The notes under the pieces are model-generated. The model was not told the DNA's origin. It saw only the letters and a list, made by a program, of their open reading frames with translations, and made no database searches. From an uncultured Caproiciproducens sp. (GTDB lineage Bacteria; Bacillota; Clostridia; Oscillospirales; Acutalibacteraceae), in assembly GCF_963664915.1 (NCBI RefSeq), contig NZ_OY761810.1, positions 2,308,661 to 2,372,660 of the forward strand: a stretch of DNA of 64,000 nt, read 5' to 3'. Of the stretch, positions 1-64,000 are shown piece by piece; position 1 is the stretch's first letter, and each line of letters starts with the position of its first letter. Position numbers and translations under genes: made by a program.

Positions 1-78
1 TTCTCGGAATGCCATAATAAACGAATTGTTATCGTAATGGATTCTGTAATTAAGGGATAAAATTCAGGAGGAAAATGT

Positions 79-2703
79 ATGAGCAAGGAACTTGCAAAAA
101 CCTATGAACCACAGGAAGTGGAAGACAGAATTTATGACTTCTGGCTGTCCGGCGGCTATTTCCATGCGGAGCCGGATCCAAAGAAGCAGCCATATACCAT
201 TGTTATTCCGCCCCCAAACATCACCGGTCAGCTCCATATGGGACATGCTCTTGATGAAACGCTGCAGGATATTCTGATTCGCTGGAGAAGAATGCAGGGA
301 TATTCGGCGCTTTGGCTCCCGGGAACCGATCATGCTTCCATAGCGACAGAAGCGAAAATTGTCGAGGCAATGCGCAAAGAGGGCCTCAGCAAGGACGATA
401 TCGGCCGCGATGCGTTTTTGGAGCGCGCGTGGAAATGGAAAGAAAAATACGGCGGACGCATTATTGAACAGCTGAAAAAATTAGGCTCCTCCTGTGACTG
501 GGAACGCGAGCGTTTCACACTGGACGAAGGCTGTTCCAAAGCCGTAAAAGAAGTTTTTGTAAGGCTGTACGATAAAGGCCTGATCTACCGCGGCGAGCGC
601 ATTATCAACTGGTGCCCGCGCTGCCGCACCTCCATTTCCGACGCGGAGGTGGAATTCAGCGAGCACGACGGTTTCTTCTGGCATCTTCGCTATCCATTTA
701 AGGATGGCAGCGGTTACATTCAGCTTGCGACAACCAGACCGGAAACCATGCTTGGTGACACCGCGGTTGCAGTACATCCGGATGATGAACGCTATTCGGA
801 GCTGGTGGGCAAGACCTTGATTCTTCCGCTTGTGAATCGAGAAATTCCGCTGATAGCGGATACTTATGTTGAACGCGATTTCGGGACCGGCGTGGTGAAA
901 ATTACGCCTGCGCACGACCCGAATGATTTTGAAGTTGGTCTGCGTCATGACCTGCCGATTATTAACGTGATGGACGACGGCGGAAATATGAATGAAAACA
1001 GCGGAAAATACGCCGGAATGCCCGCGCTGGAAGCCCGTAAGCAGATTGTAGCGGACTTGAAGGAGCAGGGATTCCTTGTTGCAGTTGAGCCGATTAAGCA
1101 CAATGTAGGTTCCTGCTACCGCTGCGGTACCGTCGTGGAGCCGCGCATTTCGAAGCAGTGGTTTGTAAAAATGAAGCCGCTGGCTGAACCGGCGCTCAAA
1201 GAGGTTAAGGACGGAAAGGTAAAATTTGTTCCCGAGCGCTTTGAGAAAATTTATGACCACTGGATGGAGAATATCCGGGACTGGTGCATTTCGCGTCAGC
1301 TCTGGTGGGGTCACCGTATTCCGGCGTGGTATTGCCAGGACTGCGGCGAAATGATCGTTTCCCGCGAGGAGCCCCACACCTGCCCGAAATGCGGTTCCAA
1401 AAACCTGAAACAGGACGAGGACACCCTCGACACCTGGTTCAGCTCCGCACTCTGGCCGTTTTCTACGCTTGGCTGGCCGGACAAAACCGAGGATTTAAAG
1501 TATTTTTATCCCACCAATACACTTGTTACAGCCTATGATATCATTTTCTTTTGGGTTGCCCGTATGATTTTCTCGGGAATTGAGCACACGGGAGAAGTTC
1601 CGTTCAATACGGTGTTTTTCCACGGCCTTGTGCGTGACGCGCAGGGAAAAAAAATGAGCAAATCGCTCGGCAACGGAATTGACCCGCTGGAGATTATCGA
1701 CAAATTCGGTGCGGACGCGCTCCGGTTTACGCTGGTAACGGGAATAAGCCCCGGAAATGACACGCGCTTTTCAGACGAAAAGGTGGAGTCCAGCCGTAAT
1801 TTTGCCAATAAAATTTGGAATGCTTCGCGTTTTATTCTCATGAATACCGATGGGCATGATGTAAAAAATGAACTTCCGGCCAAACTTGCGGTTGAAGATC
1901 AGTGGATTATCGATTCCTTTAATCGTGTGGCAAAGGAAATTACAGACAATCTTGAACATTTCGAGCTTGGCGTTGCCGTGCAAAAGTTGTATGATTTTTT
2001 GTGGGACGAGTTTTGCGACTGGTATATCGAAATCGCCAAAATCCGCCTGAACTCCGACGATGAAGAGGCCGCGCAGAATGTGCGTCAGGTGCTTGTCTGG
2101 GTCATGAGCGGTACGCTGAAGCTGATGCACCCATTTATGCCGTTCATCACGGAAGAAATCTGGCAGACGCTTCCGCATGAGGGCGAATCCATTATGGTTT
2201 CCAAATGGCCGGAGTATGAAGAAGGCCACTGTTTCCCGCAGGCCGCGGCGAATATGCAGAGCATTATGGATGCGGTGCGCTCAGTTCGAAACCGCCGTTC
2301 GGAAATGAATGTGCCCCCTTCACGCAAAACCCATCTTTATATCGCATCCAACGACACTTCAATGTTTGAAGAAGGTAAAGGAATCCTGAAAAGGCTTGCC
2401 TATGCCAGCGAAGTAGAAATCGGGGCGGACTGTCAGATTGAAGGTGCGGCGACCATCGTGACGGCCAACGCTAAACTTTATATTCCTATGTCCGAACTCG
2501 TCGATAAAAAGGCGGAGCTTGACCGCCTTACCAAAGAACTGGAATCCGCGCAAAAACAATATGCCAACGCGCAGGAGAAGCTTAACAATGAAAGATTCAT
2601 GTCAAAAGCGCCTGCGAACGTCGTGGACGGCGTGAAACAAAATGCCGCAAAGCTGAGCGACCATATTGCGCTGATTCAGTCCGGTATTGACGCTTTGAAA
2701 TAA
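79..2703 (+). CDS. valS: Valine--tRNA ligase
   Basis: Class I aminoacyl-tRNA synthetase that charges tRNA-Val in the cytoplasm. The 874-residue product has the HIGH-type motif HMGH at residues 53-56 and KMSKS at 525-529. Cys-pair zinc-like motifs lie between them, and the C-terminal 70 residues form the coiled coil typical of ValRS. AGGAGG at 67-72 sets the ATG at 79. No T-box is visible in the 78 bases upstream, but the window may simply start too late to include one. A stem-loop follows the stop, then folC, the same gene order as in Bacillus and many Clostridia. Confidence 0.98.
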
Positions 2704-2706
2704 TAG

Positions 2707-2736
2707 ATGAAAGGCGGACAAATGTCCGCCTTTCAT
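2707..2736 (+). terminator. Stem-loop between valS and folC
   Basis: A perfect 13-bp inverted repeat (2707-2719 with 2724-2736) and a 4-base loop start 3 bases after the valS stop. It lacks a clean T-run, so it may only partly terminate or may stabilise the valS mRNA. It also argues against starting folC inside it. Confidence 0.55.
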
Positions 2737-2763
2737 TATGGAATGAATGTAGGTGTAAAACGA

Positions 2764-4056
2764 ATGATGACTTATGAGGAAGCGCTTACAAAAATATCAA
2801 CACTCCTGCGTTTTGGCTCCAGACCGGGACTGAATCGGGTGCAGAAGCTTCTCTCCCGTCTTGGAAATCCGCAGGATAAGCTGAAATTTGTTCATGTGGC
2901 CGGCACAAACGGAAAGGGCTCCACCTGTGCGCTGATTGCTTCGGTGCTCAGAAAGTCCCAATATAAAACCGGGCTGTTCATTTCTCCTTTCGTCACGGAT
3001 TTTTGCGAGAGGATGCAGATCAACGGTGAAATGATCAGCCATGAAGAATTGAGCTTGCTTGTGGAGCAAATATTTCCGGTTGTGGAACAAATGGCTGAAA
3101 ACGGCGAAATTATCACGGAGTTCGAGTTGATTACTGCGATTGCATTGCAGTGGTTTGCGCAGAATGATTGTGATATTGTAGTGCTGGAAGTGGGACTCGG
3201 CGGCCGTCTTGACGCGACGAATGTCATTTCTACGCCGCTTGTGTCGGTTATTACGTCCATTTCACTTGACCATACTGCGATTTTAGGTGATACGCTGGAA
3301 CAGATTACCTATGAGAAATGCGGTATTATTAAAGAAAATGGTATTACGGTCTGCTACCCTGACCAAAACGAAGAGGCGCTTGAAGTGATCCGCAGGATTG
3401 CCGCCGAAAGGCACAATCGGTTCATCCTAGCCGATATGGCAAGCGTGGAGACGCTGTCCATGAATATCACAGGAACCGGCCTTGCATACAGGGGATTGCT
3501 GGTCAGCCTTCCTTTTATAGGAGAGCATCAGATCAAAAATGCAGTCACCGCGCTTGCCGTGATCGAGGAGCTGAAAAAGCTGGGATACAACATTGCCGAC
3601 CACAGCATTGAAGCGGGTTTTTCCTCTGCTGTTTTTCCGGCCCGTCTTGAACTTATGTCGTCTGATCCGCTGATTGTGCTCGACGGAGCGCATAATCCGG
3701 ACGGAACCGCCGCATTGGCCGACGCGGTCAGAAAATACCTCGGGGACAAAAAAATTGTAGCGATTGTCGGCATGCTTGCCGATAAAGATGTTACGGCCGC
3801 AACGAGAAATTTTACAGGCTTATTCTCCCACGTCATTACGCTTGCACCGAACAGTCCGCGTGCAATGAATGCGGAAAGCCTTGCGGAGCACTTTCAGAAG
3901 ATCGGGGCAGACACGGAACCGATGACCGACGCTGATGCGGCTCTAGCGAAAGGACTTTCCATGATGGATCACAACAGCGCCCTGCTGATTTGCGGTTCCC
4001 TTTATCTGGCGGGTGATCTTCGGCCGCGCGTCCTGAAATTGCTTTATGCAAAATAA
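2764..4056 (+). CDS. folC: Folylpolyglutamate synthase / dihydrofolate synthase
   Basis: ATP-dependent ligase of the Mur ligase family that adds glutamate to dihydropteroate or folates, so it acts in folate synthesis and retention. The P-loop GTNGKGST is at residues 47-54. A Mur-like central domain and the C-terminal DGAHNPDG motif follow. Length 430 aa is normal. The frame is open from 2707, but that start lies inside a stem-loop. AGGTG at 2751-2755 sits 8 bases before ATG 2764, so I chose 2764. A strong terminator follows. Confidence 0.94.
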   Translation: MMTYEEALTKISTLLRFGSRPGLNRVQKLLSRLGNPQDKLKFVHVAGTNGKGSTCALIASVLRKSQYKTGLFISPFVTDFCERMQINGEMISHEELSLLVEQIFPVVEQMAENGEIITEFELITAIALQWFAQNDCDIVVLEVGLGGRLDATNVISTPLVSVITSISLDHTAILGDTLEQITYEKCGIIKENGITVCYPDQNEEALEVIRRIAAERHNRFILADMASVETLSMNITGTGLAYRGLLVSLPFIGEHQIKNAVTALAVIEELKKLGYNIADHSIEAGFSSAVFPARLELMSSDPLIVLDGAHNPDGTAALADAVRKYLGDKKIVAIVGMLADKDVTAATRNFTGLFSHVITLAPNSPRAMNAESLAEHFQKIGADTEPMTDADAALAKGLSMMDHNSALLICGSLYLAGDLRPRVLKLLYAK

Positions 4057-4096
4057 AAACTGCCTGTCCGCAAATTTCGAGTAAAATTTTACACAA

Positions 4097-4131
4097 AATC
4101 CCTTATCTTTATAGATAAGGGATTTTTTTAT
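4097..4131 (+). terminator. Rho-independent terminator after folC
   Basis: A 12-bp perfect stem (4097-4108 with 4113-4124), TTAT loop and T-run. It isolates valS-folC from the spoIIA operon. Confidence 0.9.
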
Positions 4132-4212
4132 TATTGTTGTGCCAAAATAATTGAATAATGGATGTTTATTATGCCAATACTATAAAATTACATAAATTTT
4201 GGAGGGATCCGT

Positions 4213-4545
4213 ATGGGCGTCAGATTAATTTTGAAAGACGGCGAGATGACCGCGGTACTGAGCGGTGAAATCGACCATCATTCCGCGCGGGAAATCCGCG
4301 GCGCAATTGATGAGGCGGCGTCGAAAGTAAAACCGAAACTGTTAACGCTTGACTTTTCGGCGGTGCAGTTTATGGACAGTTCCGGCGTGGGACTGATCAT
4401 GGGACGCTGTAAGCTGATGCAGATTTGGGGCGGCAGTGTCAGAATAGCGAATTTGCAGCCTAAAATAGAAAAGATCGTATCTCTTGCGGGTTTGAACCAG
4501 CTCTGCAGTATTGTAAAGGAAGTGAAGATCAATGAAGCCAATTAA
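4213..4545 (+). CDS. spoIIAA: Anti-sigma F factor antagonist (SpoIIAA)
   Basis: STAS-domain protein. In its unphosphorylated state it frees sigma-F by binding the SpoIIAB anti-sigma factor in the forespore. The 110 residues hold the conserved MDSSG motif at 54-58; the second Ser (57) is the expected SpoIIAB phosphorylation site by family knowledge. GGAGG lies just upstream of ATG 4213. The 3' end overlaps spoIIAB by 14 bases, suggesting translational coupling. First gene of the three-gene operon. In Bacillus this operon uses a sigma-H promoter; I could not identify one convincingly in 4132-4212. Confidence 0.96.
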   Translation: MGVRLILKDGEMTAVLSGEIDHHSAREIRGAIDEAASKVKPKLLTLDFSAVQFMDSSGVGLIMGRCKLMQIWGGSVRIANLQPKIEKIVSLAGLNQLCSIVKEVKINEAN

Positions 4546-4981
4546 TGAAATGTCAGTCTCTTTTTTAAGTTGCTCGGCGAATGAATCGTTCGGCAGAGCG
4601 GCGGTCGCGGCGTTTGCGGCGCAGCTTGACCCGACCATCGATGAGCTGAGCGACATTAAGACAGCAGTCTCCGAGGCGGTCACCAACTGCATTGTCCACG
4701 CATACCGCAATACCATCGGCATTATCTACATAACCTGCAAGTTATATGACAACGGTAAAATCAGTATCCGGATTCGCGATAAAGGCTGCGGCATAGAGGA
4801 TGTGGAAAAGGCGATGCAGCCTTTGTTCACCACTGCGCAGGATGAAGAACGCGCGGGGCTGGGCTTTGCCGTTATGGAGAGTTTTATGGATACTCTGAGG
4901 GTTACTTCGAAGGTGGGGCACGGCACATCGGTTACTATGTATAAAACCATTGAACGTCGTCAGACGGAAAAGAATCATTAA
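4532..4981 (+). CDS. spoIIAB: Anti-sigma F factor, serine kinase (SpoIIAB)
   Basis: GHKL-family ATPase and kinase that sequesters sigma-F and phosphorylates SpoIIAA. The N-box (EAVTNCIVHAY), G1 box (DKGCGI) and G2 box (GLGFAVM) appear in order in 149 residues, the usual family length. The start at 4532 lies inside spoIIAA behind AAGGAAG at 4516-4522. sigF begins 2 bases after its stop codon. Confidence 0.96.
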   Translation: MKPINEMSVSFLSCSANESFGRAAVAAFAAQLDPTIDELSDIKTAVSEAVTNCIVHAYRNTIGIIYITCKLYDNGKISIRIRDKGCGIEDVEKAMQPLFTTAQDEERAGLGFAVMESFMDTLRVTSKVGHGTSVTMYKTIERRQTEKNH

Positions 4982-4983
4982 AG

Positions 4984-5634
4984 ATGGACAGAAATCAAAC
5001 CATCAACGACAATATTGGCCTTGTGCATGCCTGTGTCAAGCATTTTAAAGGACGCGGCATAGAATATGATGACCTATTTCAGGCCGGATGTCTGGGACTT
5101 GTCAAAGCGGTTGACAACTTTGACAATGAGCGCGGCGTGAAGTTCTCCACTTATGCCGTTCCGGTCATTCTCGGAGAAATCAGGCGCCTCTTCCGTGACG
5201 GCGGCGCTGTTAAGGTTGGCCGAAGCTTAAAAGAACTCGCTATGCGTGCAACCCGTGAAACTTCTGCGTTCAGCGAGCGCGAGGGACGTACGCCCACCAT
5301 CAGCGAGCTGGCCGATCTTTTGCATGTCGAACCTGCCGAAGCCGCTCAGGCGCTGGGAGCTTCGCAGTTTCCGCTTTCACTCACCGCTTCGCCGGAAGAG
5401 GGCGGAGGCCAGATCGATGTCAGTGTGGACAGCGGTGACGATAAAATTGCGGAACTTCTTTCATTAAAGCAGGTTGTAACCGAACTTCCGCCCAAAGACA
5501 GGAGCATCATCGTTTTCCGCTACTTTAAAAGCCGCACGCAAACGCAGACTGCCCAGGCGCTCGGAATGACGCAAGTGCAGGTCTCACGCCGTGAAAAAGT
5601 AATTCTGAATCAGTTGCGCGCGAAACTTTCTTAG
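4984..5634 (+). CDS. sigF: RNA polymerase sigma factor SigF
   Basis: Forespore-specific sigma factor of the sigma-70 family. Region 2 (YDDLFQAGCLGLVKAV, then FSTYAVPVILGEIRR), region 3 and the region 4 helix-turn-helix (TQTAQALGMTQVQVSRREK) are all present. At 216 residues it is shorter than Bacillus sigma-F because the N-terminus begins directly before region 2. Its place after spoIIAB makes the sigma-F rather than sigma-G assignment secure. The ribosome binding site is weak, consistent with coupling to spoIIAB. A bidirectional terminator follows. Confidence 0.95.
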   Translation: MDRNQTINDNIGLVHACVKHFKGRGIEYDDLFQAGCLGLVKAVDNFDNERGVKFSTYAVPVILGEIRRLFRDGGAVKVGRSLKELAMRATRETSAFSEREGRTPTISELADLLHVEPAEAAQALGASQFPLSLTASPEEGGGQIDVSVDSGDDKIAELLSLKQVVTELPPKDRSIIVFRYFKSRTQTQTAQALGMTQVQVSRREKVILNQLRAKLS

Positions 5635-5650
5635 TCTTATGGTAAATATA

Positions 5651-5686
5651 AAAAAATCTCTCTGCCGGTCAGCAGAGAGATTTTTT
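5651..5686. terminator. Bidirectional terminator between sigF and metA
   Basis: A perfect 15-bp stem (5651-5665 with 5672-5686) with A and T tracts on both sides. It serves the convergent genes sigF and metA; the metA stop codon lies at its right edge. Confidence 0.92.
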
Positions 5687-6608
5687 AGTTGTCGGTAAGA
5701 TCTTTCAAATCATATGGCGTTTGCTGATATACATAGTAATTCAGCCAATTGATAAACAAAAGGTTTGCATGACTGCGCCATACAAAAGGAGGTTCCTGTG
5801 TAATATCGTCATCCGGAAAATAATGTTTCGGAATATTTGGGTGCATTCCCTTATTCAAATCTCTGAAATATTCGTTGGCCAGCGTATTACAGTCGTATTC
5901 CAAATGTCCGGTAACAAAGAACTGTCTGCCGTTCTTTCTGGCAATAATATGAACCCCGGCCTCTTCCGAAGCGGTCAGCAGAATCAGATCTTTTATTTTT
6001 TCAATATCCTCAAGTCTCACTTCGGTGTTTCGGGAATGCGGCGAGAAAAAGTCGTCGTCAAAGCCGCGTACAAGAGGATGGCGGATGTCGAGCAAATGAT
6101 GAAGGAAGACACCTGAGAGCTTTTCGGGCAATTGATACTTGGGTACTCCAAAGTTGTAATAGAGCCCTGCCTGGGCGCCCCAGCAGATGTGCAGGGTGGA
6201 ATAAACGTTGCGTCTGCTCCACGCCATAATCTTACAAAGCTCCTGCCAGTAATCGACTTCTTCAAAAGGCATATTTTCGACCGGAGCACCGGTAATAATC
6301 ATTCCGTCGAATTTATCATCCTTTATTTCATCAAAAGTCTTATAAAACGTGTTAAGATGAGAAGAAGACGTATTCTTTGAAACGTGCGTGGCCATCTGCA
6401 TCAATTCCACATCTACCTGTAATGGGGAATTTCCCAAAAGCCGCAAAAGCTGTGTTTCAGTGTCAATTTTTGTGGGCATCAGGTTTAGTATTACGATTTT
6501 CAGCGGCCGGATATCCTGAGCCATGGCGCGCTGATGCGTCATAACGAATATATTCTCTGATTCCAGCACTTCGACTGCCGGAAGATTTTCCTGTATTTTA
6601 ATTGGCAT
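5685..6608 (-). CDS. metA: Homoserine O-acetyltransferase (MetA family)
   Basis: Acylates homoserine in the first committed step of methionine synthesis. The product is 307 residues from ATG 6608, with GGGAGG upstream; the frame is open further upstream, but the family begins MPIKI. The predicted nucleophile is Cys142 in HICWGAQAG, with His and Glu in the GHLEYD motif. Residue 111 is Glu (GAPVENMPF), the residue reported to favour acetyl-CoA over succinyl-CoA in Bacillus MetA, whereas E. coli has Gly. I therefore infer an acetyltransferase. No SAM riboswitch is apparent in the short leader. Confidence 0.93.
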
Positions 6609-6642
6609 CTTTCGCCCTCCCTGTTTTAGAGACAATAAATTT

Positions 6643-6671
6643 ATTATAGCAAACATCCATAAATACTGCAA
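6643..6671 (-). promoter_or_regulatory. Predicted sigma-A promoter of metA
   Basis: On the minus strand, TTGCAG (6671-6666), a 17-base spacer and TATAAT (6648-6643), about 35 bases before the start codon. The leader is too short for a SAM-I riboswitch. Confidence 0.65.
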
Positions 6672-6716
6672 TATACTATAAAATATTGAAATATTCATAA
6701 AATAGTGAAAAAAGCG

Positions 6717-6745
6717 TTGACAATGTATAAGTGACGTGGTATTAT
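6717..6745 (+). promoter_or_regulatory. rRNA operon promoter P1
   Basis: TTGACA (6717-6722), a 17-base spacer and TATTAT (6740-6745), preceded by an A+T-rich stretch like an UP element. Confidence 0.85.
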
Positions 6746-6777
6746 AGTGAAGCCGTCGAAAAACGGGAACAAAACGC

Positions 6778-6806
6778 TTGACAGGTTCACCGAAATGTGG
6801 TAAGCT
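6778..6806 (+). promoter_or_regulatory. rRNA operon promoter P2
   Basis: TTGACA (6778-6783), a 17-base spacer and a weaker -10 TAAGCT (6801-6806). Tandem promoters about 60 bp apart are usual for rRNA operons. Confidence 0.7.
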
Positions 6807-7039
6807 TTGAAACGTTCTCCTGTGTAGATTGACGGAGAAACAGGACCTTGAAAATTAAACAACGAAGAAGAATTAAAATAACCCGTAATTTATTTGAGAG
6901 TTTAAATGTACTTTCGGACAAAGAGAGTTGGCACTCTTTAAAAAAGCCAACAAAATACACGTTAGTGTATCGTATTTTAGAGCTATTCAAAGACTCTGAA
7001 AAATCGGTATAAACATCCGCAAGGGTGATTATATACAAT
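6807..7039 (+). other. rRNA leader with 16S processing stem
   Basis: Transcribed spacer without a gene. Bases 6846-6864 are complementary at 18 of 19 positions to 8681-8699 behind the 16S gene. They can form the long stem cut by RNase III in pre-16S RNA. Confidence 0.75.
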
Positions 7040-8610
<1,571 letters not shown>

Positions 8611-8884
8611 TGGAGAACTGACCAGCTGAAAATGCCGGTCTAACATCCAAGGTCGGAGTTACGGAAGAAATAATTCGAATCGTTGTTTAATTTTGAAGGC
8701 CCCGGACCGAGTCCGGTGTCATGCCGCGCACAGAGCGGATCTGAAAAGGTCGGCAAAGTGCACGCGTAACACCATAAACAGGTTAAGAGCTTTCTAAAAA
8801 TAGTGGAATACGAGAGAAGAACAACTCAAATGAGTATCCGCAAGTAAATAGTTCATGATGCGTAAGCATTATGGATTCAAACAT

Positions 8885-8960
8885 GGGGGTTTAGCTCAGC
8901 TGGGAGAGCGCCTGCTTTGCAAGCAGGAGGTCAACGGTTCGATCCCGTTAATCTCCACCA
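8885..8960 (+). tRNA. tRNA-Ala (TGC)
   Basis: A 76-base cloverleaf with anticodon loop TTTGCAA and encoded CCA, in the 16S-23S spacer. The flanking 8609-8884 and 8961-9104 are spacer without genes; 8681-8699 is the 3' arm of the 16S processing stem. Confidence 0.97.
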
Positions 8961-9104
8961 GCGGACAGAGTCCGCGGTCAATTCACGGGTAAGATTGGAT
9001 GGAAACATCAAATTGAAGCACGCGAAAACGACCGTTGATTAAGTTTGCGACAATGTGGCTATATGGGCACAAGGATAACCGGATAGCCTCTAGCCAGTGA
9101 ATAT

Positions 9105-9181
<77 letters not shown>

Positions 9182-9550
9182 CGGACACAGTCCGTTTATG
9201 CCGCGCGAAAAGATTGATGGAATATTCAGTTTGACGCCCGCGTAACGGAGGAATGTCATCAAAACAGGTGAGGCGGGACAGTCGAAAGACACTTCCGAAG
9301 AATCTGGAAATACATACGGTATGTTGGAATTGTTATGATAAAAGCATATTGTATGTCAAATGACGCACAAAGGAAAAGTTCGCGTGCATTTAAGTTGCAG
9401 TAACATGCAGGTTAATCCGTGACGAAGCCGACTGCGTCGGTGTACATTGAAAACTGAATAAAGAAGAAGCAGATAAAGCGAGAAAAATAACTTGTTATTT
9501 TAAATGATAAAATCTACAATTTTTAAAGAAGAACCAAGAAAGACACACAT
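9182..9550 (+). other. 16S-23S spacer with 23S processing stem
   Basis: No gene seen. Bases 9442-9463 are complementary at 21 of 22 positions to 12433-12454 beyond the 23S gene. A second pairing (about 9533-9541 with the T-rich stretch after 12390) lies closer to the mature ends. Together they make the RNase III processing stem for pre-23S RNA. Confidence 0.75.
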
Positions 9551-12390
<2,840 letters not shown>

Positions 12391-12510
12391 AAGTTTTTCT
12401 TGGTACACCCTCTTTCCCGCTCTGTTTCTTTACTTTATTCAGTTTTCAGTGTACAAAAATGAAGAGCAAATGGACGTAAGTCCGAAGCGTGCAGGCTCAA
12501 CCTGCCATAT

Positions 12511-12586
12511 GCACCATTAGCTCAGTTGGTAGAGCACCTGACTCTTAATCAGGGTGTCCGGAGTTCGAGTCTCCGATGGTGCACCA
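12511..12586 (+). tRNA. tRNA-Lys (CTT)
   Basis: A 76-base cloverleaf; the anticodon loop CTCTTAA gives anticodon CTT, and CCA is encoded. It lies between 23S and 5S, an unusual place. Confidence 0.93.
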
Positions 12587-12646
12587 TGATAAGTCAGAAT
12601 AGAGGCCAGCAGCCTCTGACCTCTTCGTCTGACGATGTGTAGTTAT

Positions 12647-12721
12647 GGCCCGTTGGTCAAGCGGTTAAGACACCGGCCTCTCACGCCGATAACGGGAGTT
12701 CGATTCTCCCACGGGTCACCA
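12647..12721 (+). tRNA. tRNA-Glu (CTC)
   Basis: A 75-base cloverleaf; the loop CTCTCAC gives anticodon CTC, and CCA is encoded. The outermost anticodon-stem pair is a C-A mismatch, but the acceptor and T arms are intact. Its 3' end is duplicated 152 bases downstream. Confidence 0.9.
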
Positions 12722-12722
12722 A
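12706..12722 (+). repeat. 17-bp direct repeat, copy 1 (tRNA-Glu 3' end)
   Basis: CTCCCACGGGTCACCAA is the T-arm/acceptor/CCA end of tRNA-Glu and recurs exactly at 12858-12874. Confidence 0.9.
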
Positions 12723-12857
12723 TTTTAATTGCATATACTAAGTTTTTGTTTACACATAACCGGAGAATCGAACTCCGTACTGCCCAGGAGACCAATGGCA
12801 AAGATTTACTGTGATTGCCTAAGGGAATCGCCGAAGGCGAATGCCGACTGCAAAGTC

Positions 12858-12874
12858 CTCCCACGGGTCACCAA
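12858..12874 (+). repeat. 17-bp direct repeat, copy 2
   Basis: Exact copy of 12706-12722. The roughly 135-bp interval also carries, near 12760-12776, a tRNA T-arm-like hairpin in reverse orientation. No gene is visible in it. The pattern suits a duplication scar or an excised-element footprint. Confidence 0.85.
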
Positions 12875-12954
12875 ATATTGCGGTTATCTTTTTATGTTCA
12901 CGTGCATATATTGACAAATAAATAACCTATTTACACAGTGATGTGATAAATACA

Positions 12955-13070
<116 letters not shown>

Positions 13071-13078
13071 ATAAATAT

Positions 13079-13154
13079 TCCTCAATAGCTCAGCCGGTAG
13101 AGCATGCGGCTGTTAACCGCAGGGTCGTTGGTTCGAGTCCAACTTGGGGAGCCA
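13079..13154 (+). tRNA. tRNA-Asn (GTT)
   Basis: A 76-base cloverleaf with anticodon GTT and 3' GCCA. It begins 8 bases after 5S rRNA and is followed at once by a terminator. Confidence 0.96.
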
Positions 13155-13183
13155 AAAGAACATCCATATGGGTGTTCTTTTTT
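13154..13183 (+). terminator. Terminator after tRNA-Asn
   Basis: Stem AGAACATCC / GGGTGTTCT with ATAT loop and a T6 run. Confidence 0.85.
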
Positions 13184-13316
13184 CATGTGCTTTCTTTATC
13201 TCAAAGTATTGGGTCAAAATTGTAACCGGGGATTGCACTTTCTATCGATTTGTGGTATTATATTCAAGCGCTTTGTTAGACGGCGATTTTAATATCGTGT
13301 ATTATTTATTTTATGC

Positions 13317-13393
13317 GGGCCATTAGCTCAGTTGGTTAGAGCAACCGGCTCATAACCGGTCGGTCCAAGGTTCGAGTCCTTGATGGCCCACCA
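13317..13393 (+). tRNA. tRNA with CAT anticodon (Met or Ile2)
   Basis: A 77-base cloverleaf with loop CTCATAA and encoded CCA. A CAT anticodon can belong to elongator Met or to the minor tRNA-Ile whose C34 is changed to lysidine by TilS, which is encoded at 25797-27176. Loop and stem sequence alone do not decide it. Confidence 0.93.
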
Positions 13394-13430
13394 ATACAAA
13401 AAACACCCTTTAAAGGGTGTTTTTTGTATT
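13393..13430. terminator. Terminator after tRNA(CAT)
   Basis: A perfect 38-base palindrome with flanking A and T tracts. It works in either direction. Confidence 0.9.
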
Positions 13431-13631
13431 GTGAATGATTTGGTAAAATCCTGAATTGTTTAAAAAACTGCAACAGAAAGCCATACACTGAAAGGAAAAT
13501 TTTCAGACCAGGAAATGGTATAAGCGAATGGTAATGTTTGTAATCACATAAAATTCACAATTAAAACAAGAAAATCTCACTGGAAATCGCCATAATATAA
13601 GCATATTAAATTTTTGATGGGAGAATGAATA

Positions 13632-13787
13632 ATGATTGAAAAAGAGATATTGGAGAAGATCAGAAAAATGCTTAGAGAATTAGGATGGTCCGATGAGGTG
13701 ATAAACAATTCGGAGTATTTTAGAAACGATGCGAATAAAGTACGGGCGATAGCTCAGTCCACAGAACAAGGAGCAGAACATAAATAA
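13632..13787 (+). CDS. Small hypothetical protein (51 aa)
   Basis: The ORF begins MIEKEILEKIRKMLRELGW, is charged and probably helical, with GGGAGA about 9 bases before ATG 13632. Codon use looks coding. I do not recognise a family. About 200 bp before it (13431-13631) hold no gene I can support. Its stop overlaps the start of a second short ORF (TAATG). Confidence 0.5.
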   Translation: MIEKEILEKIRKMLRELGWSDEVINNSEYFRNDANKVRAIAQSTEQGAEHK

Positions 13788-13945
13788 TGAAGATGCAACA
13801 CGATAATAGTTTTCGCACCTCGTTATTAATGGAAACATTTAATAAAACCGTATTACATAAGAATGATCGATTCAGAATACACATTCCTAATGCGCTACCG
13901 AACAGCAGACAGATTCTTTTGGATCTGTCTGTTTCCTTTTTATAA
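13787..13945 (+). CDS. Possible small ORF (52 aa) coupled to the previous one
   Basis: ATG 13787 overlaps the stop of the 51-aa ORF. The frame stays open for 52 codons and ends within the terminator hairpin at 13906-13941. The overlap suggests coupling, but the terminator inside its 3' end and the lack of recognisable homology make it doubtful. Confidence 0.25.
   Translation: MKMQHDNSFRTSLLMETFNKTVLHKNDRFRIHIPNALPNSRQILLDLSVSFL
13906..13941 (+). terminator. Terminator before the TetR gene
   Basis: Stem CAGACAGAT / ATCTGTCTG with 8-base loop, followed by TTTCCTTTTT. Confidence 0.75.
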
Positions 13946-13962
13946 AGAATCGAAATTTGCAC

Positions 13963-13991
13963 TTGACAATAAGCGAACGATCGTTTATTAT
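13963..13991 (+). promoter_or_regulatory. TetR gene promoter with internal operator
   Basis: TTGACA (13963-13968), a 17-base spacer and TATTAT (13986-13991). The perfect palindrome AACGATCGTT (13976-13985) sits between the two boxes, an ideal place for autorepression. A related palindrome lies before lon. Confidence 0.75.
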
Positions 13992-14034
13992 AGAATTAAT
14001 CCTTTATTTCAATCAGAAAATTCAGGTGGTGCGT

Positions 14035-14604
14035 ATGAGAAAAAAAGATGACGAAAAACAGAGATGCATTAAGACTGCGGTTGTTGAACTGATTTTAAAA
14101 GAAGGATTTCAAGGTGCATCTATCTCTAAAATAGCGCGGGCGGCCGGTGTATCTCCTGCGACAGTGTATATTTACTATGAAAACAAGGAATCAATGCTAA
14201 GAGACATCTATCAGGAATATGCGGAAGATACTTTTCAATATTTACTTCAGTGTTTAAGTCCTAATATGGAAGGTGAAGAGATTATTGAAGAATTAATTCG
14301 AAATTATTATGCTTATATTGTAGAAAACAAAGAAATTTTTCATTTCATAGAACAATTCAGCACGTGTCCTGCTCTTCAAAGCAATTGTAGCTTTATGAAA
14401 GGACCGGGAAACTTGAATCAGCTTCTGACGGATTTGAAAAGGAGACAAATTTTCAATGATTATAACAATGATAATTTGTATGCCATTCTGTTTTCCCCGG
14501 TGAAAACAATTGCCGTAAAGAGCTGTGATTCAGAAGATATTGCAATGGAACGTTTGGATGAACTAATTGCAATTATTCAGAAAGCACTGATTAGAGGTTA
14601 TTAG
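14035..14604 (+). CDS. TetR/AcrR family transcriptional regulator
   Basis: A 189-residue regulator from ATG 14035 (AGGTGG about 5 bases upstream). The N-terminal helix-turn-helix reads ISKIARAAGVSPATVYIYY, and the C-terminal ligand-binding half is divergent. The frame is open upstream, but that start would lie before the promoter -10 box. It faces the same way as lon, 114 bp upstream. Palindromes in both promoters differ at few positions, so I infer that it represses itself and lon. The inducer is unknown. Confidence 0.9.
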   Translation: MRKKDDEKQRCIKTAVVELILKEGFQGASISKIARAAGVSPATVYIYYENKESMLRDIYQEYAEDTFQYLLQCLSPNMEGEEIIEELIRNYYAYIVENKEIFHFIEQFSTCPALQSNCSFMKGPGNLNQLLTDLKRRQIFNDYNNDNLYAILFSPVKTIAVKSCDSEDIAMERLDELIAIIQKALIRGY

Positions 14605-14682
14605 AATTCAAGCGTAAATCCTCCCTTTTTTATTCGTTCACTGTGGGTAGAATTGAGGATTATTTCTACAAAAAATTATAAA

Positions 14683-14694
14683 CGAATGTTCATT
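14683..14694 (+). promoter_or_regulatory. Candidate TetR operator upstream of lon
   Basis: CGAATGTTCATT matches CGAACGATCGTT of the TetR promoter at 9 of 12 positions and keeps two-fold symmetry (AATG..CATT). It lies 24 bases before the lon start codon. Confidence 0.5.
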
Positions 14695-14718
14695 AATGAA
14701 TGAGGAAAGGATTATTTT

Positions 14719-17070
14719 ATGATATTACCAATTGAAGATCTCGTATTATTACCGGGCATGACCTATCCATTGGGATTCAGTCGGTTAAGCGAAGAAGAAT
14801 TGTCTGCACTGCAGGATAAACAAGAGGAAATTACAGCACTGCCGTTGAAGTATCAACGGGACAGACAGGAGCTTCAAGCGGATGACTTCTATAAAATAGG
14901 AGTCGCGATTCAGGTCCTGGATGTAGTTTCAAGCGAAAAAGGCTATTTGATCAAGGTGAAAGCCTTAACCCGAGTGGAAGTATCCGATATGAAGATTGAT
15001 GAAAAAATCATAACGGGAAAAACCACTGCAATGCCGGAAGTAATTGATTTAAATGAAAACAGTCAGAAAGAGATGGCGAAGTATATCCAGAATATATCCC
15101 ACCAAATCGGATCGAATTTCAGAAACTCCGACGGTCTTATGAAGACCATTGATGAAATAAAAGATCTGAATGTTCTGATCGGATATATCTGCCAGTTTCT
15201 TCCTTTCTCAAAACAGGAAAAATATACCCTTATGGAGACCTCTTCTCTGAAGGATCGCGGTCTGGCTTTTATCGATTATTTTCTGCACTATAAAGAAGAA
15301 ATACAGCTGCAAATCGAGATGACCGAGCGTTTCTCAGAAAAAGCAAATAAAAATTACCGTGAAGCCGTATTGCGTGAGCAGCTGCATGCAATTCAGCAGG
15401 AACTGAATGAAGGAAAACCGGATTCAGCCAAGAAAGGAAAGGATTACAAAACACGTATTGAAAATGCGCATATGCCGGACGAGGTGCAGTCAGCCGCACT
15501 GGAAGAATTAAGCAAGCTGGAAAGCCAAAATCCTGCGAGTGCGGATTATAATGTGATTCAAAATTATCTGGATCTGCTTGTGGAATTGCCATGGGAAATG
15601 AAAGAGGAGACACCCGTGGATATCAGAGAAGCACGCCGCGTTTTGGATGAGCAGCATTACGGCCTTGAAAAAGTAAAAGACCGCATTATACAGCAGCTTG
15701 CGGTAATGCAGCTGAAAAAGGATAAACAGGGATCCATCCTGCTGCTTGTGGGGCCTCCAGGAACAGGGAAAACCAGTTTGGGACGGAGCATCGCCGAAGC
15801 ACTGGGCAGGAAATACATCCGGCTGAGCCTTGGCGGGATTCGCGACGAGGCTGAGATCCGAGGCCATCGCAGGACCTATATCGGCGCAATGCCGGGGCGT
15901 ATCATTCAGAGCATCAAAAAGGCCGGTACAATGAATCCGGTTATGGTTTTAGATGAAGTCGATAAACTGATGACCGGCTATAACGGCGATCCGGCGAGCG
16001 CTTTGCTGGAGGTTCTTGATCCGGAGCAAAACAATACTTTTACGGATCATTATCTTGACCTTCCTTACAATTTATCCAATGTATTTTTTATAGCAACCGC
16101 AAACTCTCTAGAAACAATCCCGGGGCCTTTGTTGGACCGTATGGAAGTCATCCAGCTTTCAAGCTACACTTCCAGTGAGAAGTTCCATATTGGGAAAAAT
16201 CACTTAATGAAGGAAGCGCTTGAGGAGCATGGCTTAACGGAGAAAGATGTCCGGATCAGCGATGAAGCACTCAAAAAAATGATTGCCGACTATACTATGG
16301 AGGCCGGTGTCAGGGGCCTGAAAAAGAAACTGGATTCTATTGCGAGAAAAGCGGCCGAAAAAATTGTTCTTGGGGATGTCGAAAGGCCATATGCCGTTGA
16401 GGCGGATGCTCTGGAGGAAATCCTTGGGAGCAAGCTATCAAGACATGATGTTGCTCAGGAGATGAATCCTCCCGGGGTTGTCACAGGGCTGGCATGGACG
16501 CAGGTAGGCGGTGAAATTCTGTTTATTGAAGCGACGGAAATGCCCGGTAACGATCAGATTATCCTGACGGGGCAGTTGGGCGACGTCATGAAAGAGTCCG
16601 CGAGGATCTCGCTCAGCCTGTTAAAATCCCGTCTGCCAATGAATGCAATTCAGTTCAAAGAAAAGGATATACATATCCATGTGCCCTCCGGGGCCGTTCC
16701 AAAGGATGGCCCGTCGGCGGGGATTACGCTCTTTACCGCTCTTGCCTCTTTGGTGACAGGGATTAAAGTCGATTCCAAACTTGCCATGACGGGAGAAATT
16801 ACGTTAAGGGGAAGTGTTCTTCCGATCGGCGGTCTGAAAGAGAAGCTGTTTGCCGCAGAACGTGCGGGTATTACAAAAGCATTGATTCCTAAAGATAACG
16901 TTGAGGACCTGAAAGATATTCCCGACGAAGTGAAAAATAAGATTCAAATCGTTGCTGTGGAAACCATAGAGGATGTCTTGCGGGAAGCGCTTGGAATTGC
17001 TTTGCCCAAGATGGAACATGTTTTCGCGGAACCCCGATTTTTTACAAGGCTGAAAGAACAGCCGCAATAA
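14719..17070 (+). CDS. lon: ATP-dependent protease Lon
   Basis: AAA+ serine protease that degrades damaged and regulatory proteins in the cytoplasm. The 783 residues comprise a LON N-terminal domain, a Walker A motif GPPGTGKT at 345-352, Walker B (VMVLDEVDKL) and the protease domain with Ser666 (PKDGPSAG) and Lys707 (GGLKEK) as the catalytic dyad. GAGGAAAGG precedes ATG 14719. Unlike common heat-shock arrangements, a TetR gene lies directly upstream with a matching operator, and I see no CIRCE element. A terminator follows. Confidence 0.97.
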   Translation: MILPIEDLVLLPGMTYPLGFSRLSEEELSALQDKQEEITALPLKYQRDRQELQADDFYKIGVAIQVLDVVSSEKGYLIKVKALTRVEVSDMKIDEKIITGKTTAMPEVIDLNENSQKEMAKYIQNISHQIGSNFRNSDGLMKTIDEIKDLNVLIGYICQFLPFSKQEKYTLMETSSLKDRGLAFIDYFLHYKEEIQLQIEMTERFSEKANKNYREAVLREQLHAIQQELNEGKPDSAKKGKDYKTRIENAHMPDEVQSAALEELSKLESQNPASADYNVIQNYLDLLVELPWEMKEETPVDIREARRVLDEQHYGLEKVKDRIIQQLAVMQLKKDKQGSILLLVGPPGTGKTSLGRSIAEALGRKYIRLSLGGIRDEAEIRGHRRTYIGAMPGRIIQSIKKAGTMNPVMVLDEVDKLMTGYNGDPASALLEVLDPEQNNTFTDHYLDLPYNLSNVFFIATANSLETIPGPLLDRMEVIQLSSYTSSEKFHIGKNHLMKEALEEHGLTEKDVRISDEALKKMIADYTMEAGVRGLKKKLDSIARKAAEKIVLGDVERPYAVEADALEEILGSKLSRHDVAQEMNPPGVVTGLAWTQVGGEILFIEATEMPGNDQIILTGQLGDVMKESARISLSLLKSRLPMNAIQFKEKDIHIHVPSGAVPKDGPSAGITLFTALASLVTGIKVDSKLAMTGEITLRGSVLPIGGLKEKLFAAERAGITKALIPKDNVEDLKDIPDEVKNKIQIVAVETIEDVLREALGIALPKMEHVFAEPRFFTRLKEQPQ

Positions 17071-17162
17071 ACCAAAATTGATATAGCATACGACTGTCAA
17101 ATGACATAGAGAGCCTGGTTAATCGACAGATGCACTTTTAACAAAGCAGGCAATACAAAACA

Positions 17163-17197
17163 AAGCTCATACCAGTGTTATCTGGTATGAGCTTTTC
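17163..17197. terminator. Terminator between lon and iscU
   Basis: A 13-bp perfect stem (17163-17175 with 17182-17194) between convergent genes. Confidence 0.88.
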
Positions 17198-17217
17198 TTG
17201 CTTTGCTTTGAATGTTC

Positions 17218-17652
17218 TTAGTGAAGGTCACAGGCACAGGATTCACACTCCGGAATTTCACCGACGAGCGGTGCAGGGTCAATCCCCTTCTTTGTATAAT
17301 AATCTGAAACAGCGGCTTTAATCGCCTGTTCGGCCAAAACGGAACAATGTACTTTCACCGCCGGCAATCCGTCCAGCGCTTCCATTACCGCTTTGTTCGT
17401 GAGCTTTAAAGCGTCCTCGATTTTTTTGCCCTTGATCAGTTCGGTCGCCATGGAGCTGGTTGCGATTGCGGCACCGCAGCCAAAGGTTTTAAACTTCACG
17501 TCCGTAATAATATCGCCGTCAACCTTAATATACATTCTCATAATATCTCCGCATTTCGGGTTGCCGACTTCGCCGACGCCGCTTGCGTCCGGAATTTCAC
17601 CAACATTGCGCGGATTAGCAAAGTGATCCATTACTTTTTCACTGTATGCCAT
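17218..17652 (-). CDS. iscU: Iron-sulfur cluster scaffold protein NifU/IscU-like
   Basis: Scaffold on which Fe-S clusters are assembled with sulfur from IscS. The three ligand cysteines are Cys34 (PKCGD), Cys59 (FGCGAA) and Cys103 (VHCSVLAEQA) in 144 residues. The C-terminal CESCACDLH tail adds three cysteines beyond the core. It follows iscS by 27 bases in the same direction, as is usual in Clostridia. Many neighbouring products (hydrogenases) need Fe-S clusters. Confidence 0.95.
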   Translation of the reverse strand: MAYSEKVMDHFANPRNVGEIPDASGVGEVGNPKCGDIMRMYIKVDGDIITDVKFKTFGCGAAIATSSMATELIKGKKIEDALKLTNKAVMEALDGLPAVKVHCSVLAEQAIKAAVSDYYTKKGIDPAPLVGEIPECESCACDLH

Positions 17653-17679
17653 AATGATTACCTCTCTTATATCGTAAAA

Positions 17680-18882
17680 TCAAAAAATATTTTGTGAATA
17701 CTTTTTCTGTCCCGAAATAATTTCTTCCCAGAGCGGGGACATGGAACGAAGGCGCTCAACAATCTTTGGAAGGACTTCAAGAATATAGTCAACGTCTTCC
17801 TCAGTGTTCTGTTCGCTGAAAGTGATTCTTAGGGAACCGTGGGCAATTTCATGGGGAAGACCGATTGCAAGCAGCACGTGGCTCGGGTCGAGGGAACCGG
17901 AGGTGCAGGCGGAACCGGAAGAAGCGCAGATGCCCTTCAGGTCAAGGCTCAACAGAAGCGATTCGCCTTCAATGCCTTCAAAGCACATGTTAATGTTGCC
18001 CGGCAGACGTTTTACCCGGTCGCCGTTTATACGGGAACGGTCAATTTTCAGTGCTTCGTCGATCAGCCTGTCCCGCATCTTTGTCAGACGTTTCGCACGT
18101 TCATCAATGTTTGCACAGGCTTCCTTCAGCGCAACACTCAGTCCGACGATTGAGGCGACGTTTTCCGTGCCGGCTCTGCGTCCTCGTTCCTGCGCGCCGC
18201 CGTCGATGAGATTCGGCATTTTAATACCGTTGCGGATGTATAGGGCGCCGATACCCTTGGGTGCATGGAATTTATGGCCGGAAAGCGACAGCAAATCAAT
18301 GTTCTGTTCTTTCACATTAATAGGGATGTTGCCCACTGCCTGCACTGCGTCGGTGTGAAAAATGACTCCGTGCTTTTTGCAGATCGCGCCGATTTCGGGA
18401 ATTGGCTGAATGGTGCCGATTTCATTGTTCGCGTACATAATGGAAACAATCGCGGTATCCTCGCGGATGGCCGCTTCAAGTTCATCTGTTCTTACAAGCC
18501 CGTCACTGTGGACATCAAGATATGTTACCTCAAAGCCTTCTTTTTCAAGCGCTTCACATGAATGTAGAATGGCGTGATGCTCAAATTTTGAAGTGATGAT
18601 ATGTTTTTTACCTTTTTTGGCCTGCTCGTGGGCTACGCCCTTCAGTGCCCAGTTGTCACCTTCACTTCCGCCGGAAGTGAAAAACAGTTCATTCGGCAAG
18701 GCGCCGAGGCAGTCGGCAACGGTTTCGCGTGCTAATTCAAGCGGCCTTTTCGCGTCTCTGCCGACAGAATAAAGGCTGGAAGGATTGCCATAATATTGCG
18801 TGTAAAAGGGTTCCATCGCTTCTAAAACTGATTTTGAAACGGGAGTGGTAGCGGCATTATCCGCATAAATAAAACGTGCCAT
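17680..18882 (-). CDS. iscS: Cysteine desulfurase NifS/IscS-like
   Basis: PLP-dependent enzyme that moves sulfur from cysteine to the scaffold protein. Of its 400 residues, Lys204 in SGHKFH is the predicted PLP Schiff-base residue and Cys326 in SSGSAC the persulfide carrier on the group I loop. AAAGGTG precedes ATG 18882. First gene of the iscS-iscU operon; no iscR gene is adjacent, although the promoter carries an inverted repeat that could be an operator. Confidence 0.96.
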
Positions 18883-18935
18883 GTTATCACCTTTACTTTA
18901 TATATTATCAAATACGTAGGAGAACTGCTTTGTAT

Positions 18936-18964
18936 AATATACACCATTTTGGTATATGTTTCAA
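18936..18964 (-). promoter_or_regulatory. Predicted iscS promoter with inverted repeat
   Basis: On the minus strand, TTGAAA (18964-18959), a 17-base spacer and TATATT (18941-18936). An imperfect palindrome, TACACC-N5-GGTATA (18940-18956), lies between the boxes and may be a repressor site such as an Rrf2-type regulator would use. Confidence 0.5.
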
Positions 18965-18978
18965 TAGTCTAACGGCCA

Positions 18979-19416
18979 TTATTTAAATTTTTCTATAGCG
19001 GCAACGGCAAGCCTGTCGCAGCGCTCATTTTCAGGGTGGCCCGCGTGTCCCTTTACCCATTGGACTGTTACACTGTGCTTATCTAAAAGTGCAAGCAGCG
19101 CTTCCCATAAATCCACATTTAAAGCAGGTTTTTTATCGGATTTGCGCCAATTGTTTTTCTGCCAGCCTTTTGCCCATCCTTTGGTTATCGCGTCGCAGAC
19201 ATATTTGGAATCACTGAATAGAAGCACTTCGCAGGGCTCTTTTAAAAGGCGAAGCGCCTCGATGACTCCGCTTAGTTCCATGCGGTTGTTGGTTGTGTCG
19301 GCTGCGCCTCCGCTGATTTCTTTCACAGTGCCGTTGTAACGCAGCACGGCACCCCAGCCGCCGGGACCCGGGTTTCCGCTGCACGCGCCGTCGGTGTATA
19401 TTTCAATTCTCTTCAT
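18979..19416 (-). CDS. rnhA: Ribonuclease HI
   Basis: Degrades the RNA strand of RNA-DNA hybrids. The 145 residues from ATG 19416 hold the four acidic residues in order: [25 protein letters not shown] and [15 protein letters not shown] lies 8 bases upstream of that ATG; an upstream in-frame ATG would overlap it. Transcribed from its own promoter, tail-to-head with iscS. Confidence 0.94.
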
Positions 19417-19454
19417 TTTAATCATCCTTAGTTTAACCAATATTTATTTATTTC

Positions 19455-19483
19455 ATTATAACATATCGACTTTATACAAACAA
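19455..19483 (-). promoter_or_regulatory. Predicted rnhA promoter
   Basis: On the minus strand, TTGTTT (19483-19478), a 17-base spacer and TATAAT (19460-19455). Confidence 0.6.
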
Positions 19484-19551
19484 TGTTAGCAAAAGGTTTA
19501 GCGCCTTCTTTTTTGGCTATAATATAATTTACCGAGTGCTGGCGCAATAGC

Positions 19552-19580
19552 TTGACAGCAATTACGAATCAAGGTACAAT
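19552..19580 (+). promoter_or_regulatory. Predicted rnjA promoter
   Basis: TTGACA (19552-19557), a 17-base spacer and TACAAT (19575-19580). It implies a start near 19587 and a leader of about 215 bases. Confidence 0.75.
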
Positions 19581-19586
19581 TATATA

Positions 19587-19802
19587 GATATTTGTGTCCG
19601 GATTTATTTTTAATACTGCATTATATTTAGACATTAAATATATTTGAAACCGCATGTATTTGCGGCAGAACCACCATCTTTTACAGCTGCCCGCGCAGTG
19701 TGGAAGATGCACAAATCAACAAGGGATACGCCATGCCCGCCTAGGCACCGTTTGCCGGCGGACTCTATTGGTTGCACCCTAATTAACAATGGAGGTTATT
19801 TC
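19587..19802 (+). other. Long 5' leader of rnjA
   Basis: About 215 bases between the predicted start of transcription and the GTG codon. A CCGCA/TGCGG hairpin lies near 19650-19664 and more pairing is possible in 19670-19790. The rnjA frame happens to be open through most of it, but the initiation signals favour 19803. I cannot match it to a known riboswitch. Confidence 0.45.
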
Positions 19803-21941
19803 GTGACTGAAAAAAATCAAACAAATTCAGCGGAGCTCAAGGAGCCCGCGGATCCGCGCATTGACGCTGTGAACGAGGGACGCTCTTCTCTTTATCAAAA
19901 GGTAGTGCCGCCGCAAAGACCAGCGCACAGATCGGAGCCGGCCGTGAAGAGCAGAACACAGAAACCTGCGGATCAAATCATTGGCGGAGACGCCGTGCCG
20001 ATGAAAGAATCAATTCAACCTGCTCAGACAACCCAGCCGACCCAGTCAGCAGCCCAGCCGGCTCAGGAAACGGCTCAACCGGCGCAGCTTAACCGACCAA
20101 GGCGGCCGAGGCGTCAGCCGCAGAAACAGGTGCAGGCTCAGTCAAAGGCACCGCAGGTGCTTGCACAGCCCACTCAGCCGAAAGCGGCACAGTCACCATT
20201 AGCGCAGCAGCTAAAGCCGGCACAGCCAAAAAAACAGACAAGTCAGCGTCCGCAAAGCAGACGGGGCAAAGGCAGCCAGCAAAAGCCGTCCATTAAAGTG
20301 TATTTTCTCGGCGGATTAAACGAGATCGGGAAAAATTTTACGCTGTATGAATGTGAAGATGATATGATCATCGTTGACTGCGGCATGGCGTTTCCGACCG
20401 ACGATATGCTCGGTGTGGATTTGGTGCTGCCTGATTTTACGTTTGTTGAGCGCAACGTGGATAAAATCCGCGGGGTGTTTTTAACACATGGTCACGAGGA
20501 TCATATTGGAGCGATACCATATCTCTTAAAGAAAATGAATCCGCCTATTTACGGTACCCCCTTGACCCTTGGCCTTGTTGGCGGAAAGCTGAAGGAGCAC
20601 GGTTTACTGAATAAAGCGAAATTAAATGTTGTACATCCCGGCGAGCGTGTGAAGAGTGGGTGTATGGAAGTGGAATTCATTCATGTTAACCATTCAATCC
20701 CGGATGCCGTTAGTTTTGCGATCCATTCGCCGGCGGGTACGGTGATTCAAACCGGTGACTTTAAAATTGACTGTACTCCTACTCAGGGGGAAATGATTGA
20801 CCTTTGCCGTTTTGGTGAACTGGGAACACAGGGCGTTTTAGCCCTCCTTGCTGATTCCACTAATGTGGAGCGCCCGGGTTACACGATGACGGAGAGCAAG
20901 ATAAACGACTCCTTTGAACGGCTCTTTATGCGAGCGGAAAAAAACAGGATTATCATTGCAACCTTTGCTTCCAATATCAGCCGTGTTCAGCAGATCATTA
21001 ACTGCGCGGTCAAATACGGGCGCAAGGTTGCTCTTTCAGGGCGCAGCATGCTCAACGTGATGGGAATCGGCGTGGAGCTGGGGTATCTTGATGTGCCTGA
21101 AGGTGTATTAATCGACATTGATTTAATCAAACGATATCCAAAGGAGAAAATTGTTTTAGTGACTACGGGCAGTCAGGGCGAGCCGATGAGCGCTTTGACC
21201 CGCATGGCCTTTGCGGATCACCGCAAGGTGGAAGTAGGCCCCGGTGATTTTATTATTATTTCGGCGCGCCCGATTCCGGGAAATGAAAAGTCCGTCGGTA
21301 CGGTCATTAATGAACTGATGAAGCGTGGCTGTGAGGTTGTGTACGAGTCCATGTACGAAGTGCATGTTTCCGGCCACGCATGCCAGGAAGAATTAAAGCT
21401 GATGCAGGGCATTACAAGACCAAAATATTTTATTCCTGTTCACGGCGAGCAAAAGATGCTGCGCAAACACGCGGGGCTGGCTTATGCCATGGGCAAAAAT
21501 CCTGCCGATGTGTTTATTGGTGATATCGGGGATGTTCTGGAACTAAACCAGGATTACATGAAGAAGCTTGCTTCCGTACCAGCCGGCAGAGTGCTGGTGG
21601 ACGGTCTTGGCGTCGGTGACGTGGGCAGCATCGTGCTCCGTGACCGTAAACATCTTGCCGAGGATGGCCTGATTGTAGTGGTCTGCACCATTTCTCAGGG
21701 AGACGGACATGTTGTTTCGGGCCCGGATGTTGTTTCGCGTGGTTTTGTTTATGTACGCGAATCCGAGCCGCTGATTGACGAAGCAAAGGAATTAGTCAAT
21801 TCCGTTCTTGAAAATTGTGCTGAAAACAAAATCCATGACTGGGGAACGCTCAAGACAAAAATCAAAGATGAACTTTCCCGTATGCTCTACGACCGTACAA
21901 AACGCAGCCCAATGATTCTTCCGATTATTATGGAAGTCTAA
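19803..21941 (+). CDS. rnjA: Ribonuclease J with long disordered N-terminal extension
   Basis: Metallo-beta-lactamase/beta-CASP endo- and 5' exoribonuclease used in mRNA decay and rRNA maturation. GGAGG at 19791-19795 sits 7 bases before GTG 19803, giving 712 residues. The enzyme core starts near residue 163; HGHEDH is at 229-234 and a beta-CASP and C-terminal domain follow. Residues 1-162 are low-complexity, rich in Pro, Gln, Ala and Arg, with QPAQ/QPTQ repeats. Standard RNase J (about 555 aa) lacks this. Basic, disordered extensions in RNases often bind RNA or partners; here that is inference. Confidence 0.95.
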   Translation: MTEKNQTNSAELKEPADPRIDAVNEGRSSLYQKVVPPQRPAHRSEPAVKSRTQKPADQIIGGDAVPMKESIQPAQTTQPTQSAAQPAQETAQPAQLNRPRRPRRQPQKQVQAQSKAPQVLAQPTQPKAAQSPLAQQLKPAQPKKQTSQRPQSRRGKGSQQKPSIKVYFLGGLNEIGKNFTLYECEDDMIIVDCGMAFPTDDMLGVDLVLPDFTFVERNVDKIRGVFLTHGHEDHIGAIPYLLKKMNPPIYGTPLTLGLVGGKLKEHGLLNKAKLNVVHPGERVKSGCMEVEFIHVNHSIPDAVSFAIHSPAGTVIQTGDFKIDCTPTQGEMIDLCRFGELGTQGVLALLADSTNVERPGYTMTESKINDSFERLFMRAEKNRIIIATFASNISRVQQIINCAVKYGRKVALSGRSMLNVMGIGVELGYLDVPEGVLIDIDLIKRYPKEKIVLVTTGSQGEPMSALTRMAFADHRKVEVGPGDFIIISARPIPGNEKSVGTVINELMKRGCEVVYESMYEVHVSGHACQEELKLMQGITRPKYFIPVHGEQKMLRKHAGLAYAMGKNPADVFIGDIGDVLELNQDYMKKLASVPAGRVLVDGLGVGDVGSIVLRDRKHLAEDGLIVVVCTISQGDGHVVSGPDVVSRGFVYVRESEPLIDEAKELVNSVLENCAENKIHDWGTLKTKIKDELSRMLYDRTKRSPMILPIIMEV

Positions 21942-21963
21942 AAGTGCTGAAGGGGTAATCATT

Positions 21964-23925
21964 TTGAAAAGAAAAGTATGGGTGTCTTCGCCGATATTCT
22001 TTGTAATCACAGCGGTTATGCTCATCATGGCCAGCATAAGTTATTTTTACAATCACATTTTGTTTGCCGTGGAGATAACGTTTTCGATCGGTTCCGTGAT
22101 TGTTGTCATGCTTTCAACAGAACGGTTTAAAGCGCATGTGTCCACTGCTGTAAAAAGCGCTCAGAAAATATTGTCCGGCGATGAGTATCGCGCTCTTATG
22201 GACTTTACGATGCCGGTTGCGGTGATCGGTGAAGAGGGGGACATTATCTGGGTAAACAGTGCCTTCTCCGCAAAAGTCAGTGAAAAACACGAGTGCCGCG
22301 GGGAAAATATTTTAAAATTTATTTATCCTAAAACGATTCATCAGATCATTGATGAAAGCGGAACGGATATTACCGTGGCGAACAGGCATTACACTGTTTA
22401 CGCTGCAAAAACCGGATACGGCAGTGTAGTCTATTTTGTGGACGACACTTATTATAAAGAAATTAACCGTGAATATATCGACAAGCGCCCGGTTGTCACG
22501 ATCGCAAGCTTTGACAACCGGGAGGAGCTTGCCCGTGATTCAAGCGGCAGCGAGGACTCCCGTATTGCATCGGAAGTGGAAAGCGCGCTGATGAACTGGG
22601 CACAGAGCATGGGTGGTTTTCTGAAGCGGTTAAGCGGCGGGCGTTATCTGATCCTTACCGATGAAGCCCATACGCGGGAAGCAGTGGAAAAACGCTTTCA
22701 GATTCTTGATACCATCCGCGGGATTAAGGCCGGTGAACGCCGCAGCGCAACAGTTTCCATCGGCGTTGGACGCGGTGCCGAATCCCTGGCGGAAGGTGAA
22801 GAATGGGCGCGCAAAGCACTGGATATGGCTTTGGGCCGCGGCGGAGACCAAGTAGCCGTCAAGCAAAAGGACGATACATACGAGTTCTTCGGCGGCCTTT
22901 CCAAAGGGGTGGAAAAACGCGATAAGGTGCGCACCCGGGTTATTGCAGCAACACTTTCCGACCATATTAAATCCAGCGACAATGTGCTGATTATGGGGCA
23001 CAAATTCTCCGATCTGGACAGTGTTGGCGCAGCTGTGGGTATGTGGAGTGCAGTGGCCAAAACGCTGAAAAAGCCCGCTTTTATTGTCATTAACCGTGCA
23101 CAGAGCCTCGCTGCTCCGCTCATTTCTTCAATGGAGGCTTCCGGCAACGGAAAGATCTTCATTTCTCCCATGGAAGCAATGTCCATGACAACACAAAAGA
23201 CCCTTTTGATCGTTGTGGATACCCATTCTCCGGAATTTGTAGAAAGCGCCGAGCTTTTAAACGCGGTTTCCCGTTTGGTCATCATCGACCATCACCGCAT
23301 GATGGTAAAGCATATAGAAAATGCGCTTGTTTTCTACCATGAACCCTATGCGAGCTCCACCTCTGAAATGGTGGCCGAGCTTGTGCAGTATATTGGAGAC
23401 AACACACTCAGCCAGGTTGAAGCCGAAGCTTTGCTGTCTGGTATCATGCTTGACACTAAAAATTTCGTGCTTAAAACCGGTGTCCGCACATTTGAAGCGG
23501 CGGCCTATCTGCGCCGGCGCGGCGCGGATACTGTGGAAGTAAAACGCATGTTTTCCGACACGATTGACACATACAAGGCAAAATATCTAATTGTTTCCAG
23601 CGCTGAAATTTTAGGCGACTGTGCAATTGCTTCCGCCGACCATGAATTTCCGGATATCCGGATCACGTCGGCACAGGCAGCGGATGAGCTATTGTCTATT
23701 CAGGGCGTTAATGCCTCGTTTGTGCTTTTTCCAACGGGAAATAATGTCGTGAATGTTTCCGCCCGTTCATTGGGTGAAATCAATGTGCAGCTGATTATGG
23801 AGGCTTTGGGCGGCGGCGGCCATCTGACAATGGCAGGCGCTCAGCTCAGCGGTGTTACGGCTCAGCAGGCGCGTGAAAAGCTCATTACCGTGTTACAGGA
23901 TACTATGGCAAAGGCAGTTCAATAA
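21964..23925 (+). CDS. gdpP: Cyclic-di-AMP phosphodiesterase GdpP
   Basis: Membrane protein that hydrolyses c-di-AMP. Two N-terminal membrane segments (about residues 7-50) are followed by a PAS-like and a degenerate GGDEF domain, then DHH with D350-L-D352 (SDLDSVG) and DHH at 442-444, and a C-terminal DHHA1 with GGGGH. Length 653 aa is typical. The start is TTG 21964 behind AAGGGG (21950-21955). Gene order gdpP-rplI-dnaB is conserved in Firmicutes. Confidence 0.95.
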   Translation: MKRKVWVSSPIFFVITAVMLIMASISYFYNHILFAVEITFSIGSVIVVMLSTERFKAHVSTAVKSAQKILSGDEYRALMDFTMPVAVIGEEGDIIWVNSAFSAKVSEKHECRGENILKFIYPKTIHQIIDESGTDITVANRHYTVYAAKTGYGSVVYFVDDTYYKEINREYIDKRPVVTIASFDNREELARDSSGSEDSRIASEVESALMNWAQSMGGFLKRLSGGRYLILTDEAHTREAVEKRFQILDTIRGIKAGERRSATVSIGVGRGAESLAEGEEWARKALDMALGRGGDQVAVKQKDDTYEFFGGLSKGVEKRDKVRTRVIAATLSDHIKSSDNVLIMGHKFSDLDSVGAAVGMWSAVAKTLKKPAFIVINRAQSLAAPLISSMEASGNGKIFISPMEAMSMTTQKTLLIVVDTHSPEFVESAELLNAVSRLVIIDHHRMMVKHIENALVFYHEPYASSTSEMVAELVQYIGDNTLSQVEAEALLSGIMLDTKNFVLKTGVRTFEAAAYLRRRGADTVEVKRMFSDTIDTYKAKYLIVSSAEILGDCAIASADHEFPDIRITSAQAADELLSIQGVNASFVLFPTGNNVVNVSARSLGEINVQLIMEALGGGGHLTMAGAQLSGVTAQQAREKLITVLQDTMAKAVQ

Positions 23926-23952
23926 TCAATTCACATAATGGAGGGAATATCA

Positions 23953-24402
23953 ATGAAAGTGGTACTGCTTGAAGATATTAAAGGCAGCGGCAAAAAAGGG
24001 GAGCTGATCAATGTCAGCGACGGGTATGCCCGCAACTACCTTTTTCCGCGCAAGCTTGCAAAAGAGGCAAACGCGCAGGCGATGAACGAGCTGAAAAATG
24101 CTGAGGACGCAAAAGCCTACAAAATTCAGTCGGAAATCGACGCCGCAAAACAGACTGCTGAGAAAATCAACGGGAAGAGCGTTAAGCTGTATGCAAAAGC
24201 AGGACAGGGCGACCGGATTTTTGGCTCTGTAACAGCAAAGGAAATTGCTGAGGAATTCAAGCGGGAGTATAAGGTCGATATTGACAAGCGCAAAATTGTT
24301 TTGGACAGCGACATCAAAGCGTTTGGCACTTATGAATGTGAAATAAAACTTCACAGCGGCATATCCGCAAAGGTTTACGCTGTGGTCGGCGAAAAGGAAT
24401 AA
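23953..24402 (+). CDS. rplI: 50S ribosomal protein L9
   Basis: Binds 23S rRNA at the base of the L1 stalk. The 149 residues begin [16 protein letters not shown] and contain the signature [18 protein letters not shown] at 23940-23944 selects ATG 23953 over an upstream in-frame ATG. It lies between gdpP and dnaB in a conserved cluster. Confidence 0.97.
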
Positions 24403-24439
24403 CAAGGAATAACATACATGGCAAGGAGGAGGGAATAGC

Positions 24440-25807
24440 ATGGATGACATGGTAACAAGCGGGTATAGTGCGATGAACCTTCCTTTCAGCCCTGAGGCGG
24501 AGCAGTCCGTACTGGGCGCTATTCTTTTGGATTCCTCCTGTTTGGACCGAGTTGCGGAAATTCTGCCGAGGCCTGACTATTTTTATCAGACGAACAATAG
24601 CCTGATTTATTCCACCATGCTTGAAATGTTTACCATTGCCCAGCCGGTGGACTTTGTAACCGTTCTGGAAAAATTGAAGGGGGCAGCGGGTTTTGATGAA
24701 GCGAGCGGAAAAACTTATCTGCTTCAGATTGCACAGCTCGTTCCCTCTATATCCAATGTAGAATCTTACGCCCATATTGTACGGGACAAATATGATGTGC
24801 GCACCCTGATTACCACTTCAAGGGATATTATCGAGGAAGCTTCACAGGGCGCGGTTGATGCGGCTACCCTGCTGGATTCCGCGGAACAGCGTATTTTTGA
24901 TATCCGACGCGGTAAAAACATGCAGGGCCTTCAGCGCATTGACGAAATTATCGTGCAGGCCTTTGACCGGCTCGATTTGCTGAATTCTCCGGATGCCGAC
25001 CTATACAAGGGCGTTCCAACCGGCATTAAGGAACTGGATGACACCATCACAGGACTGAACCGTTCCGACTTTATTTTGCTCGGCGCGCGTCCCGGCATGG
25101 GTAAAACGAGCTTTGCGCTGAACATCGCGCGGCACGCGGCGGTAAAAGCAAACAAAAGGGTTGCTTTTTTCTCGCTTGAAATGAGCAAGGAGCAGCTGGC
25201 GTCCCGTCTTCTGTCTACTGAAGCAATGGTCGGCGGCACCAAGCTGCGTACCGGAAAATTGAGCGAAGACGAGTGGATTCACATTATTGAAGCGGGCGAT
25301 ATTCTCTCTAAAACCCAGATGTATTTTGATGACAATCCATCCATCACGGTCGGAGAGATGAAAGCAAAAATCAGGCGTTTAAGGGATGTTGATCTGGTTG
25401 TGGTTGACTATTTGCAGCTGATGACTGCTTCCGGTAAAAACGACAACCGTGTTCAGGAAATTTCGAAGATTACCCGCGGTATGAAAATTATGGCAAAAGA
25501 GCTTAACGTGCCGGTTCTCATGCTGTCCCAGCTGGCTCGTGACAGTGAAAAGCGAACGAACCACCGCCCGGTTTTATCGGATCTGCGTGATTCCGGTTCT
25601 ATTGAGCAGGATGCCGACATCGTTCTGTTCCTGTACCGTGAGGAATATTATCAGGATGCGGAAACGCCGAATGAAAACGCCGACCGGAACAGCGGAGAAT
25701 GCATTATCGCGAAAAATCGTCACGGCGAAACGAAGACAATTCCTCTGCATTGGCAGGGTGAGTTCATGCGTTTTACGGCGCAGGAGGTTGTCCGGAGTGA
25801 ACAGTGA
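24440..25807 (+). CDS. dnaB: Replicative DNA helicase DnaB
   Basis: Hexameric 5'-3' helicase of the replication fork. The N-terminal primase-interaction domain occupies about residues 13-115. The RecA-like domain has Walker A GARPGMGKT starting at 215 and a Walker B ending VVVDYLQLM. Length 455 aa is usual, with no intein. AAGGAGGAGGG precedes ATG 24440. Its last 11 bases overlap tilS. Confidence 0.97.
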   Translation: MDDMVTSGYSAMNLPFSPEAEQSVLGAILLDSSCLDRVAEILPRPDYFYQTNNSLIYSTMLEMFTIAQPVDFVTVLEKLKGAAGFDEASGKTYLLQIAQLVPSISNVESYAHIVRDKYDVRTLITTSRDIIEEASQGAVDAATLLDSAEQRIFDIRRGKNMQGLQRIDEIIVQAFDRLDLLNSPDADLYKGVPTGIKELDDTITGLNRSDFILLGARPGMGKTSFALNIARHAAVKANKRVAFFSLEMSKEQLASRLLSTEAMVGGTKLRTGKLSEDEWIHIIEAGDILSKTQMYFDDNPSITVGEMKAKIRRLRDVDLVVVDYLQLMTASGKNDNRVQEISKITRGMKIMAKELNVPVLMLSQLARDSEKRTNHRPVLSDLRDSGSIEQDADIVLFLYREEYYQDAETPNENADRNSGECIIAKNRHGETKTIPLHWQGEFMRFTAQEVVRSEQ

Positions 25808-27176
25808 TATTTTTGACATCGAAGAGAAGATTGAAGGAGTAATCGTCAGATGGAACATGCTGCCCCAAGGCTGTACAGTGGTTGTCGGCCTCTCCGGTGG
25901 CGCGGATTCACTGACGCTTGCTCATTTTATTTTAAAATATGCTCAAACCCGTCATATTCATATGATAGCGGCGCATATTAACCATGGGCTGCGCGGGAAG
26001 GAAGCCGACGGTGACGAACGCTTCGTTGCACAGTGGTGCGGAGAAAACCATGTTGAGCTGAAAATTCTGCACGCCGATGTGCGCGCCCTGGCCGCTGAAA
26101 AATCAGAAGGACTTGAGGAGTGCGGGCGCAATGTGCGCTATGACTTTTTCAGGAGTCTTTGTACGGAAAACGGAAAAATCGCTACTGCGCATACACTGTC
26201 CGACAGCACCGAAACTGTTTTAATGAATTTGACAAAAGGCGCGGGAATGCGCGGTCTGCGGGGCATTCCACCCGTGAGGGGAAATGTCGTGCGTCCGCTG
26301 ATCGGCATTACGCGCGCCGAAGTGGAATCCTACTGCGCGTATTATCATCTGCATTTTGTAACTGACAGCACCAATTTTGAAGAGGACTATGAGAGAAACA
26401 AAATCAGGCTGGGTGTGGTACCTGTCTTGCGTGAAATCAATCCCGCATTTGAATCGGCGGTTTTCGCAATGACCGGCCGCCTGAGTGCGGATGACGAATG
26501 TCTGGATGCGCTTGCGCGGGAACAGCTCACAGACGCCGTTTGCCCCGGCGGATACAGTCTGGATAAACTGAAAGCGATGCCGCACGCAATACTCTCGCGC
26601 TCGATTTCAATCGGAGTGAACAACATCCGAAGGGTAAGGCTTGAGAGCGGACATATTGACGCTGTGGCGGATATTGTGCAAAAAGGTGCTGGTTCGGTTA
26701 CTGTTGTAGGAGGAATACAATGCACCGTACAGGGCAATACTCTTTCTATTGCCGCCGCAGACAAGCCGGCCGCCGTCCAGTGGAGGATACCTTTCAATTT
26801 GCCGTCAACCGTTCTGCCGGACGGAAGAATACTCATGATTAAAAAACTTACAGGGAAAGAATTAGAAAATTGCGGCAAAATTAATAATTTGTTATTTAAT
26901 AATCTAATTAACTATGATACAATAACTTGTATTACTTCTGTTAGAAACAGACGTAACGGTGATATTTTTCGCCCAGCAGGGCGCGGTGTCTCCAAAAGTC
27001 TGAAAAAGCTTTTCAATGAAGCAAAGATTGTGCCGTTTCTGCGTGGCAATATTGCAATGCTTGAAAGCGGTGGGGAAATCATCTGGATAGAGGGCTTTGG
27101 CGTTTCACAGCGGGCCTGTGTTACCAAAGACACTCAAAATATAGCGGAAATTATTATTAAGGAGTTCGAAACATGA
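25797..27176 (+). CDS. tilS: tRNA(Ile)-lysidine synthetase
   Basis: N-type ATP pyrophosphatase that converts C34 of the CAT-anticodon tRNA-Ile to lysidine so that it reads AUA. The PP-loop SGGADS is at residues 33-38. The middle and C-terminal TilS domains make 459 residues. The frame is open upstream through dnaB, but AGGAGG (25782-25787) 9 bases before GTG 25797 marks the start. It overlaps dnaB by 11 and hpt by 4 bases, so the genes are probably cotranslated. A possible substrate tRNA lies at 13317. Confidence 0.95.
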   Translation: MNSDIFDIEEKIEGVIVRWNMLPQGCTVVVGLSGGADSLTLAHFILKYAQTRHIHMIAAHINHGLRGKEADGDERFVAQWCGENHVELKILHADVRALAAEKSEGLEECGRNVRYDFFRSLCTENGKIATAHTLSDSTETVLMNLTKGAGMRGLRGIPPVRGNVVRPLIGITRAEVESYCAYYHLHFVTDSTNFEEDYERNKIRLGVVPVLREINPAFESAVFAMTGRLSADDECLDALAREQLTDAVCPGGYSLDKLKAMPHAILSRSISIGVNNIRRVRLESGHIDAVADIVQKGAGSVTVVGGIQCTVQGNTLSIAAADKPAAVQWRIPFNLPSTVLPDGRILMIKKLTGKELENCGKINNLLFNNLINYDTITCITSVRNRRNGDIFRPAGRGVSKSLKKLFNEAKIVPFLRGNIAMLESGGEIIWIEGFGVSQRACVTKDTQNIAEIIIKEFET

Positions 27177-27712
27177 AAAATGACATTCAGTCCGTATTAT
27201 TCAGCGAGGAGAAGCTTGCTGAGATCGTACAGACAATTGGCAAACAGATCAGCGAGGACTACAGGGATAAAAATCTTTTAATGGTCAGCGTACTGAAAGG
27301 CTCTGTTGTTTTTATGGCCGATTTGATGCGTGCGATAACGATTCCCTGCAGTATTGATTTCATGTCCGTTTCAAGCTATGGCTCGGGAACGAAAACTTCC
27401 GGTGTTGTTAAAATTATTAAAGATCTGGACATTAATCTTGAAGGCTACGACCTTTTGGTTGTTGAAGATATTCTTGACAGCGGATTAACCTTAAGTTACA
27501 TACTTGAGTTATTACAATCCCGCTCACCAAAAAGCATTAAGGTTTGCACTCTGTTCGACAAACCGGACAGGCGTACAGCCCACATAAAAGCAGATTACGC
27601 CGGAACTGTGGTTCCGGATGAATTCATTGTCGGTTACGGCCTTGATTATGATGAAAAATACAGGAACCTTCCGTTTGTGGGAATTCTGAAACCTGAGGTT
27701 TATGAAAAATAA
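27173..27712 (+). CDS. hpt: Hypoxanthine phosphoribosyltransferase
   Basis: Purine salvage enzyme that makes IMP or GMP from hypoxanthine or guanine and PRPP. The PRPP-binding motif [11 protein letters not shown] is at residues 96-106 of 179. The ATGA overlap with tilS and the following ftsH reproduce the conserved tilS-hpt-ftsH order of Firmicutes. Confidence 0.96.
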
Positions 27713-27753
27713 CCGAAAGGTTCAAAGCAACTCAAGTAAGGAGTGAACTTCAT

Positions 27754-29646
27754 TTGGATAACAAAAAAACGCTTAAAAATATAGGCTTGTTTATCGGAGT
27801 GCCTATTTTGCTTTTCATCCTGATTGCCATGATTTACGGCAACAGGCCGCAAAAGACCTACAATTATTCCGACATCCTGCACTACTTTAAAGATCAGCAG
27901 GTGACGGAATACTCCATGGACATGGGCAGCGGCGAAATGATTATCAAACTCAAGGACAAAACGCAGTTATCGTATGTTGCGCCGAATGCGGAGCTTCTTT
28001 ATCATGATATCCGCACTTATGTCGACCAGTATGATAAAGATCATCCCAGTGCCCTGATGACCTATAATCTGAAGCATCCGGCCGAAACCTCGTGGCTGGC
28101 CAGTATGCTTCCCATGCTGGTTACCCTCGGAATCATGGTCCTGTTCTGGTGGTTTATGATGAAGCGCCTGAACACCGGCATGGGTGACGCGGGCAAGCAG
28201 ATGAATTTCGGCAAAGCCAAGATTAAACAAATGGCCGATGAAAAGCGCAAAACCACCTTTGCCGACGTGGCAGGAGCCGATGAGGAAAAGGAAGAGCTGC
28301 GTGAAATTGTTGAATTCTTAAAGAACCCGAAAAAGTACAATGAGCTTGGCGCCCGTATTCCGAAAGGCGTTCTGCTTGTCGGACCTCCGGGTACCGGTAA
28401 AACATTGCTGGCGCGTGCCGTAGCAGGCGAGGCCGGCGTTCCGTTCTTCTCCATATCGGGTTCCGACTTCGTCGAAATGTTCGTCGGTGTCGGTGCTTCC
28501 CGTGTGCGCGACCTGTTTGAACAGGCGAAAAAGAACTCTCCCTGCATCATCTTTATTGATGAAATTGATGCGGTCGGCCGCCAGCGCGGCGCAGGTTTGG
28601 GCGGCGGGCATGACGAACGCGAGCAGACTTTGAATCAGTTGCTGGTGGAAATGGACGGCTTCGGCGCGAATGAGGGCGTAATCATGATTGCTGCCACCAA
28701 CCGCCCCGACATCCTTGACCCCGCTCTGATGCGTCCGGGTCGTTTTGACCGTCAGGTTATGGTAGGCTACCCGGATATTAAGGGACGCGAGGAAATTTTA
28801 AAGGTTCACTCACGCGGCAAGCCGATTGCACCGGATGTTGTACTAAGAACAATAGCGAAGTCCACGGCCGGATTTACCGGCGCGGATCTTGAAAATCTGC
28901 TGAATGAAGCAGCTCTTCTGGCCGCAAGAAAAAGTCTGAAAGCTATTACCATGGAAGAGATAGAAGAGGCTACTATTAAAGTGGTTGTTGGTACGGAAAA
29001 GAAAAGCCATGTAATGACGGAAAAAGAAAAAACCCTAACCTCTTATCACGAGGGCGGTCATGCGGTTTCTGCTTTCTATTGCGAAACGCAGGACCCGGTT
29101 CATCAAATTTCGATCATTCCGCGTGGCATGGCAGGCGGCTATACCATGCAAATTCCGACCGAAGACCGTTCCTATAAGTCCCGCAAAGAGATGCGGGAAG
29201 ATCTGGTCGTTCTGCTTGGCGGCCGTGTTGCCGAAGAGCTTGCGCTCGATGATATTTCCACCGGCGCTTCAAACGATATTGAGCGCGCTACAAAGCTTGC
29301 CCGCAGTATGGTTACCAAGTACGGTATGACCGATGTGCTTGGGCCGATTACCTACGGTCAGGATGAAGGCGAGCCATTCCTTGGCCGCGATATGGGCCAT
29401 ATCCGAAATTATTCTGAAGCGACTGCTTCAGTAATCGATCAGGAAATCCACAACCTGATGACGACCGCTTACAGCAAAACCGAAGGCATTTTGAAGGAGC
29501 ATATGGATAAGCTACATGAAGTTGCCAAGTATCTTTATCAAAATGAAAAGATGAGCGGTGAACAGTTCAGAACGGTGATGCAGGGCGGAACGTCCAATCC
29601 TCCGGAGGAACTGCCCGGCGGGACACAGCCTATTACAGCAGAATAG
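27754..29646 (+). CDS. ftsH: ATP-dependent zinc metalloprotease FtsH
   Basis: Membrane-anchored AAA+ protease. Two membrane segments (about residues 7-29 and 110-135) flank an extracytoplasmic domain. Walker A GPPGTGKT is at 210-217, the second region of homology follows, and the zinc-binding HEGGH is at 432-436. Length 630 aa is normal. AAGGAG (27738-27743) is 10 bases before the TTG start. A terminator follows. Confidence 0.97.
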
Positions 29647-29653
29647 AAATTTA

Positions 29654-29681
29654 GGGGGAATGTTACCACATTTCCCCTTTT
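29654..29681 (+). terminator. Terminator after ftsH
   Basis: G-rich/C-rich stem (29654-29662 with 29669-29677, one bulge) followed by TTTT. Confidence 0.7.
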
Positions 29682-29802
29682 GCTGTCTAGAACATATGCG
29701 TATAATATTGGAGGGATTCCAATGTGCGGAAGAACATAAAACATTGTATTAGACGAAACGGAGATTCATTAACCAGTGAAAATGTAGGAGCGATATGTTA
29801 AT

Positions 29803-31782
29803 ATGACTAAGAAAACGGAATATGGCAATGAAAGCATTTCCTCTCTGAAAGGTGCGGACCGTGTGCGCCGGCGTCCGGGGGTCATTTTTGGGTCGGACGG
29901 TGTTGAGGGCTGCGAGCATTCCATCTTTGAAATATTGTCCAATTCCATCGACGAAGCGCGTGAAGGCTATGGCAAACAGATCATTATCACGCGTTTCAGT
30001 GACAATTCGGTTCAGGTGGAAGATTACGGCCGCGGCTGCCCGGTCGATTTTAACCAAAAGGAACAGCGTTACAACTGGGAGCTTGCATTTTGCGAGCTTT
30101 ACGCCGGCGGCAAGTACAACAACGATTCCGACGAGAGCTATGAGTATTCTCTTGGCCTTAACGGCCTTGGGTTATGCTCCACACAATATGCCTCGGAGTA
30201 TATGGACGTTGACGTGCGGCGCGACGGTATGCGGTATACGCTGCATTTTGAACACGGAGAAAATATCGGCGGGCTGAAAAAAGAACCCTACAATAAAAAA
30301 GATACCGGGTCGATTATCCGATGGAAACCGGATTTACAGGTATTTACCGATATTAATGTTCCGGTGGAATATTACCTTGACGTCATCAGACGGCAGGCAA
30401 TTGTGAACGATGGCATCAGTTTCCTTTTCCGCAATCAGACCGGATCGGGATTCGAGGAAACCGAGCTGCTGTATCAGCAGGGAATCGTCGACCATGTCAA
30501 AGAAACGGCGGGGGAGGATACCCTTACTCCCGTTCAGTTCTGGCAGGGGGAACGCAAGGTGCGTGACCGTGCGGACAAGCCTCAGTATAAAACAAAAATT
30601 AATGTAGCGGTGGCGTTTTCCAACCGCAGCAAGCTGATTGAATACTACCATAATTCCAGCTGGTTAGAGCATGGCGGCGCGCCGGACAAGGCGGTTCGCA
30701 ATGCGTTTGTCTATCAGATTGATTCTTATCTCAAGCAGACCGGCAAGTACAACAAAAATGAAAGCAAAATTACATTTACCGATGTTGAGGACTGTCTTGT
30801 GCTGATTATTTCTTCATTTTCCAACCGTACCTCCTATGAAAATCAGACTAAGAAGGCAATCACGAACAAAGGAATACAGGAAGCAATGACGGAAATGCTT
30901 CGCCATCAGCTTGAGGTCTATTTTATTGAAAATCCTGTGGATGCGGACAAAATAGCCGCGCAGGTGCTTATCAATAAGCGCAGCAGGGAAGACGCGGAAA
31001 AAACGCGGTTGAATATCAAGAAAAAACTGACCAGCAATATGGATATTACGAACCGTGTGGCCAAGTTTGTGGACTGCCGTACCCGGGATGTGAGTGAGCG
31101 TGAAATTTTCATTGTGGAAGGCGATTCCGCTCTCGGCGCGTGCAAACAGGCGCGTGATCCGAATTTTCAGGCAATTATGCCGATTCGCGGCAAAATCTTA
31201 AACTGCCTGAAAGCGGACTATGATAGAATATTCAAAAGTGATATTATTACAGATTTGATTAAAGTACTCGGCTGCGGTGTGGAAGTAAAATCAAAAGCCA
31301 ACAAGGATTTATCTTCGTTCGACCTGTCTCTTTTGCGCTGGAATAAAATTATTCTCTGTACCGATGCCGACGTGGACGGCTTTCAGATCCGCACATTGCT
31401 TTTGACTATGCTGTATCGGCTTACGCCTACGCTGATTGAAGAAGGCAGAGTGTTCATAGCCGAGTCTCCTCTCTTTGAAGTGGCGACAAAGGATGACACC
31501 TATTTTGCCTACACCGAGCGGGAAAAGGATGATGTGGTGAAAAAACTCAGCGGTAAAAAGTTTACGATTCAGCGCTCAAAAGGGCTGGGCGAAAATGAAC
31601 CCGATATGATGAATCTGACCACCATGAATCCCGCCACGCGCCGGCTGATTAAGGTGATGCCCTCCGACGCAGTCAGAACGGGAGAAGTGTTTGATCTTTT
31701 GCTGGGTGACAATCTGAACGGCCGCAAGGATTTCATTGCCGAAAATGGATACATCTATATTGATTCGGCGGATGTCAGCTAG
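29803..31782 (+). CDS. Divergent type II topoisomerase subunit B (ParE/GyrB-like)
   Basis: ATPase and TOPRIM subunit of a type IIA topoisomerase, 659 aa. It has the GHKL ATPase, transducer and TOPRIM domains with E439 in EGDSA and DADVD starting at 521. Several signature stretches differ from gyrase: EGDSALGACKQARD, DADVDGFQIRT and QRSKGLGENEPDMM. This fits the divergent ParE-like group seen in Clostridia rather than the housekeeping GyrB. It forms an operon with the A-type subunit 56 bp downstream. Whether it is topoisomerase IV in the strict sense is unclear. Confidence 0.88.
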   Translation: MTKKTEYGNESISSLKGADRVRRRPGVIFGSDGVEGCEHSIFEILSNSIDEAREGYGKQIIITRFSDNSVQVEDYGRGCPVDFNQKEQRYNWELAFCELYAGGKYNNDSDESYEYSLGLNGLGLCSTQYASEYMDVDVRRDGMRYTLHFEHGENIGGLKKEPYNKKDTGSIIRWKPDLQVFTDINVPVEYYLDVIRRQAIVNDGISFLFRNQTGSGFEETELLYQQGIVDHVKETAGEDTLTPVQFWQGERKVRDRADKPQYKTKINVAVAFSNRSKLIEYYHNSSWLEHGGAPDKAVRNAFVYQIDSYLKQTGKYNKNESKITFTDVEDCLVLIISSFSNRTSYENQTKKAITNKGIQEAMTEMLRHQLEVYFIENPVDADKIAAQVLINKRSREDAEKTRLNIKKKLTSNMDITNRVAKFVDCRTRDVSEREIFIVEGDSALGACKQARDPNFQAIMPIRGKILNCLKADYDRIFKSDIITDLIKVLGCGVEVKSKANKDLSSFDLSLLRWNKIILCTDADVDGFQIRTLLLTMLYRLTPTLIEEGRVFIAESPLFEVATKDDTYFAYTEREKDDVVKKLSGKKFTIQRSKGLGENEPDMMNLTTMNPATRRLIKVMPSDAVRTGEVFDLLLGDNLNGRKDFIAENGYIYIDSADVS

Positions 31783-31838
31783 GCCTTGCCTATAAAATGA
31801 ATGCAGAAATAATTCAATGAATGTGGGTGTAAATCAGA

Positions 31839-34067
31839 ATGCCTAAAAAAAGAACTGAGCAGGCGGGTGTGCCGCGCGCGCACGGCGTCATTCAGGGAGC
31901 GGGTGCGGTTGTAGAACAGCAGATTACCGACACGCTTGAAAAAAACTATATGCCTTACGCTATGAGCGTCATTATGTCCCGTGCTATTCCCGAGATTGAC
32001 GGATTTAAACCGTCTCACCGGAAGCTTTTATATACCATGTATAAAATGGGGCTCCTGGGTTCGTCGCGCACAAAAAGCGCTAATATTGTCGGTCAGACAA
32101 TGAAGCTGAACCCCCACGGCGACTCCGCTATTTATGATACAATGGTGCGGCTCAGCCGCGGTTACGAGGCCCTTTTGCACCCTTATGTGGACTCCAAGGG
32201 CAACTTCGGAAAATTTTATTCCCGTGACATGGCATGGGCCGCCTCGCGGTATACGGAAGCCCGTCTCGATGATATCTGTCAGGAGCTTTTTCGCGATATC
32301 GATAAGGATACCGTCGATTTTGTGGACAACTACGACAGCACAACCAAAGAGCCTACGCTGCTGCCGGCTACTTTTCCTTCCGTACTTGTCAATGCAAATA
32401 CGGGCATTGCCGTCGGTATGGCAAGTTCCATCTGCCCCTTTAACCTGAGCGAGGTGTGCCAGACCGCAATCGCTCTGATGCGGGACCAGGAACATGAGAT
32501 TACCTCCACGCTTTTGGCTCCCGATTTTCCGGGCGGCGGTCAGCTGATTTATGACCGGGGCGTGATTGAAGAAATATATCGCACCGGACGCGGCGGTGTC
32601 CGGATTCGTTCACGTTACACCTATGATAAAAGCGTAAACTGTATTGATATTACACAGATTCCTCCCACGACGACAGTGGAAGCCATCGTCGAAAAAGTTG
32701 TGGATCTTGTCAAACAGGGAAAAATGAAAGATATTTCAGACATCCGCGATGAAACCGGATTGGATGGTTTAAAGGTTACCATTGATTTAAAGCGCGGCGT
32801 GGAACCGGACAAGCTGATGCAGCGCCTGTTTAAGTTCACCCCGCTGGAGGAAAGTTTTTCCTGCAATTTCAATGTCCTTGTCGGGGGAGTTCCGCGTGTC
32901 ATGGGCGTGCATGAGCTGCTTGATGAATGGACGGCGTTCCGAATCGAATGTGTCCGCCGCCGTACATTTTATGATTTGGCGAAAAAGAAGGATAAATTGC
33001 ATTTGCTGAAAGGCCTTCAGGCAATTCTGCTGGATATTGACAAGGCAGTTTCTATTGTTCGTCGTACGGAAGAAGAAACCGAAGTCGTGCCGAACCTAAT
33101 GATCGGTTTTGGAATTGATGAAACGCAGGCTGAATATGTTGCGGAAATCAAACTGCGCCACCTGAATAGGGAGTACATTTTAAAGCGCACGGAGGAAATC
33201 GACCAGCTTGAAAAAGAAATCGCGGAGCTGCAGTCCATCCTTGAAAGCAAGTCCAAGATAAAAAATCTCATTATAGCGGAACTGAACGCCGTCTCCAAAA
33301 AATATGGCCAGCCCCGAAAGACGATGATGATTTATCAGAACGAGATTGAAGAGTATTCCGGTGAAGAAGAAATATCGGATTATCCGGTGAATTTCTTTTT
33401 TACAAAGGAAGGCTATTTTAAAAAAATCACTCCGCTTTCGCTTCGAATGGGCGGTGACCAGAAGCTCAAAGAGGATGACGCGGTTGTCCAGCACATCGAG
33501 GATACCAATTCCGCTGATTTGCTGTTTTTTACCGACAAGTGTCAGGTGTATAAAGCAAAAGCAAATGATTTCAGCGACACCAAAGCGAGCGTCTTAGGGG
33601 ATTATATCCCGGCGAAGCTCGGGATGGATGAAGGTGAAAATGCAATCTACATGGCGGTCACTCAAAAATATGAAGGCTATATGCTGTTCTTTTTTGAAAA
33701 CGGGAAAGCGGCGAAAGTCGATATGTCCGCCTATGCGACAAAAACAAACCGCCGCAAGCTTTTGGGGGCCTATTGCGATAAATCGCCGGCTGTGGGAATT
33801 GCATATGTAGAACAGGACTGTGAATTTATTTTGACTTCTCTTCAGGGACGGATTCTTCTGGTGCATACCGGTGCGATACCAAGCAAGTCCACGCGCAGCA
33901 CGCAGGGAGTTGCCGTTATGACATTCCGTAAAGGCAGTAGAATATTAAAAGCGGAACAGTACAATGAGGGAATGCTTGTCAACCCGAACCGCTATCGAAA
34001 AAACATCCCGGCTTCCGGTTCTATGCCCGCCGCGGAGGAAACAGAGGGCGAACAGTTAAAATTATAA
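31839..34067 (+). CDS. Divergent type II topoisomerase subunit A (ParC/GyrA-like)
   Basis: DNA cleavage and religation subunit, 742 aa. The catalytic tyrosine is Tyr138 in ASRYTEARL. The winged-helix region carries the QRDR-equivalent HGDSAIYDTMVRLS. A coiled coil (about residues 440-500) follows. The C-terminal part is shorter than a complete GyrA beta-pinwheel. It is paired with the ParE-like gene, so they probably form one heterotetramer that decatenates DNA. Confidence 0.88.
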   Translation: MPKKRTEQAGVPRAHGVIQGAGAVVEQQITDTLEKNYMPYAMSVIMSRAIPEIDGFKPSHRKLLYTMYKMGLLGSSRTKSANIVGQTMKLNPHGDSAIYDTMVRLSRGYEALLHPYVDSKGNFGKFYSRDMAWAASRYTEARLDDICQELFRDIDKDTVDFVDNYDSTTKEPTLLPATFPSVLVNANTGIAVGMASSICPFNLSEVCQTAIALMRDQEHEITSTLLAPDFPGGGQLIYDRGVIEEIYRTGRGGVRIRSRYTYDKSVNCIDITQIPPTTTVEAIVEKVVDLVKQGKMKDISDIRDETGLDGLKVTIDLKRGVEPDKLMQRLFKFTPLEESFSCNFNVLVGGVPRVMGVHELLDEWTAFRIECVRRRTFYDLAKKKDKLHLLKGLQAILLDIDKAVSIVRRTEEETEVVPNLMIGFGIDETQAEYVAEIKLRHLNREYILKRTEEIDQLEKEIAELQSILESKSKIKNLIIAELNAVSKKYGQPRKTMMIYQNEIEEYSGEEEISDYPVNFFFTKEGYFKKITPLSLRMGGDQKLKEDDAVVQHIEDTNSADLLFFTDKCQVYKAKANDFSDTKASVLGDYIPAKLGMDEGENAIYMAVTQKYEGYMLFFFENGKAAKVDMSAYATKTNRRKLLGAYCDKSPAVGIAYVEQDCEFILTSLQGRILLVHTGAIPSKSTRSTQGVAVMTFRKGSRILKAEQYNEGMLVNPNRYRKNIPASGSMPAAEETEGEQLKL

Positions 34068-34079
34068 AATAATAAAAAA

Positions 34080-34112
34080 CGCCGCTGAAGAGCCAATAGC
34101 AGTCCAGCGGCG
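34080..34112 (-). terminator. Stem-loop after the topoisomerase pair, terminator-like on the minus strand
   Basis: CGCCGCTG (34080-34087) pairs with CAGCGGCG (34105-34112). The T-run lies on the left, so it reads as a good terminator only on the minus strand; on the plus strand GGTCAAG follows. This suggests a short minus-strand transcript from 34113-34285. Confidence 0.5.
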
Positions 34113-34114
34113 GG

Positions 34115-34189
34115 TCAAGTCAAAGCCGCAAACGCAAACGCTTTGATAAGTCCTTTCTTAGATTGCCCTTTTGATTTTTCTATATGCAT
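34115..34189 (-). CDS. Possible 24-aa peptide ORF
   Basis: Minus-strand ATG at 34189 gives a peptide of 24 residues, lysine-rich then hydrophobic (KKGLIKAFAFAALT), ending 3 bases before the minus-strand terminator. No good ribosome binding site is visible, so it may only be part of a small RNA. The remaining bases to 34285 carry the secG promoter region, with TATAAT near 34242. Confidence 0.2.
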   Translation of the reverse strand: MHIEKSKGQSKKGLIKAFAFAALT

Positions 34190-34285
34190 AAAACTTGTTA
34201 ATGCACATAAAATATGCTTGCAAAAGCGCACATTTTGTGTTAGTATAATTTAAGTTGTTTATGCAAGTATATTCGGAGGTGCGCT

Positions 34286-34534
34286 ATGTCAGCTGTTGAA
34301 ATCATATTTGGTATTGTATTATTAATATTTTCAGTTGCTATAACCGTTATCGTTCTTCTTCAGGAAGGGCATCAGCAGGAACTTGGGGCAATCACAGGCG
34401 GCGCCGACACTTTCCTTTCGAAAAACAAGGCTCGTTCCGTGGATTCGTTTCTCGCTCGGTGGACAAAGGTTATTGCAATCGGCTTTTTTGTACTTGTAAT
34501 CGGTATTAACGCGTACATGTACTTTGTAAAGTAA
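34286..34534 (+). CDS. secG: Preprotein translocase subunit SecG
   Basis: Small component of the SecYEG channel. The 82 residues have two membrane segments (about 4-25 and 58-79) around a loop with the family-like GAITGGADTFLSKNKARS. GGAGGTG precedes the ATG. It is followed by rnr, the usual Firmicutes partner. Confidence 0.95.
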   Translation: MSAVEIIFGIVLLIFSVAITVIVLLQEGHQQELGAITGGADTFLSKNKARSVDSFLARWTKVIAIGFFVLVIGINAYMYFVK

Positions 34535-34544
34535 CTTGAATGAC

Positions 34545-34580
34545 AAAAGCCCCGCTTGTCAAAGCGGGGCTTTTCTTTTC
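34545..34580 (+). terminator. Terminator after secG
   Basis: A 13-bp perfect stem (34545-34557 with 34562-34574), GTCA loop and T-rich tail. Confidence 0.9.
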
Positions 34581-34639
34581 TTTAAGGTTCAGCCGGCCTC
34601 AGGCGTGGAGACTGATTTTTATTAAATATCGGAGGAAAA

Positions 34640-36763
34640 ATGATAGAAGAATTGAAGAGCAAAATTTTAAGGTATATGCAGCGGTCCCCTCAAAGCATCT
34701 CATCCCGCGGGTTGATTAAAAAGCTGGATGTGAAGGATATCAAGAACTTTTATCGGGCTTTAAACCAGCTGAAAGAAGAGGGCGCTGTTACCGTCAATAA
34801 AACACACCGCGTCCGTTTGGGAGAGGAAAAGAAAGCCGTGAAAGCAAAGATTGTATCGCTTTCAAAGGGCTTTGCATTTGCCCGTCCGTCGGATGGCGGA
34901 GAGGATATGTTTATTCATGCCGACAACTTGAAAAGGGCGTTTATCGGTGATACGGTTTTGCTGAATAACGTGAGACAGAGCCCAAAAGGTCCGAGTGCCT
35001 ATGTTGACGAAATCTCCGAAAAGAGCAGCCGCATCATTACCGGTACGCTCAGCCGCGGCAAGGGTTTATGCGAAATGATTCCCGATGACGCGATACGCTA
35101 CCATATTCCGGTCGAAATGGACTCTGCAAAGAAAGTAAAGGACGGGGACAAGATTCAGGCGGAAATTTTTCGCACGCCCCGCACATCCATGCTTTCGGCA
35201 CGGATTATTAAGGTTTATGGTAAGTCAAGCAGCGCTAAAATATGCTCGGATGCCATTATTGACCAAAACGGAATCAGAACCAAATTTCCTGATGAGGTTC
35301 TTGCCGAAGCGAAAAGAATGGCTGCCGAGGTGATTACAGAACAGGATTTGAAAGGGCGGCTTGACCTGCGTGACACAAGCATCTGCACCATTGACGGCGC
35401 GGACGCAAAGGACCTGGACGACGCCATTTCCGTCAGCAGAACCAAAACAGGGTACAGGCTTGGCGTTCATATCGCGGATGTGAGTCATTATGTAAAAGAA
35501 GGCGGCGCCATCGACGCGGAGGCAATTGAACGCGGGACTTCCGTTTATTTTGCAGACCGTGTAATACCCATGCTCCCCAAAGAGCTTTCCAATGGGGTTT
35601 GCTCGTTGAATGCGGGGGAGGACAAGCTTACTTTTTCAGCCATCATTGAGCTGGATAAAGAGGGCGCCATCCAGTCCTATCAGTTTAAGAAGAGTGTCAT
35701 TCACTCTAAAGTGCGCGGCGTTTATTCGGAAGTGAACCAGCTTTTCGAAAAGACTGCCGATGCAGATTTAAAGAAAAAATACGCGCCGGTTGTTCGTTCC
35801 TTAAATGCGGCGAAAGAACTTGCCGACATATTAAAAGCCCGTTCCATACAGAACGGAACGGTGGATTTGGACAGCACCGAATCCAAATTCACGCTGAATG
35901 AAGAGGGCGTGTGCGTGAATGTTGAACCGCGCCAGACCGGCCTTTCCGAACAGATGATTGAACAGCTGATGATTACAGCCAACCAGGCCGCCGCCAAGCT
36001 TGCAAAATCAAGTGTCATTCCGTTTGTGTACCGTGTGCATGAACAGCCTAACCCGGAGCGTGTGGACAATCTGATACAGCTTGTGGGTGCGCTCGGGCTG
36101 AACCCGCGCAGTTTGAAACATGACGGGGATGTTACTACTGCCGATTTTGCTGATATTATGAATCAGGCGAACGGAACGCCGGCACAAAAAGTGATCTCCC
36201 ATCAGCTTTTGAGAACAATGGCAAAAGCGCGTTATGACACAAAACCAATCGGGCATTTTGGTCTGGCACTTGCGGACTACTGCCACTTCACTTCTCCGAT
36301 CAGGCGATATCCGGATACGGCGATTCACCGTATTCTGTCCGCTATGCTCGAAACCAAAGATAAAGAAGAACTAGACAAACGTTATCTGACGTATGCAAAT
36401 GCTGCCGCATCCAGCTCCTCCGCTGCGGAGGTCCGTGCCATGCAAGCTGAGCGCAGTGCCGAGGACTGCTATATGGCCGAATATATGACGCAGCATATAG
36501 GAGACTGCTATACGGGAATTATCAGCGGCGTTACAATGCGCGGCGTATTTGTAGAACTGCCCAACTCCGTAGAAGGTTTTGTGCCGGTCGACAGCTTTGA
36601 AGACGCAAAATATCGTTTCGATGGCATCATCACTCAAATTGATGAAAATACCGGTCATAAACTTACCATCGGACAGACACTTTCAATAAAAGTGGTCGCT
36701 GCGGATGTGGCAAGCGGCAGAATCGACTTTATTCCGGATACTTCCGTGAATGCAGACCTTTAA
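34640..36763 (+). CDS. rnr: Ribonuclease R
   Basis: Processive 3'-5' exoribonuclease. The 707 residues comprise an N-terminal winged helix, cold-shock domains, the RNB catalytic domain with its acidic cluster (DAKDLDDAIS), and a C-terminal S1 domain. GGAGG precedes ATG 34640. In many Firmicutes smpB and the tmRNA gene follow, but here they do not; a DUF2508/bofA pair comes next. Confidence 0.96.
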   Translation: MIEELKSKILRYMQRSPQSISSRGLIKKLDVKDIKNFYRALNQLKEEGAVTVNKTHRVRLGEEKKAVKAKIVSLSKGFAFARPSDGGEDMFIHADNLKRAFIGDTVLLNNVRQSPKGPSAYVDEISEKSSRIITGTLSRGKGLCEMIPDDAIRYHIPVEMDSAKKVKDGDKIQAEIFRTPRTSMLSARIIKVYGKSSSAKICSDAIIDQNGIRTKFPDEVLAEAKRMAAEVITEQDLKGRLDLRDTSICTIDGADAKDLDDAISVSRTKTGYRLGVHIADVSHYVKEGGAIDAEAIERGTSVYFADRVIPMLPKELSNGVCSLNAGEDKLTFSAIIELDKEGAIQSYQFKKSVIHSKVRGVYSEVNQLFEKTADADLKKKYAPVVRSLNAAKELADILKARSIQNGTVDLDSTESKFTLNEEGVCVNVEPRQTGLSEQMIEQLMITANQAAAKLAKSSVIPFVYRVHEQPNPERVDNLIQLVGALGLNPRSLKHDGDVTTADFADIMNQANGTPAQKVISHQLLRTMAKARYDTKPIGHFGLALADYCHFTSPIRRYPDTAIHRILSAMLETKDKEELDKRYLTYANAAASSSSAAEVRAMQAERSAEDCYMAEYMTQHIGDCYTGIISGVTMRGVFVELPNSVEGFVPVDSFEDAKYRFDGIITQIDENTGHKLTIGQTLSIKVVAADVASGRIDFIPDTSVNADL

Positions 36764-36884
36764 GTGCGCTTATTTTTCGTGATAAACAGGTATTGCGGGC
36801 AGATTATTGAAATATTGGTATAAATTTTGGAATATTTGACCATCATACTAACATAATATTAAACCGAAAGGCGGAGCTGTTAGT

Positions 36885-37157
36885 ATGGAATCTGTTTTAA
36901 AATTGGTACAGCGCACGGACTGCGCAGCCGTTCAGGAAAATGAAGATAAAAATAAAATTATTGCTGAAATTAAGGAAGTTTGCCGTCTGCTAGCTTGCAA
37001 CGACTGCTGGTTCGAACTTGAATGTGATGAAAATTTGATAGATGCCTGTATTTATCAGCGTGAAGCGTTGCATTCCCGTTACAGATATTTGCTGAATCTT
37101 GCAAAGCAACGGGGAATCAGCTGTACTCCTTTCAAATGTAAGGGAATGGGGGTGTGA
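36885..37157 (+). CDS. DUF2508 (YaaL-like) family protein
   Basis: A 90-residue cytoplasmic protein with the YaaL-like pattern of a CxxLxxxxxWFELE core followed by REALHSRYRYLLNLAKQ. Function is unknown. It lies directly before bofA, as yaaL does in Bacillus. The 120 bases upstream hold no other gene. Confidence 0.75.
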   Translation: MESVLKLVQRTDCAAVQENEDKNKIIAEIKEVCRLLACNDCWFELECDENLIDACIYQREALHSRYRYLLNLAKQRGISCTPFKCKGMGV

Positions 37158-37159
37158 TT

Positions 37160-37423
37160 TTGCCCAATATGATTCTCGCACTTTCTTTGTGCGGAGTATT
37201 TGCGCTTCTGGTTATTATTCAGGTGATCGTCAAAGCGTCCAAACCCGTGCAGCGTGCGGCGGGTGGTGTCATCATGGGACTTTGCGCGCTTGCTGCGGTT
37301 AACCTGACCGGCTTCTTTACCGGAGTCAGCTTGCCGCTCAGTCCGCTAACCATAGGAATTTCCGGTGCAGCCGGAATTCCGGGTGTGACCATGCTGCTGC
37401 TTCTGAATCTGATTATAAAATGA
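37160..37423 (+). CDS. bofA: Pro-sigma-K processing inhibitor BofA-like
   Basis: A membrane protein of about 87 residues with three hydrophobic segments and the family pattern NLTGFFTGVSLPLSPLT then GAAGIPGVTMLLLLN. In Bacillus BofA holds the SpoIVFB protease inactive until the forespore signal arrives. GGGGGTG at 37148-37153 fits TTG 37160; GTG 37154, giving a GTGA overlap with the DUF2508 gene, is the alternative. Its stop codon lies in the terminator stem. Confidence 0.85.
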   Translation: MPNMILALSLCGVFALLVIIQVIVKASKPVQRAAGGVIMGLCALAAVNLTGFFTGVSLPLSPLTIGISGAAGIPGVTMLLLLNLIIK

Positions 37424-37471
37424 CAACAAATAAAAGGCGGGCTTTGCCCGCCTTTTATTTGTTGTCATTTT
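37417..37471. terminator. Long bidirectional terminator holding two stop codons
   Basis: A perfect 26-bp stem (37417-37442 with 37446-37471) and TTT loop. The bofA stop (37421-37423) and the stop of the opposite gene (37465-37467) are both inside it, at mirrored positions. Confidence 0.92.
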
Positions 37472-38064
37472 AATGCTGCGGTGTGATCCTTCAGGATACC
37501 TGCGGCAATTTCGCTGTTGCCGGTGACAAGCGCAAGCAGCATTCGATAAACATTTTCCGGAGACTGATGAAAATTGTCCTTCACCATATTCGCCTGATAC
37601 AGATCCGGCACATGTAAAGTAAAATTCATCAGGTCCATGTCACCTCCCGAAATATGACAGATTACATTATAACCGCGCTCGGTTTTATTAATTTCAACCA
37701 TGTTTTCGCGCTCGCGTTTTGTTCTTGCCAGCAGGTTGATGGCAGCGGCGACCGCTTTATCCCGCACGACGGGAGGAAGTGCCGTATCCAGCTGCTTTGC
37801 AATCATGCGTGCGGTGCTGCTCGCCGAGCAAAGCTCGTTTTTTTCACCGCTGACGATCACATTGCCTTTTTCAGCCAATTCCGCAAGCGCGTCGGTGACT
37901 TCAAAGTAATTGGCCAGACCGTTGGCCTGAATGATATTTAAAATATCGCTTTTTGAGAGCGGCGCATCTACGCTTGATAACAGGTAGCAAATTAAAATAC
38001 GTATTTCATTCTTGTTTCGAAGTCCGCCCGGTTCAATTCCCCCGGTAAAAGCGTCAAAATCCAT
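37465..38064 (-). CDS. DUF4364 family protein
   Basis: A 199-residue protein from ATG 38064 (GGAGG 8 bases upstream). The start resembles winged-helix proteins (NEIRILICYLLSSVDAPLSKSDILNIIQ) and the C-terminal half is beta-rich. It matches the clostridial DUF4364 family, which has a PadR/ArsR-like wing but no established role. It converges on bofA. Confidence 0.75.
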   Translation of the reverse strand: MDFDAFTGGIEPGGLRNKNEIRILICYLLSSVDAPLSKSDILNIIQANGLANYFEVTDALAELAEKGNVIVSGEKNELCSASSTARMIAKQLDTALPPVVRDKAVAAAINLLARTKRERENMVEINKTERGYNVICHISGGDMDLMNFTLHVPDLYQANMVKDNFHQSPENVYRMLLALVTGNSEIAAGILKDHTAALK

Positions 38065-38100
38065 AAACAGCACCTCCAGCAGATATTTTTATTCTACACA

Positions 38101-38150
38101 AAAAAGCCAAAGCAAACACGCTCCTCAATTGCCGGAGCAGGCTTGTCTTT
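38101..38150 (-). terminator. Terminator downstream of the XRE gene
   Basis: An imperfect stem around GCTCC / GGAGC with extended arms, then GGCTTTTTT on the minus strand. Confidence 0.6.
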
Positions 38151-38218
38151 GACTTAAACGTGTATTATTATTTTAACACACAACACAATTTCTTTCAATC
38201 ATAATTTCTGACTAGAAA

Positions 38219-38608
38219 TTATTTTTTTATAGTGTCTTTTAGATGGTTTATTATTTTTTCCTGCTCCTCAGGGTCGCAGGCGCGAAAGATACCGACGAGA
38301 ACTCTTTCATTGCTGGAAAGTTCATAAATATGGCTCGTATTTTTTTTACTGTAAATAAAGTTGGATTTTCCGCCGCTGTCAGTTACCGCTTCGGGTGTCC
38401 CTTCATCGGCAAGTAAATCATTTATTGCAATATTAAAGACCTTGGCAAGGATCATCAACACAGTTATATCGGGGGTTGTTTTGCCAATTTCATAGTATGA
38501 ATAGGTTGAACGGTCAATATTTAATATTTTTGCAATTTGAACCTGCGTATAGCCACTTTTTACACGAAGTTCACGAAGTCTTTCGTTTATATGAATCTTT
38601 TCAATAAT
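38219..38608 (-). CDS. XRE-family transcriptional regulator, apparent ATT start
   Basis: The frame reads INERLRELRVKSG, YTQVQIAKILNIDRSTYSYYE, a classic XRE helix-turn-helix, then an acidic C-terminal part. It totals about 129 residues. No ATG, GTG or TTG lies in frame before the HTH, and an in-frame TGA is only two codons before the ATT pair at 38608-38603. AAGGTGG sits 6-8 bases before this ATT, so ATT initiation is the simplest reading; a frameshift is the alternative. An ATG start at 38461 would delete the HTH. Confidence 0.75.
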   Translation of the reverse strand: MIEKIHINERLRELRVKSGYTQVQIAKILNIDRSTYSYYEIGKTTPDITVLMILAKVFNIAINDLLADEGTPEAVTDSGGKSNFIYSKKNTSHIYELSSNERVLVGIFRACDPEEQEKIINHLKDTIKK

Positions 38609-38659
38609 AGGTCACACCACCTTTACGTAAAAGTGTCAATAAATCATATTAATCAAGAT

Positions 38660-38688
38660 TATATAATTTTATAGTGACGTCACGACAA
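38660..38688 (-). promoter_or_regulatory. XRE promoter with internal palindrome
   Basis: On the minus strand, TTGTCG, a 17-base spacer and TATATA. The palindrome GTGACGTCAC (38674-38683) overlaps the -35 side and is a likely autoregulatory site. Confidence 0.5.
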
Positions 38689-38748
38689 TAACGTGATATT
38701 TATTCACTAAAAAATAATCCCGAAAGAAGAAAATTATTGCATTAGCAC

Positions 38749-38777
38749 TTGACGTTCGCTTTTTGATTTTGTATAAT
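38749..38777 (+). promoter_or_regulatory. Promoter of tRNA-Thr
   Basis: TTGACG (38749-38754), a 17-base spacer and TATAAT (38772-38777), 100 bases before the tRNA. Confidence 0.75.
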
Positions 38778-38876
38778 ATATTAGTTGGCTATAAATACAT
38801 ACCTACAGTAATAGTATGTACGTATAAAGCAATGCTATGTTAAAAAATGAAAGGTTTTATAAAATTCTTCCATCAT

Positions 38877-38951
38877 GCTACTGTGGCTCAATGGTAGAGC
38901 AGCTCATTCGTAATGAGCAGGTTGTCAGTTCGATTCTGACCAGTAGCTCCA
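38877..38951 (+). tRNA. tRNA-Thr (CGT)
   Basis: A 75-base cloverleaf with loop TTCGTAA, anticodon CGT, and encoded CCA. Its 3' 32 bases are repeated at 51306-51337. The tRNA remains complete at the left edge of the island. Confidence 0.95.
38920..38951 (+). repeat. attL-like 32-bp repeat in tRNA-Thr
   Basis: Bases from the variable loop to the CCA end of tRNA-Thr, identical to 51306-51337. This is the standard signature of integration into a tRNA 3' end. Confidence 0.88.
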
Positions 38952-38955
38952 AGAA

Positions 38956-38991
38956 AAAAAGTCTGTAAACATGCGTGTTTACAGACTTTTT
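38956..38991 (+). terminator. Terminator after tRNA-Thr inside the island edge
   Basis: A 16-bp perfect stem (38956-38971 with 38976-38991) ending in T5. It came with the island; the tRNA's presumed original terminator is at 51339-51368. Confidence 0.9.
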
Positions 38992-39063
38992 GCTGTATCT
39001 CTTAAATGTAATGATACAACAAGAGGGGTACTGTTTGATCCTACTTCTCGTCAGAGAAAACAA

Positions 39064-39154
39064 GCGCAAATATGCCCCACAAAAGGCATTAAGGAAGAAT
39101 AAAAGGGAAGTGTACAAACTCAACGAGAAAAGCCGTTGTGGGGCATTTGTGCGC
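39064..39154. repeat. 19-bp imperfect inverted repeat near the left end
   Basis: Arms 39064-39082 and 39136-39154 centre on ATGCCCCACAA / TTGTGGGGCAT, with few mismatches outside. No ORF is evident in 38992-39249. The arms could be recombinase arm-type sites. Confidence 0.5.
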
Positions 39155-39249
39155 CTTACAGGTGATTAGAAAGGGTCAAGTCTTGCTGCGGGGTGACAAA
39201 AGCTCCCCGAAATGAATATCAGGGAGCTTTCCTGCGAAAACGGCGTCAC

Positions 39250-39659
39250 TTATCTGTAGTAGTTTTTCATCTGCTGAAGTAGGCCTTTTAAAATTTTCCG
39301 TTTCCTGTGGCCGACTGCCGAAGCAGACATCTGTAGCTGCTGAGCCAACTGATTTTTTGTCTTTTCCTCGAAAAAGATACCATAGATGATTTTTTGTTCC
39401 TCTGCACTTAGCTTGTCCAAACAGCGGTGAAGATAGTTTAGCTGTTCTGCTTTCAGCACTTCGTGCTCAACAGGGGTTGAGCTGTCTACGCAGAGGAATT
39501 CTATGAATACGCCCGCTTCGATGAATTGCTCTAAAGAATGTTCGTATTTGGCAGCTTTATTTTTCAGATACCTCTCGTGTTCGTATTCTTGATAATATGC
39601 TTTGTAGACCTCATAGGTGACAGGTGTTCTTTTCCCTTTTACAATCAGTATTCTTTCAT
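39250..39659 (-). pseudogene. Sigma-70-like ICE regulator, frameshifted near its start
   Basis: GGAGG (39668-39672) and ATG 39659 begin MKEY, then stop. The frame continues one base over as LIVKGKRTPVTYEVYKAYY for about 130 codons to 39250. Its C-terminus is a sigma region 4-like HTH (KTKNQLAQQLQMSASAVGHRKRKIL). Restoring one base near TACTG would give a continuous gene of the kind common in Tn916-like conjugative elements. The 69-aa ORF from 39459 is only the intact tail. Confidence 0.65.
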
Positions 39660-40236
39660 ATACTTGTCCTCCAAATTTTCAATGAATTCAAGTGAATATT
39701 TGAAGGCTGGCGGAGAACGGCACCGTTGTTGAGGCATAAAAATAAAGGCATACAAGGGCAAAGTTAAGCTGCCCTGTATACCTTTTACGAAATCATAGTG
39801 GAGTTTAACGCGAACTGACAGCTCGCGCATATAGGCACACTTCTCTCATGAGAAGCACAGGTTTTTTTTGACAAGCTACCTGGAAAAGAAATATGTAGCA
39901 GATAGTTGTTTGCTTCATCACGCCCGACCGCTGCCAAGCAGCGGTCGCCTGAAGTTTAATGCATATCGAATGCACATATTAACACCCTCCAAACTCGTAA
40001 GTCTGGAGGGTGTTAATATCATTCGCGCATGGAAAGAGACCCACCAAACTTACGTTTTTTTTATTTGGCGGGCGTGCCTTTCTATGTTACCAAATATAAA
40101 AGAAACCTGCCGCAAAAGAGGGTAGGTTTCATACACGATACTACACGGCGGCCAGGCTATCATCATGCTTACGCATCTTAGACCCTCAGCTTTGCGTCCT
40201 TGACAATATGTGAATTTACTTGGATTGAAAAAGGCC
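39660..40236. other. Non-coding island stretch with hairpins
   Basis: No gene I can support. Visible structures are a 9-bp hairpin (39925-39933 with 39939-39947) and a 16-bp perfect hairpin (39976-39991 with 40004-40019). A plus-strand ORF at 39868-40125 crosses both and is probably chance. Confidence 0.6.
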
Positions 40237-40923
40237 TTATGAATTATATATTACACCGTCCCTTACACTTACAATCCGATTGCCGTATGCCGCCGCATCA
40301 GCGGAATGAGTTACCATAATGATGGTTTTATCACTTTCACGGTTTATTTCCTTGAGAAGCTTCATAATCTCGGTGCCGGTTTTGCTATCAAGGTTACCGG
40401 TTGGCTCATCGGCAAAAATGATATCGGGACTGTTAATCAGCGCCCTTGCTATGGCCACACGTTGCTGCTGCCCACCGGAAAGTTCTCTGGGTGTATGTTT
40501 TCTTCTATCGCTTAGCCCTACGATTTCGAGAATGTTATTAAGTTGCTTTCGATAGTCTTTCGCGTTTTTTCCATCGAGAAGAATGGGAAGTAAGATATTT
40601 TCCTCTACATTCAAATTGGGAATCAGGTTGTAAAACTGAAAGATGAAGCCGATGCTTCTGCGTCGCATGACGCTTTTTTTCTCATCATTATACCGGGAGA
40701 TATCCTTGCCACCCATCAGCACACTTCCGTTTGTGGGGCTGTCAAGACCTCCCAAAATATAGAGCAGCGTACTTTTTCCCGAACCGGACGGCCCCATAAT
40801 TGATACAAATTCGCCTTTGATGATTTGCAGTGAGATACCATTGAGCACTCTGGTAACGGTGTCACCTATTTTGAAATCTTTTATGATGTTTTCGCCTTCT
40901 ATGGCGACAGGTATTTTAGTCAT
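40237..40923 (-). CDS. ABC transporter ATP-binding protein (MacB/LolD type)
   Basis: A 228-residue ATPase with Walker A GPSGSGKS, Q-loop, signature LSGGQQQR and Walker B IIFADEPTGNLDS; the ADEPTGNLD form is typical of the MacB/BceA/LolD subfamily. It follows the 840-aa FtsX-type permease by 18 bases. The pair sits downstream of a two-component system and a serine hydrolase, as in antimicrobial-peptide or cell-envelope stress modules. Confidence 0.93.
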   Translation of the reverse strand: MTKIPVAIEGENIIKDFKIGDTVTRVLNGISLQIIKGEFVSIMGPSGSGKSTLLYILGGLDSPTNGSVLMGGKDISRYNDEKKSVMRRRSIGFIFQFYNLIPNLNVEENILLPILLDGKNAKDYRKQLNNILEIVGLSDRRKHTPRELSGGQQQRVAIARALINSPDIIFADEPTGNLDSKTGTEIMKLLKEINRESDKTIIMVTHSADAAAYGNRIVSVRDGVIYNS

Positions 40924-40941
40924 GATGCATTCTCCTTATTC

Positions 40942-43464
40942 TTATTCGAATTTAATCTCTTCCACGAGCTTCATTTTAGAGCCTTTCAAAATCGGGACAA
41001 CGGAACCAATCAGGGTGATCATGATTCCCGCAAGGCCAGCCATAATAAATATTCCTGCGTCCAACTCCGGGGTAACCGATATTTTCGGGCCGGCAACAAT
41101 AAAGATCGTTCCTATTTCCATGTATGAGACGAACATTCCGATAACCGCGCCAATAAGCCCTGATGTAAACCCTTCAATCAGCGTCATTTTTACATTCTGA
41201 CGGTTGCTCATTCCCACCGATTTGTACATGGCGATGGAGCGTTTCCTTTGAATATAGTTGATGAGCAAATTGTTGATAATTCCGACAGCCGCAAGCAACA
41301 GGATAAAATAGGTAAGCTTTCGCATTGGATCCAAAAACGAGTTAACGGTACTCATCGCATCATGGTTAAATTCATCTATTGTACGGCTCCAATTTGTTTT
41401 GTTCCCGAACAAATTGCGAATCTGTACCATAACGGCATCCGGGTCGGCTGCGGTATAGGCAAGCATATCGTAATTCTGTACACCGAATTCACTCTTTGCA
41501 TAGGCAGCCGGAATAACGGCGTCCGAATTGTCCGCTCGTGACTGAAAGCTTCCTATGATTTGGTATTCATACGTATTATCGTTATAAGTAAGACCGATGG
41601 TATCGCCAATCCTCAGATTGTGCTTTGTCAGACAATCTTTACTGAGTAAGATGTTTCGCCCACCTCCGAAGGCGGTTTCAATTTTATTCTTTGTCTGATC
41701 ATTTTCATATTTTAAATTGAGCATAGAATTATGCAGGCCGATATCATCCACGGCTTCCATTTGATTAAAGGTAAAACCGTCTGTGCTGATTTCATTATTC
41801 AGTTCATAAATAGGCAAAACGCTCTTGATTCCTTTGATATTTTTAATCTCATTTACAAATTCACTGCTCATGGTTGCCTGCGTGAAACCGTTCAGTTTAG
41901 CGCCATGGAAAACGTCGCCCACATAGGAGGAAACAAAGCTTCCGATCACACTAATTGCGATAACTGCCGACAGGCTGATGAACAACAGCGTGATATTCTG
42001 GCTCACACTTTTATTCTGTTTCATGTTCCGGGCGGCAAGCCTGCCTTCGTTGCCGAATATCAACCCGTAAACCCGCTCCAGAACATAGGAGAAAAGGTTT
42101 GTAAGCATCGGAATAATGATAATTGTTGCCGCAATCAGTCCAAGCAATGAAAAACCTCCCGCCAGCGTGAGCTGGTTTCCGGAGTTTTTATTCACAATAC
42201 GCGGAAGAATGATGGAGAGGATAAAAAGGACGGTTCCAAATACGAGTTTTGTCTTGTTAGAGATATTCTTTTCTTCTACCGTACCCAAAACGACATCCTT
42301 TACTGGGAGACGGCTTGCCCTGCAGATCGGGAGATAAGCACTTAGCATAGATACGGCAACTGCTACCGTGCAGGAAAGCAGAATGTTAAGCGGTGAAACC
42401 ACCATCGGTATTTCGATGCCCATCGACAGTGATTCCCCCAGCCCGCCCAAGAGCAGTTTCAAAATACCGTAGCCCAACGGGATGCTGAGCAGGCCTCCGG
42501 TAATTCCGTATATCAGACTTTCGAGCAACAGAATTCTAGTCGTCGTCTTCTCTGAAGCGCCAATGCTGCGAAAGGTTCCGATGACCGGAAGCCGCTCTAG
42601 CGTGATGACCTTGTAACTGCTGAAAATAATAAAAACACTCATTGTAAGGGCGAAAAAGCTGATCAGGTAAAACGGCAGAGATTTCTGTTTTGCATCCGAT
42701 GCGACTCCAGCTTCGTCATAAACCTTTGTCACATTATATTTTTCCGAAGACAGGGAAGCCGACAGTTCAGATTTCAGTTTTTCTGTACTTACTCCGTCGG
42801 ATGGCACAATCAGTATTTTTCTGTTGCCGCCGGAAGTGTTTAGAATGGAGGATAGGGTATCCTTTGGAAGCAGAGCGTTAACGCCCCTCGTGTTCCTCAG
42901 AAACACCGTGTCATAGGCGGCTACGGCGGCAAGCCTGAATTTGTATTTCGTTTCACCTATGGTAAGCGTGACGGTATCTCCCGGCTTAATCTCATATTTG
43001 GCCGTGAATTTTTCTGGAAGAACAATATTGTTTCCGGTAAAATCAGTAAGTGTGGCGCCGTTCAGCAGCCGGGGCTTATTGATGGAGTTCAGTTCATTCA
43101 GATCGGCTGCAATCAGGTCAATGTTCTCATAATAGCTGTCTTTGTTGTAGAGTGCCGATGTCGTTACAAAACCAACCTTGTTTTTTATGGAGGCAATCTG
43201 TGGTATTTTTTTTTCCGAAATCCAGACTATATTACCGTTTGCGTCCTGTTTCGCTGAAACCGATATGGTCGCTGTTCCAGCCGAGCCTTTTGCCATCTTC
43301 TGCTGGGCGCTTTCATAGGAATCCCCGATTGCCATGGAAACAAACAGCAACGTTGATGACAGAACAATAGACAGCAGCATTACGATTGTTCTTAGTTTCC
43401 GCTCTCTGATATTGTTTACAATGTACTTTAGTATGATCTTCAAATATGCACCTGCTTTCTTCAA
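40942..43464 (-). CDS. FtsX-family ABC transporter permease
   Basis: An 840-residue membrane protein. One N-terminal segment, a large extracellular domain and three segments (FtsX core) are followed by a second extracellular domain and another FtsX core, the usual duplicated permease layout. Both cores carry the RxxxIgxxRSIGAS/KSVGMS motif. It probably works with the ATPase downstream as a mechanotransmitting or lipid/peptide exporter. Substrate unknown. Confidence 0.9.
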   Translation of the reverse strand: MKKAGAYLKIILKYIVNNIRERKLRTIVMLLSIVLSSTLLFVSMAIGDSYESAQQKMAKGSAGTATISVSAKQDANGNIVWISEKKIPQIASIKNKVGFVTTSALYNKDSYYENIDLIAADLNELNSINKPRLLNGATLTDFTGNNIVLPEKFTAKYEIKPGDTVTLTIGETKYKFRLAAVAAYDTVFLRNTRGVNALLPKDTLSSILNTSGGNRKILIVPSDGVSTEKLKSELSASLSSEKYNVTKVYDEAGVASDAKQKSLPFYLISFFALTMSVFIIFSSYKVITLERLPVIGTFRSIGASEKTTTRILLLESLIYGITGGLLSIPLGYGILKLLLGGLGESLSMGIEIPMVVSPLNILLSCTVAVAVSMLSAYLPICRASRLPVKDVVLGTVEEKNISNKTKLVFGTVLFILSIILPRIVNKNSGNQLTLAGGFSLLGLIAATIIIIPMLTNLFSYVLERVYGLIFGNEGRLAARNMKQNKSVSQNITLLFISLSAVIAISVIGSFVSSYVGDVFHGAKLNGFTQATMSSEFVNEIKNIKGIKSVLPIYELNNEISTDGFTFNQMEAVDDIGLHNSMLNLKYENDQTKNKIETAFGGGRNILLSKDCLTKHNLRIGDTIGLTYNDNTYEYQIIGSFQSRADNSDAVIPAAYAKSEFGVQNYDMLAYTAADPDAVMVQIRNLFGNKTNWSRTIDEFNHDAMSTVNSFLDPMRKLTYFILLLAAVGIINNLLINYIQRKRSIAMYKSVGMSNRQNVKMTLIEGFTSGLIGAVIGMFVSYMEIGTIFIVAGPKISVTPELDAGIFIMAGLAGIMITLIGSVVPILKGSKMKLVEEIKFE

Positions 43465-43566
43465 TCAAAAAGATTGATAACTTATGTTAAAACTATAAGC
43501 CATCAACCTTTTTTTATCTTAAAGCCAGTCTTAATTTACCTTGCCGGACATGCAGATGTTTCATGT

Positions 43567-45447
43567 TCAGAATTTCATTCCATTCATAAGATACATAAAT
43601 ACAATATTGGGAATAAAGAGCGAAGTCAGTATTGATAATGCTATTTTTAATTTTAAGTCGGTTTCATTCTTGATCCAGACAAGTCCAACAAGAACTGTTG
43701 AAACAATTGCAATTCCCGCGCATGACCAGCAAACGATGGGGATCGTCGGCTGGATTGCATGAAAGACAAGGGATGTATCTCCGATCAAATACAGCAAGGC
43801 TGCAAGAGCATTGAGTGAAAAGTAGGAAATGATCAAAATTGCTTCCGACATGAGCGTTATTTTTACAGCCCGGTTTAGTCCTGTATCCCGCTTTCTATTT
43901 TTTATGAGTGAAATCAAAAGGATCAGAGCAAACACCGCAAATAGTGGCTGGGAGATCATCGACAGAATCAAGAGTGACCATAGGGCAGTAGGAATCTTAA
44001 AGAAATCAAAACCTAATATGCTTATGGCCTGTTTGCCGCCAATGTCAGAGAATCTGCAATAATTTCCGTTTTCTTTACAGTAAAACATCCCGTTGCCGAT
44101 GTAATAGAAATCCCAATTAAAATCACTGCTTGAAAAGTTCAGGTTTCCGTCATGATCGCATTTGACTTTACATGTTATCATGACTGATTTGGTCTTCAAA
44201 AAATCGGTGTCCCCGTATTCCGAATAGGAATACCTGCCGCTGATTGCATTTGCGTCCATATCAAAAGGAACAGCGGCGATATTGGAAACTCCTTGGGGCC
44301 GGTTGCCTGAAAGAAGCTTATAAACCATATCAATGTATTCATTGCATACTTTTCCGCTGCCCGCTGAGTCCGTATTGATCGCAATGAATATACCGACATT
44401 CTTTTCCTTCAGAAGAGAGACCTTTGAAGAAAAGCAAGGCAGATGACCTCCAAATTCGATCGTTTTGTAACCGCCTCGGACTGATTCATAAAACCCAAGG
44501 GTAAAGCCTGCCAGTCTGCCGTCTTCCGGGTACTGATGCGTATGCATCCGGGCGGCTGTATCGGAGTTCAGAATTCGTTTCCCATTGAATTCTCCGTTGT
44601 TCAGATGAGCAAGCATGAAATTTGCCATGTCCGAAGCTGAAGCGCAGATTGAACCAGCCGGATGGTCGCTAAGCAGCGTGTACTTCCGCTCAAAGTACTG
44701 CCCGAATAGGCTCAGATACGGTTTCGCCATGGACGGGAGTAAGGACTTTGTAAGCCCATAAGAAGAATGGTTCATTTCGAGCGGCTCCAGTATGTTTTTG
44801 GTAATGTACCGGTCGAGCGGTTCCCCCGAAGCAATTTCAACCAGATAACCAGCCAGTGAGATACCGTAGCCGTTATATTGGCAAAAGGTCCCCGGTTTCC
44901 GGATAACGGGCGGCAAGTTTTCCTTCAAATCGCTTTCAAGTGTTTTCATTGAATCGGAAAGAACGTCTCCCGAACTTGGAACAAGCAGCGGAATTCGGAA
45001 ATCAAGACCCGACGTATGGGTCAACAGAGTTCTTAAAGTAACAGGTGAAGAAAACGGATTGTTAACTTTAAAAGTCGTCAGATAGCTGTTTACATCCTTA
45101 TCCAATGAAAGCTTACCCTTTTCTACCATCTGCATGACGGCTGTCGCGGTAAACACCTTCGAAACAGATGCGATCTGAAACGATGTACTCTCAACATCTA
45201 CGGGAACCTTGCTTTCCAAATCTGCATAGCCATATCCTTTTTCAAGAAGGACTTTCCCATCTTTTACAACGGATACTGCCGCTCCGGCCACATGGTCATC
45301 GGGAAGAGTCTTTTTAAGATATTCGTCCGTCATTTTTTCGAGGCTTTGAGCGATGCTAACGCTTCTCACTGCTTGTGCCGGGGAGGTTATGCTGAAAAGC
45401 AAAACAGAGCATACCGCAGCACAAATAATTTTCTTGAATATTCTCAA
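43567..45447 (-). CDS. Secreted/membrane serine hydrolase (beta-lactamase/PBP4* type)
   Basis: 626 residues from TTG 45447 (AAGGAG 8 bases upstream). A signal peptide (about 1-26, ending SPAQA) leads into a class C beta-lactamase-like domain with S94-V-S-K97 (SxxK). The second motif position reads YNG where YSN is common. The C-terminal 170 residues hold four membrane segments. Likely a D-amino-acid peptidase or esterase at the cell surface; actual beta-lactam resistance cannot be inferred. Confidence 0.85.
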   Translation of the reverse strand: MRIFKKIICAAVCSVLLFSITSPAQAVRSVSIAQSLEKMTDEYLKKTLPDDHVAGAAVSVVKDGKVLLEKGYGYADLESKVPVDVESTSFQIASVSKVFTATAVMQMVEKGKLSLDKDVNSYLTTFKVNNPFSSPVTLRTLLTHTSGLDFRIPLLVPSSGDVLSDSMKTLESDLKENLPPVIRKPGTFCQYNGYGISLAGYLVEIASGEPLDRYITKNILEPLEMNHSSYGLTKSLLPSMAKPYLSLFGQYFERKYTLLSDHPAGSICASASDMANFMLAHLNNGEFNGKRILNSDTAARMHTHQYPEDGRLAGFTLGFYESVRGGYKTIEFGGHLPCFSSKVSLLKEKNVGIFIAINTDSAGSGKVCNEYIDMVYKLLSGNRPQGVSNIAAVPFDMDANAISGRYSYSEYGDTDFLKTKSVMITCKVKCDHDGNLNFSSSDFNWDFYYIGNGMFYCKENGNYCRFSDIGGKQAISILGFDFFKIPTALWSLLILSMISQPLFAVFALILLISLIKNRKRDTGLNRAVKITLMSEAILIISYFSLNALAALLYLIGDTSLVFHAIQPTIPIVCWSCAGIAIVSTVLVGLVWIKNETDLKLKIALSILTSLFIPNIVFMYLMNGMKF

Positions 45448-45474
45448 TATCAGTTCTCCTTCCGGCCATTGCAT

Positions 45475-45515
45475 AAAAAAGGTTGCAGGCCCACTTCAAT
45501 AGTAGACCTGCAACC
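45475..45515 (-). terminator. Terminator after the histidine kinase gene
   Basis: GGTTGCAGG (45481-45489) pairs with CCTGCAACC (45507-45515), followed on the minus strand by T6. Confidence 0.8.
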
Positions 45516-45548
45516 TTAATTCACTGTCCTATGAATCTTAATTTATCC

Positions 45549-46955
45549 TTAATTCTGTTTTGCGAACTCAATGGTGATGCATGTACCGGAGCCGGGCTCG
45601 CTTTCCGCCAAAATGCTCCCTCCGTGCAGCGCGATAATCTGTTTGGCAATTGCCATTCCCAAACCAGAACCCTCCGGTTTTTCCGCTGAATTTTCTCCCC
45701 GGTAATACCGGACGAACAAATTGTCCAGTTCTTCCTTTTTCATTCCGCAGCCATCATCCTGTACGCTGATTTTAATGCGGTCACCAGACCTGATGAAAAC
45801 GGAAATCTCCGTTTCCCTATCGTTATGCACCAGAGCGTTGGTAATCAAATTATTTAGTGCTCGCTTTAAGAGCACCGCGTCAAATGTAAGCTCAATCGTA
45901 TCATCCGTGCTGAAAAAAGAGATATTTCTGTCTTCGTATTCCGGATTGTTGAGCAAATCAATCACCAGCTCTTTTGTAAAGCGTACAATATTCTGCCTGC
46001 TCTTATGCAGCGGAAGCATTTCATTTTTCAACTGATAGGTGAGCTTTAAATCGTTGATAAGCGCCTCAGCATAAGCGGTATTCTTCAATATGATGCCGCC
46101 GTATTCTTTGATAACGTCAACCTCTGGATGAGAATCAGTATCGGAAATGAGTTCGGCATAACCCCTGATGGGCGATAAAGGAGTTTTCAGATCATGAGTG
46201 ATATTGGCGATCCACTCCTCGCGCAGCTTTTCATCCTTGGCTCTTGCCTCATCACTCGATCTTATCTCCGCGTTCATGGCATTCAGTTCCTCGTAAATAT
46301 CGCCAAACGAGCCGTTGTTCGAAACGGGTATATAGGTGCGTGAAACAATTCCCCTGATCGATTTTCGGATATGTTTTGTTTGCTTCGCGACTAAGAAACT
46401 GTATATAAAGCCTGCTATGACTAAAAGAAGCAGCGTAACTCCAAGCATTACAAACACAACTGGCTTGAAGGTTGTAAATCTGTCCCCGCTTACATACATG
46501 GTAACTTTGGAAATCTGCACGGGAAAACCGATCATATACGTCCACTCTTTATCGCCCAAATGAAGATTCGCCGAAAACACGGAATCCTTTCCGATTCCGT
46601 TCTGATAGATATTCAGTATAGCCGAAGGAGAATAATGCGACGGAACACCTTGTGGCTTATCAAAGCATTGAATTTCATTTCCGTTAGCATCAATGATTTG
46701 AAGCCACAGGTCGTTTTCCTGCAACAGTTTCAGACCTGATTGCTTGATTTGGGGCACATCGCCGGTAAAAATGATATACTCGGAAAAATCCTTTGTGAAA
46801 TCAATCGGCCATTTGCTGAATTCAACATGACCGTCCGGCTTTTGTATGGTTATATTATAAACGACCATGCCGACCCCCGCCGCTAGCGTTCCAATAAGCA
46901 AAATAAAGAAAATAACGTAAATATGGAATGCCGACTTATATCCTGACCGTTTCAT
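45549..46955 (-). CDS. Sensor histidine kinase
   Basis: 468 residues. Membrane segments at about 12-34 and 165-190 enclose an extracellular sensing domain of about 130 residues. A HAMP-like linker, HisKA with His254 (THDLKTPLSPIRGY) and HATPase with N-box NNLITNALVH and G-boxes DDGCGM and GSGLGMAIAK follow. It starts directly after the response-regulator stop. Probably senses a cell-envelope signal for the transporter and hydrolase downstream. Confidence 0.95.
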   Translation of the reverse strand: MKRSGYKSAFHIYVIFFILLIGTLAAGVGMVVYNITIQKPDGHVEFSKWPIDFTKDFSEYIIFTGDVPQIKQSGLKLLQENDLWLQIIDANGNEIQCFDKPQGVPSHYSPSAILNIYQNGIGKDSVFSANLHLGDKEWTYMIGFPVQISKVTMYVSGDRFTTFKPVVFVMLGVTLLLLVIAGFIYSFLVAKQTKHIRKSIRGIVSRTYIPVSNNGSFGDIYEELNAMNAEIRSSDEARAKDEKLREEWIANITHDLKTPLSPIRGYAELISDTDSHPEVDVIKEYGGIILKNTAYAEALINDLKLTYQLKNEMLPLHKSRQNIVRFTKELVIDLLNNPEYEDRNISFFSTDDTIELTFDAVLLKRALNNLITNALVHNDRETEISVFIRSGDRIKISVQDDGCGMKKEELDNLFVRYYRGENSAEKPEGSGLGMAIAKQIIALHGGSILAESEPGSGTCITIEFAKQN

Positions 46956-47693
46956 TTAGTTATCCCTTTTCACAAGTCTGTATCCAAGTCCCTTTACTGT
47001 TTGAAGCAGTTTGGGATTTGTCGGATTATCCTCTATCTTTTCTCGGATATGATGAATATGAACCATAACGGTATTGTCGCAGCCGACGCTGTCCTCTCCC
47101 CAGACCTGCTCGTATAGGCGCTCTTTGCTGATGATCTTGTTTGGATTTTCGGCAAGGTAGCGAAGCACTCCGAATTCTCTTGCAGTAAACTCAAGCTCAA
47201 TGTCGTTTTTATATACACGGCAGCCGTCAATGTCGATTCTCAAGTTGCTTAAAAGTATCTGCTGTTTTACGTTATTTTTATCTGAGCAATCATATTGCTG
47301 CCTGCGCAGCTGTGCCTTTATCCGAAACACTATCTCTCTCGGGCTGAAAGGCTTCGTTATATAATCATCGCCGCCGCTGCTTAAGCCCAATATTTTGTCT
47401 ATATCATCGTTTTTGGAAGACAGAAACATGATCGGACAATATGAAAATTCCCGAATTTTCTTACATACCTCTATTCCGTCAATATCTGGAAGCATGATGT
47501 CCAAAACAATTGCATCCGGCCGATGCATTTTGCATAAATAGATAGCTTCCTGCCCACTCGAGGCTTTAAGAATATTTTTGAATCCATCCTTTTTAAGCAC
47601 TTTCTCAAGCAAGTCGCCTATATCCTTTTCGTCATCTACAATCAGAATTTTTTTTTCAAGCAAACTTCCATAGATTGCATTTTGTCCAAGCAT
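46956..47693 (-). CDS. OmpR-family response regulator
   Basis: 245 residues from ATG 47693, 7 bases after GGAGGT. Receiver domain with D20, D21 and phosphoacceptor D65 (IVLDIMLPD), then a winged-helix domain ending VKGLGYRLVKRDN. The open frame extends upstream through the preceding gene, but the ribosome binding site fixes the start. Partner of the kinase encoded next. Confidence 0.95.
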   Translation of the reverse strand: MLGQNAIYGSLLEKKILIVDDEKDIGDLLEKVLKKDGFKNILKASSGQEAIYLCKMHRPDAIVLDIMLPDIDGIEVCKKIREFSYCPIMFLSSKNDDIDKILGLSSGGDDYITKPFSPREIVFRIKAQLRRQQYDCSDKNNVKQQILLSNLRIDIDGCRVYKNDIELEFTAREFGVLRYLAENPNKIISKERLYEQVWGEDSVGCDNTVMVHIHHIREKIEDNPTNPKLLQTVKGLGYRLVKRDN

Positions 47694-47707
47694 TCTATTC
47701 ACCTCCA

Positions 47708-47893
47708 TTAGATCTTCCTTATGTTTTCCTTCAGCCTTCCATCCGTAGGCTTTGGCGTGTCTTTGGGAATTGCCCATGCATGTGCAAAACGAATAGCCCC
47801 GTCAATTCTGTTTTCTTCACACAGCTTTTGTATTCTGCGTTCTGAAATGCCCCATTTTTTGGCCGCCTGTTTTACAGAAATGTAGTCCAACAT
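47708..47893 (-). CDS. Small helix-turn-helix DNA-binding protein (excisionase-like)
   Basis: 61 residues, YISVKQAAKKWGISERRIQKLCEENRIDGA and onward: a MerR/excisionase-type winged helix found widely beside Firmicute two-component genes. A GGAGGG site precedes ATG 47893. It is the first gene of the leftward operon and lies 14 bases before the response-regulator start. It could regulate the operon or be an excision factor; context favours the former. Confidence 0.8.
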   Translation of the reverse strand: MLDYISVKQAAKKWGISERRIQKLCEENRIDGAIRFAHAWAIPKDTPKPTDGRLKENIRKI

Positions 47894-48064
47894 ATGCGCC
47901 CTCCACTAGATGCTTTTATTTGATTATATACGGAAAAACGAATAAAATCAATAGAATAAATCTTAACTTTATATGTTGTGTAGCCTTTCACTTTTTCCTA
48001 AAGAGAAGTGAGGGGCATTTTTTATGCCTTCTCTTTCTCGTTCGAAAGGAGTGTGTTCGTAAAT

Positions 48065-48421
48065 ATGAAACAAGGAAACTTTTTTGTCGTACAAAATCAG
48101 ATTTTCGATTTAAAAATGTCACCGATTGTTTTTTATGTGTACTGCTATCTCTGCAAATGCAGAAACAAAAAGAGCGGATGTTACCCAAGCAAGCAGACCA
48201 TCGCATCAGCCTGCGGGATTGCAGTCAGTTCTGTCAGCAAAGCAATCAAACAGCTTTCCGATACAAGACTTATTATTGTTACAAAAAACTTCAGAGGCGG
48301 AAAGCAAATCAATAATTCCTATGAGATTACCGGTTTATCTGCCTGCCAGTCGGATGCCCCCATAGGTCATGGTGGTCTATGCCCCGTCTTGCAAACGGAT
48401 AGGAGTAAACAAGAAGAATAA
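48065..48421 (+). CDS. Helix-turn-helix protein of the ICE/plasmid replication type
   Basis: 118 residues from ATG 48065. NFFVVQNQIFDLKMSPIVFYVY then SKQTIASACGIAVSSVSKAIKQL is a winged-helix arrangement common in conjugative-element and phage replication initiators of Clostridia. AAGGAG lies about 13 bases upstream, slightly far. It diverges from the two-component operon. A frame from 48008 exists but has no ribosome binding site. Confidence 0.7.
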   Translation: MKQGNFFVVQNQIFDLKMSPIVFYVYCYLCKCRNKKSGCYPSKQTIASACGIAVSSVSKAIKQLSDTRLIIVTKNFRGGKQINNSYEITGLSACQSDAPIGHGGLCPVLQTDRSKQEE

Positions 48422-48517
48422 TAACTTCCCAATAACAACAATCTTTATCAACAGAGAAAGAAAATATATAGGGGTATATCTGTAAAAACAGCAGGGTTGA
48501 AAATGGTGCAGGTTAAA

Positions 48518-48633
48518 GGAGTTATGCTGCTTAGGCAGCATAACTCCCGGAAACGCCCACCGGCAAAGCCGTTGGGGGATTTGAAAGTGACATAACTTTT
48601 TGTCCGGTACCGCAAATTGTTATGTCAGATTTT
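48518..48633 (+). other. Three consecutive stem-loops in a non-coding stretch
   Basis: A 13-bp perfect hairpin (48518-48530 with 48535-48547), a 9-bp hairpin with wobble (about 48557-48577), and a 9-bp hairpin (48588-48596 with 48619-48627) ending in T5. The rest of 48422-48701 holds no gene. The last stem could be a terminator; the first two have no T-run. Confidence 0.6.
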
Positions 48634-48701
48634 TAAGAAATGGCGGTAATCAGCCACTTTTGTTCCTCTGTTTTTGTATACCGCTATGAAAGGAGCACAT
48701 T

Positions 48702-48908
48702 ATGCCATTTTTATGTAAGGGAGATTTCAGTGTGCATTCCAAAACAATTAATGGAGTTCAATATGTTACCTTCAGCTTTTTTGAGGGAGAAAATACGATT
48801 TTTGATAAGGTCGGAAACCTTATTACGCATTCCTGTGAAGCAACCGAAGAGGTCAAGATTACGTCCGAATCTTTAGTGGATAATGGTATAGCTATCAAAG
48901 AGGATTGA
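48702..48908 (+). CDS. Small hypothetical island protein (68 aa)
   Basis: Starts MPFLCKGDFSVHSKTINGVQ behind AAGGAG (48689-48694). It appears to be a small beta-rich domain of the type carried by conjugative elements; function unknown. The same frame continues open for 39 codons after its TGA stop, so this may be the front part of a longer gene. Confidence 0.6.
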   Translation: MPFLCKGDFSVHSKTINGVQYVTFSFFEGENTIFDKVGNLITHSCEATEEVKITSESLVDNGIAIKED

Positions 48909-49028
48909 TGGTATCCTGTCGTGCTAAAGGATGTGCGACTATGGCACAGACAAGCACAGGCTGATATGGACACTCACGAATTCACCTTGCCGGTAAATCC
49001 TGAGCAAGGCTACAGGGATAAAAAATAA
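48909..49028 (+). pseudogene. In-frame continuation after the TGA of the 68-aa gene
   Basis: Directly after TGA 48906-48908 the frame reads WYPVVLKDVRLWHRQAQADM and goes on to TAA 49026-49028 with no other stop. It has no start signals of its own. It is either the tail of a gene cut by a nonsense change or chance. Confidence 0.3.
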
Positions 49029-49062
49029 AGCCGAACCTTCGCTAAAAGGCTCGGCTTTACAT
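49027..49062 (+). terminator. Terminator
   Basis: Stem AAAGCCGA-CCTT / AAGGCTCGGCTTT (one mismatch) with T-poor tail, so moderate. Confidence 0.5.
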
Positions 49063-49186
49063 GTATTTTAACATGATACATTCGGCTATTCCACAGCGCG
49101 AAGGGAACAAAATACGAGAGTATCATCCCTTGAATTCGCCCAAAAGTTAAACAATATTTGAATTAAGTAGCCATAAGAGCTTATGA

Positions 49187-49360
49187 ATCAGGCTGAATAC
49201 CTACAGTCGCATTGAAGAATTTCTGCTGATTATCTCGAAGTATACTCATATAACCGAGCTGATTGAACGGATCGTGGTTTATGAAAAGATGTTGAACGAG
49301 GATGGTAGCAAAAGCCAGTGGGTGAATATTTACTGTAAATTTGTGGGGTGTGTAGGCTAA
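49187..49360 (+). pseudogene. C-terminal remnant of a large serine recombinase
   Basis: From a stop at 49184-49186 the frame reads IRLNTYSRIEEFLL, then KYTHITELIERIVVYEKMLN and ends VNIYCKFVGCVG. This has the pattern of the C-terminal end (DUF4368-like) of Tn4451/TndX-type recombinases. The catalytic N-terminus is gone. The surrounding 49063-49186 and 49361-49495 hold no gene. Confidence 0.6.
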
Positions 49361-49495
49361 TCAAAGATAGCAGTAGAAAAAAAGAATTTATAAAGTAAGG
49401 GGATAGGATATTAATATAGTGTTTGATCAGAAAGATGCTACTGTAATTACTTTGGCATTTTTTTATTATGATCTGGCATATTTTATATATTAGTG

Positions 49496-49524
49496 TTGCG
49501 TTAGAATAAAAAATTTGTTATTAT
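49496..49524 (+). promoter_or_regulatory. Predicted promoter of the 393-aa gene
   Basis: TTGCGT (49496-49501), a 17-base spacer and TATTAT (49519-49524). A CTTGCA/TGCAAG hairpin lies in the leader near 49553-49567. Confidence 0.55.
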
Positions 49525-49632
49525 GTAAAAAATGGATGCTAATCTTGCAATTCTATATGCAAGATTAGGTTCGGTTCTGTTATGATTACTTTTTTAGCAT
49601 ATAGAACAACTATCGCGATGTGGAGGTGCATA

Positions 49633-50814
49633 ATGGATACGAATAACGAAATAATTCAATCGTTTGCTGATGCATTTAGTTTGCCTATTATTAACGATGA
49701 AACTCGTGTTTGGTTCTTCCGAACGCAATCGGGTTTATATTATTATGATTTTTATCTCAATAATTATATTGCTCTTGGCTGGGACTTAATTTCAAAAAGT
49801 CTGATTACTGATGATCAGATAGACAGCCAATCAAAGAAAGAGCGGATATCGAAATTATATCCTGATGAGCAACGTCCGGGGCTGATCTTCGGGCAAATGG
49901 ATACTTTTTACACAAAAATGCAGACAGGCGATTTAGTTGTCATCCCCTCTGGTGGGGGACGAGAGATTTCTATAGGAACGTTGGGGGATATATGCTTATC
50001 GGTAATTCATGGTGTAAGTGACAATGAGTATGAAGAGTGTACATATAAACACAAAAGAAAGGTGTCTTGGTTAAAAAGGGTTGATTTGTCGACTGATGTA
50101 TACCTTTCCAAAGTTTTGAGAGCACAGCAGACTATTTCAGACATCAGCGAGTACGCTGAAATGGTCTATAGAAATTTGCATCCTTGCTATATTTCGGAAG
50201 ATAGTCTTCATCTTATGTTACAAAAAAGAACATCCGCTGATTTCAGTATTACAGATAATATTTCATTGCAGCATTCTATTGTTCAAATAAATTACATATT
50301 ATCTGAGTACTTTGGTATTCAAAGTGAGTGTGAAAAAATAAAAATAAAGACGGCGGTTGGCTCTCCAGGGTTTTTAGAAATTTTGCTGCCTAGCATACCG
50401 GTTTCTACAATCGCAGTAGCATGTATATTTAAAACACTTGTTGGAAAGACAAAAAACAGCAACGGCGAGATGGCTACAGGAATTATGGCAATCATTTCTA
50501 AAGGTAATGACTTGTGGAATGACCATTGGAATCGCAAAAAAGTCAAAGCAGAGATTGAACAGATAGAGGCAATTACCAAAAGAACCCATGCTGAAACTGC
50601 ACAAATTGAAGCAAATATTCGAAAGTCAGATGCTGAAACACTTGCAATTTGCTCAACCACTAAGCAAACAAAAGCTCAGATCGAAACGGCTCTTGTTACA
50701 GAAGATAAGGATCAACTGGTGGTAGCAGAAGTAATCCGGAACTGTGAGGTATTGAAAACCGCTGCTGAACATAGTGGCATCCGGATCGATAAAAAGCTTG
50801 AGAATGTTAGTTGA
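49633..50814 (+). CDS. Unrecognised protein: EVE/PUA-like N-terminus, hydrophobic segment, coiled-coil tail
   Basis: 393 residues from ATG 49633 (GGAGGT 5 bases upstream). Residues about 22-120 resemble the EVE/PUA-like N-terminal module of Mrr-type restriction proteins: VWFFRTQSG, YIALGWD, then GDLVVIPSGGG and ISIGTLGD. A hydrophobic stretch (ILLPSIPVSTIAVACIF) lies near 265-285. A charged Ala/Glu/Gln/Ile-rich heptad region follows to about residue 370. No nuclease motif is visible. Low G+C and a place beside the right repeat mark it as island cargo. A defence role is inference only. Confidence 0.7.
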   Translation: MDTNNEIIQSFADAFSLPIINDETRVWFFRTQSGLYYYDFYLNNYIALGWDLISKSLITDDQIDSQSKKERISKLYPDEQRPGLIFGQMDTFYTKMQTGDLVVIPSGGGREISIGTLGDICLSVIHGVSDNEYEECTYKHKRKVSWLKRVDLSTDVYLSKVLRAQQTISDISEYAEMVYRNLHPCYISEDSLHLMLQKRTSADFSITDNISLQHSIVQINYILSEYFGIQSECEKIKIKTAVGSPGFLEILLPSIPVSTIAVACIFKTLVGKTKNSNGEMATGIMAIISKGNDLWNDHWNRKKVKAEIEQIEAITKRTHAETAQIEANIRKSDAETLAICSTTKQTKAQIETALVTEDKDQLVVAEVIRNCEVLKTAAEHSGIRIDKKLENVS

Positions 50815-51027
50815 TAGTTATCACATGTCAATAACCGCCTCCCGTGAAGTTGAAAATCAGGTTTTGGTTAACGGTTGAACTTTGTTCCTTGAAAACACGA
50901 AATAAGAGAATAATGAATGTTTAAGCGCTATTTTGAGGCTAGAGATACGAGTTTGAAAAGGCCAATGTAGTTGAGAAAAGACATTAAACATATTGGACTT
51001 TTCCTTGCCTGTTTAACTAGAATGCCA

Positions 51028-51056
51028 TTGTGACTTATTGGTAATAGTTGTATAAT
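51028..51056 (+). promoter_or_regulatory. Predicted promoter of a 43-aa ORF
   Basis: TTGTGA (51028-51033), a 17-base spacer and TATAAT (51051-51056), 34 bases before the ATG. Confidence 0.55.
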
Positions 51057-51089
51057 AATTCATATAGATTGATTAGGAGAATGTATACC

Positions 51090-51221
51090 ATGATTATGTC
51101 CTTAAGTGTGAAAAATCAAAGGATTGAAACGTCTGATATCACAAAAGACAGAGAATCTTCTCGTCTGCTAAACTTAACCCAGATGCCGAGGTTGAACGAA
51201 GGATGGACATTTTTTGTGTAA
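51090..51221 (+). CDS. Small hypothetical protein (43 aa)
   Basis: MIMSLSVKNQRIETSDITKD and onward, behind AGGAG (51076-51080) and a good promoter. No family recognised. It lies between the 393-aa gene and the right repeat. It could be a remnant, since no similar short gene is known to me. Bases 50815-51027 hold nothing I can identify. Confidence 0.4.
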   Translation: MIMSLSVKNQRIETSDITKDRESSRLLNLTQMPRLNEGWTFFV

Positions 51222-51305
51222 TGCCCTGAAAAGTAGAGTTGCACTTTAGATCTATGATTCAGAGCCGCTTCATTGCTAAATTGTTCCCACTTACCAACAA
51301 CAAGC

Positions 51306-51337
51306 GGTTGTCAGTTCGATTCTGACCAGTAGCTCCA
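51306..51337 (+). repeat. attR-like 32-bp repeat
   Basis: Identical to the tRNA-Thr 3' end at 38920-38951. The preceding bases do not continue the tRNA, so this is only the 3' portion. Confidence 0.88.
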
Positions 51338-51338
51338 G

Positions 51339-51368
51339 GCTCCTGCTGAATGTAGCAGGAGTTTTTTT
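51339..51368 (+). terminator. Displaced terminator of tRNA-Thr
   Basis: CTCCTGCT / AGCAGGAG stem with T7, two bases after the repeat. It makes sense as the original tRNA terminator before the island inserted. Confidence 0.85.
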
Positions 51369-51375
51369 ATATAAA

Positions 51376-51414
51376 AATCCCCCTGTGTACAGATTCTGTG
51401 CATACAGGGGGATT
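51376..51414 (-). terminator. Terminator of the chemoreceptor gene
   Basis: An 11-bp perfect stem (AATCCCCCTGT / ACAGGGGGATT) followed by T-rich sequence on the minus strand. Confidence 0.85.
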
Positions 51415-51453
51415 GGTGATGTTTGGAATGATTTAACAGCTGTTTAATTACTG

Positions 51454-53214
51454 TTAATATTTGTTTCCGGCAGTATTCCGTTCCGGCGCTTTTTCTTCCG
51501 TTGGTGCATGGTACCCTACTGGGCTCTGATAATCTTGATCTTTCAGCCTGAATTTCTGTACCAGGGTTTTCAGGGTCTGTGCCTGTCCTGAAAGCTCCTC
51601 GCTCGCTGCGGCGCTTTGTTCCGCAGTCGCGGAATTGTTCTGTATTACATTTGAAATCTGATCGACTCCAAGTGTGATCTGTCCAATCGCATCCGATTGT
51701 GCGGTGGAAGCTTTCGAAATGTGTTCCACTGTTTCGGTAACAACATTCGCGCTCTTTACTACGCGAAGAAGTGATTTTGCAGTTTCGGCAGCAATTCTTG
51801 TACCATTTTCAACTTGTTTCACCGAATTTTCAATTAATGCGGTAGTGTTTTTAGCCGCTTCTGCGCTTTTGCTTGCTAGATTTCTGACTTCGTCTGCAAC
51901 TACGGCAAAGCCCTTTCCTGCCGCTCCCGCTCGGGCTGCTTCAACGGCCGCATTCAGTGCTAGAATATTTGTCTGGAAAGCGATATCTTCAATTGTCTTA
52001 ATGATTTTTCCAATCTGACTTGAAGAATCGTTGATTTGCGTCATTGCGCTAAGCATTTCTTCCATATATTTATTGCTGACGTCAATCTCGGAACTAACCA
52101 AGGTGACATTTTTGCTCGCGTTTACAGCATTGGTGGCGTTATCCTTCACCTGTGCAGATATTTCAGTGATTGAAGCGGAAAGTTCCTCAATGGAGCTTGC
52201 CTGCTCTGTTGCACCCTGTGCAAGCGACTGTGCACCGTCTGAAACCTGCTCAGAACCGGATGCAACTTGCTCCGAAGCCTGATTGATCTGAGTCATGGTG
52301 TCGTTTAAGAACACAATAATACCCGACAATGAATCTTTCAAATCAGCATAATCGCCAATATAATCTAATTCGGAATTCACGTTTAAGTTGCCGTGCTCCA
52401 CCTCACCGAGATTCTTTGCGATATCCGCTATGTAAGCCCTTATGGATGCGGTTGATTTTGCGAAAGCTTCACCGAGTTCCCCAATCTCATTTTTGGAGTC
52501 AACATTGATTTCCACGTTCAGGTCACCCGCCGCCATTCTTTTTGCGGCTCGAGACATTTCCTTTACAGGTTTGCTGATAGACCTCGAAATCTTTAGGGCA
52601 ATGCCAAGGGAGAAAAGAAAGGCGATGACAATGACGGCAATAATGGAGAACATTGAAATGGTTGTCTCAGTGGAAAGATTTTTAGACATTTCGTTGCCTG
52701 TTGCTGTTTTTAAATCCAGCAGTGAGTCAATGGAAGTGCTGATCTTTTCCAGTATGGCTGTTCCCTCTGTTATTAACAGTGTCTGAGCTTCGGAGTTTTT
52801 ATTTTGCTCTGCTAGTGTGATGACACGGTCTTTCAGATTTTTGTAAGCGGACATGTTTTCGACAATCGTATTATAATAGCCCTTTTCCTTATCATTTGAG
52901 ATTGTTTTCTGTACGACTGCCAGATCTTGATCTATGTTTGCAATGGATTTATCCAGCTTATCAGCAGCACTTTTCATCTTATCGCCATCGGTGTAAATAA
53001 TAATGTCCCGAATAACTGCACGGCTGTTATTGAATTCTGCACTTAAACGACCCACATCACCTTGCGCAAAGCCATAATTCGACAAGGCTGCGTTATAATT
53101 TGTTCCGATACTCATCATTACGCACAGTCCGACAATTCCGCCTATACTGGAGATAAGCGTTACCGTCAAAAAAGCAATCATTAAGATTTTACCGATTTTC
53201 ATGTTTTTAATCAT
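51454..53214 (-). CDS. Methyl-accepting chemotaxis protein
   Basis: 586 residues. Membrane segments at about 10-33 and 185-208 enclose a four-helix-bundle ligand domain; HAMP and the long signalling coiled coil follow. The hairpin tip is near-canonical ([43 protein letters not shown]). AAGGAG is 9 bases before ATG 53214. No che genes are nearby, so it feeds a chemotaxis system encoded elsewhere. Outside the island. Confidence 0.96.
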
Positions 53215-53227
53215 TTTTACATTCTCC

Positions 53228-53407
53228 TTATGATTTCCATATTTCTTCGCAGCATTTGCTGAATCCAGAGGTTGTCAGAAAAATTTGCTCTTCCATCGCG
53301 GCATCTTGATCCGGTGAGCCCACCATAGGCTCGAGCGGATGCATTAGATCAGTGCACGCCAAGACAGTATTCCGGCTCTCTGATTTCAAACGAATTTAAA
53401 AATTCAT
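53228..53407 (-). pseudogene. Possible interrupted short ORF before the chemoreceptor
   Basis: GAGGTG precedes ATG 53407, which reads MNF and stops. The same frame then stays open for about 55 codons to a TAA that overlaps the ribosome binding site of the chemoreceptor gene. The rest of 53408-53640 holds no gene. Could be a broken small gene or chance. Confidence 0.25.
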
Positions 53408-53640
53408 AATTGCACCTCTTATCTTTACTTTAGCACTGCGAAGATATTGTAAGTCTTATATCGGAGAATACAAAAAAATAATTAGTTAAATTTAATGGTA
53501 AATAATGGATAGAACAATAGATATCCCTTTTCAAAAAATTCAGTATGTGTTATTATTTTTCCAGAAGGAAATACAAAGGACAGCCGACTGATTGAAAATA
53601 AATCTTGTGGACAGACTATCAGAACAGGAAGGGAAAAAAG

Positions 53641-54891
53641 ATGACCACATTTAATGAATTATATGACAGGCTTGTAAAAGCCTCTGTAGGGAATAAGGAG
53701 CCGCAGGAACTCGAAAAAATTCGTGAAGAAGAATTTGATCCGCATCATCTGGACTGTTTGTTAAATCCGGAAAAATACGCGCCGGTGATTCGCATTGAGG
53801 AATGCGTCTGCTCCGACAGTCCGCAGGCGGCCTGTGAAGGGAAATGCCTTTTTGATGCGCTTTTCAGGGACGAGAAGGGCAATATTGAAATAAACAAAGA
53901 TTTATGTGTTGGCTGCTCCGCCTGCATTGACAGCTGTCAGGCGAAAAGACTAACGGCCAGCCGTGATATTCTGCCTGCGCTTGCCGCCGTACATTCTGCG
54001 AAAGCTCCGGTTTACGCGATGATTGCGCCCGCTTTTATCAGTCAGTTCAGCAAGGACGTCACTCCGGGGAAGCTTCGTACCGCATTTAAGCAACTTGGAT
54101 TCGCCGGCATGGTTGAGGTTGCTCTTTTTGCTGACATTCTTACGCTGAAGGAAGCACTTGAGTTTAATAAAAATATTGTAAAAGAAACTGATTTTCAGCT
54201 TACGAGCTGTTGCTGCCCCATGTGGATCGCCATGATCAGAAAGGTGTACCACGAACTGATGCCCCATGTTCCCGGAGCGGTCTCTCCCATGGTCGCCTGC
54301 GGACGTGCCATTAAGTTTCTTCATCCGGATGCCCTGACGGTTTTTGTCGGCCCCTGTATTGCCAAAAAGGCCGAAGCGCGTGAACCGGATGTTTCCGCTT
54401 CGACTGATTTTGTGCTGACCTTTCAGGAAATGCAGGATGTTTTTGAGTTCGCGAAATTAAACCTTGCAGAACTGCCGGAGGACGAGCGAGATCATTCTTC
54501 CCGCACGGGGAGAATTTACGCCAGAAGCGGCGGGGTCAGCGAAGCGGTTCAAAGTGCTTCAAAACGGCTTAGTCCCGACCGTAAAATAACTGTTCGTGCC
54601 CATCAGGCCGACGGAGTTCCTGCCTGTAAGGCAATGATCAACGATTTGCTGGCGGGTAAAATCGACGCAAACTTTCTTGAGGGAATGGGCTGTGTCGGCG
54701 GATGCGTCGGCGGGCCTAAAGCGTTGATTCCCCGTGACGAGGGCCGTGCAAATGTAAATCAGTACGGTGAGGACGCCCTGTATCCCACCCCGATTGACAA
54801 TCCGTATGTCATTGAACTTCTGCATCGGCTCGGATTTGACACGGTGGAAAGTCTGATTGAGAACAGCGAAATCTTTACACGCAAATTCTAA
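53641..54891 (+). CDS. [FeFe]-hydrogenase H-cluster family protein
   Basis: 416 residues from ATG 53641 (AGGAAGG 7 bases upstream). The N-terminus has an irregular cysteine set (CVCSDSPQAACEGKC) then a ferredoxin motif LCVGCSACIDSC. The H-cluster motifs are L1 with Cys190-191-192 (SCCCPMW), L2 with Cys239 (GPCIAKKAE) and L3 with Cys351 and Cys355 (GMGCVGGCVGG). This resembles the poorly characterised group B hydrogenases rather than the group A catalytic enzymes. It is monocistronic and has no HydEFG maturases nearby. Activity is uncertain. Confidence 0.85.
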   Translation: MTTFNELYDRLVKASVGNKEPQELEKIREEEFDPHHLDCLLNPEKYAPVIRIEECVCSDSPQAACEGKCLFDALFRDEKGNIEINKDLCVGCSACIDSCQAKRLTASRDILPALAAVHSAKAPVYAMIAPAFISQFSKDVTPGKLRTAFKQLGFAGMVEVALFADILTLKEALEFNKNIVKETDFQLTSCCCPMWIAMIRKVYHELMPHVPGAVSPMVACGRAIKFLHPDALTVFVGPCIAKKAEAREPDVSASTDFVLTFQEMQDVFEFAKLNLAELPEDERDHSSRTGRIYARSGGVSEAVQSASKRLSPDRKITVRAHQADGVPACKAMINDLLAGKIDANFLEGMGCVGGCVGGPKALIPRDEGRANVNQYGEDALYPTPIDNPYVIELLHRLGFDTVESLIENSEIFTRKF

Positions 54892-54966
54892 TAAGTTCGA
54901 TTTGTGACTATGAATGTCCCTGTTTCTATGATATAATAAATCAATATCATAGATGGGGGCATTATT

Positions 54967-55554
54967 ATGGGTTACAAAGAAGATTTTGAAGAAATATATA
55001 AATCCAAAATAACGCGGGCCGGCAGTGCGGAACTGCTGGAATGGCTAAAAACTACGGATTTCTTTACCGCACCCGCCAGCACCAAATTTCACTGTGCCTG
55101 CCTTGGGGGGCTTGTCCAGCATAGTGTCAGCGTTTATCATGTCATGGTGAATAAACACTTCAACGCTGATACGGACAGTGAAGAAAGCTTTGCGATCTGC
55201 GGCCTTTTGCATGATGTCTGCAAGGCACAGTTTTATAAAGAGAGCACCCGCAATGTAAAAAACGAAGAGACCGGTTCTTGGGAGAAACGTCCGTACTATT
55301 CAATAGAGGACAGCTATCCATATGGCCACGGCGAAAAATCGGTCTATTTGATTGAACGTTTTATGCGTCTGAAAACCAGCGAGGCGATTGCAATCCGGTG
55401 GCATATGGGCGGTTTTGATGAATCCGTCCGGGGCGGCAGCTTTTCCATCGGTTTAGCTTGGCAAAAGTATCCGATTGCCGTCAAACTGCACCTTGCCGAT
55501 CTTGAAAGCACCTATCTTTGCGAAAAAGGGACGTCCATGATACACGGCAAATAG
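54967..55554 (+). CDS. HD-domain hydrolase
   Basis: 195 residues with the HD pattern: HCACLGGLVQHSVSV (first His), then LLHDVCKAQFY (HD), then HGEKSVYLIERF and HMGGFDE. These enzymes hydrolyse phosphate esters or nucleotides. The family occurs widely in Clostridia without assigned substrate. GGGGG precedes the ATG. A terminator follows. Confidence 0.85.
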   Translation: MGYKEDFEEIYKSKITRAGSAELLEWLKTTDFFTAPASTKFHCACLGGLVQHSVSVYHVMVNKHFNADTDSEESFAICGLLHDVCKAQFYKESTRNVKNEETGSWEKRPYYSIEDSYPYGHGEKSVYLIERFMRLKTSEAIAIRWHMGGFDESVRGGSFSIGLAWQKYPIAVKLHLADLESTYLCEKGTSMIHGK

Positions 55555-55598
55555 GATTTCCGTATCATGGCATGCTCAATTACATAGTCTTTTGCTTT

Positions 55599-55628
55599 GC
55601 GCCGGGAGATATCTCCCGGCGCTTTTTG
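55599..55628 (+). terminator. Terminator after the HD gene
   Basis: A 24-base perfect palindrome (GCGCCGGGAGAT and its complement) then T5. Confidence 0.9.
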
Positions 55629-55656
55629 GATTTTTTAATTATTTTTAAAAAATCAC

Positions 55657-55711
55657 TTGACAAATAATTAATATGATGTATTATTGTATTAAGTTATTAG
55701 TACAATAATAC
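55657..55711 (+). promoter_or_regulatory. GntR operon promoter and inverted-repeat operator
   Basis: TTGACA (55657-55662), 16-base spacer and TATTAT (55679-55684). GTATTATTGT (55678-55687) is repeated inverted as ACAATAATAC (55702-55711), 14 bases apart, overlapping the -10 box and start region. YtrA-type GntR repressors are expected to bind such sites. Confidence 0.75.
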
Positions 55712-55729
55712 AAAAACGGAGGTGGATTT

Positions 55730-56098
55730 ATGGCTTGGACTTTAAAATCCGACAGACCAATTTACTCACAGCTGATAGAACAAATTGAGTTATTGATTGT
55801 TTCGGGAATATATCCTGCCGGTTCAAAGCTGCCGTCAGTTCGCGACATGGCCGGCGAGGCTTCGGTAAACCCGAACACGATGCAGCGCGCACTGGCGCAG
55901 CTTGAAAATGACGGTTTATTATATTCGCAGCGTACAAGCGGCAGATTTGTAACGGAGGATGTGGAGAGCATTATGAAGACAAAAAACAATCTTGCACAGG
56001 GGTTAATTAAAGAATTTATTGAGAATATGAGCAATCTTGGTTACGATCGGCAGCAGACCATCTCTCTTCTTGAGAGGACAGCAGAGGAGGAAAAATAA
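55730..56098 (+). CDS. GntR-family (YtrA subfamily) regulator
   Basis: 122 residues: an N-terminal winged helix (SGIYPAGSKLPSVRDMAGEA, then VNPNTMQRALAQLENDGLL) and a short C-terminal dimerisation helix, which defines the YtrA subgroup. GGAGGTG precedes ATG. Its stop overlaps the ATPase start (TAATG). Likely represses its own ABC transporter operon at the inverted repeat upstream. Confidence 0.92.
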   Translation: MAWTLKSDRPIYSQLIEQIELLIVSGIYPAGSKLPSVRDMAGEASVNPNTMQRALAQLENDGLLYSQRTSGRFVTEDVESIMKTKNNLAQGLIKEFIENMSNLGYDRQQTISLLERTAEEEK

Positions 56099-56796
56099 TG
56101 GAGAACATTTTGGAATGCCAAAATCTGGTGAAATTTTTTCCCGGATGCCTGGCATTGAACGCAGTCAATCTGGCCGTGCCAAAGGGCAAAATCGTGGGGC
56201 TTCTCGGACCGAACGGCAGCGGAAAAAGCACCATGATTAAACTGGCTAACGGTCTCATCACGCCAACAAGCGGCAAAATTCTGATTAACGGTATGGAACC
56301 GGGCATTGAAACAAAAAAAATCATTTCTTATCTACCGGAGCGTACCTATTTGAATGACTGGATGAATGTCAATAATATGATTGAATTCTTCGGTGATTTT
56401 TATCAGGACTTCAACAAACAAAAAGCATATGACATGCTCCAGCGGCTTGGAGTAGACCCGTCGCTCAGACTGAAAACAATGAGCAAGGGCACAAAGGAAA
56501 AAGTTCAGTTGATTTTGGTAATGAGCCGTGAGGCGGAGCTTTATCTTCTGGATGAACCGATCGGCGGCGTGGATCCTGCGGCAAGGGACTACATCCTCGA
56601 CACGATTATCAGCAATTACAGTGAAAATGCAACCATCATCATATCGACTCACCTTATTTCAGATGTCGAAAAAATTCTGGATGAAGTTATTTTCATTAAT
56701 CAGGGGAATATTGTACTGGTTTCCACGGTCGATGACATTCGCGAAAAAGAGAATAAGAGCGTGGACGCACTGTTCAGGGAGGTATTTAGATGCTAA
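56098..56796 (+). CDS. ABC transporter ATP-binding protein
   Basis: 232 residues with Walker A GPNGSGKS, a degenerate signature MSKGTKEK and Walker B LYLLDEPIGGVD. Typical of ABC-2 transporters controlled by YtrA-type regulators, often linked to antibiotic or cell-wall stress. Overlaps both neighbours by a few bases. Confidence 0.92.
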   Translation: MENILECQNLVKFFPGCLALNAVNLAVPKGKIVGLLGPNGSGKSTMIKLANGLITPTSGKILINGMEPGIETKKIISYLPERTYLNDWMNVNNMIEFFGDFYQDFNKQKAYDMLQRLGVDPSLRLKTMSKGTKEKVQLILVMSREAELYLLDEPIGGVDPAARDYILDTIISNYSENATIIISTHLISDVEKILDEVIFINQGNIVLVSTVDDIREKENKSVDALFREVFRC

Positions 56797-57590
56797 GAAA
56801 ACTTCTAAAATATGAAATAAGGGCAACTAGCAGAATTTTTCTGCCAATGTATGCACTTTTAATTGTCTTCGCGCTGATCAATAAATTTTTCATGGCGGTG
56901 AACGCCGATTATCTGAAAATTCCGCAGGTTATCTCCGCAACGGTTTTTGTGGGAATTATTGTAGGCATCTGCGTCATGACGCTGGTTGTCACCATCCAGC
57001 GGTACAACAAAAACCTATTGTCCGACGAAGGGTATCTTTCGTTTACTCTGCCTGTCAAAATTCACAGCCACATCGACTGTAAAATGCTGGTTACACTGAT
57101 GTGGGCAGTGCTGAGCGTTCTTGCGTCCGCAATTTCTATTTTCGTAATGGCAGTCAATGAAAAAACAATTGTGGGGATTCAAAGATTTTTCAGTGAAGTT
57201 ATTCCCGCTTTTAATCAGCTTGGTCCTGCAGGCTATGTCATTGTGATTGAACTCCTGCTGTTAGCGGTGGTCGGTATCCTAAGCGAAACGCTTTCAATTT
57301 ACGCGGCAATTACAGTTGGAAATATGAGCTCCAAACATAAGATCTTGCTTGGTGTCGGCGCTTATTTGGGCTTTGGAATTATAGAACAAATCGTTGCTTC
57401 CATCTTTTTGACATCATTCGGTGAAAAGCTAGTTCACTATTTCGAATGGCTCAATATTGCGATCAATTCCGATCAAATTCTGGCGTTTCAGTATGTGATG
57501 CTGGGAATACTGATTTTCATGCTCATTTTTGGGCTGGCATATTATTTCTTAACCAATTGGATGCTTAGAAAAAAATTAAACTTAGAATAA
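56790..57590 (+). CDS. ABC-2 transporter permease
   Basis: 266 residues with about six membrane segments. It is the permease of the preceding ATPase and overlaps it by 7 bases. Short N-terminal LLKYEIRATSRIFLP then hydrophobic segments; no larger extracellular domain. Substrate unknown. Confidence 0.88.
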   Translation: MLRKLLKYEIRATSRIFLPMYALLIVFALINKFFMAVNADYLKIPQVISATVFVGIIVGICVMTLVVTIQRYNKNLLSDEGYLSFTLPVKIHSHIDCKMLVTLMWAVLSVLASAISIFVMAVNEKTIVGIQRFFSEVIPAFNQLGPAGYVIVIELLLLAVVGILSETLSIYAAITVGNMSSKHKILLGVGAYLGFGIIEQIVASIFLTSFGEKLVHYFEWLNIAINSDQILAFQYVMLGILIFMLIFGLAYYFLTNWMLRKKLNLE

Positions 57591-57612
57591 GTATAATGCA
57601 AATACAGCTTTT

Positions 57613-57640
57613 AGGCGCGTCGCATGACGCGCCTTTTTTA
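57613..57640 (+). terminator. Terminator after the GntR-ABC operon
   Basis: AGGCGCGTC / GACGCGCCT with GCAT loop and T6. Confidence 0.9.
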
Positions 57641-57787
57641 TGAGAAGTATTGTAAATGCTTTAATCATATTGCAATGGTTTCTAAAAAAATCTATAATAT
57701 AAATGCAGACTGCAAAATGGTTCTGCATACTGCCGGAATGAATTTTTAAAGGTCATTCGTTATGATGCGTTTTTACGAGAAAAATAC

Positions 57788-57816
57788 TTGTGAAAAAGAT
57801 CAAAGGATGATATAAT
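57788..57816 (+). promoter_or_regulatory. Promoter of the hydrogen-sensing cluster
   Basis: TTGTGA (57788-57793), a 17-base spacer and TATAAT (57811-57816). Confidence 0.7.
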
Positions 57817-57865
57817 AAATGTACGTTAAAAAATTAACAAATGATCAATGAGAGGGATGGCAACT

Positions 57866-58111
57866 TTGGAAATTACAATTTGCATAGGAAGCTCCTGTCA
57901 TCTAAAAGGTTCACGCGACGTCATTAAAATTTTTGAAAGATTAATATCCTTTCATCACCTGGAAGATAAAATCACAATAAAAGGATCGTTCTGCATGGAG
58001 GAATGTTCAAAAAACGGCGTGTGCATCTGTATCGATAACGAAAGGTTTAATGTTACCCCTTTCGAAACGGAATCATTTTTTAACTATGAAATTTTGACAA
58101 GAATAAAGTAA
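57866..58111 (+). CDS. Thioredoxin-like [2Fe-2S] ferredoxin-domain protein
   Basis: 81 residues from TTG 57866, 9 bases after AGAGGG (57851-57856); ATG 57848 and ATG 57857 are weaker choices. The four cysteines expected for a NuoE-like cluster appear as CIGSSC and FCMEEC, with one more in NGVCIC. These small proteins precede sensory hydrogenases in hfs-type clusters and probably pass electrons to or from them. Confidence 0.8.
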   Translation: MEITICIGSSCHLKGSRDVIKIFERLISFHHLEDKITIKGSFCMEECSKNGVCICIDNERFNVTPFETESFFNYEILTRIK

Positions 58112-58140
58112 CAGATTAAAGCAGAAATGAGTGAAATCAA

Positions 58141-59853
58141 ATGGGGATTATCGGTTTGAAGGCGGCAAACTGCAAAAACTGCTACAAATGTGTAAAGGTT
58201 TGTCCGGTTAAATCCATTAAAGTAGAAAATGCACAGGCCCAGATTATTGATCGGGACTGTATTCTGTGCGGAACCTGCCTGGAACAGTGTCCACAAAATG
58301 CAAAGACGCTGAACAGTGATGTCACAGTTGTAAAAGAAATGATTGGGAAGGGCGAAAAAGTCATCCTTTCAGTAGCTCCGTCCTATTTGGGCTCTTTTGA
58401 TTTTGATGACGTGCAAAAGTTTGCGGGAGCGGTAAAAGCCCTGGGGTTTTACGGTGCTGCCGAAACCAGCATGGGAGCGGCTTATGTTACGGCCGAGTAC
58501 CACCGTCTGATTCAGGAAAATCAGATGGAGAACATGATTACTACCTGTTGCCCGTCTGCAAACAGGCTGATCGAGCATTACTATCCGTCTTTGGTCGGTC
58601 AGATGACCCCCGTTGTGTCACCGATGATCGCTCACGCACGGCTTTTAAAGAAAACCTTTGGGCACGGTACCCGCGTGATCTTCGTCGGGCCATGCATCGC
58701 CAAGATTGGTGAGGCCGCTGATATACGTCACAACAATGATGTGGATGCCGTTCTTACCTTTGACGATCTGGAAAAATGGTTGGAATCTGAACAAATCATC
58801 ATAAACGATGCGCAGCCTGCTTCTTTTCTTAACCCCAGCTCAAGAATCCTGCGGATGTACCCGGTTACGGACGGTATTATTGCTTCGCTGCGCTCCATGG
58901 GCGATACGGGCGACTGGAAAATGCTCAGTGTAAGCGGTTCCGGAGAATGCATCGATCTTTGCAAAGCGCTGGAGCGCGGAGATTTGCACCATTGTTTTAT
59001 TGAAATCAATATGTGCAAGGACGGCTGTATTAATGGTCCGATTTCGAACAGGGATGCGGCTTCACGCTTTTCATCTTCTATGAAGGTCAGAAAGTACGCC
59101 AGTGAAGATTTCGGCGGATATCCCAACCTTCCGGAGGAGATTCCAATGAATATGCAGTTTGTTGATTGTTCCGTCAAGGAAGATATTCCGGATGAAGCCA
59201 CGATTCGCATCATTTTGTCGAAGATCGGCAAAGAATCTCCGGAGGACGAACTCAACTGCGGTTCCTGCGGCTACCCGACCTGCCGTGACAAAGCGGTCGC
59301 GGTTTATCAGAACAAAGCAGAGCTTACCATGTGTATGCCGTATATGAAAGAGCGTGCCGAATCACTTTCTAACTGTGTTTTGACTGAAACACCGAATATT
59401 ACCATCATTGTTGATAAGGAACTGAATATTATTGAATTCAACGCCGCGGCGGAAAAAGCATTTAAAATTTCCCGACATGAGGCGATGCAGAAATGTATCT
59501 ATGAGATTATGGATTCTTCCGATTTTCAGTATGTATTCGACACGAAGCAATCCATTCCGGACAAAAAGGTGCATTTCAAGGAATATGGCATGACCACGAT
59601 GCAGACCATTGTATATATTGCGAAAGAGAATATTGCCATGGGAATTTATAAGGATATTACCCGTGAAGAAGAGGAACTGGAGAATAAGTATAAGTTACGC
59701 AGCGAAACCATGGAGATGGCCCAAAAGGTTATTGACAAGCAGATGGTCGCCGCGCAGCAGATTGCAAGTCTGCTCGGTGAAACGACAGCGGAAACGAAGG
59801 TCACTCTTACAAAACTTAAAAATATGATTGTATTTGACGGTGATGAACAATGA
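58141..59853 (+). CDS. Sensory [FeFe] hydrogenase with PAS domain (HydS/HfsC-like)
   Basis: 570 residues: two [4Fe-4S] ferredoxin motifs (Cys11/14/17/21 and Cys40/43/46/50), an H-cluster domain with L1 Cys136-137 (TTCCPS), L2 Cys185 (GPCIAK) and L3 Cys292/Cys296 (NMCKDGC), an extra Fe-S domain (Cys373, 376, 381), and a PAS domain at about 415-510 followed by a coiled coil. This is the layout of group C sensory hydrogenases, thought to report H2 or redox state. Overlaps the phosphatase gene by 4 bases. Confidence 0.88.
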   Translation: MGIIGLKAANCKNCYKCVKVCPVKSIKVENAQAQIIDRDCILCGTCLEQCPQNAKTLNSDVTVVKEMIGKGEKVILSVAPSYLGSFDFDDVQKFAGAVKALGFYGAAETSMGAAYVTAEYHRLIQENQMENMITTCCPSANRLIEHYYPSLVGQMTPVVSPMIAHARLLKKTFGHGTRVIFVGPCIAKIGEAADIRHNNDVDAVLTFDDLEKWLESEQIIINDAQPASFLNPSSRILRMYPVTDGIIASLRSMGDTGDWKMLSVSGSGECIDLCKALERGDLHHCFIEINMCKDGCINGPISNRDAASRFSSSMKVRKYASEDFGGYPNLPEEIPMNMQFVDCSVKEDIPDEATIRIILSKIGKESPEDELNCGSCGYPTCRDKAVAVYQNKAELTMCMPYMKERAESLSNCVLTETPNITIIVDKELNIIEFNAAAEKAFKISRHEAMQKCIYEIMDSSDFQYVFDTKQSIPDKKVHFKEYGMTTMQTIVYIAKENIAMGIYKDITREEEELENKYKLRSETMEMAQKVIDKQMVAAQQIASLLGETTAETKVTLTKLKNMIVFDGDEQ

Positions 59854-61028
59854 AAATGCATGTCGACGCCGCATATCGAAGTCTAAACAAATATGGGGAA
59901 GAACTGTGCGGCGATAAGGTGCTGATTTCGCGCACAGAAGACGCTACCATCGCTGTTTTGGCGGACGGGCTGGGCAGTGGTGTGAAGGCCAATATTCTTT
60001 CGACTCTGACCAGCAGCATTATTTCCACAATGCTGGAAGAGGGTGCAACTTTGGTAGAGGCTGTGGAGACGATTGCCAAAACGCTGCCTGTCTGCAATGT
60101 GCGCAAGTTAGCATACTCCACTTTCAGCGTCATTAAAATATCTGACAGCGGTGATGTTTCTTTAGTTGAATTTGACAATCCGCCCTGTATCTTTTTGCGA
60201 AACGGCAGGGTGATTGACCTTGAGGATTGCTCTGAAGTAAAAGAGTGCGCCGGCAAGACCGTAACGGAAAGTCACTTTACCGTTCGTGCCGGAGATGTGG
60301 TTGCGCTCGTCAGTGACGGTATTGTTTATGCCGGTGTCGGGCAGGCGCTCAATTTTGGCTGGAACTGGGAAAACGTTTCCGCATGGCTTGCCAAAACGAT
60401 GCTGAAGGAAACATCGGCGCCGCGGCTTGCGGTTTCGCTGTCACAGGCTGTTAATGAGCTTTATCTGGGAAAGCCCGGTGATGATTCTACTGATTTGATT
60501 TTAAAAATTACACCGCGCTGCATAGTCAGCCTCCTTTCCGGGCCGCCCATCCACAAAGAAGATGACGGCCGCATGGTTCACGATTTTGTGACGTCCCATG
60601 GAAAGCGGATTATCTGCGGAGGGACGAGCGCGAATATCGTATCGCGGGTTCTGAATCGAAAAATTGAGACCACCATTCATTATACTGACCCGGACATCCC
60701 TCCGACCGGAAAAATCGACGGAATTGATCTAGTGACCGAGGGCGTTTTAACGTTGAGCCGAACGGTGGAGATTCTAAAGGACTATCTGTCTCATGAGGCC
60801 GACTCCTATTACTTTCACGATCTGGATGAGCCAAACGGTGCGGCAATGCTTGCAAAAATACTTTTGGAGGATTGTACGGATCTTAAAGTCTTTATCGGAA
60901 GAGCAATTAATCCGGCGCATCAGAACCCCGGACTGCCGGCCGATTTGAGCATTAAAATAAAATTAATTGAAGAGCTTTGCGGCTTGGTGCAGCAGCTTGG
61001 AAAGAAAGTTGAAAAATATTACTATTAA
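59850..61028 (+). CDS. SpoIIE/PP2C-type serine phosphatase
   Basis: 392 residues. The N-terminal half is a PP2C SpoIIE-like domain with metal-binding aspartates (VLADGLGSG, ALVSDGI and GDDSTDLILK). The C-terminal half (ICGGTSANIVSRVL and onward) is not part of the catalytic core and may be regulatory. The ATGA overlap with the PAS hydrogenase gene implies that it is the output of that sensor. No anti-sigma antagonist substrate is encoded nearby. Confidence 0.88.
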   Translation: MKMHVDAAYRSLNKYGEELCGDKVLISRTEDATIAVLADGLGSGVKANILSTLTSSIISTMLEEGATLVEAVETIAKTLPVCNVRKLAYSTFSVIKISDSGDVSLVEFDNPPCIFLRNGRVIDLEDCSEVKECAGKTVTESHFTVRAGDVVALVSDGIVYAGVGQALNFGWNWENVSAWLAKTMLKETSAPRLAVSLSQAVNELYLGKPGDDSTDLILKITPRCIVSLLSGPPIHKEDDGRMVHDFVTSHGKRIICGGTSANIVSRVLNRKIETTIHYTDPDIPPTGKIDGIDLVTEGVLTLSRTVEILKDYLSHEADSYYFHDLDEPNGAAMLAKILLEDCTDLKVFIGRAINPAHQNPGLPADLSIKIKLIEELCGLVQQLGKKVEKYYY

Positions 61029-61042
61029 TGAGGATATAATTC

Positions 61043-62494
61043 ATGCAATATAATAACGACGCAAAACAGCTGAAATACGAAGTACTCACCCAGGTCGCCA
61101 AATACACCTACGAGGGTACGCTTGAAGAAAATCTTGACAAAATTCCTTATGAAATCATTCCCGGTCCGCTGCCGGAATTCCGGTGCTGCATCTACCGTGA
61201 GCGCGAGATCATCAGAGAACGGCTTATCTCGGCGCGCGGTAAAAATCTGCCCGGGCAGGATGACGGGGATATCGTCGCGGTACTTCCGGCGGCATGTGAG
61301 GGCTGTCCCATCAACCGATTTAACGTCACGGATAACTGTCAGCACTGCCTTGCTAAAAAATGCCACGCAGCCTGTCCGTTTGGCGCAATTTCGATTACGC
61401 CGAAGGGCGCTTACATCGATCCCTCAAAGTGCAAGGAATGCGGTCGCTGTGCGGCGGCCTGCCCGTACAATGCAATTTCCGACACCATGCGTCCCTGCAT
61501 TAGAGCCTGCCCCGTTAAGGCTATTACCAAAGACGAATACCAGCGGGCTGTTATCGATTATTCGCGGTGCATTAACTGCGGTGCCTGTACGAAAAACTGT
61601 CCGTTCGGTGCCATTACCGACCGTTCAAGCATCGTTCATGTAATTGAAGATATAAAAGCCGGGAAACCGGTTTATGCGATTTTTGCGCCGGCGATTGAGG
61701 GACATTTTGGCGCTGCCAACGTCGGCATGCTGAAGTCCGCCATCAAAAAGTTGGGTTTCACGGGCGTGCTCGAAGTTTCGCTGGGTGCGGATGCGACTAC
61801 TTATCATGAGGCGCAGGAGCTTCGGGAAGCGCTTGAGAATAAACAGAAGATGACCACTTCCTGCTGCCCCGCATTTGTAGAAATGATTGAAAAGCATTTC
61901 CCAAAGCTGGTTCCGCTGATTTCCCATACCGCTTCTCCCATGGTACTGACCGCGCGCTACATGAAAGCGGAGCATCCCGACAGCAAGGTTGTATTCATCG
62001 GTCCCTGTATCGCTAAAAAAATAGAAATCCAGAAAATACAGGATACTGCTGATTATGTTATGACTTTTGAAGAGCTTCAAGCTCTGTTCAATGCAAGGGG
62101 AATCAATGTTCTGGAAGAAGTGGAAAACGAACAGGACGGTAGCCGCTCAGGCAAGGGCTTTGCGCAGAGCGGCGGTGTTTCCGGCGCTGTGGTTCAGGTG
62201 CTGGAGGAACAGGAGTTAGACCTGCCGTTTACCTGTGTGAAATGCAACGGAGCGGCCGAGTGTAAAAAGACACTTATGATTCTGAATGCCGGACGTCTGG
62301 AAGAGGATTTTGTCGAGGGCATGGCGTGTGAGGGCGGCTGTGTTGCCGGTCCCGGTGGTGTGGAGGAAATGCAGAAGCTTTTGAAAAATCGCAGCAGGCT
62401 GATGGCGGCCGCAGATGACCGCGGTATTGCCGAGAACATCCAAATAATTCATGATTTTTCTAAGATTAAAATGGATACAAATTTCCCAGAATAA
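61043..62494 (+). CDS. [FeFe] hydrogenase with multiple ferredoxin clusters (HfsB-like, group B)
   Basis: 483 residues. Cysteine-rich N-terminal half with NCQHCLAKKCHAAC, then CKECGRCAAAC and CINCGACTKNC clusters, then an H-cluster domain with L1 Cys274-275 (TTSCCPAF), L2 Cys322 (GPCIAKK) and L3 Cys429/Cys433 (GMACEGGC). Group B enzymes such as HfsB are linked to H2 production in Thermoanaerobacterium. It is the last gene of the cluster and the natural target of its sensor. Confidence 0.88.
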   Translation: MQYNNDAKQLKYEVLTQVAKYTYEGTLEENLDKIPYEIIPGPLPEFRCCIYREREIIRERLISARGKNLPGQDDGDIVAVLPAACEGCPINRFNVTDNCQHCLAKKCHAACPFGAISITPKGAYIDPSKCKECGRCAAACPYNAISDTMRPCIRACPVKAITKDEYQRAVIDYSRCINCGACTKNCPFGAITDRSSIVHVIEDIKAGKPVYAIFAPAIEGHFGAANVGMLKSAIKKLGFTGVLEVSLGADATTYHEAQELREALENKQKMTTSCCPAFVEMIEKHFPKLVPLISHTASPMVLTARYMKAEHPDSKVVFIGPCIAKKIEIQKIQDTADYVMTFEELQALFNARGINVLEEVENEQDGSRSGKGFAQSGGVSGAVVQVLEEQELDLPFTCVKCNGAAECKKTLMILNAGRLEEDFVEGMACEGGCVAGPGGVEEMQKLLKNRSRLMAAADDRGIAENIQIIHDFSKIKMDTNFPE

Positions 62495-62514
62495 AGATAA
62501 AGGAGGAACTGCTT

Positions 62515-63423
62515 GTGTATGCAATCAGCGCGAAAAGCCTTACGAAATCCTATGATGGCAATACCAATGCTCTAAACGACTTGAATCTGGATATTCCGCA
62601 GGGCAGTGTATTTGGATTTTTAGGTCCGAATGGAGCGGGAAAAACGACGTCCGTCAAGCTTTTTACAGGACTGTTGAAGCCGACTCAGGGGGAGTGTACG
62701 GTGCTTGACCTGCATCCGGTGAAAAATTCCTGTGATGTGCACCGCTTGTGCGGCGTGATGACGGAAACTGCCAGAATGTACGGTCAGCTGACCGGCACAC
62801 AAAATCTTCTCTTCTTTGCCCAAACGGCAGGAATGAATCATGATGCTTCAAGCGAACGGGCTGACGGGCTTTTAAAGGAGCTTGATCTGTGGGATGCGCG
62901 CGACAAAAAGCTAAGCGAGTATTCCACCGGCATGGCACAGCGGCTTTCTCTGGCCCGCGCACTGATCAACAGACCGCAGGTGCTTTTCTTGGACGAGCCT
63001 ACCAGCGGGCTTGACCCGGAATCTGCACAAACGGTAAATTCCATGATTGCGGCACTGGCAGACAATACCGGTACCACGGTGTTTCTATGCACCCATCAGC
63101 TTCGTTATGCGCAGGATATCTGCGACAGTTATGGAATTATCGATAAGGGAAGATTAATTGCGTCGGGGGATCTTTCTTCCCTCTGCAATAACATCGGCTG
63201 CCGCATCAAAGCTGGATTTCGCCTTCCCGAAGGGGACATCCTTGATGGATTTGACGCCGACAACGGCTGGTGGCACACGGAACTTCAGTGCGAAGAGGAT
63301 ATGCCGAAGCTTCTTAAAAAGGTGATTGAATCCGGACATGATGTTTATGAGGCGCGGCTTATAAAACCGACGCTTGAGGACGTCTATTTCGAATATGTGG
63401 AACGCCAGGGGGTGCCGAAATGA
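62515..63423 (+). CDS. ABC transporter ATP-binding protein
   Basis: 302 residues from GTG 62515 (AAGGAGG upstream). Walker A GPNGAGKT, signature YSTGMAQR and Walker B VLFLDEPTSGLD, then a C-terminal extension of about 80 residues (an ABC-2 type). The permease gene begins inside its stop codon (ATGA). Confidence 0.92.
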   Translation: MYAISAKSLTKSYDGNTNALNDLNLDIPQGSVFGFLGPNGAGKTTSVKLFTGLLKPTQGECTVLDLHPVKNSCDVHRLCGVMTETARMYGQLTGTQNLLFFAQTAGMNHDASSERADGLLKELDLWDARDKKLSEYSTGMAQRLSLARALINRPQVLFLDEPTSGLDPESAQTVNSMIAALADNTGTTVFLCTHQLRYAQDICDSYGIIDKGRLIASGDLSSLCNNIGCRIKAGFRLPEGDILDGFDADNGWWHTELQCEEDMPKLLKKVIESGHDVYEARLIKPTLEDVYFEYVERQGVPK

Positions 63424-64000
63424 AATTAATATCATCTGCCGAACATGCTGTTGTCAATAAAGACTTCGGCGAAATTTGGAACACAAAAATGGCACGCAAT
63501 ACAATCATTGTTGTGCCGTTGATTATGGTTCTTTTCCTGCCGATTATGTACCTTGTCATGATTTTTTTTATACCGAGTGAACAGATGAACGGCGTGGATC
63601 AAATGATGAAGCTTTTGCCGCAGGAAGCGGCACATTTCACGATAAAACAGGGCATGTTTTACATCATGACCAATGTCGTTTGTCCCATGTTCTTTTTAAT
63701 GATACCGCTGATGGTTTCCAGTGTTTCGGCGGCTTGCAGCTTTGTCGGTGAAAAAGAACGCGGCACGATTCAGACGCTGCTTTTAACACCGTTGAGCATC
63801 AAATCGATTTTCAAAGCGAAGGTACTCAGCTGCATTATTTTGTCGGGAATCTCAACAGCCATTTCATTTATTGTTTTTTCGGTCGTTATTTCGGCAGGCG
63901 ATATTCTCCTGAACATGCCGTTTTTCCTGAATTGGAACTGGCTTGTGCTCGTACTGCTCCTTGCGCCGGGAGTTACTGTTTTCGGGGTTGTTTTTATGGT
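63420..64000 (+). CDS. ABC-2 transporter permease (partial, runs off the window)
   Basis: ATG 63420 overlaps the ATPase stop. The first 193 codons give a cytoplasmic N-terminus, a membrane segment (TIIVVPLIMVLFLPIMYLVM), an extracellular stretch, further segments and the ABC-2 signature VGEKERGTIQTLLLTPLS. The C-terminus is beyond the window. Confidence 0.88.
   Translation, partial: MKLISSAEHAVVNKDFGEIWNTKMARNTIIVVPLIMVLFLPIMYLVMIFFIPSEQMNGVDQMMKLLPQEAAHFTIKQGMFYIMTNVVCPMFFLMIPLMVSSVSAACSFVGEKERGTIQTLLLTPLSIKSIFKAKVLSCIILSGISTAISFIVFSVVISAGDILLNMPFFLNWNWLVLVLLLAPGVTVFGVVFM

Follow-up and report, generated by a model that had tools for sequence, protein, structure and literature searches.

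A 12.4-kb island bounded by a tRNA-Thr(CGT) repeat in Caproiciproducens is probably a mobile element that lost its integrase

Streptococcal CIMEs keep attachment repeats and cargo without genes for recombination or conjugation, and for the classical ones a size of 1.2-13 kb is given (PMC7563491). Islander tRNA-gene islands have a regenerated tRNA gene at one end and a displaced 3' fragment at the other (PMC4383910). Core defence hotspots are reported for Pseudomonas aeruginosa; one of them adjoins ssrA, and Shango was tested there (PMC10250203). The island analysed here lies in a 64-kb stretch of Caproiciproducens DNA (the window) and resembles each of these in part. With the CIMEs as portrayed there it shares the organisation and, at 12.4 kb, the size range; unlike them it stands alone, without an ICE in tandem and with no parent ICE or IME having these ends found in the searches described below, and the gene at its right end suggests a phage or satellite no less than an ICE. 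It has the two ends of an Islander island as outlined, but the integrase gene is absent. As at the P. aeruginosa hotspots so described, a fixed site beside a non-coding RNA gene holds variable cargo, of Shango type in the related Caproiciproducens strain YR-4; unlike there, only two occupied sites were seen and the cargo in the window is not a tested defence system. The island is best labelled CIME-like and decayed. Its structure is of a general kind already well known, and it is an ordinary sort of island.

The island is delimited by an exact direct repeat, which had been reported in the initial annotation and proved identical on inspection. An intact tRNA gene stands at one end and a displaced 3' fragment at the other. 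The features of the two ends are:

38877..38951, + strand: tRNA-Thr(CGT), intact, with encoded CCA (ARAGORN, Rfam); the left repeat makes up its final 32 bp
38920..38951, + strand: left 32-bp repeat, putative attachment core inside the tRNA gene (tRNA positions 44-75)
38952..38994, + strand: left arm on the element side, containing a perfect 16-bp hairpin (38956-38991)
51297..51316, + strand: element-side right arm plus the first 11 bp of the core, recurring where the YR-4 insert ends on the right
51306..51337, + strand: right 32-bp repeat, putatively the 3' end that the tRNA gene had before insertion, now displaced; a terminator-like hairpin and then the native flank come next

These two copies are the only ones in the 3.13-Mb genome when up to 2 mismatches are allowed. 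The same two were obtained in the window at up to 3 mismatches, compared with none in 100 dinucleotide shuffles, and no 28-mer of the window is repeated except those within the repeat. The terminator proposed directly after the right copy was called by the consensus terminator scan as a hairpin at 51337-51364. The hairpin behind the left copy had escaped the initial annotation; it was given no terminator call by the same scan because its T-run sits inside the stem. The tRNA gene is 100% identical to its counterpart in seven relatives (G001, G002, G003, G007, G008, G010 and G037).

Empty sites were found in six of the eight same-genus genomes (G001, G002, G003, G004, G008 and G010), where the tRNA-Thr gene is followed directly by a short spacer and then by the sequence that the window has to the right of 51338. 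The island content is thus missing from the usual neighbourhood, as had been claimed, and the join predicted for an empty site was observed. The remaining two of the eight differ, YR-4 carrying another insert and one genome having a different neighbourhood. In G003 and G008 the sequence beyond the tRNA is the ortholog of the flank that follows the right repeat. Identity of the left flank to the window is about 84% in G008 and about 80-81% in G002, G003 and G010. The empty-site count leaves aside G006, whose 6.5-kb contig carries a butyrate-pathway-like gene neighbourhood, and four more distant tRNA loci (G012, G023, G024 and G037) whose flanks are not shared with the window; G005 and G009, with weak partial matches only, are not among the eight genomes. 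A tRNA-Thr(CGT) insertion hotspot with empty sites is thereby documented in Caproiciproducens; its occupant is a sensor-exporter operon in one species and a set of Shango-type defence genes in a second strain.

Decayed mobile genes at both ends had also been noted, and short or weak family matches were indeed obtained there. These remnants, together with the genes of the right part of the island, are:

39253..39678, - strand: gene resembling sigma-70 region 4, 142 codons between stops (PF04545 5.7e-7; phrog_13787 1.3e-15), its likely start codon, judged by eye, being out of frame with the remainder
47711..47905, - strand: small excisionase-like helix-turn-helix protein (phrog_2655 excisionase 7.8e-9; TIGR01764 0.002, below cut-off)
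48062..48421, + strand: HTH_36 protein resembling phage and plasmid replication initiators (PF13730 5.3e-13; phrog_270 1.7e-13; NF046008 ICE protein family 0.00043, below cut-off)
48690..49028, + strand: small reading frame with an internal stop and no match in Pfam, NCBIfam or PHROG
49187..49360, + strand: remnant of a large serine recombinase C-terminus, DUF4368, 57 codons (PF14287 4.2e-9), recovered again by a genome-side search
49582..50814, + strand: 395-410-aa protein from a family of integrase neighbours in phages and satellites (phrog_10226 3e-51; PDLC04806 1.7e-13), PADLOC candidate family PDC-S02
50815..51305, no strand: 491 bp at the place where phage synteny predicts an integrase gene, without similarity to 12 phage integrases

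None of the remnants (sigma-like, HTH_36, DUF4368) is diagnostic for descent from an ICE or IME. Phage-type genes are limited to the phrog_10226-type gene and the small replication-initiator-like and excisionase-like genes. In temperate phages and satellites carrying a related gene, a member of the same family is likewise read toward the integrase end of the element; unlike these elements, the island contains no recognised integrase, repressor, capsid or packaging gene. Putative attachment sites are present at both sides and no intact recombination gene lies between them: the PF00589 profile for tyrosine integrases found none in the island, the nearest match being about 97 kb away. Conjugation or mobilization genes were not detected in the island with the PF03432 and PF12846 profiles; the nearest relaxase (PF03432) lies about 130 kb off, VirB4-type AAA_10 (PF12846) has no match in the whole genome, and the seven main reading frames of the island were assigned otherwise or to no relaxase family. 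On the contigs that carry this tRNA, PF00589 was absent in 15 of 17 genomes, some of these contigs being short, and in two single-contig genomes the nearest match lay about 97 and about 125 kb from the tRNA.

In phages, the relatives of the 395-410-aa gene are followed by an integrase 0.3-1.3 kb downstream on the same strand in all 11 records of a sample drawn from 17 matching ones, several of the 11 phages being closely related. The integrase was of the tyrosine type in each of the nine scanned among these 11. In bacterial genomes, a tyrosine recombinase was near the family at only one of five loci, there facing it. Since the neighbour is an integrase in phages and the island has 491 bp without one at this position, the arrangement looks as if an integrase had been deleted. 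Twelve phage integrases were compared with the island; for 11 of them the best E-value anywhere was 0.32, and for the twelfth, from Microbacterium phage vB_MoxS-R1, it was 6.8. At the start of this phage stands a sequence like the 3' part of tRNA-Thr(CGT), which agrees with the repeat at 28 of 32 positions; a hairpin comes next and, 118 bp on, a tyrosine integrase. As this integrase matches nothing in the island, the phage sets a precedent for the site but was rejected as the parent element.

An insert at the same tRNA in YR-4, with Shango defence genes as cargo, has ends in common with the island. The left arm (38957-38994) is identical to that of the YR-4 insert at 33 of 38 positions, whereas the best matches in the stretches of six empty relatives have 14-17 mismatches. 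At the right end, 51297-51316 matches YR-4 (L033 18688-18707) at 19 of 20 positions. A shuffled-alignment score for the two right ends was weak, being reached by 23 of 2000 shuffles. The stronger control used fixed lengths: only 2 of 247 other 20-mers of the island match the YR-4 insert at up to 3 mismatches, while the right arm does so at 1. Further inside, 48956-49093 and L033 11825-11956 are 82% identical over 138 columns; for the left flanks of the window species and YR-4 the figure is 73-77%. A large serine recombinase (PF00239, PF07508) adjoins the tRNA in the YR-4 insert, and its contig is without a PF00589 match. Among 300 family genomes, the window's own included, the right-arm pattern had exact matches in just two, the window genome and YR-4; as it was built from these two, the scan tests uniqueness and not discovery. 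Three further genomes matched at 2 mismatches, a number equal to the three control matches, and were therefore taken as chance.

No intact parent with an integrase and these ends was found among GTDB contigs, viral contigs, phages and plasmids. The 32-mer occurs in 31 stretches of GTDB contigs, one copy each and never twice on a contig, and had no match in viral contigs and plasmids; in phages, it was met at 28/32 identity in two records of the one Microbacterium phage. Searches with 22- and 23-mers returned 4 and 15 viral contigs, and all 19 matches were discarded as lying inside complete tRNA genes. Stretches of these contigs showed no similarity to 11 phage integrases, and viral contigs held no confirmed relative of the 395-aa protein. 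A literature search by genus name returned no paper on a genomic island in Caproiciproducens. The two ends of the island now offer a concrete probe for the missing parent.

We consider it very probable that the island is a decayed tRNA-Thr(CGT) mobile element, which integrated site-specifically and then lost its integrase. A transferred element bearing the last 32 bp of tRNA-Thr(CGT) would have entered that gene, most likely through a tyrosine integrase. Its own 32-bp copy would have completed the tRNA and become the left repeat, bringing in the hairpin that follows, and the gene's former 3' end would have been shifted 12.4 kb rightward as the right repeat. The integrase gene, probably located downstream of the 395-410-aa gene and in front of the right repeat, would later have been deleted, and decay of the other mobility genes would have left an att-flanked island resembling a CIME. 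Such an island should no longer excise unaided, though it might still be mobilized by an integrase that recognises this site. Integration followed by integrase loss, as suggested in the initial annotation, is supported by the empty sites in relatives and by the lack of PF00589 in the island. The integrase neighbour in phages, and the YR-4 ends around other cargo, hint at loss rather than original absence. Points that weigh against this reading are the failure of the searches to yield an intact parent, the scarcity of PF00589 on the contigs with this tRNA, the single tyrosine recombinase among the five bacterial loci, the kinship of several of the 11 phages, the serine type of the sole recombinase remnant and the weak shuffled-alignment score.

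Integration by a large serine recombinase of the family represented at 49187-49360 appears improbable, even though this is the sole type of recombinase remnant in the island and such an enzyme stands beside the tRNA in YR-4. The remnant is set 1.9 kb in from the right end, and the phage neighbours scanned, like the vB_MoxS-R1 integrase, are of the tyrosine type. Serine integrases mostly leave very short repeats. The Islander account ascribes a repeat that ends exactly at the tRNA 3' end, as here, to tyrosine integrases that use tRNA genes (PMC4383910). That the right copy is instead a leftover of segmental duplication or illegitimate recombination is highly improbable. Tandem partial copies of the tRNA-Thr 3' part do exist in G024, but no other stretch of at least 28 bp is repeated in the window, the right copy precedes native flank, similar element-side sequence is found at both outer ends in YR-4, and the empty sites disfavour it.

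Site-specific integration with subsequent integrase loss is compatible with a single ancestral insertion before the window species and YR-4 split, with later loss in other lineages and replacement of the cargo, the alternative being two separate insertions of related elements. The same ends at the same tRNA in both, and an internal stretch whose identity is not far from that of the left flanks, would fit one insertion; the closer relatives G008, G002, G003 and G010 are empty, so that several clean losses would be needed, and we regard this history as possible but unlikely. Both islands also consist of a minimal frame (left arm, right arm and tRNA 3' end) with different cargo and without a tyrosine integrase. 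That this is a non-autonomous cassette frame, maintained through recombination between common ends or with the help of an integrase supplied in trans, seems unlikely.

The intact cargo comprises the 395-410-aa gene and an operon of two-component, serine hydrolase and MacB-type ABC genes. The features of this left part are:

40144..40246, - strand: c-di-GMP-I riboswitch aptamer (RF01051, 44.7 bits, gathering 35), with no recognised intact gene behind it
40237..40923, - strand: ABC transporter ATPase, MacB/LolD type (PF00005 3.7e-37)
40942..43464, - strand: FtsX/MacB-type ABC permease, 840 aa (PF02687, PF12704)
43567..45474, - strand: serine hydrolase, beta-lactamase-like family (PF00144 3.2e-58), scoring far under the cut-off of all beta-lactamase models listed
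45549..46955, - strand: sensor histidine kinase (PF00512, PF02518)
46956..47777, - strand: OmpR-type response regulator (PF00072, PF00486)

For the 395-410-aa protein no solved relative was found (best E 0.086), and a single-sequence fold of the 395-aa protein was of low confidence (mean pLDDT 40); as a phage-borne accessory gene, it may have a role against phages. The two-component system probably controls the MacB-type ABC exporter together with the serine hydrolase, and the nature of the cargo suggests that the operon may serve export or envelope-stress defence against an antimicrobial. Homologues of the permease were absent from 97 other relatives (E 1e-30) and present in 27 other of 391 class genomes (E 1e-60). 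The operon has a closer counterpart in a genome from another family than in two genomes from its own, which speaks for the mobile-element reading.

The island at tRNA-Thr(CGT) is bounded by two stretches, 38920-38951 and 51306-51337, that are identical in 32 of 32 bp. The exact copies of the tRNA-Thr 3' end reported in the initial annotation were thereby confirmed, and the pair is unique, as a whole-genome search tolerating up to two mismatches returned no third copy of the 32-mer. Shuffled versions of the window yielded no such repeat, and no further repeated stretch of at least 28 bp was found in the window. The G+C content is 41.7% within the island (38952-51305) versus 45.8% in 30000-38876 and 43.7% in 51338-60000. 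The decayed mobile genes likewise claimed for both ends were recovered: a sigma-like gene on the left, and an HTH gene, a stop-bearing frame and a serine recombinase tail on the right. The features of the locus are as follows:

38877-38951: tRNA-Thr(CGT) gene, 75 bases, the final 32 being the left repeat copy
Left part of the island: sigma-70 region-4-like gene, likely start codon out of frame
40144-40246, minus strand: c-di-GMP-I riboswitch immediately behind the ATPase gene, no recognised gene under its control
Minus strand, in this order: HTH protein, response regulator, histidine kinase, serine hydrolase, FtsX/MacB-type permease, ATPase
Right part of the island: replication-initiator-like HTH gene
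Right part of the island: small reading frame with one internal stop
Right part of the island: large serine recombinase remnant, final 57 codons
53605-54891: hydrogenase-like iron-sulfur protein (assigned by eye), the gene after the chemotaxis-receptor gene

Near the left end (39064-39155), two arms of roughly 19 bp, at approximately 39064-39082 and 39136-39155, form an imperfect inverted repeat that was seen by eye.

The tRNA gene was searched for in 60 genomes, own included, and matched in 53. From the ten same-genus genomes listed, seven 20-kb stretches and, as an eighth locus, one 6.5-kb contig were inspected. The empty site expected in close relatives was found in six of these eight genomes (G001, G002, G003, G004, G008 and G010), in which a short spacer separates the tRNA from the counterpart of the window's right flank. 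The first flank gene is a chemotaxis-receptor gene in G003 and G008 and the counterpart of 53605-54891 in the other four, and joining the window flanks in silico, with the island removed, gave the gene arrangement of G008 and G003. The claim that the island content is absent from the usual neighbourhood thus held for the six empty sites; of the other two genomes, G007 (strain YR-4) carries a different insert and G006 has a different neighbourhood. The chemotaxis-receptor gene itself (51454-53214 in the window) is variable, being single in G008, present as two tandem copies in G003 and missing next to the tRNA in G001, G002, G004 and G010.

The insert of strain YR-4 (stretch L033) occupies the same tRNA-Thr, spans about 8.6 kb and carries:

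L033 10631-11842: large serine recombinase
L033 12131-18556: Shango-type defence operon, SngABC (PADLOC)

Three of its genes match Shango SngA (8e-21), SngB (2.5e-141) and SngC (2.9e-180). Although the cargo differs, the left arms of the two inserts are identical at 33 of 38 positions, and one internal stretch is common to both (82% over 138 columns). Across the 20 bp formed by the right arm of the window and the initial 11 bp of the core, the right boundary in YR-4 differs at one position, against 6-7 at best in the six relatives, while 2 of 247 other island 20-mers matched the YR-4 insert at ≤3 mismatches; the right-end alignment score is weak against shuffles, 23 of 2000 reaching it. Since the core stops after 11 bp at this boundary, the right repeat of YR-4 is present but shortened. 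Given the fact that the closest relatives of the window have empty sites, two insertions of related elements would require fewer steps than a single insertion followed by several clean losses.

The 38 bp after the left copy show 5 mismatches to YR-4, against 14-17 at best in the six empty relatives, and the DNA after the right copy runs on into the native flank. Therefore, the left copy appears to be element-borne and the original 3' end displaced. The Islander description (PMC4383910) presents islands in tRNA genes in the same way, the incoming copy restoring the gene and the original end being displaced. What an incoming end of such an element can look like is exemplified by Microbacterium phage vB_MoxS-R1, whose record (L143 1-1447) opens with what resembles the 3' part of a tRNA-Thr(CGT) gene (28 of 32 positions shared with the window repeat), followed by a hairpin and, 118 bp further, a tyrosine integrase. 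Judged from its sequence, this start is likely the attachment site of the phage, in a tRNA-Thr gene in another phylum. In genome G024 (L045 8752-9146), a tRNA-Thr gene is accompanied by two partial 3' copies in tandem, spaced 162-163 bp, possibly attachment remnants or a tRNA array.

A tyrosine integrase is absent from the island, the closest PF00589 match being about 97 kb off; the closest relaxase match (PF03432) lies about 130 kb away, and AAA_10 had no match genome-wide. At the right end, 49582-50814 (plus strand) encodes a 395-410-aa protein (phrog_10226, 3e-51; PADLOC candidate family PDC-S02, 1.7e-13). Relatives occur in 17 phage records, some of them duplicate entries. In all 11 opened, several of them from closely related phages, the family member is followed downstream on its own strand by an integrase gene at a distance of 287-1284 bp, the interval holding no more than two small genes in that orientation, and PF00589 was detected in all nine integrases scanned. 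The corresponding distance from gene to right repeat in the window is 491 bp, and the 11 phage integrases found nothing in the island (best E 0.32). However, among five bacterial loci of the family a tyrosine recombinase was nearby in one, facing the gene, which counts against an integrase-neighbour pattern. With the repeats kept, empty sites in relatives and the closest PF00589 match so distant, we favour the earlier proposal that an element integrated at tRNA-Thr(CGT) and has since lost its integrase. CIME-like describes it best, with an ICE/IME or a phage/satellite as candidate ancestor; CIMEs, as defined in PMC7563491, likewise retain attachment repeats and have lost recombination and conjugation genes.

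Functions of the cargo are putative, being read from protein families. The permease was found in 28 of 391 genomes of the class, own included (E 1e-60), and was absent from 97 other relatives searched at E 1e-30. Six loci with related permeases were compared, four from same-class genomes (three families) and two from same-family genomes. Kinase, permease and ATPase cluster in all six, the regulator is present in five and the serine hydrolase in none; no c-di-GMP-I riboswitch was found in them. The serine hydrolase gene (43567-45474) lies between the kinase and permease genes in the window; its product scores far under the cut-offs of all beta-lactamase models listed, and resistance is not inferred. 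The nearest of the six loci belongs to another family (G204: ATPase 78%, permease 65%, kinase 58%, regulator 70%) and is closer than those of the same-family genomes G258 and G374 (72/72, 58/58, 49/47 and 63/65%, respectively), which suggests that the operon was acquired horizontally. The small HTH gene is 72% identical over 154 bases to a gene adjoining bcrR on an enterococcal plasmid.
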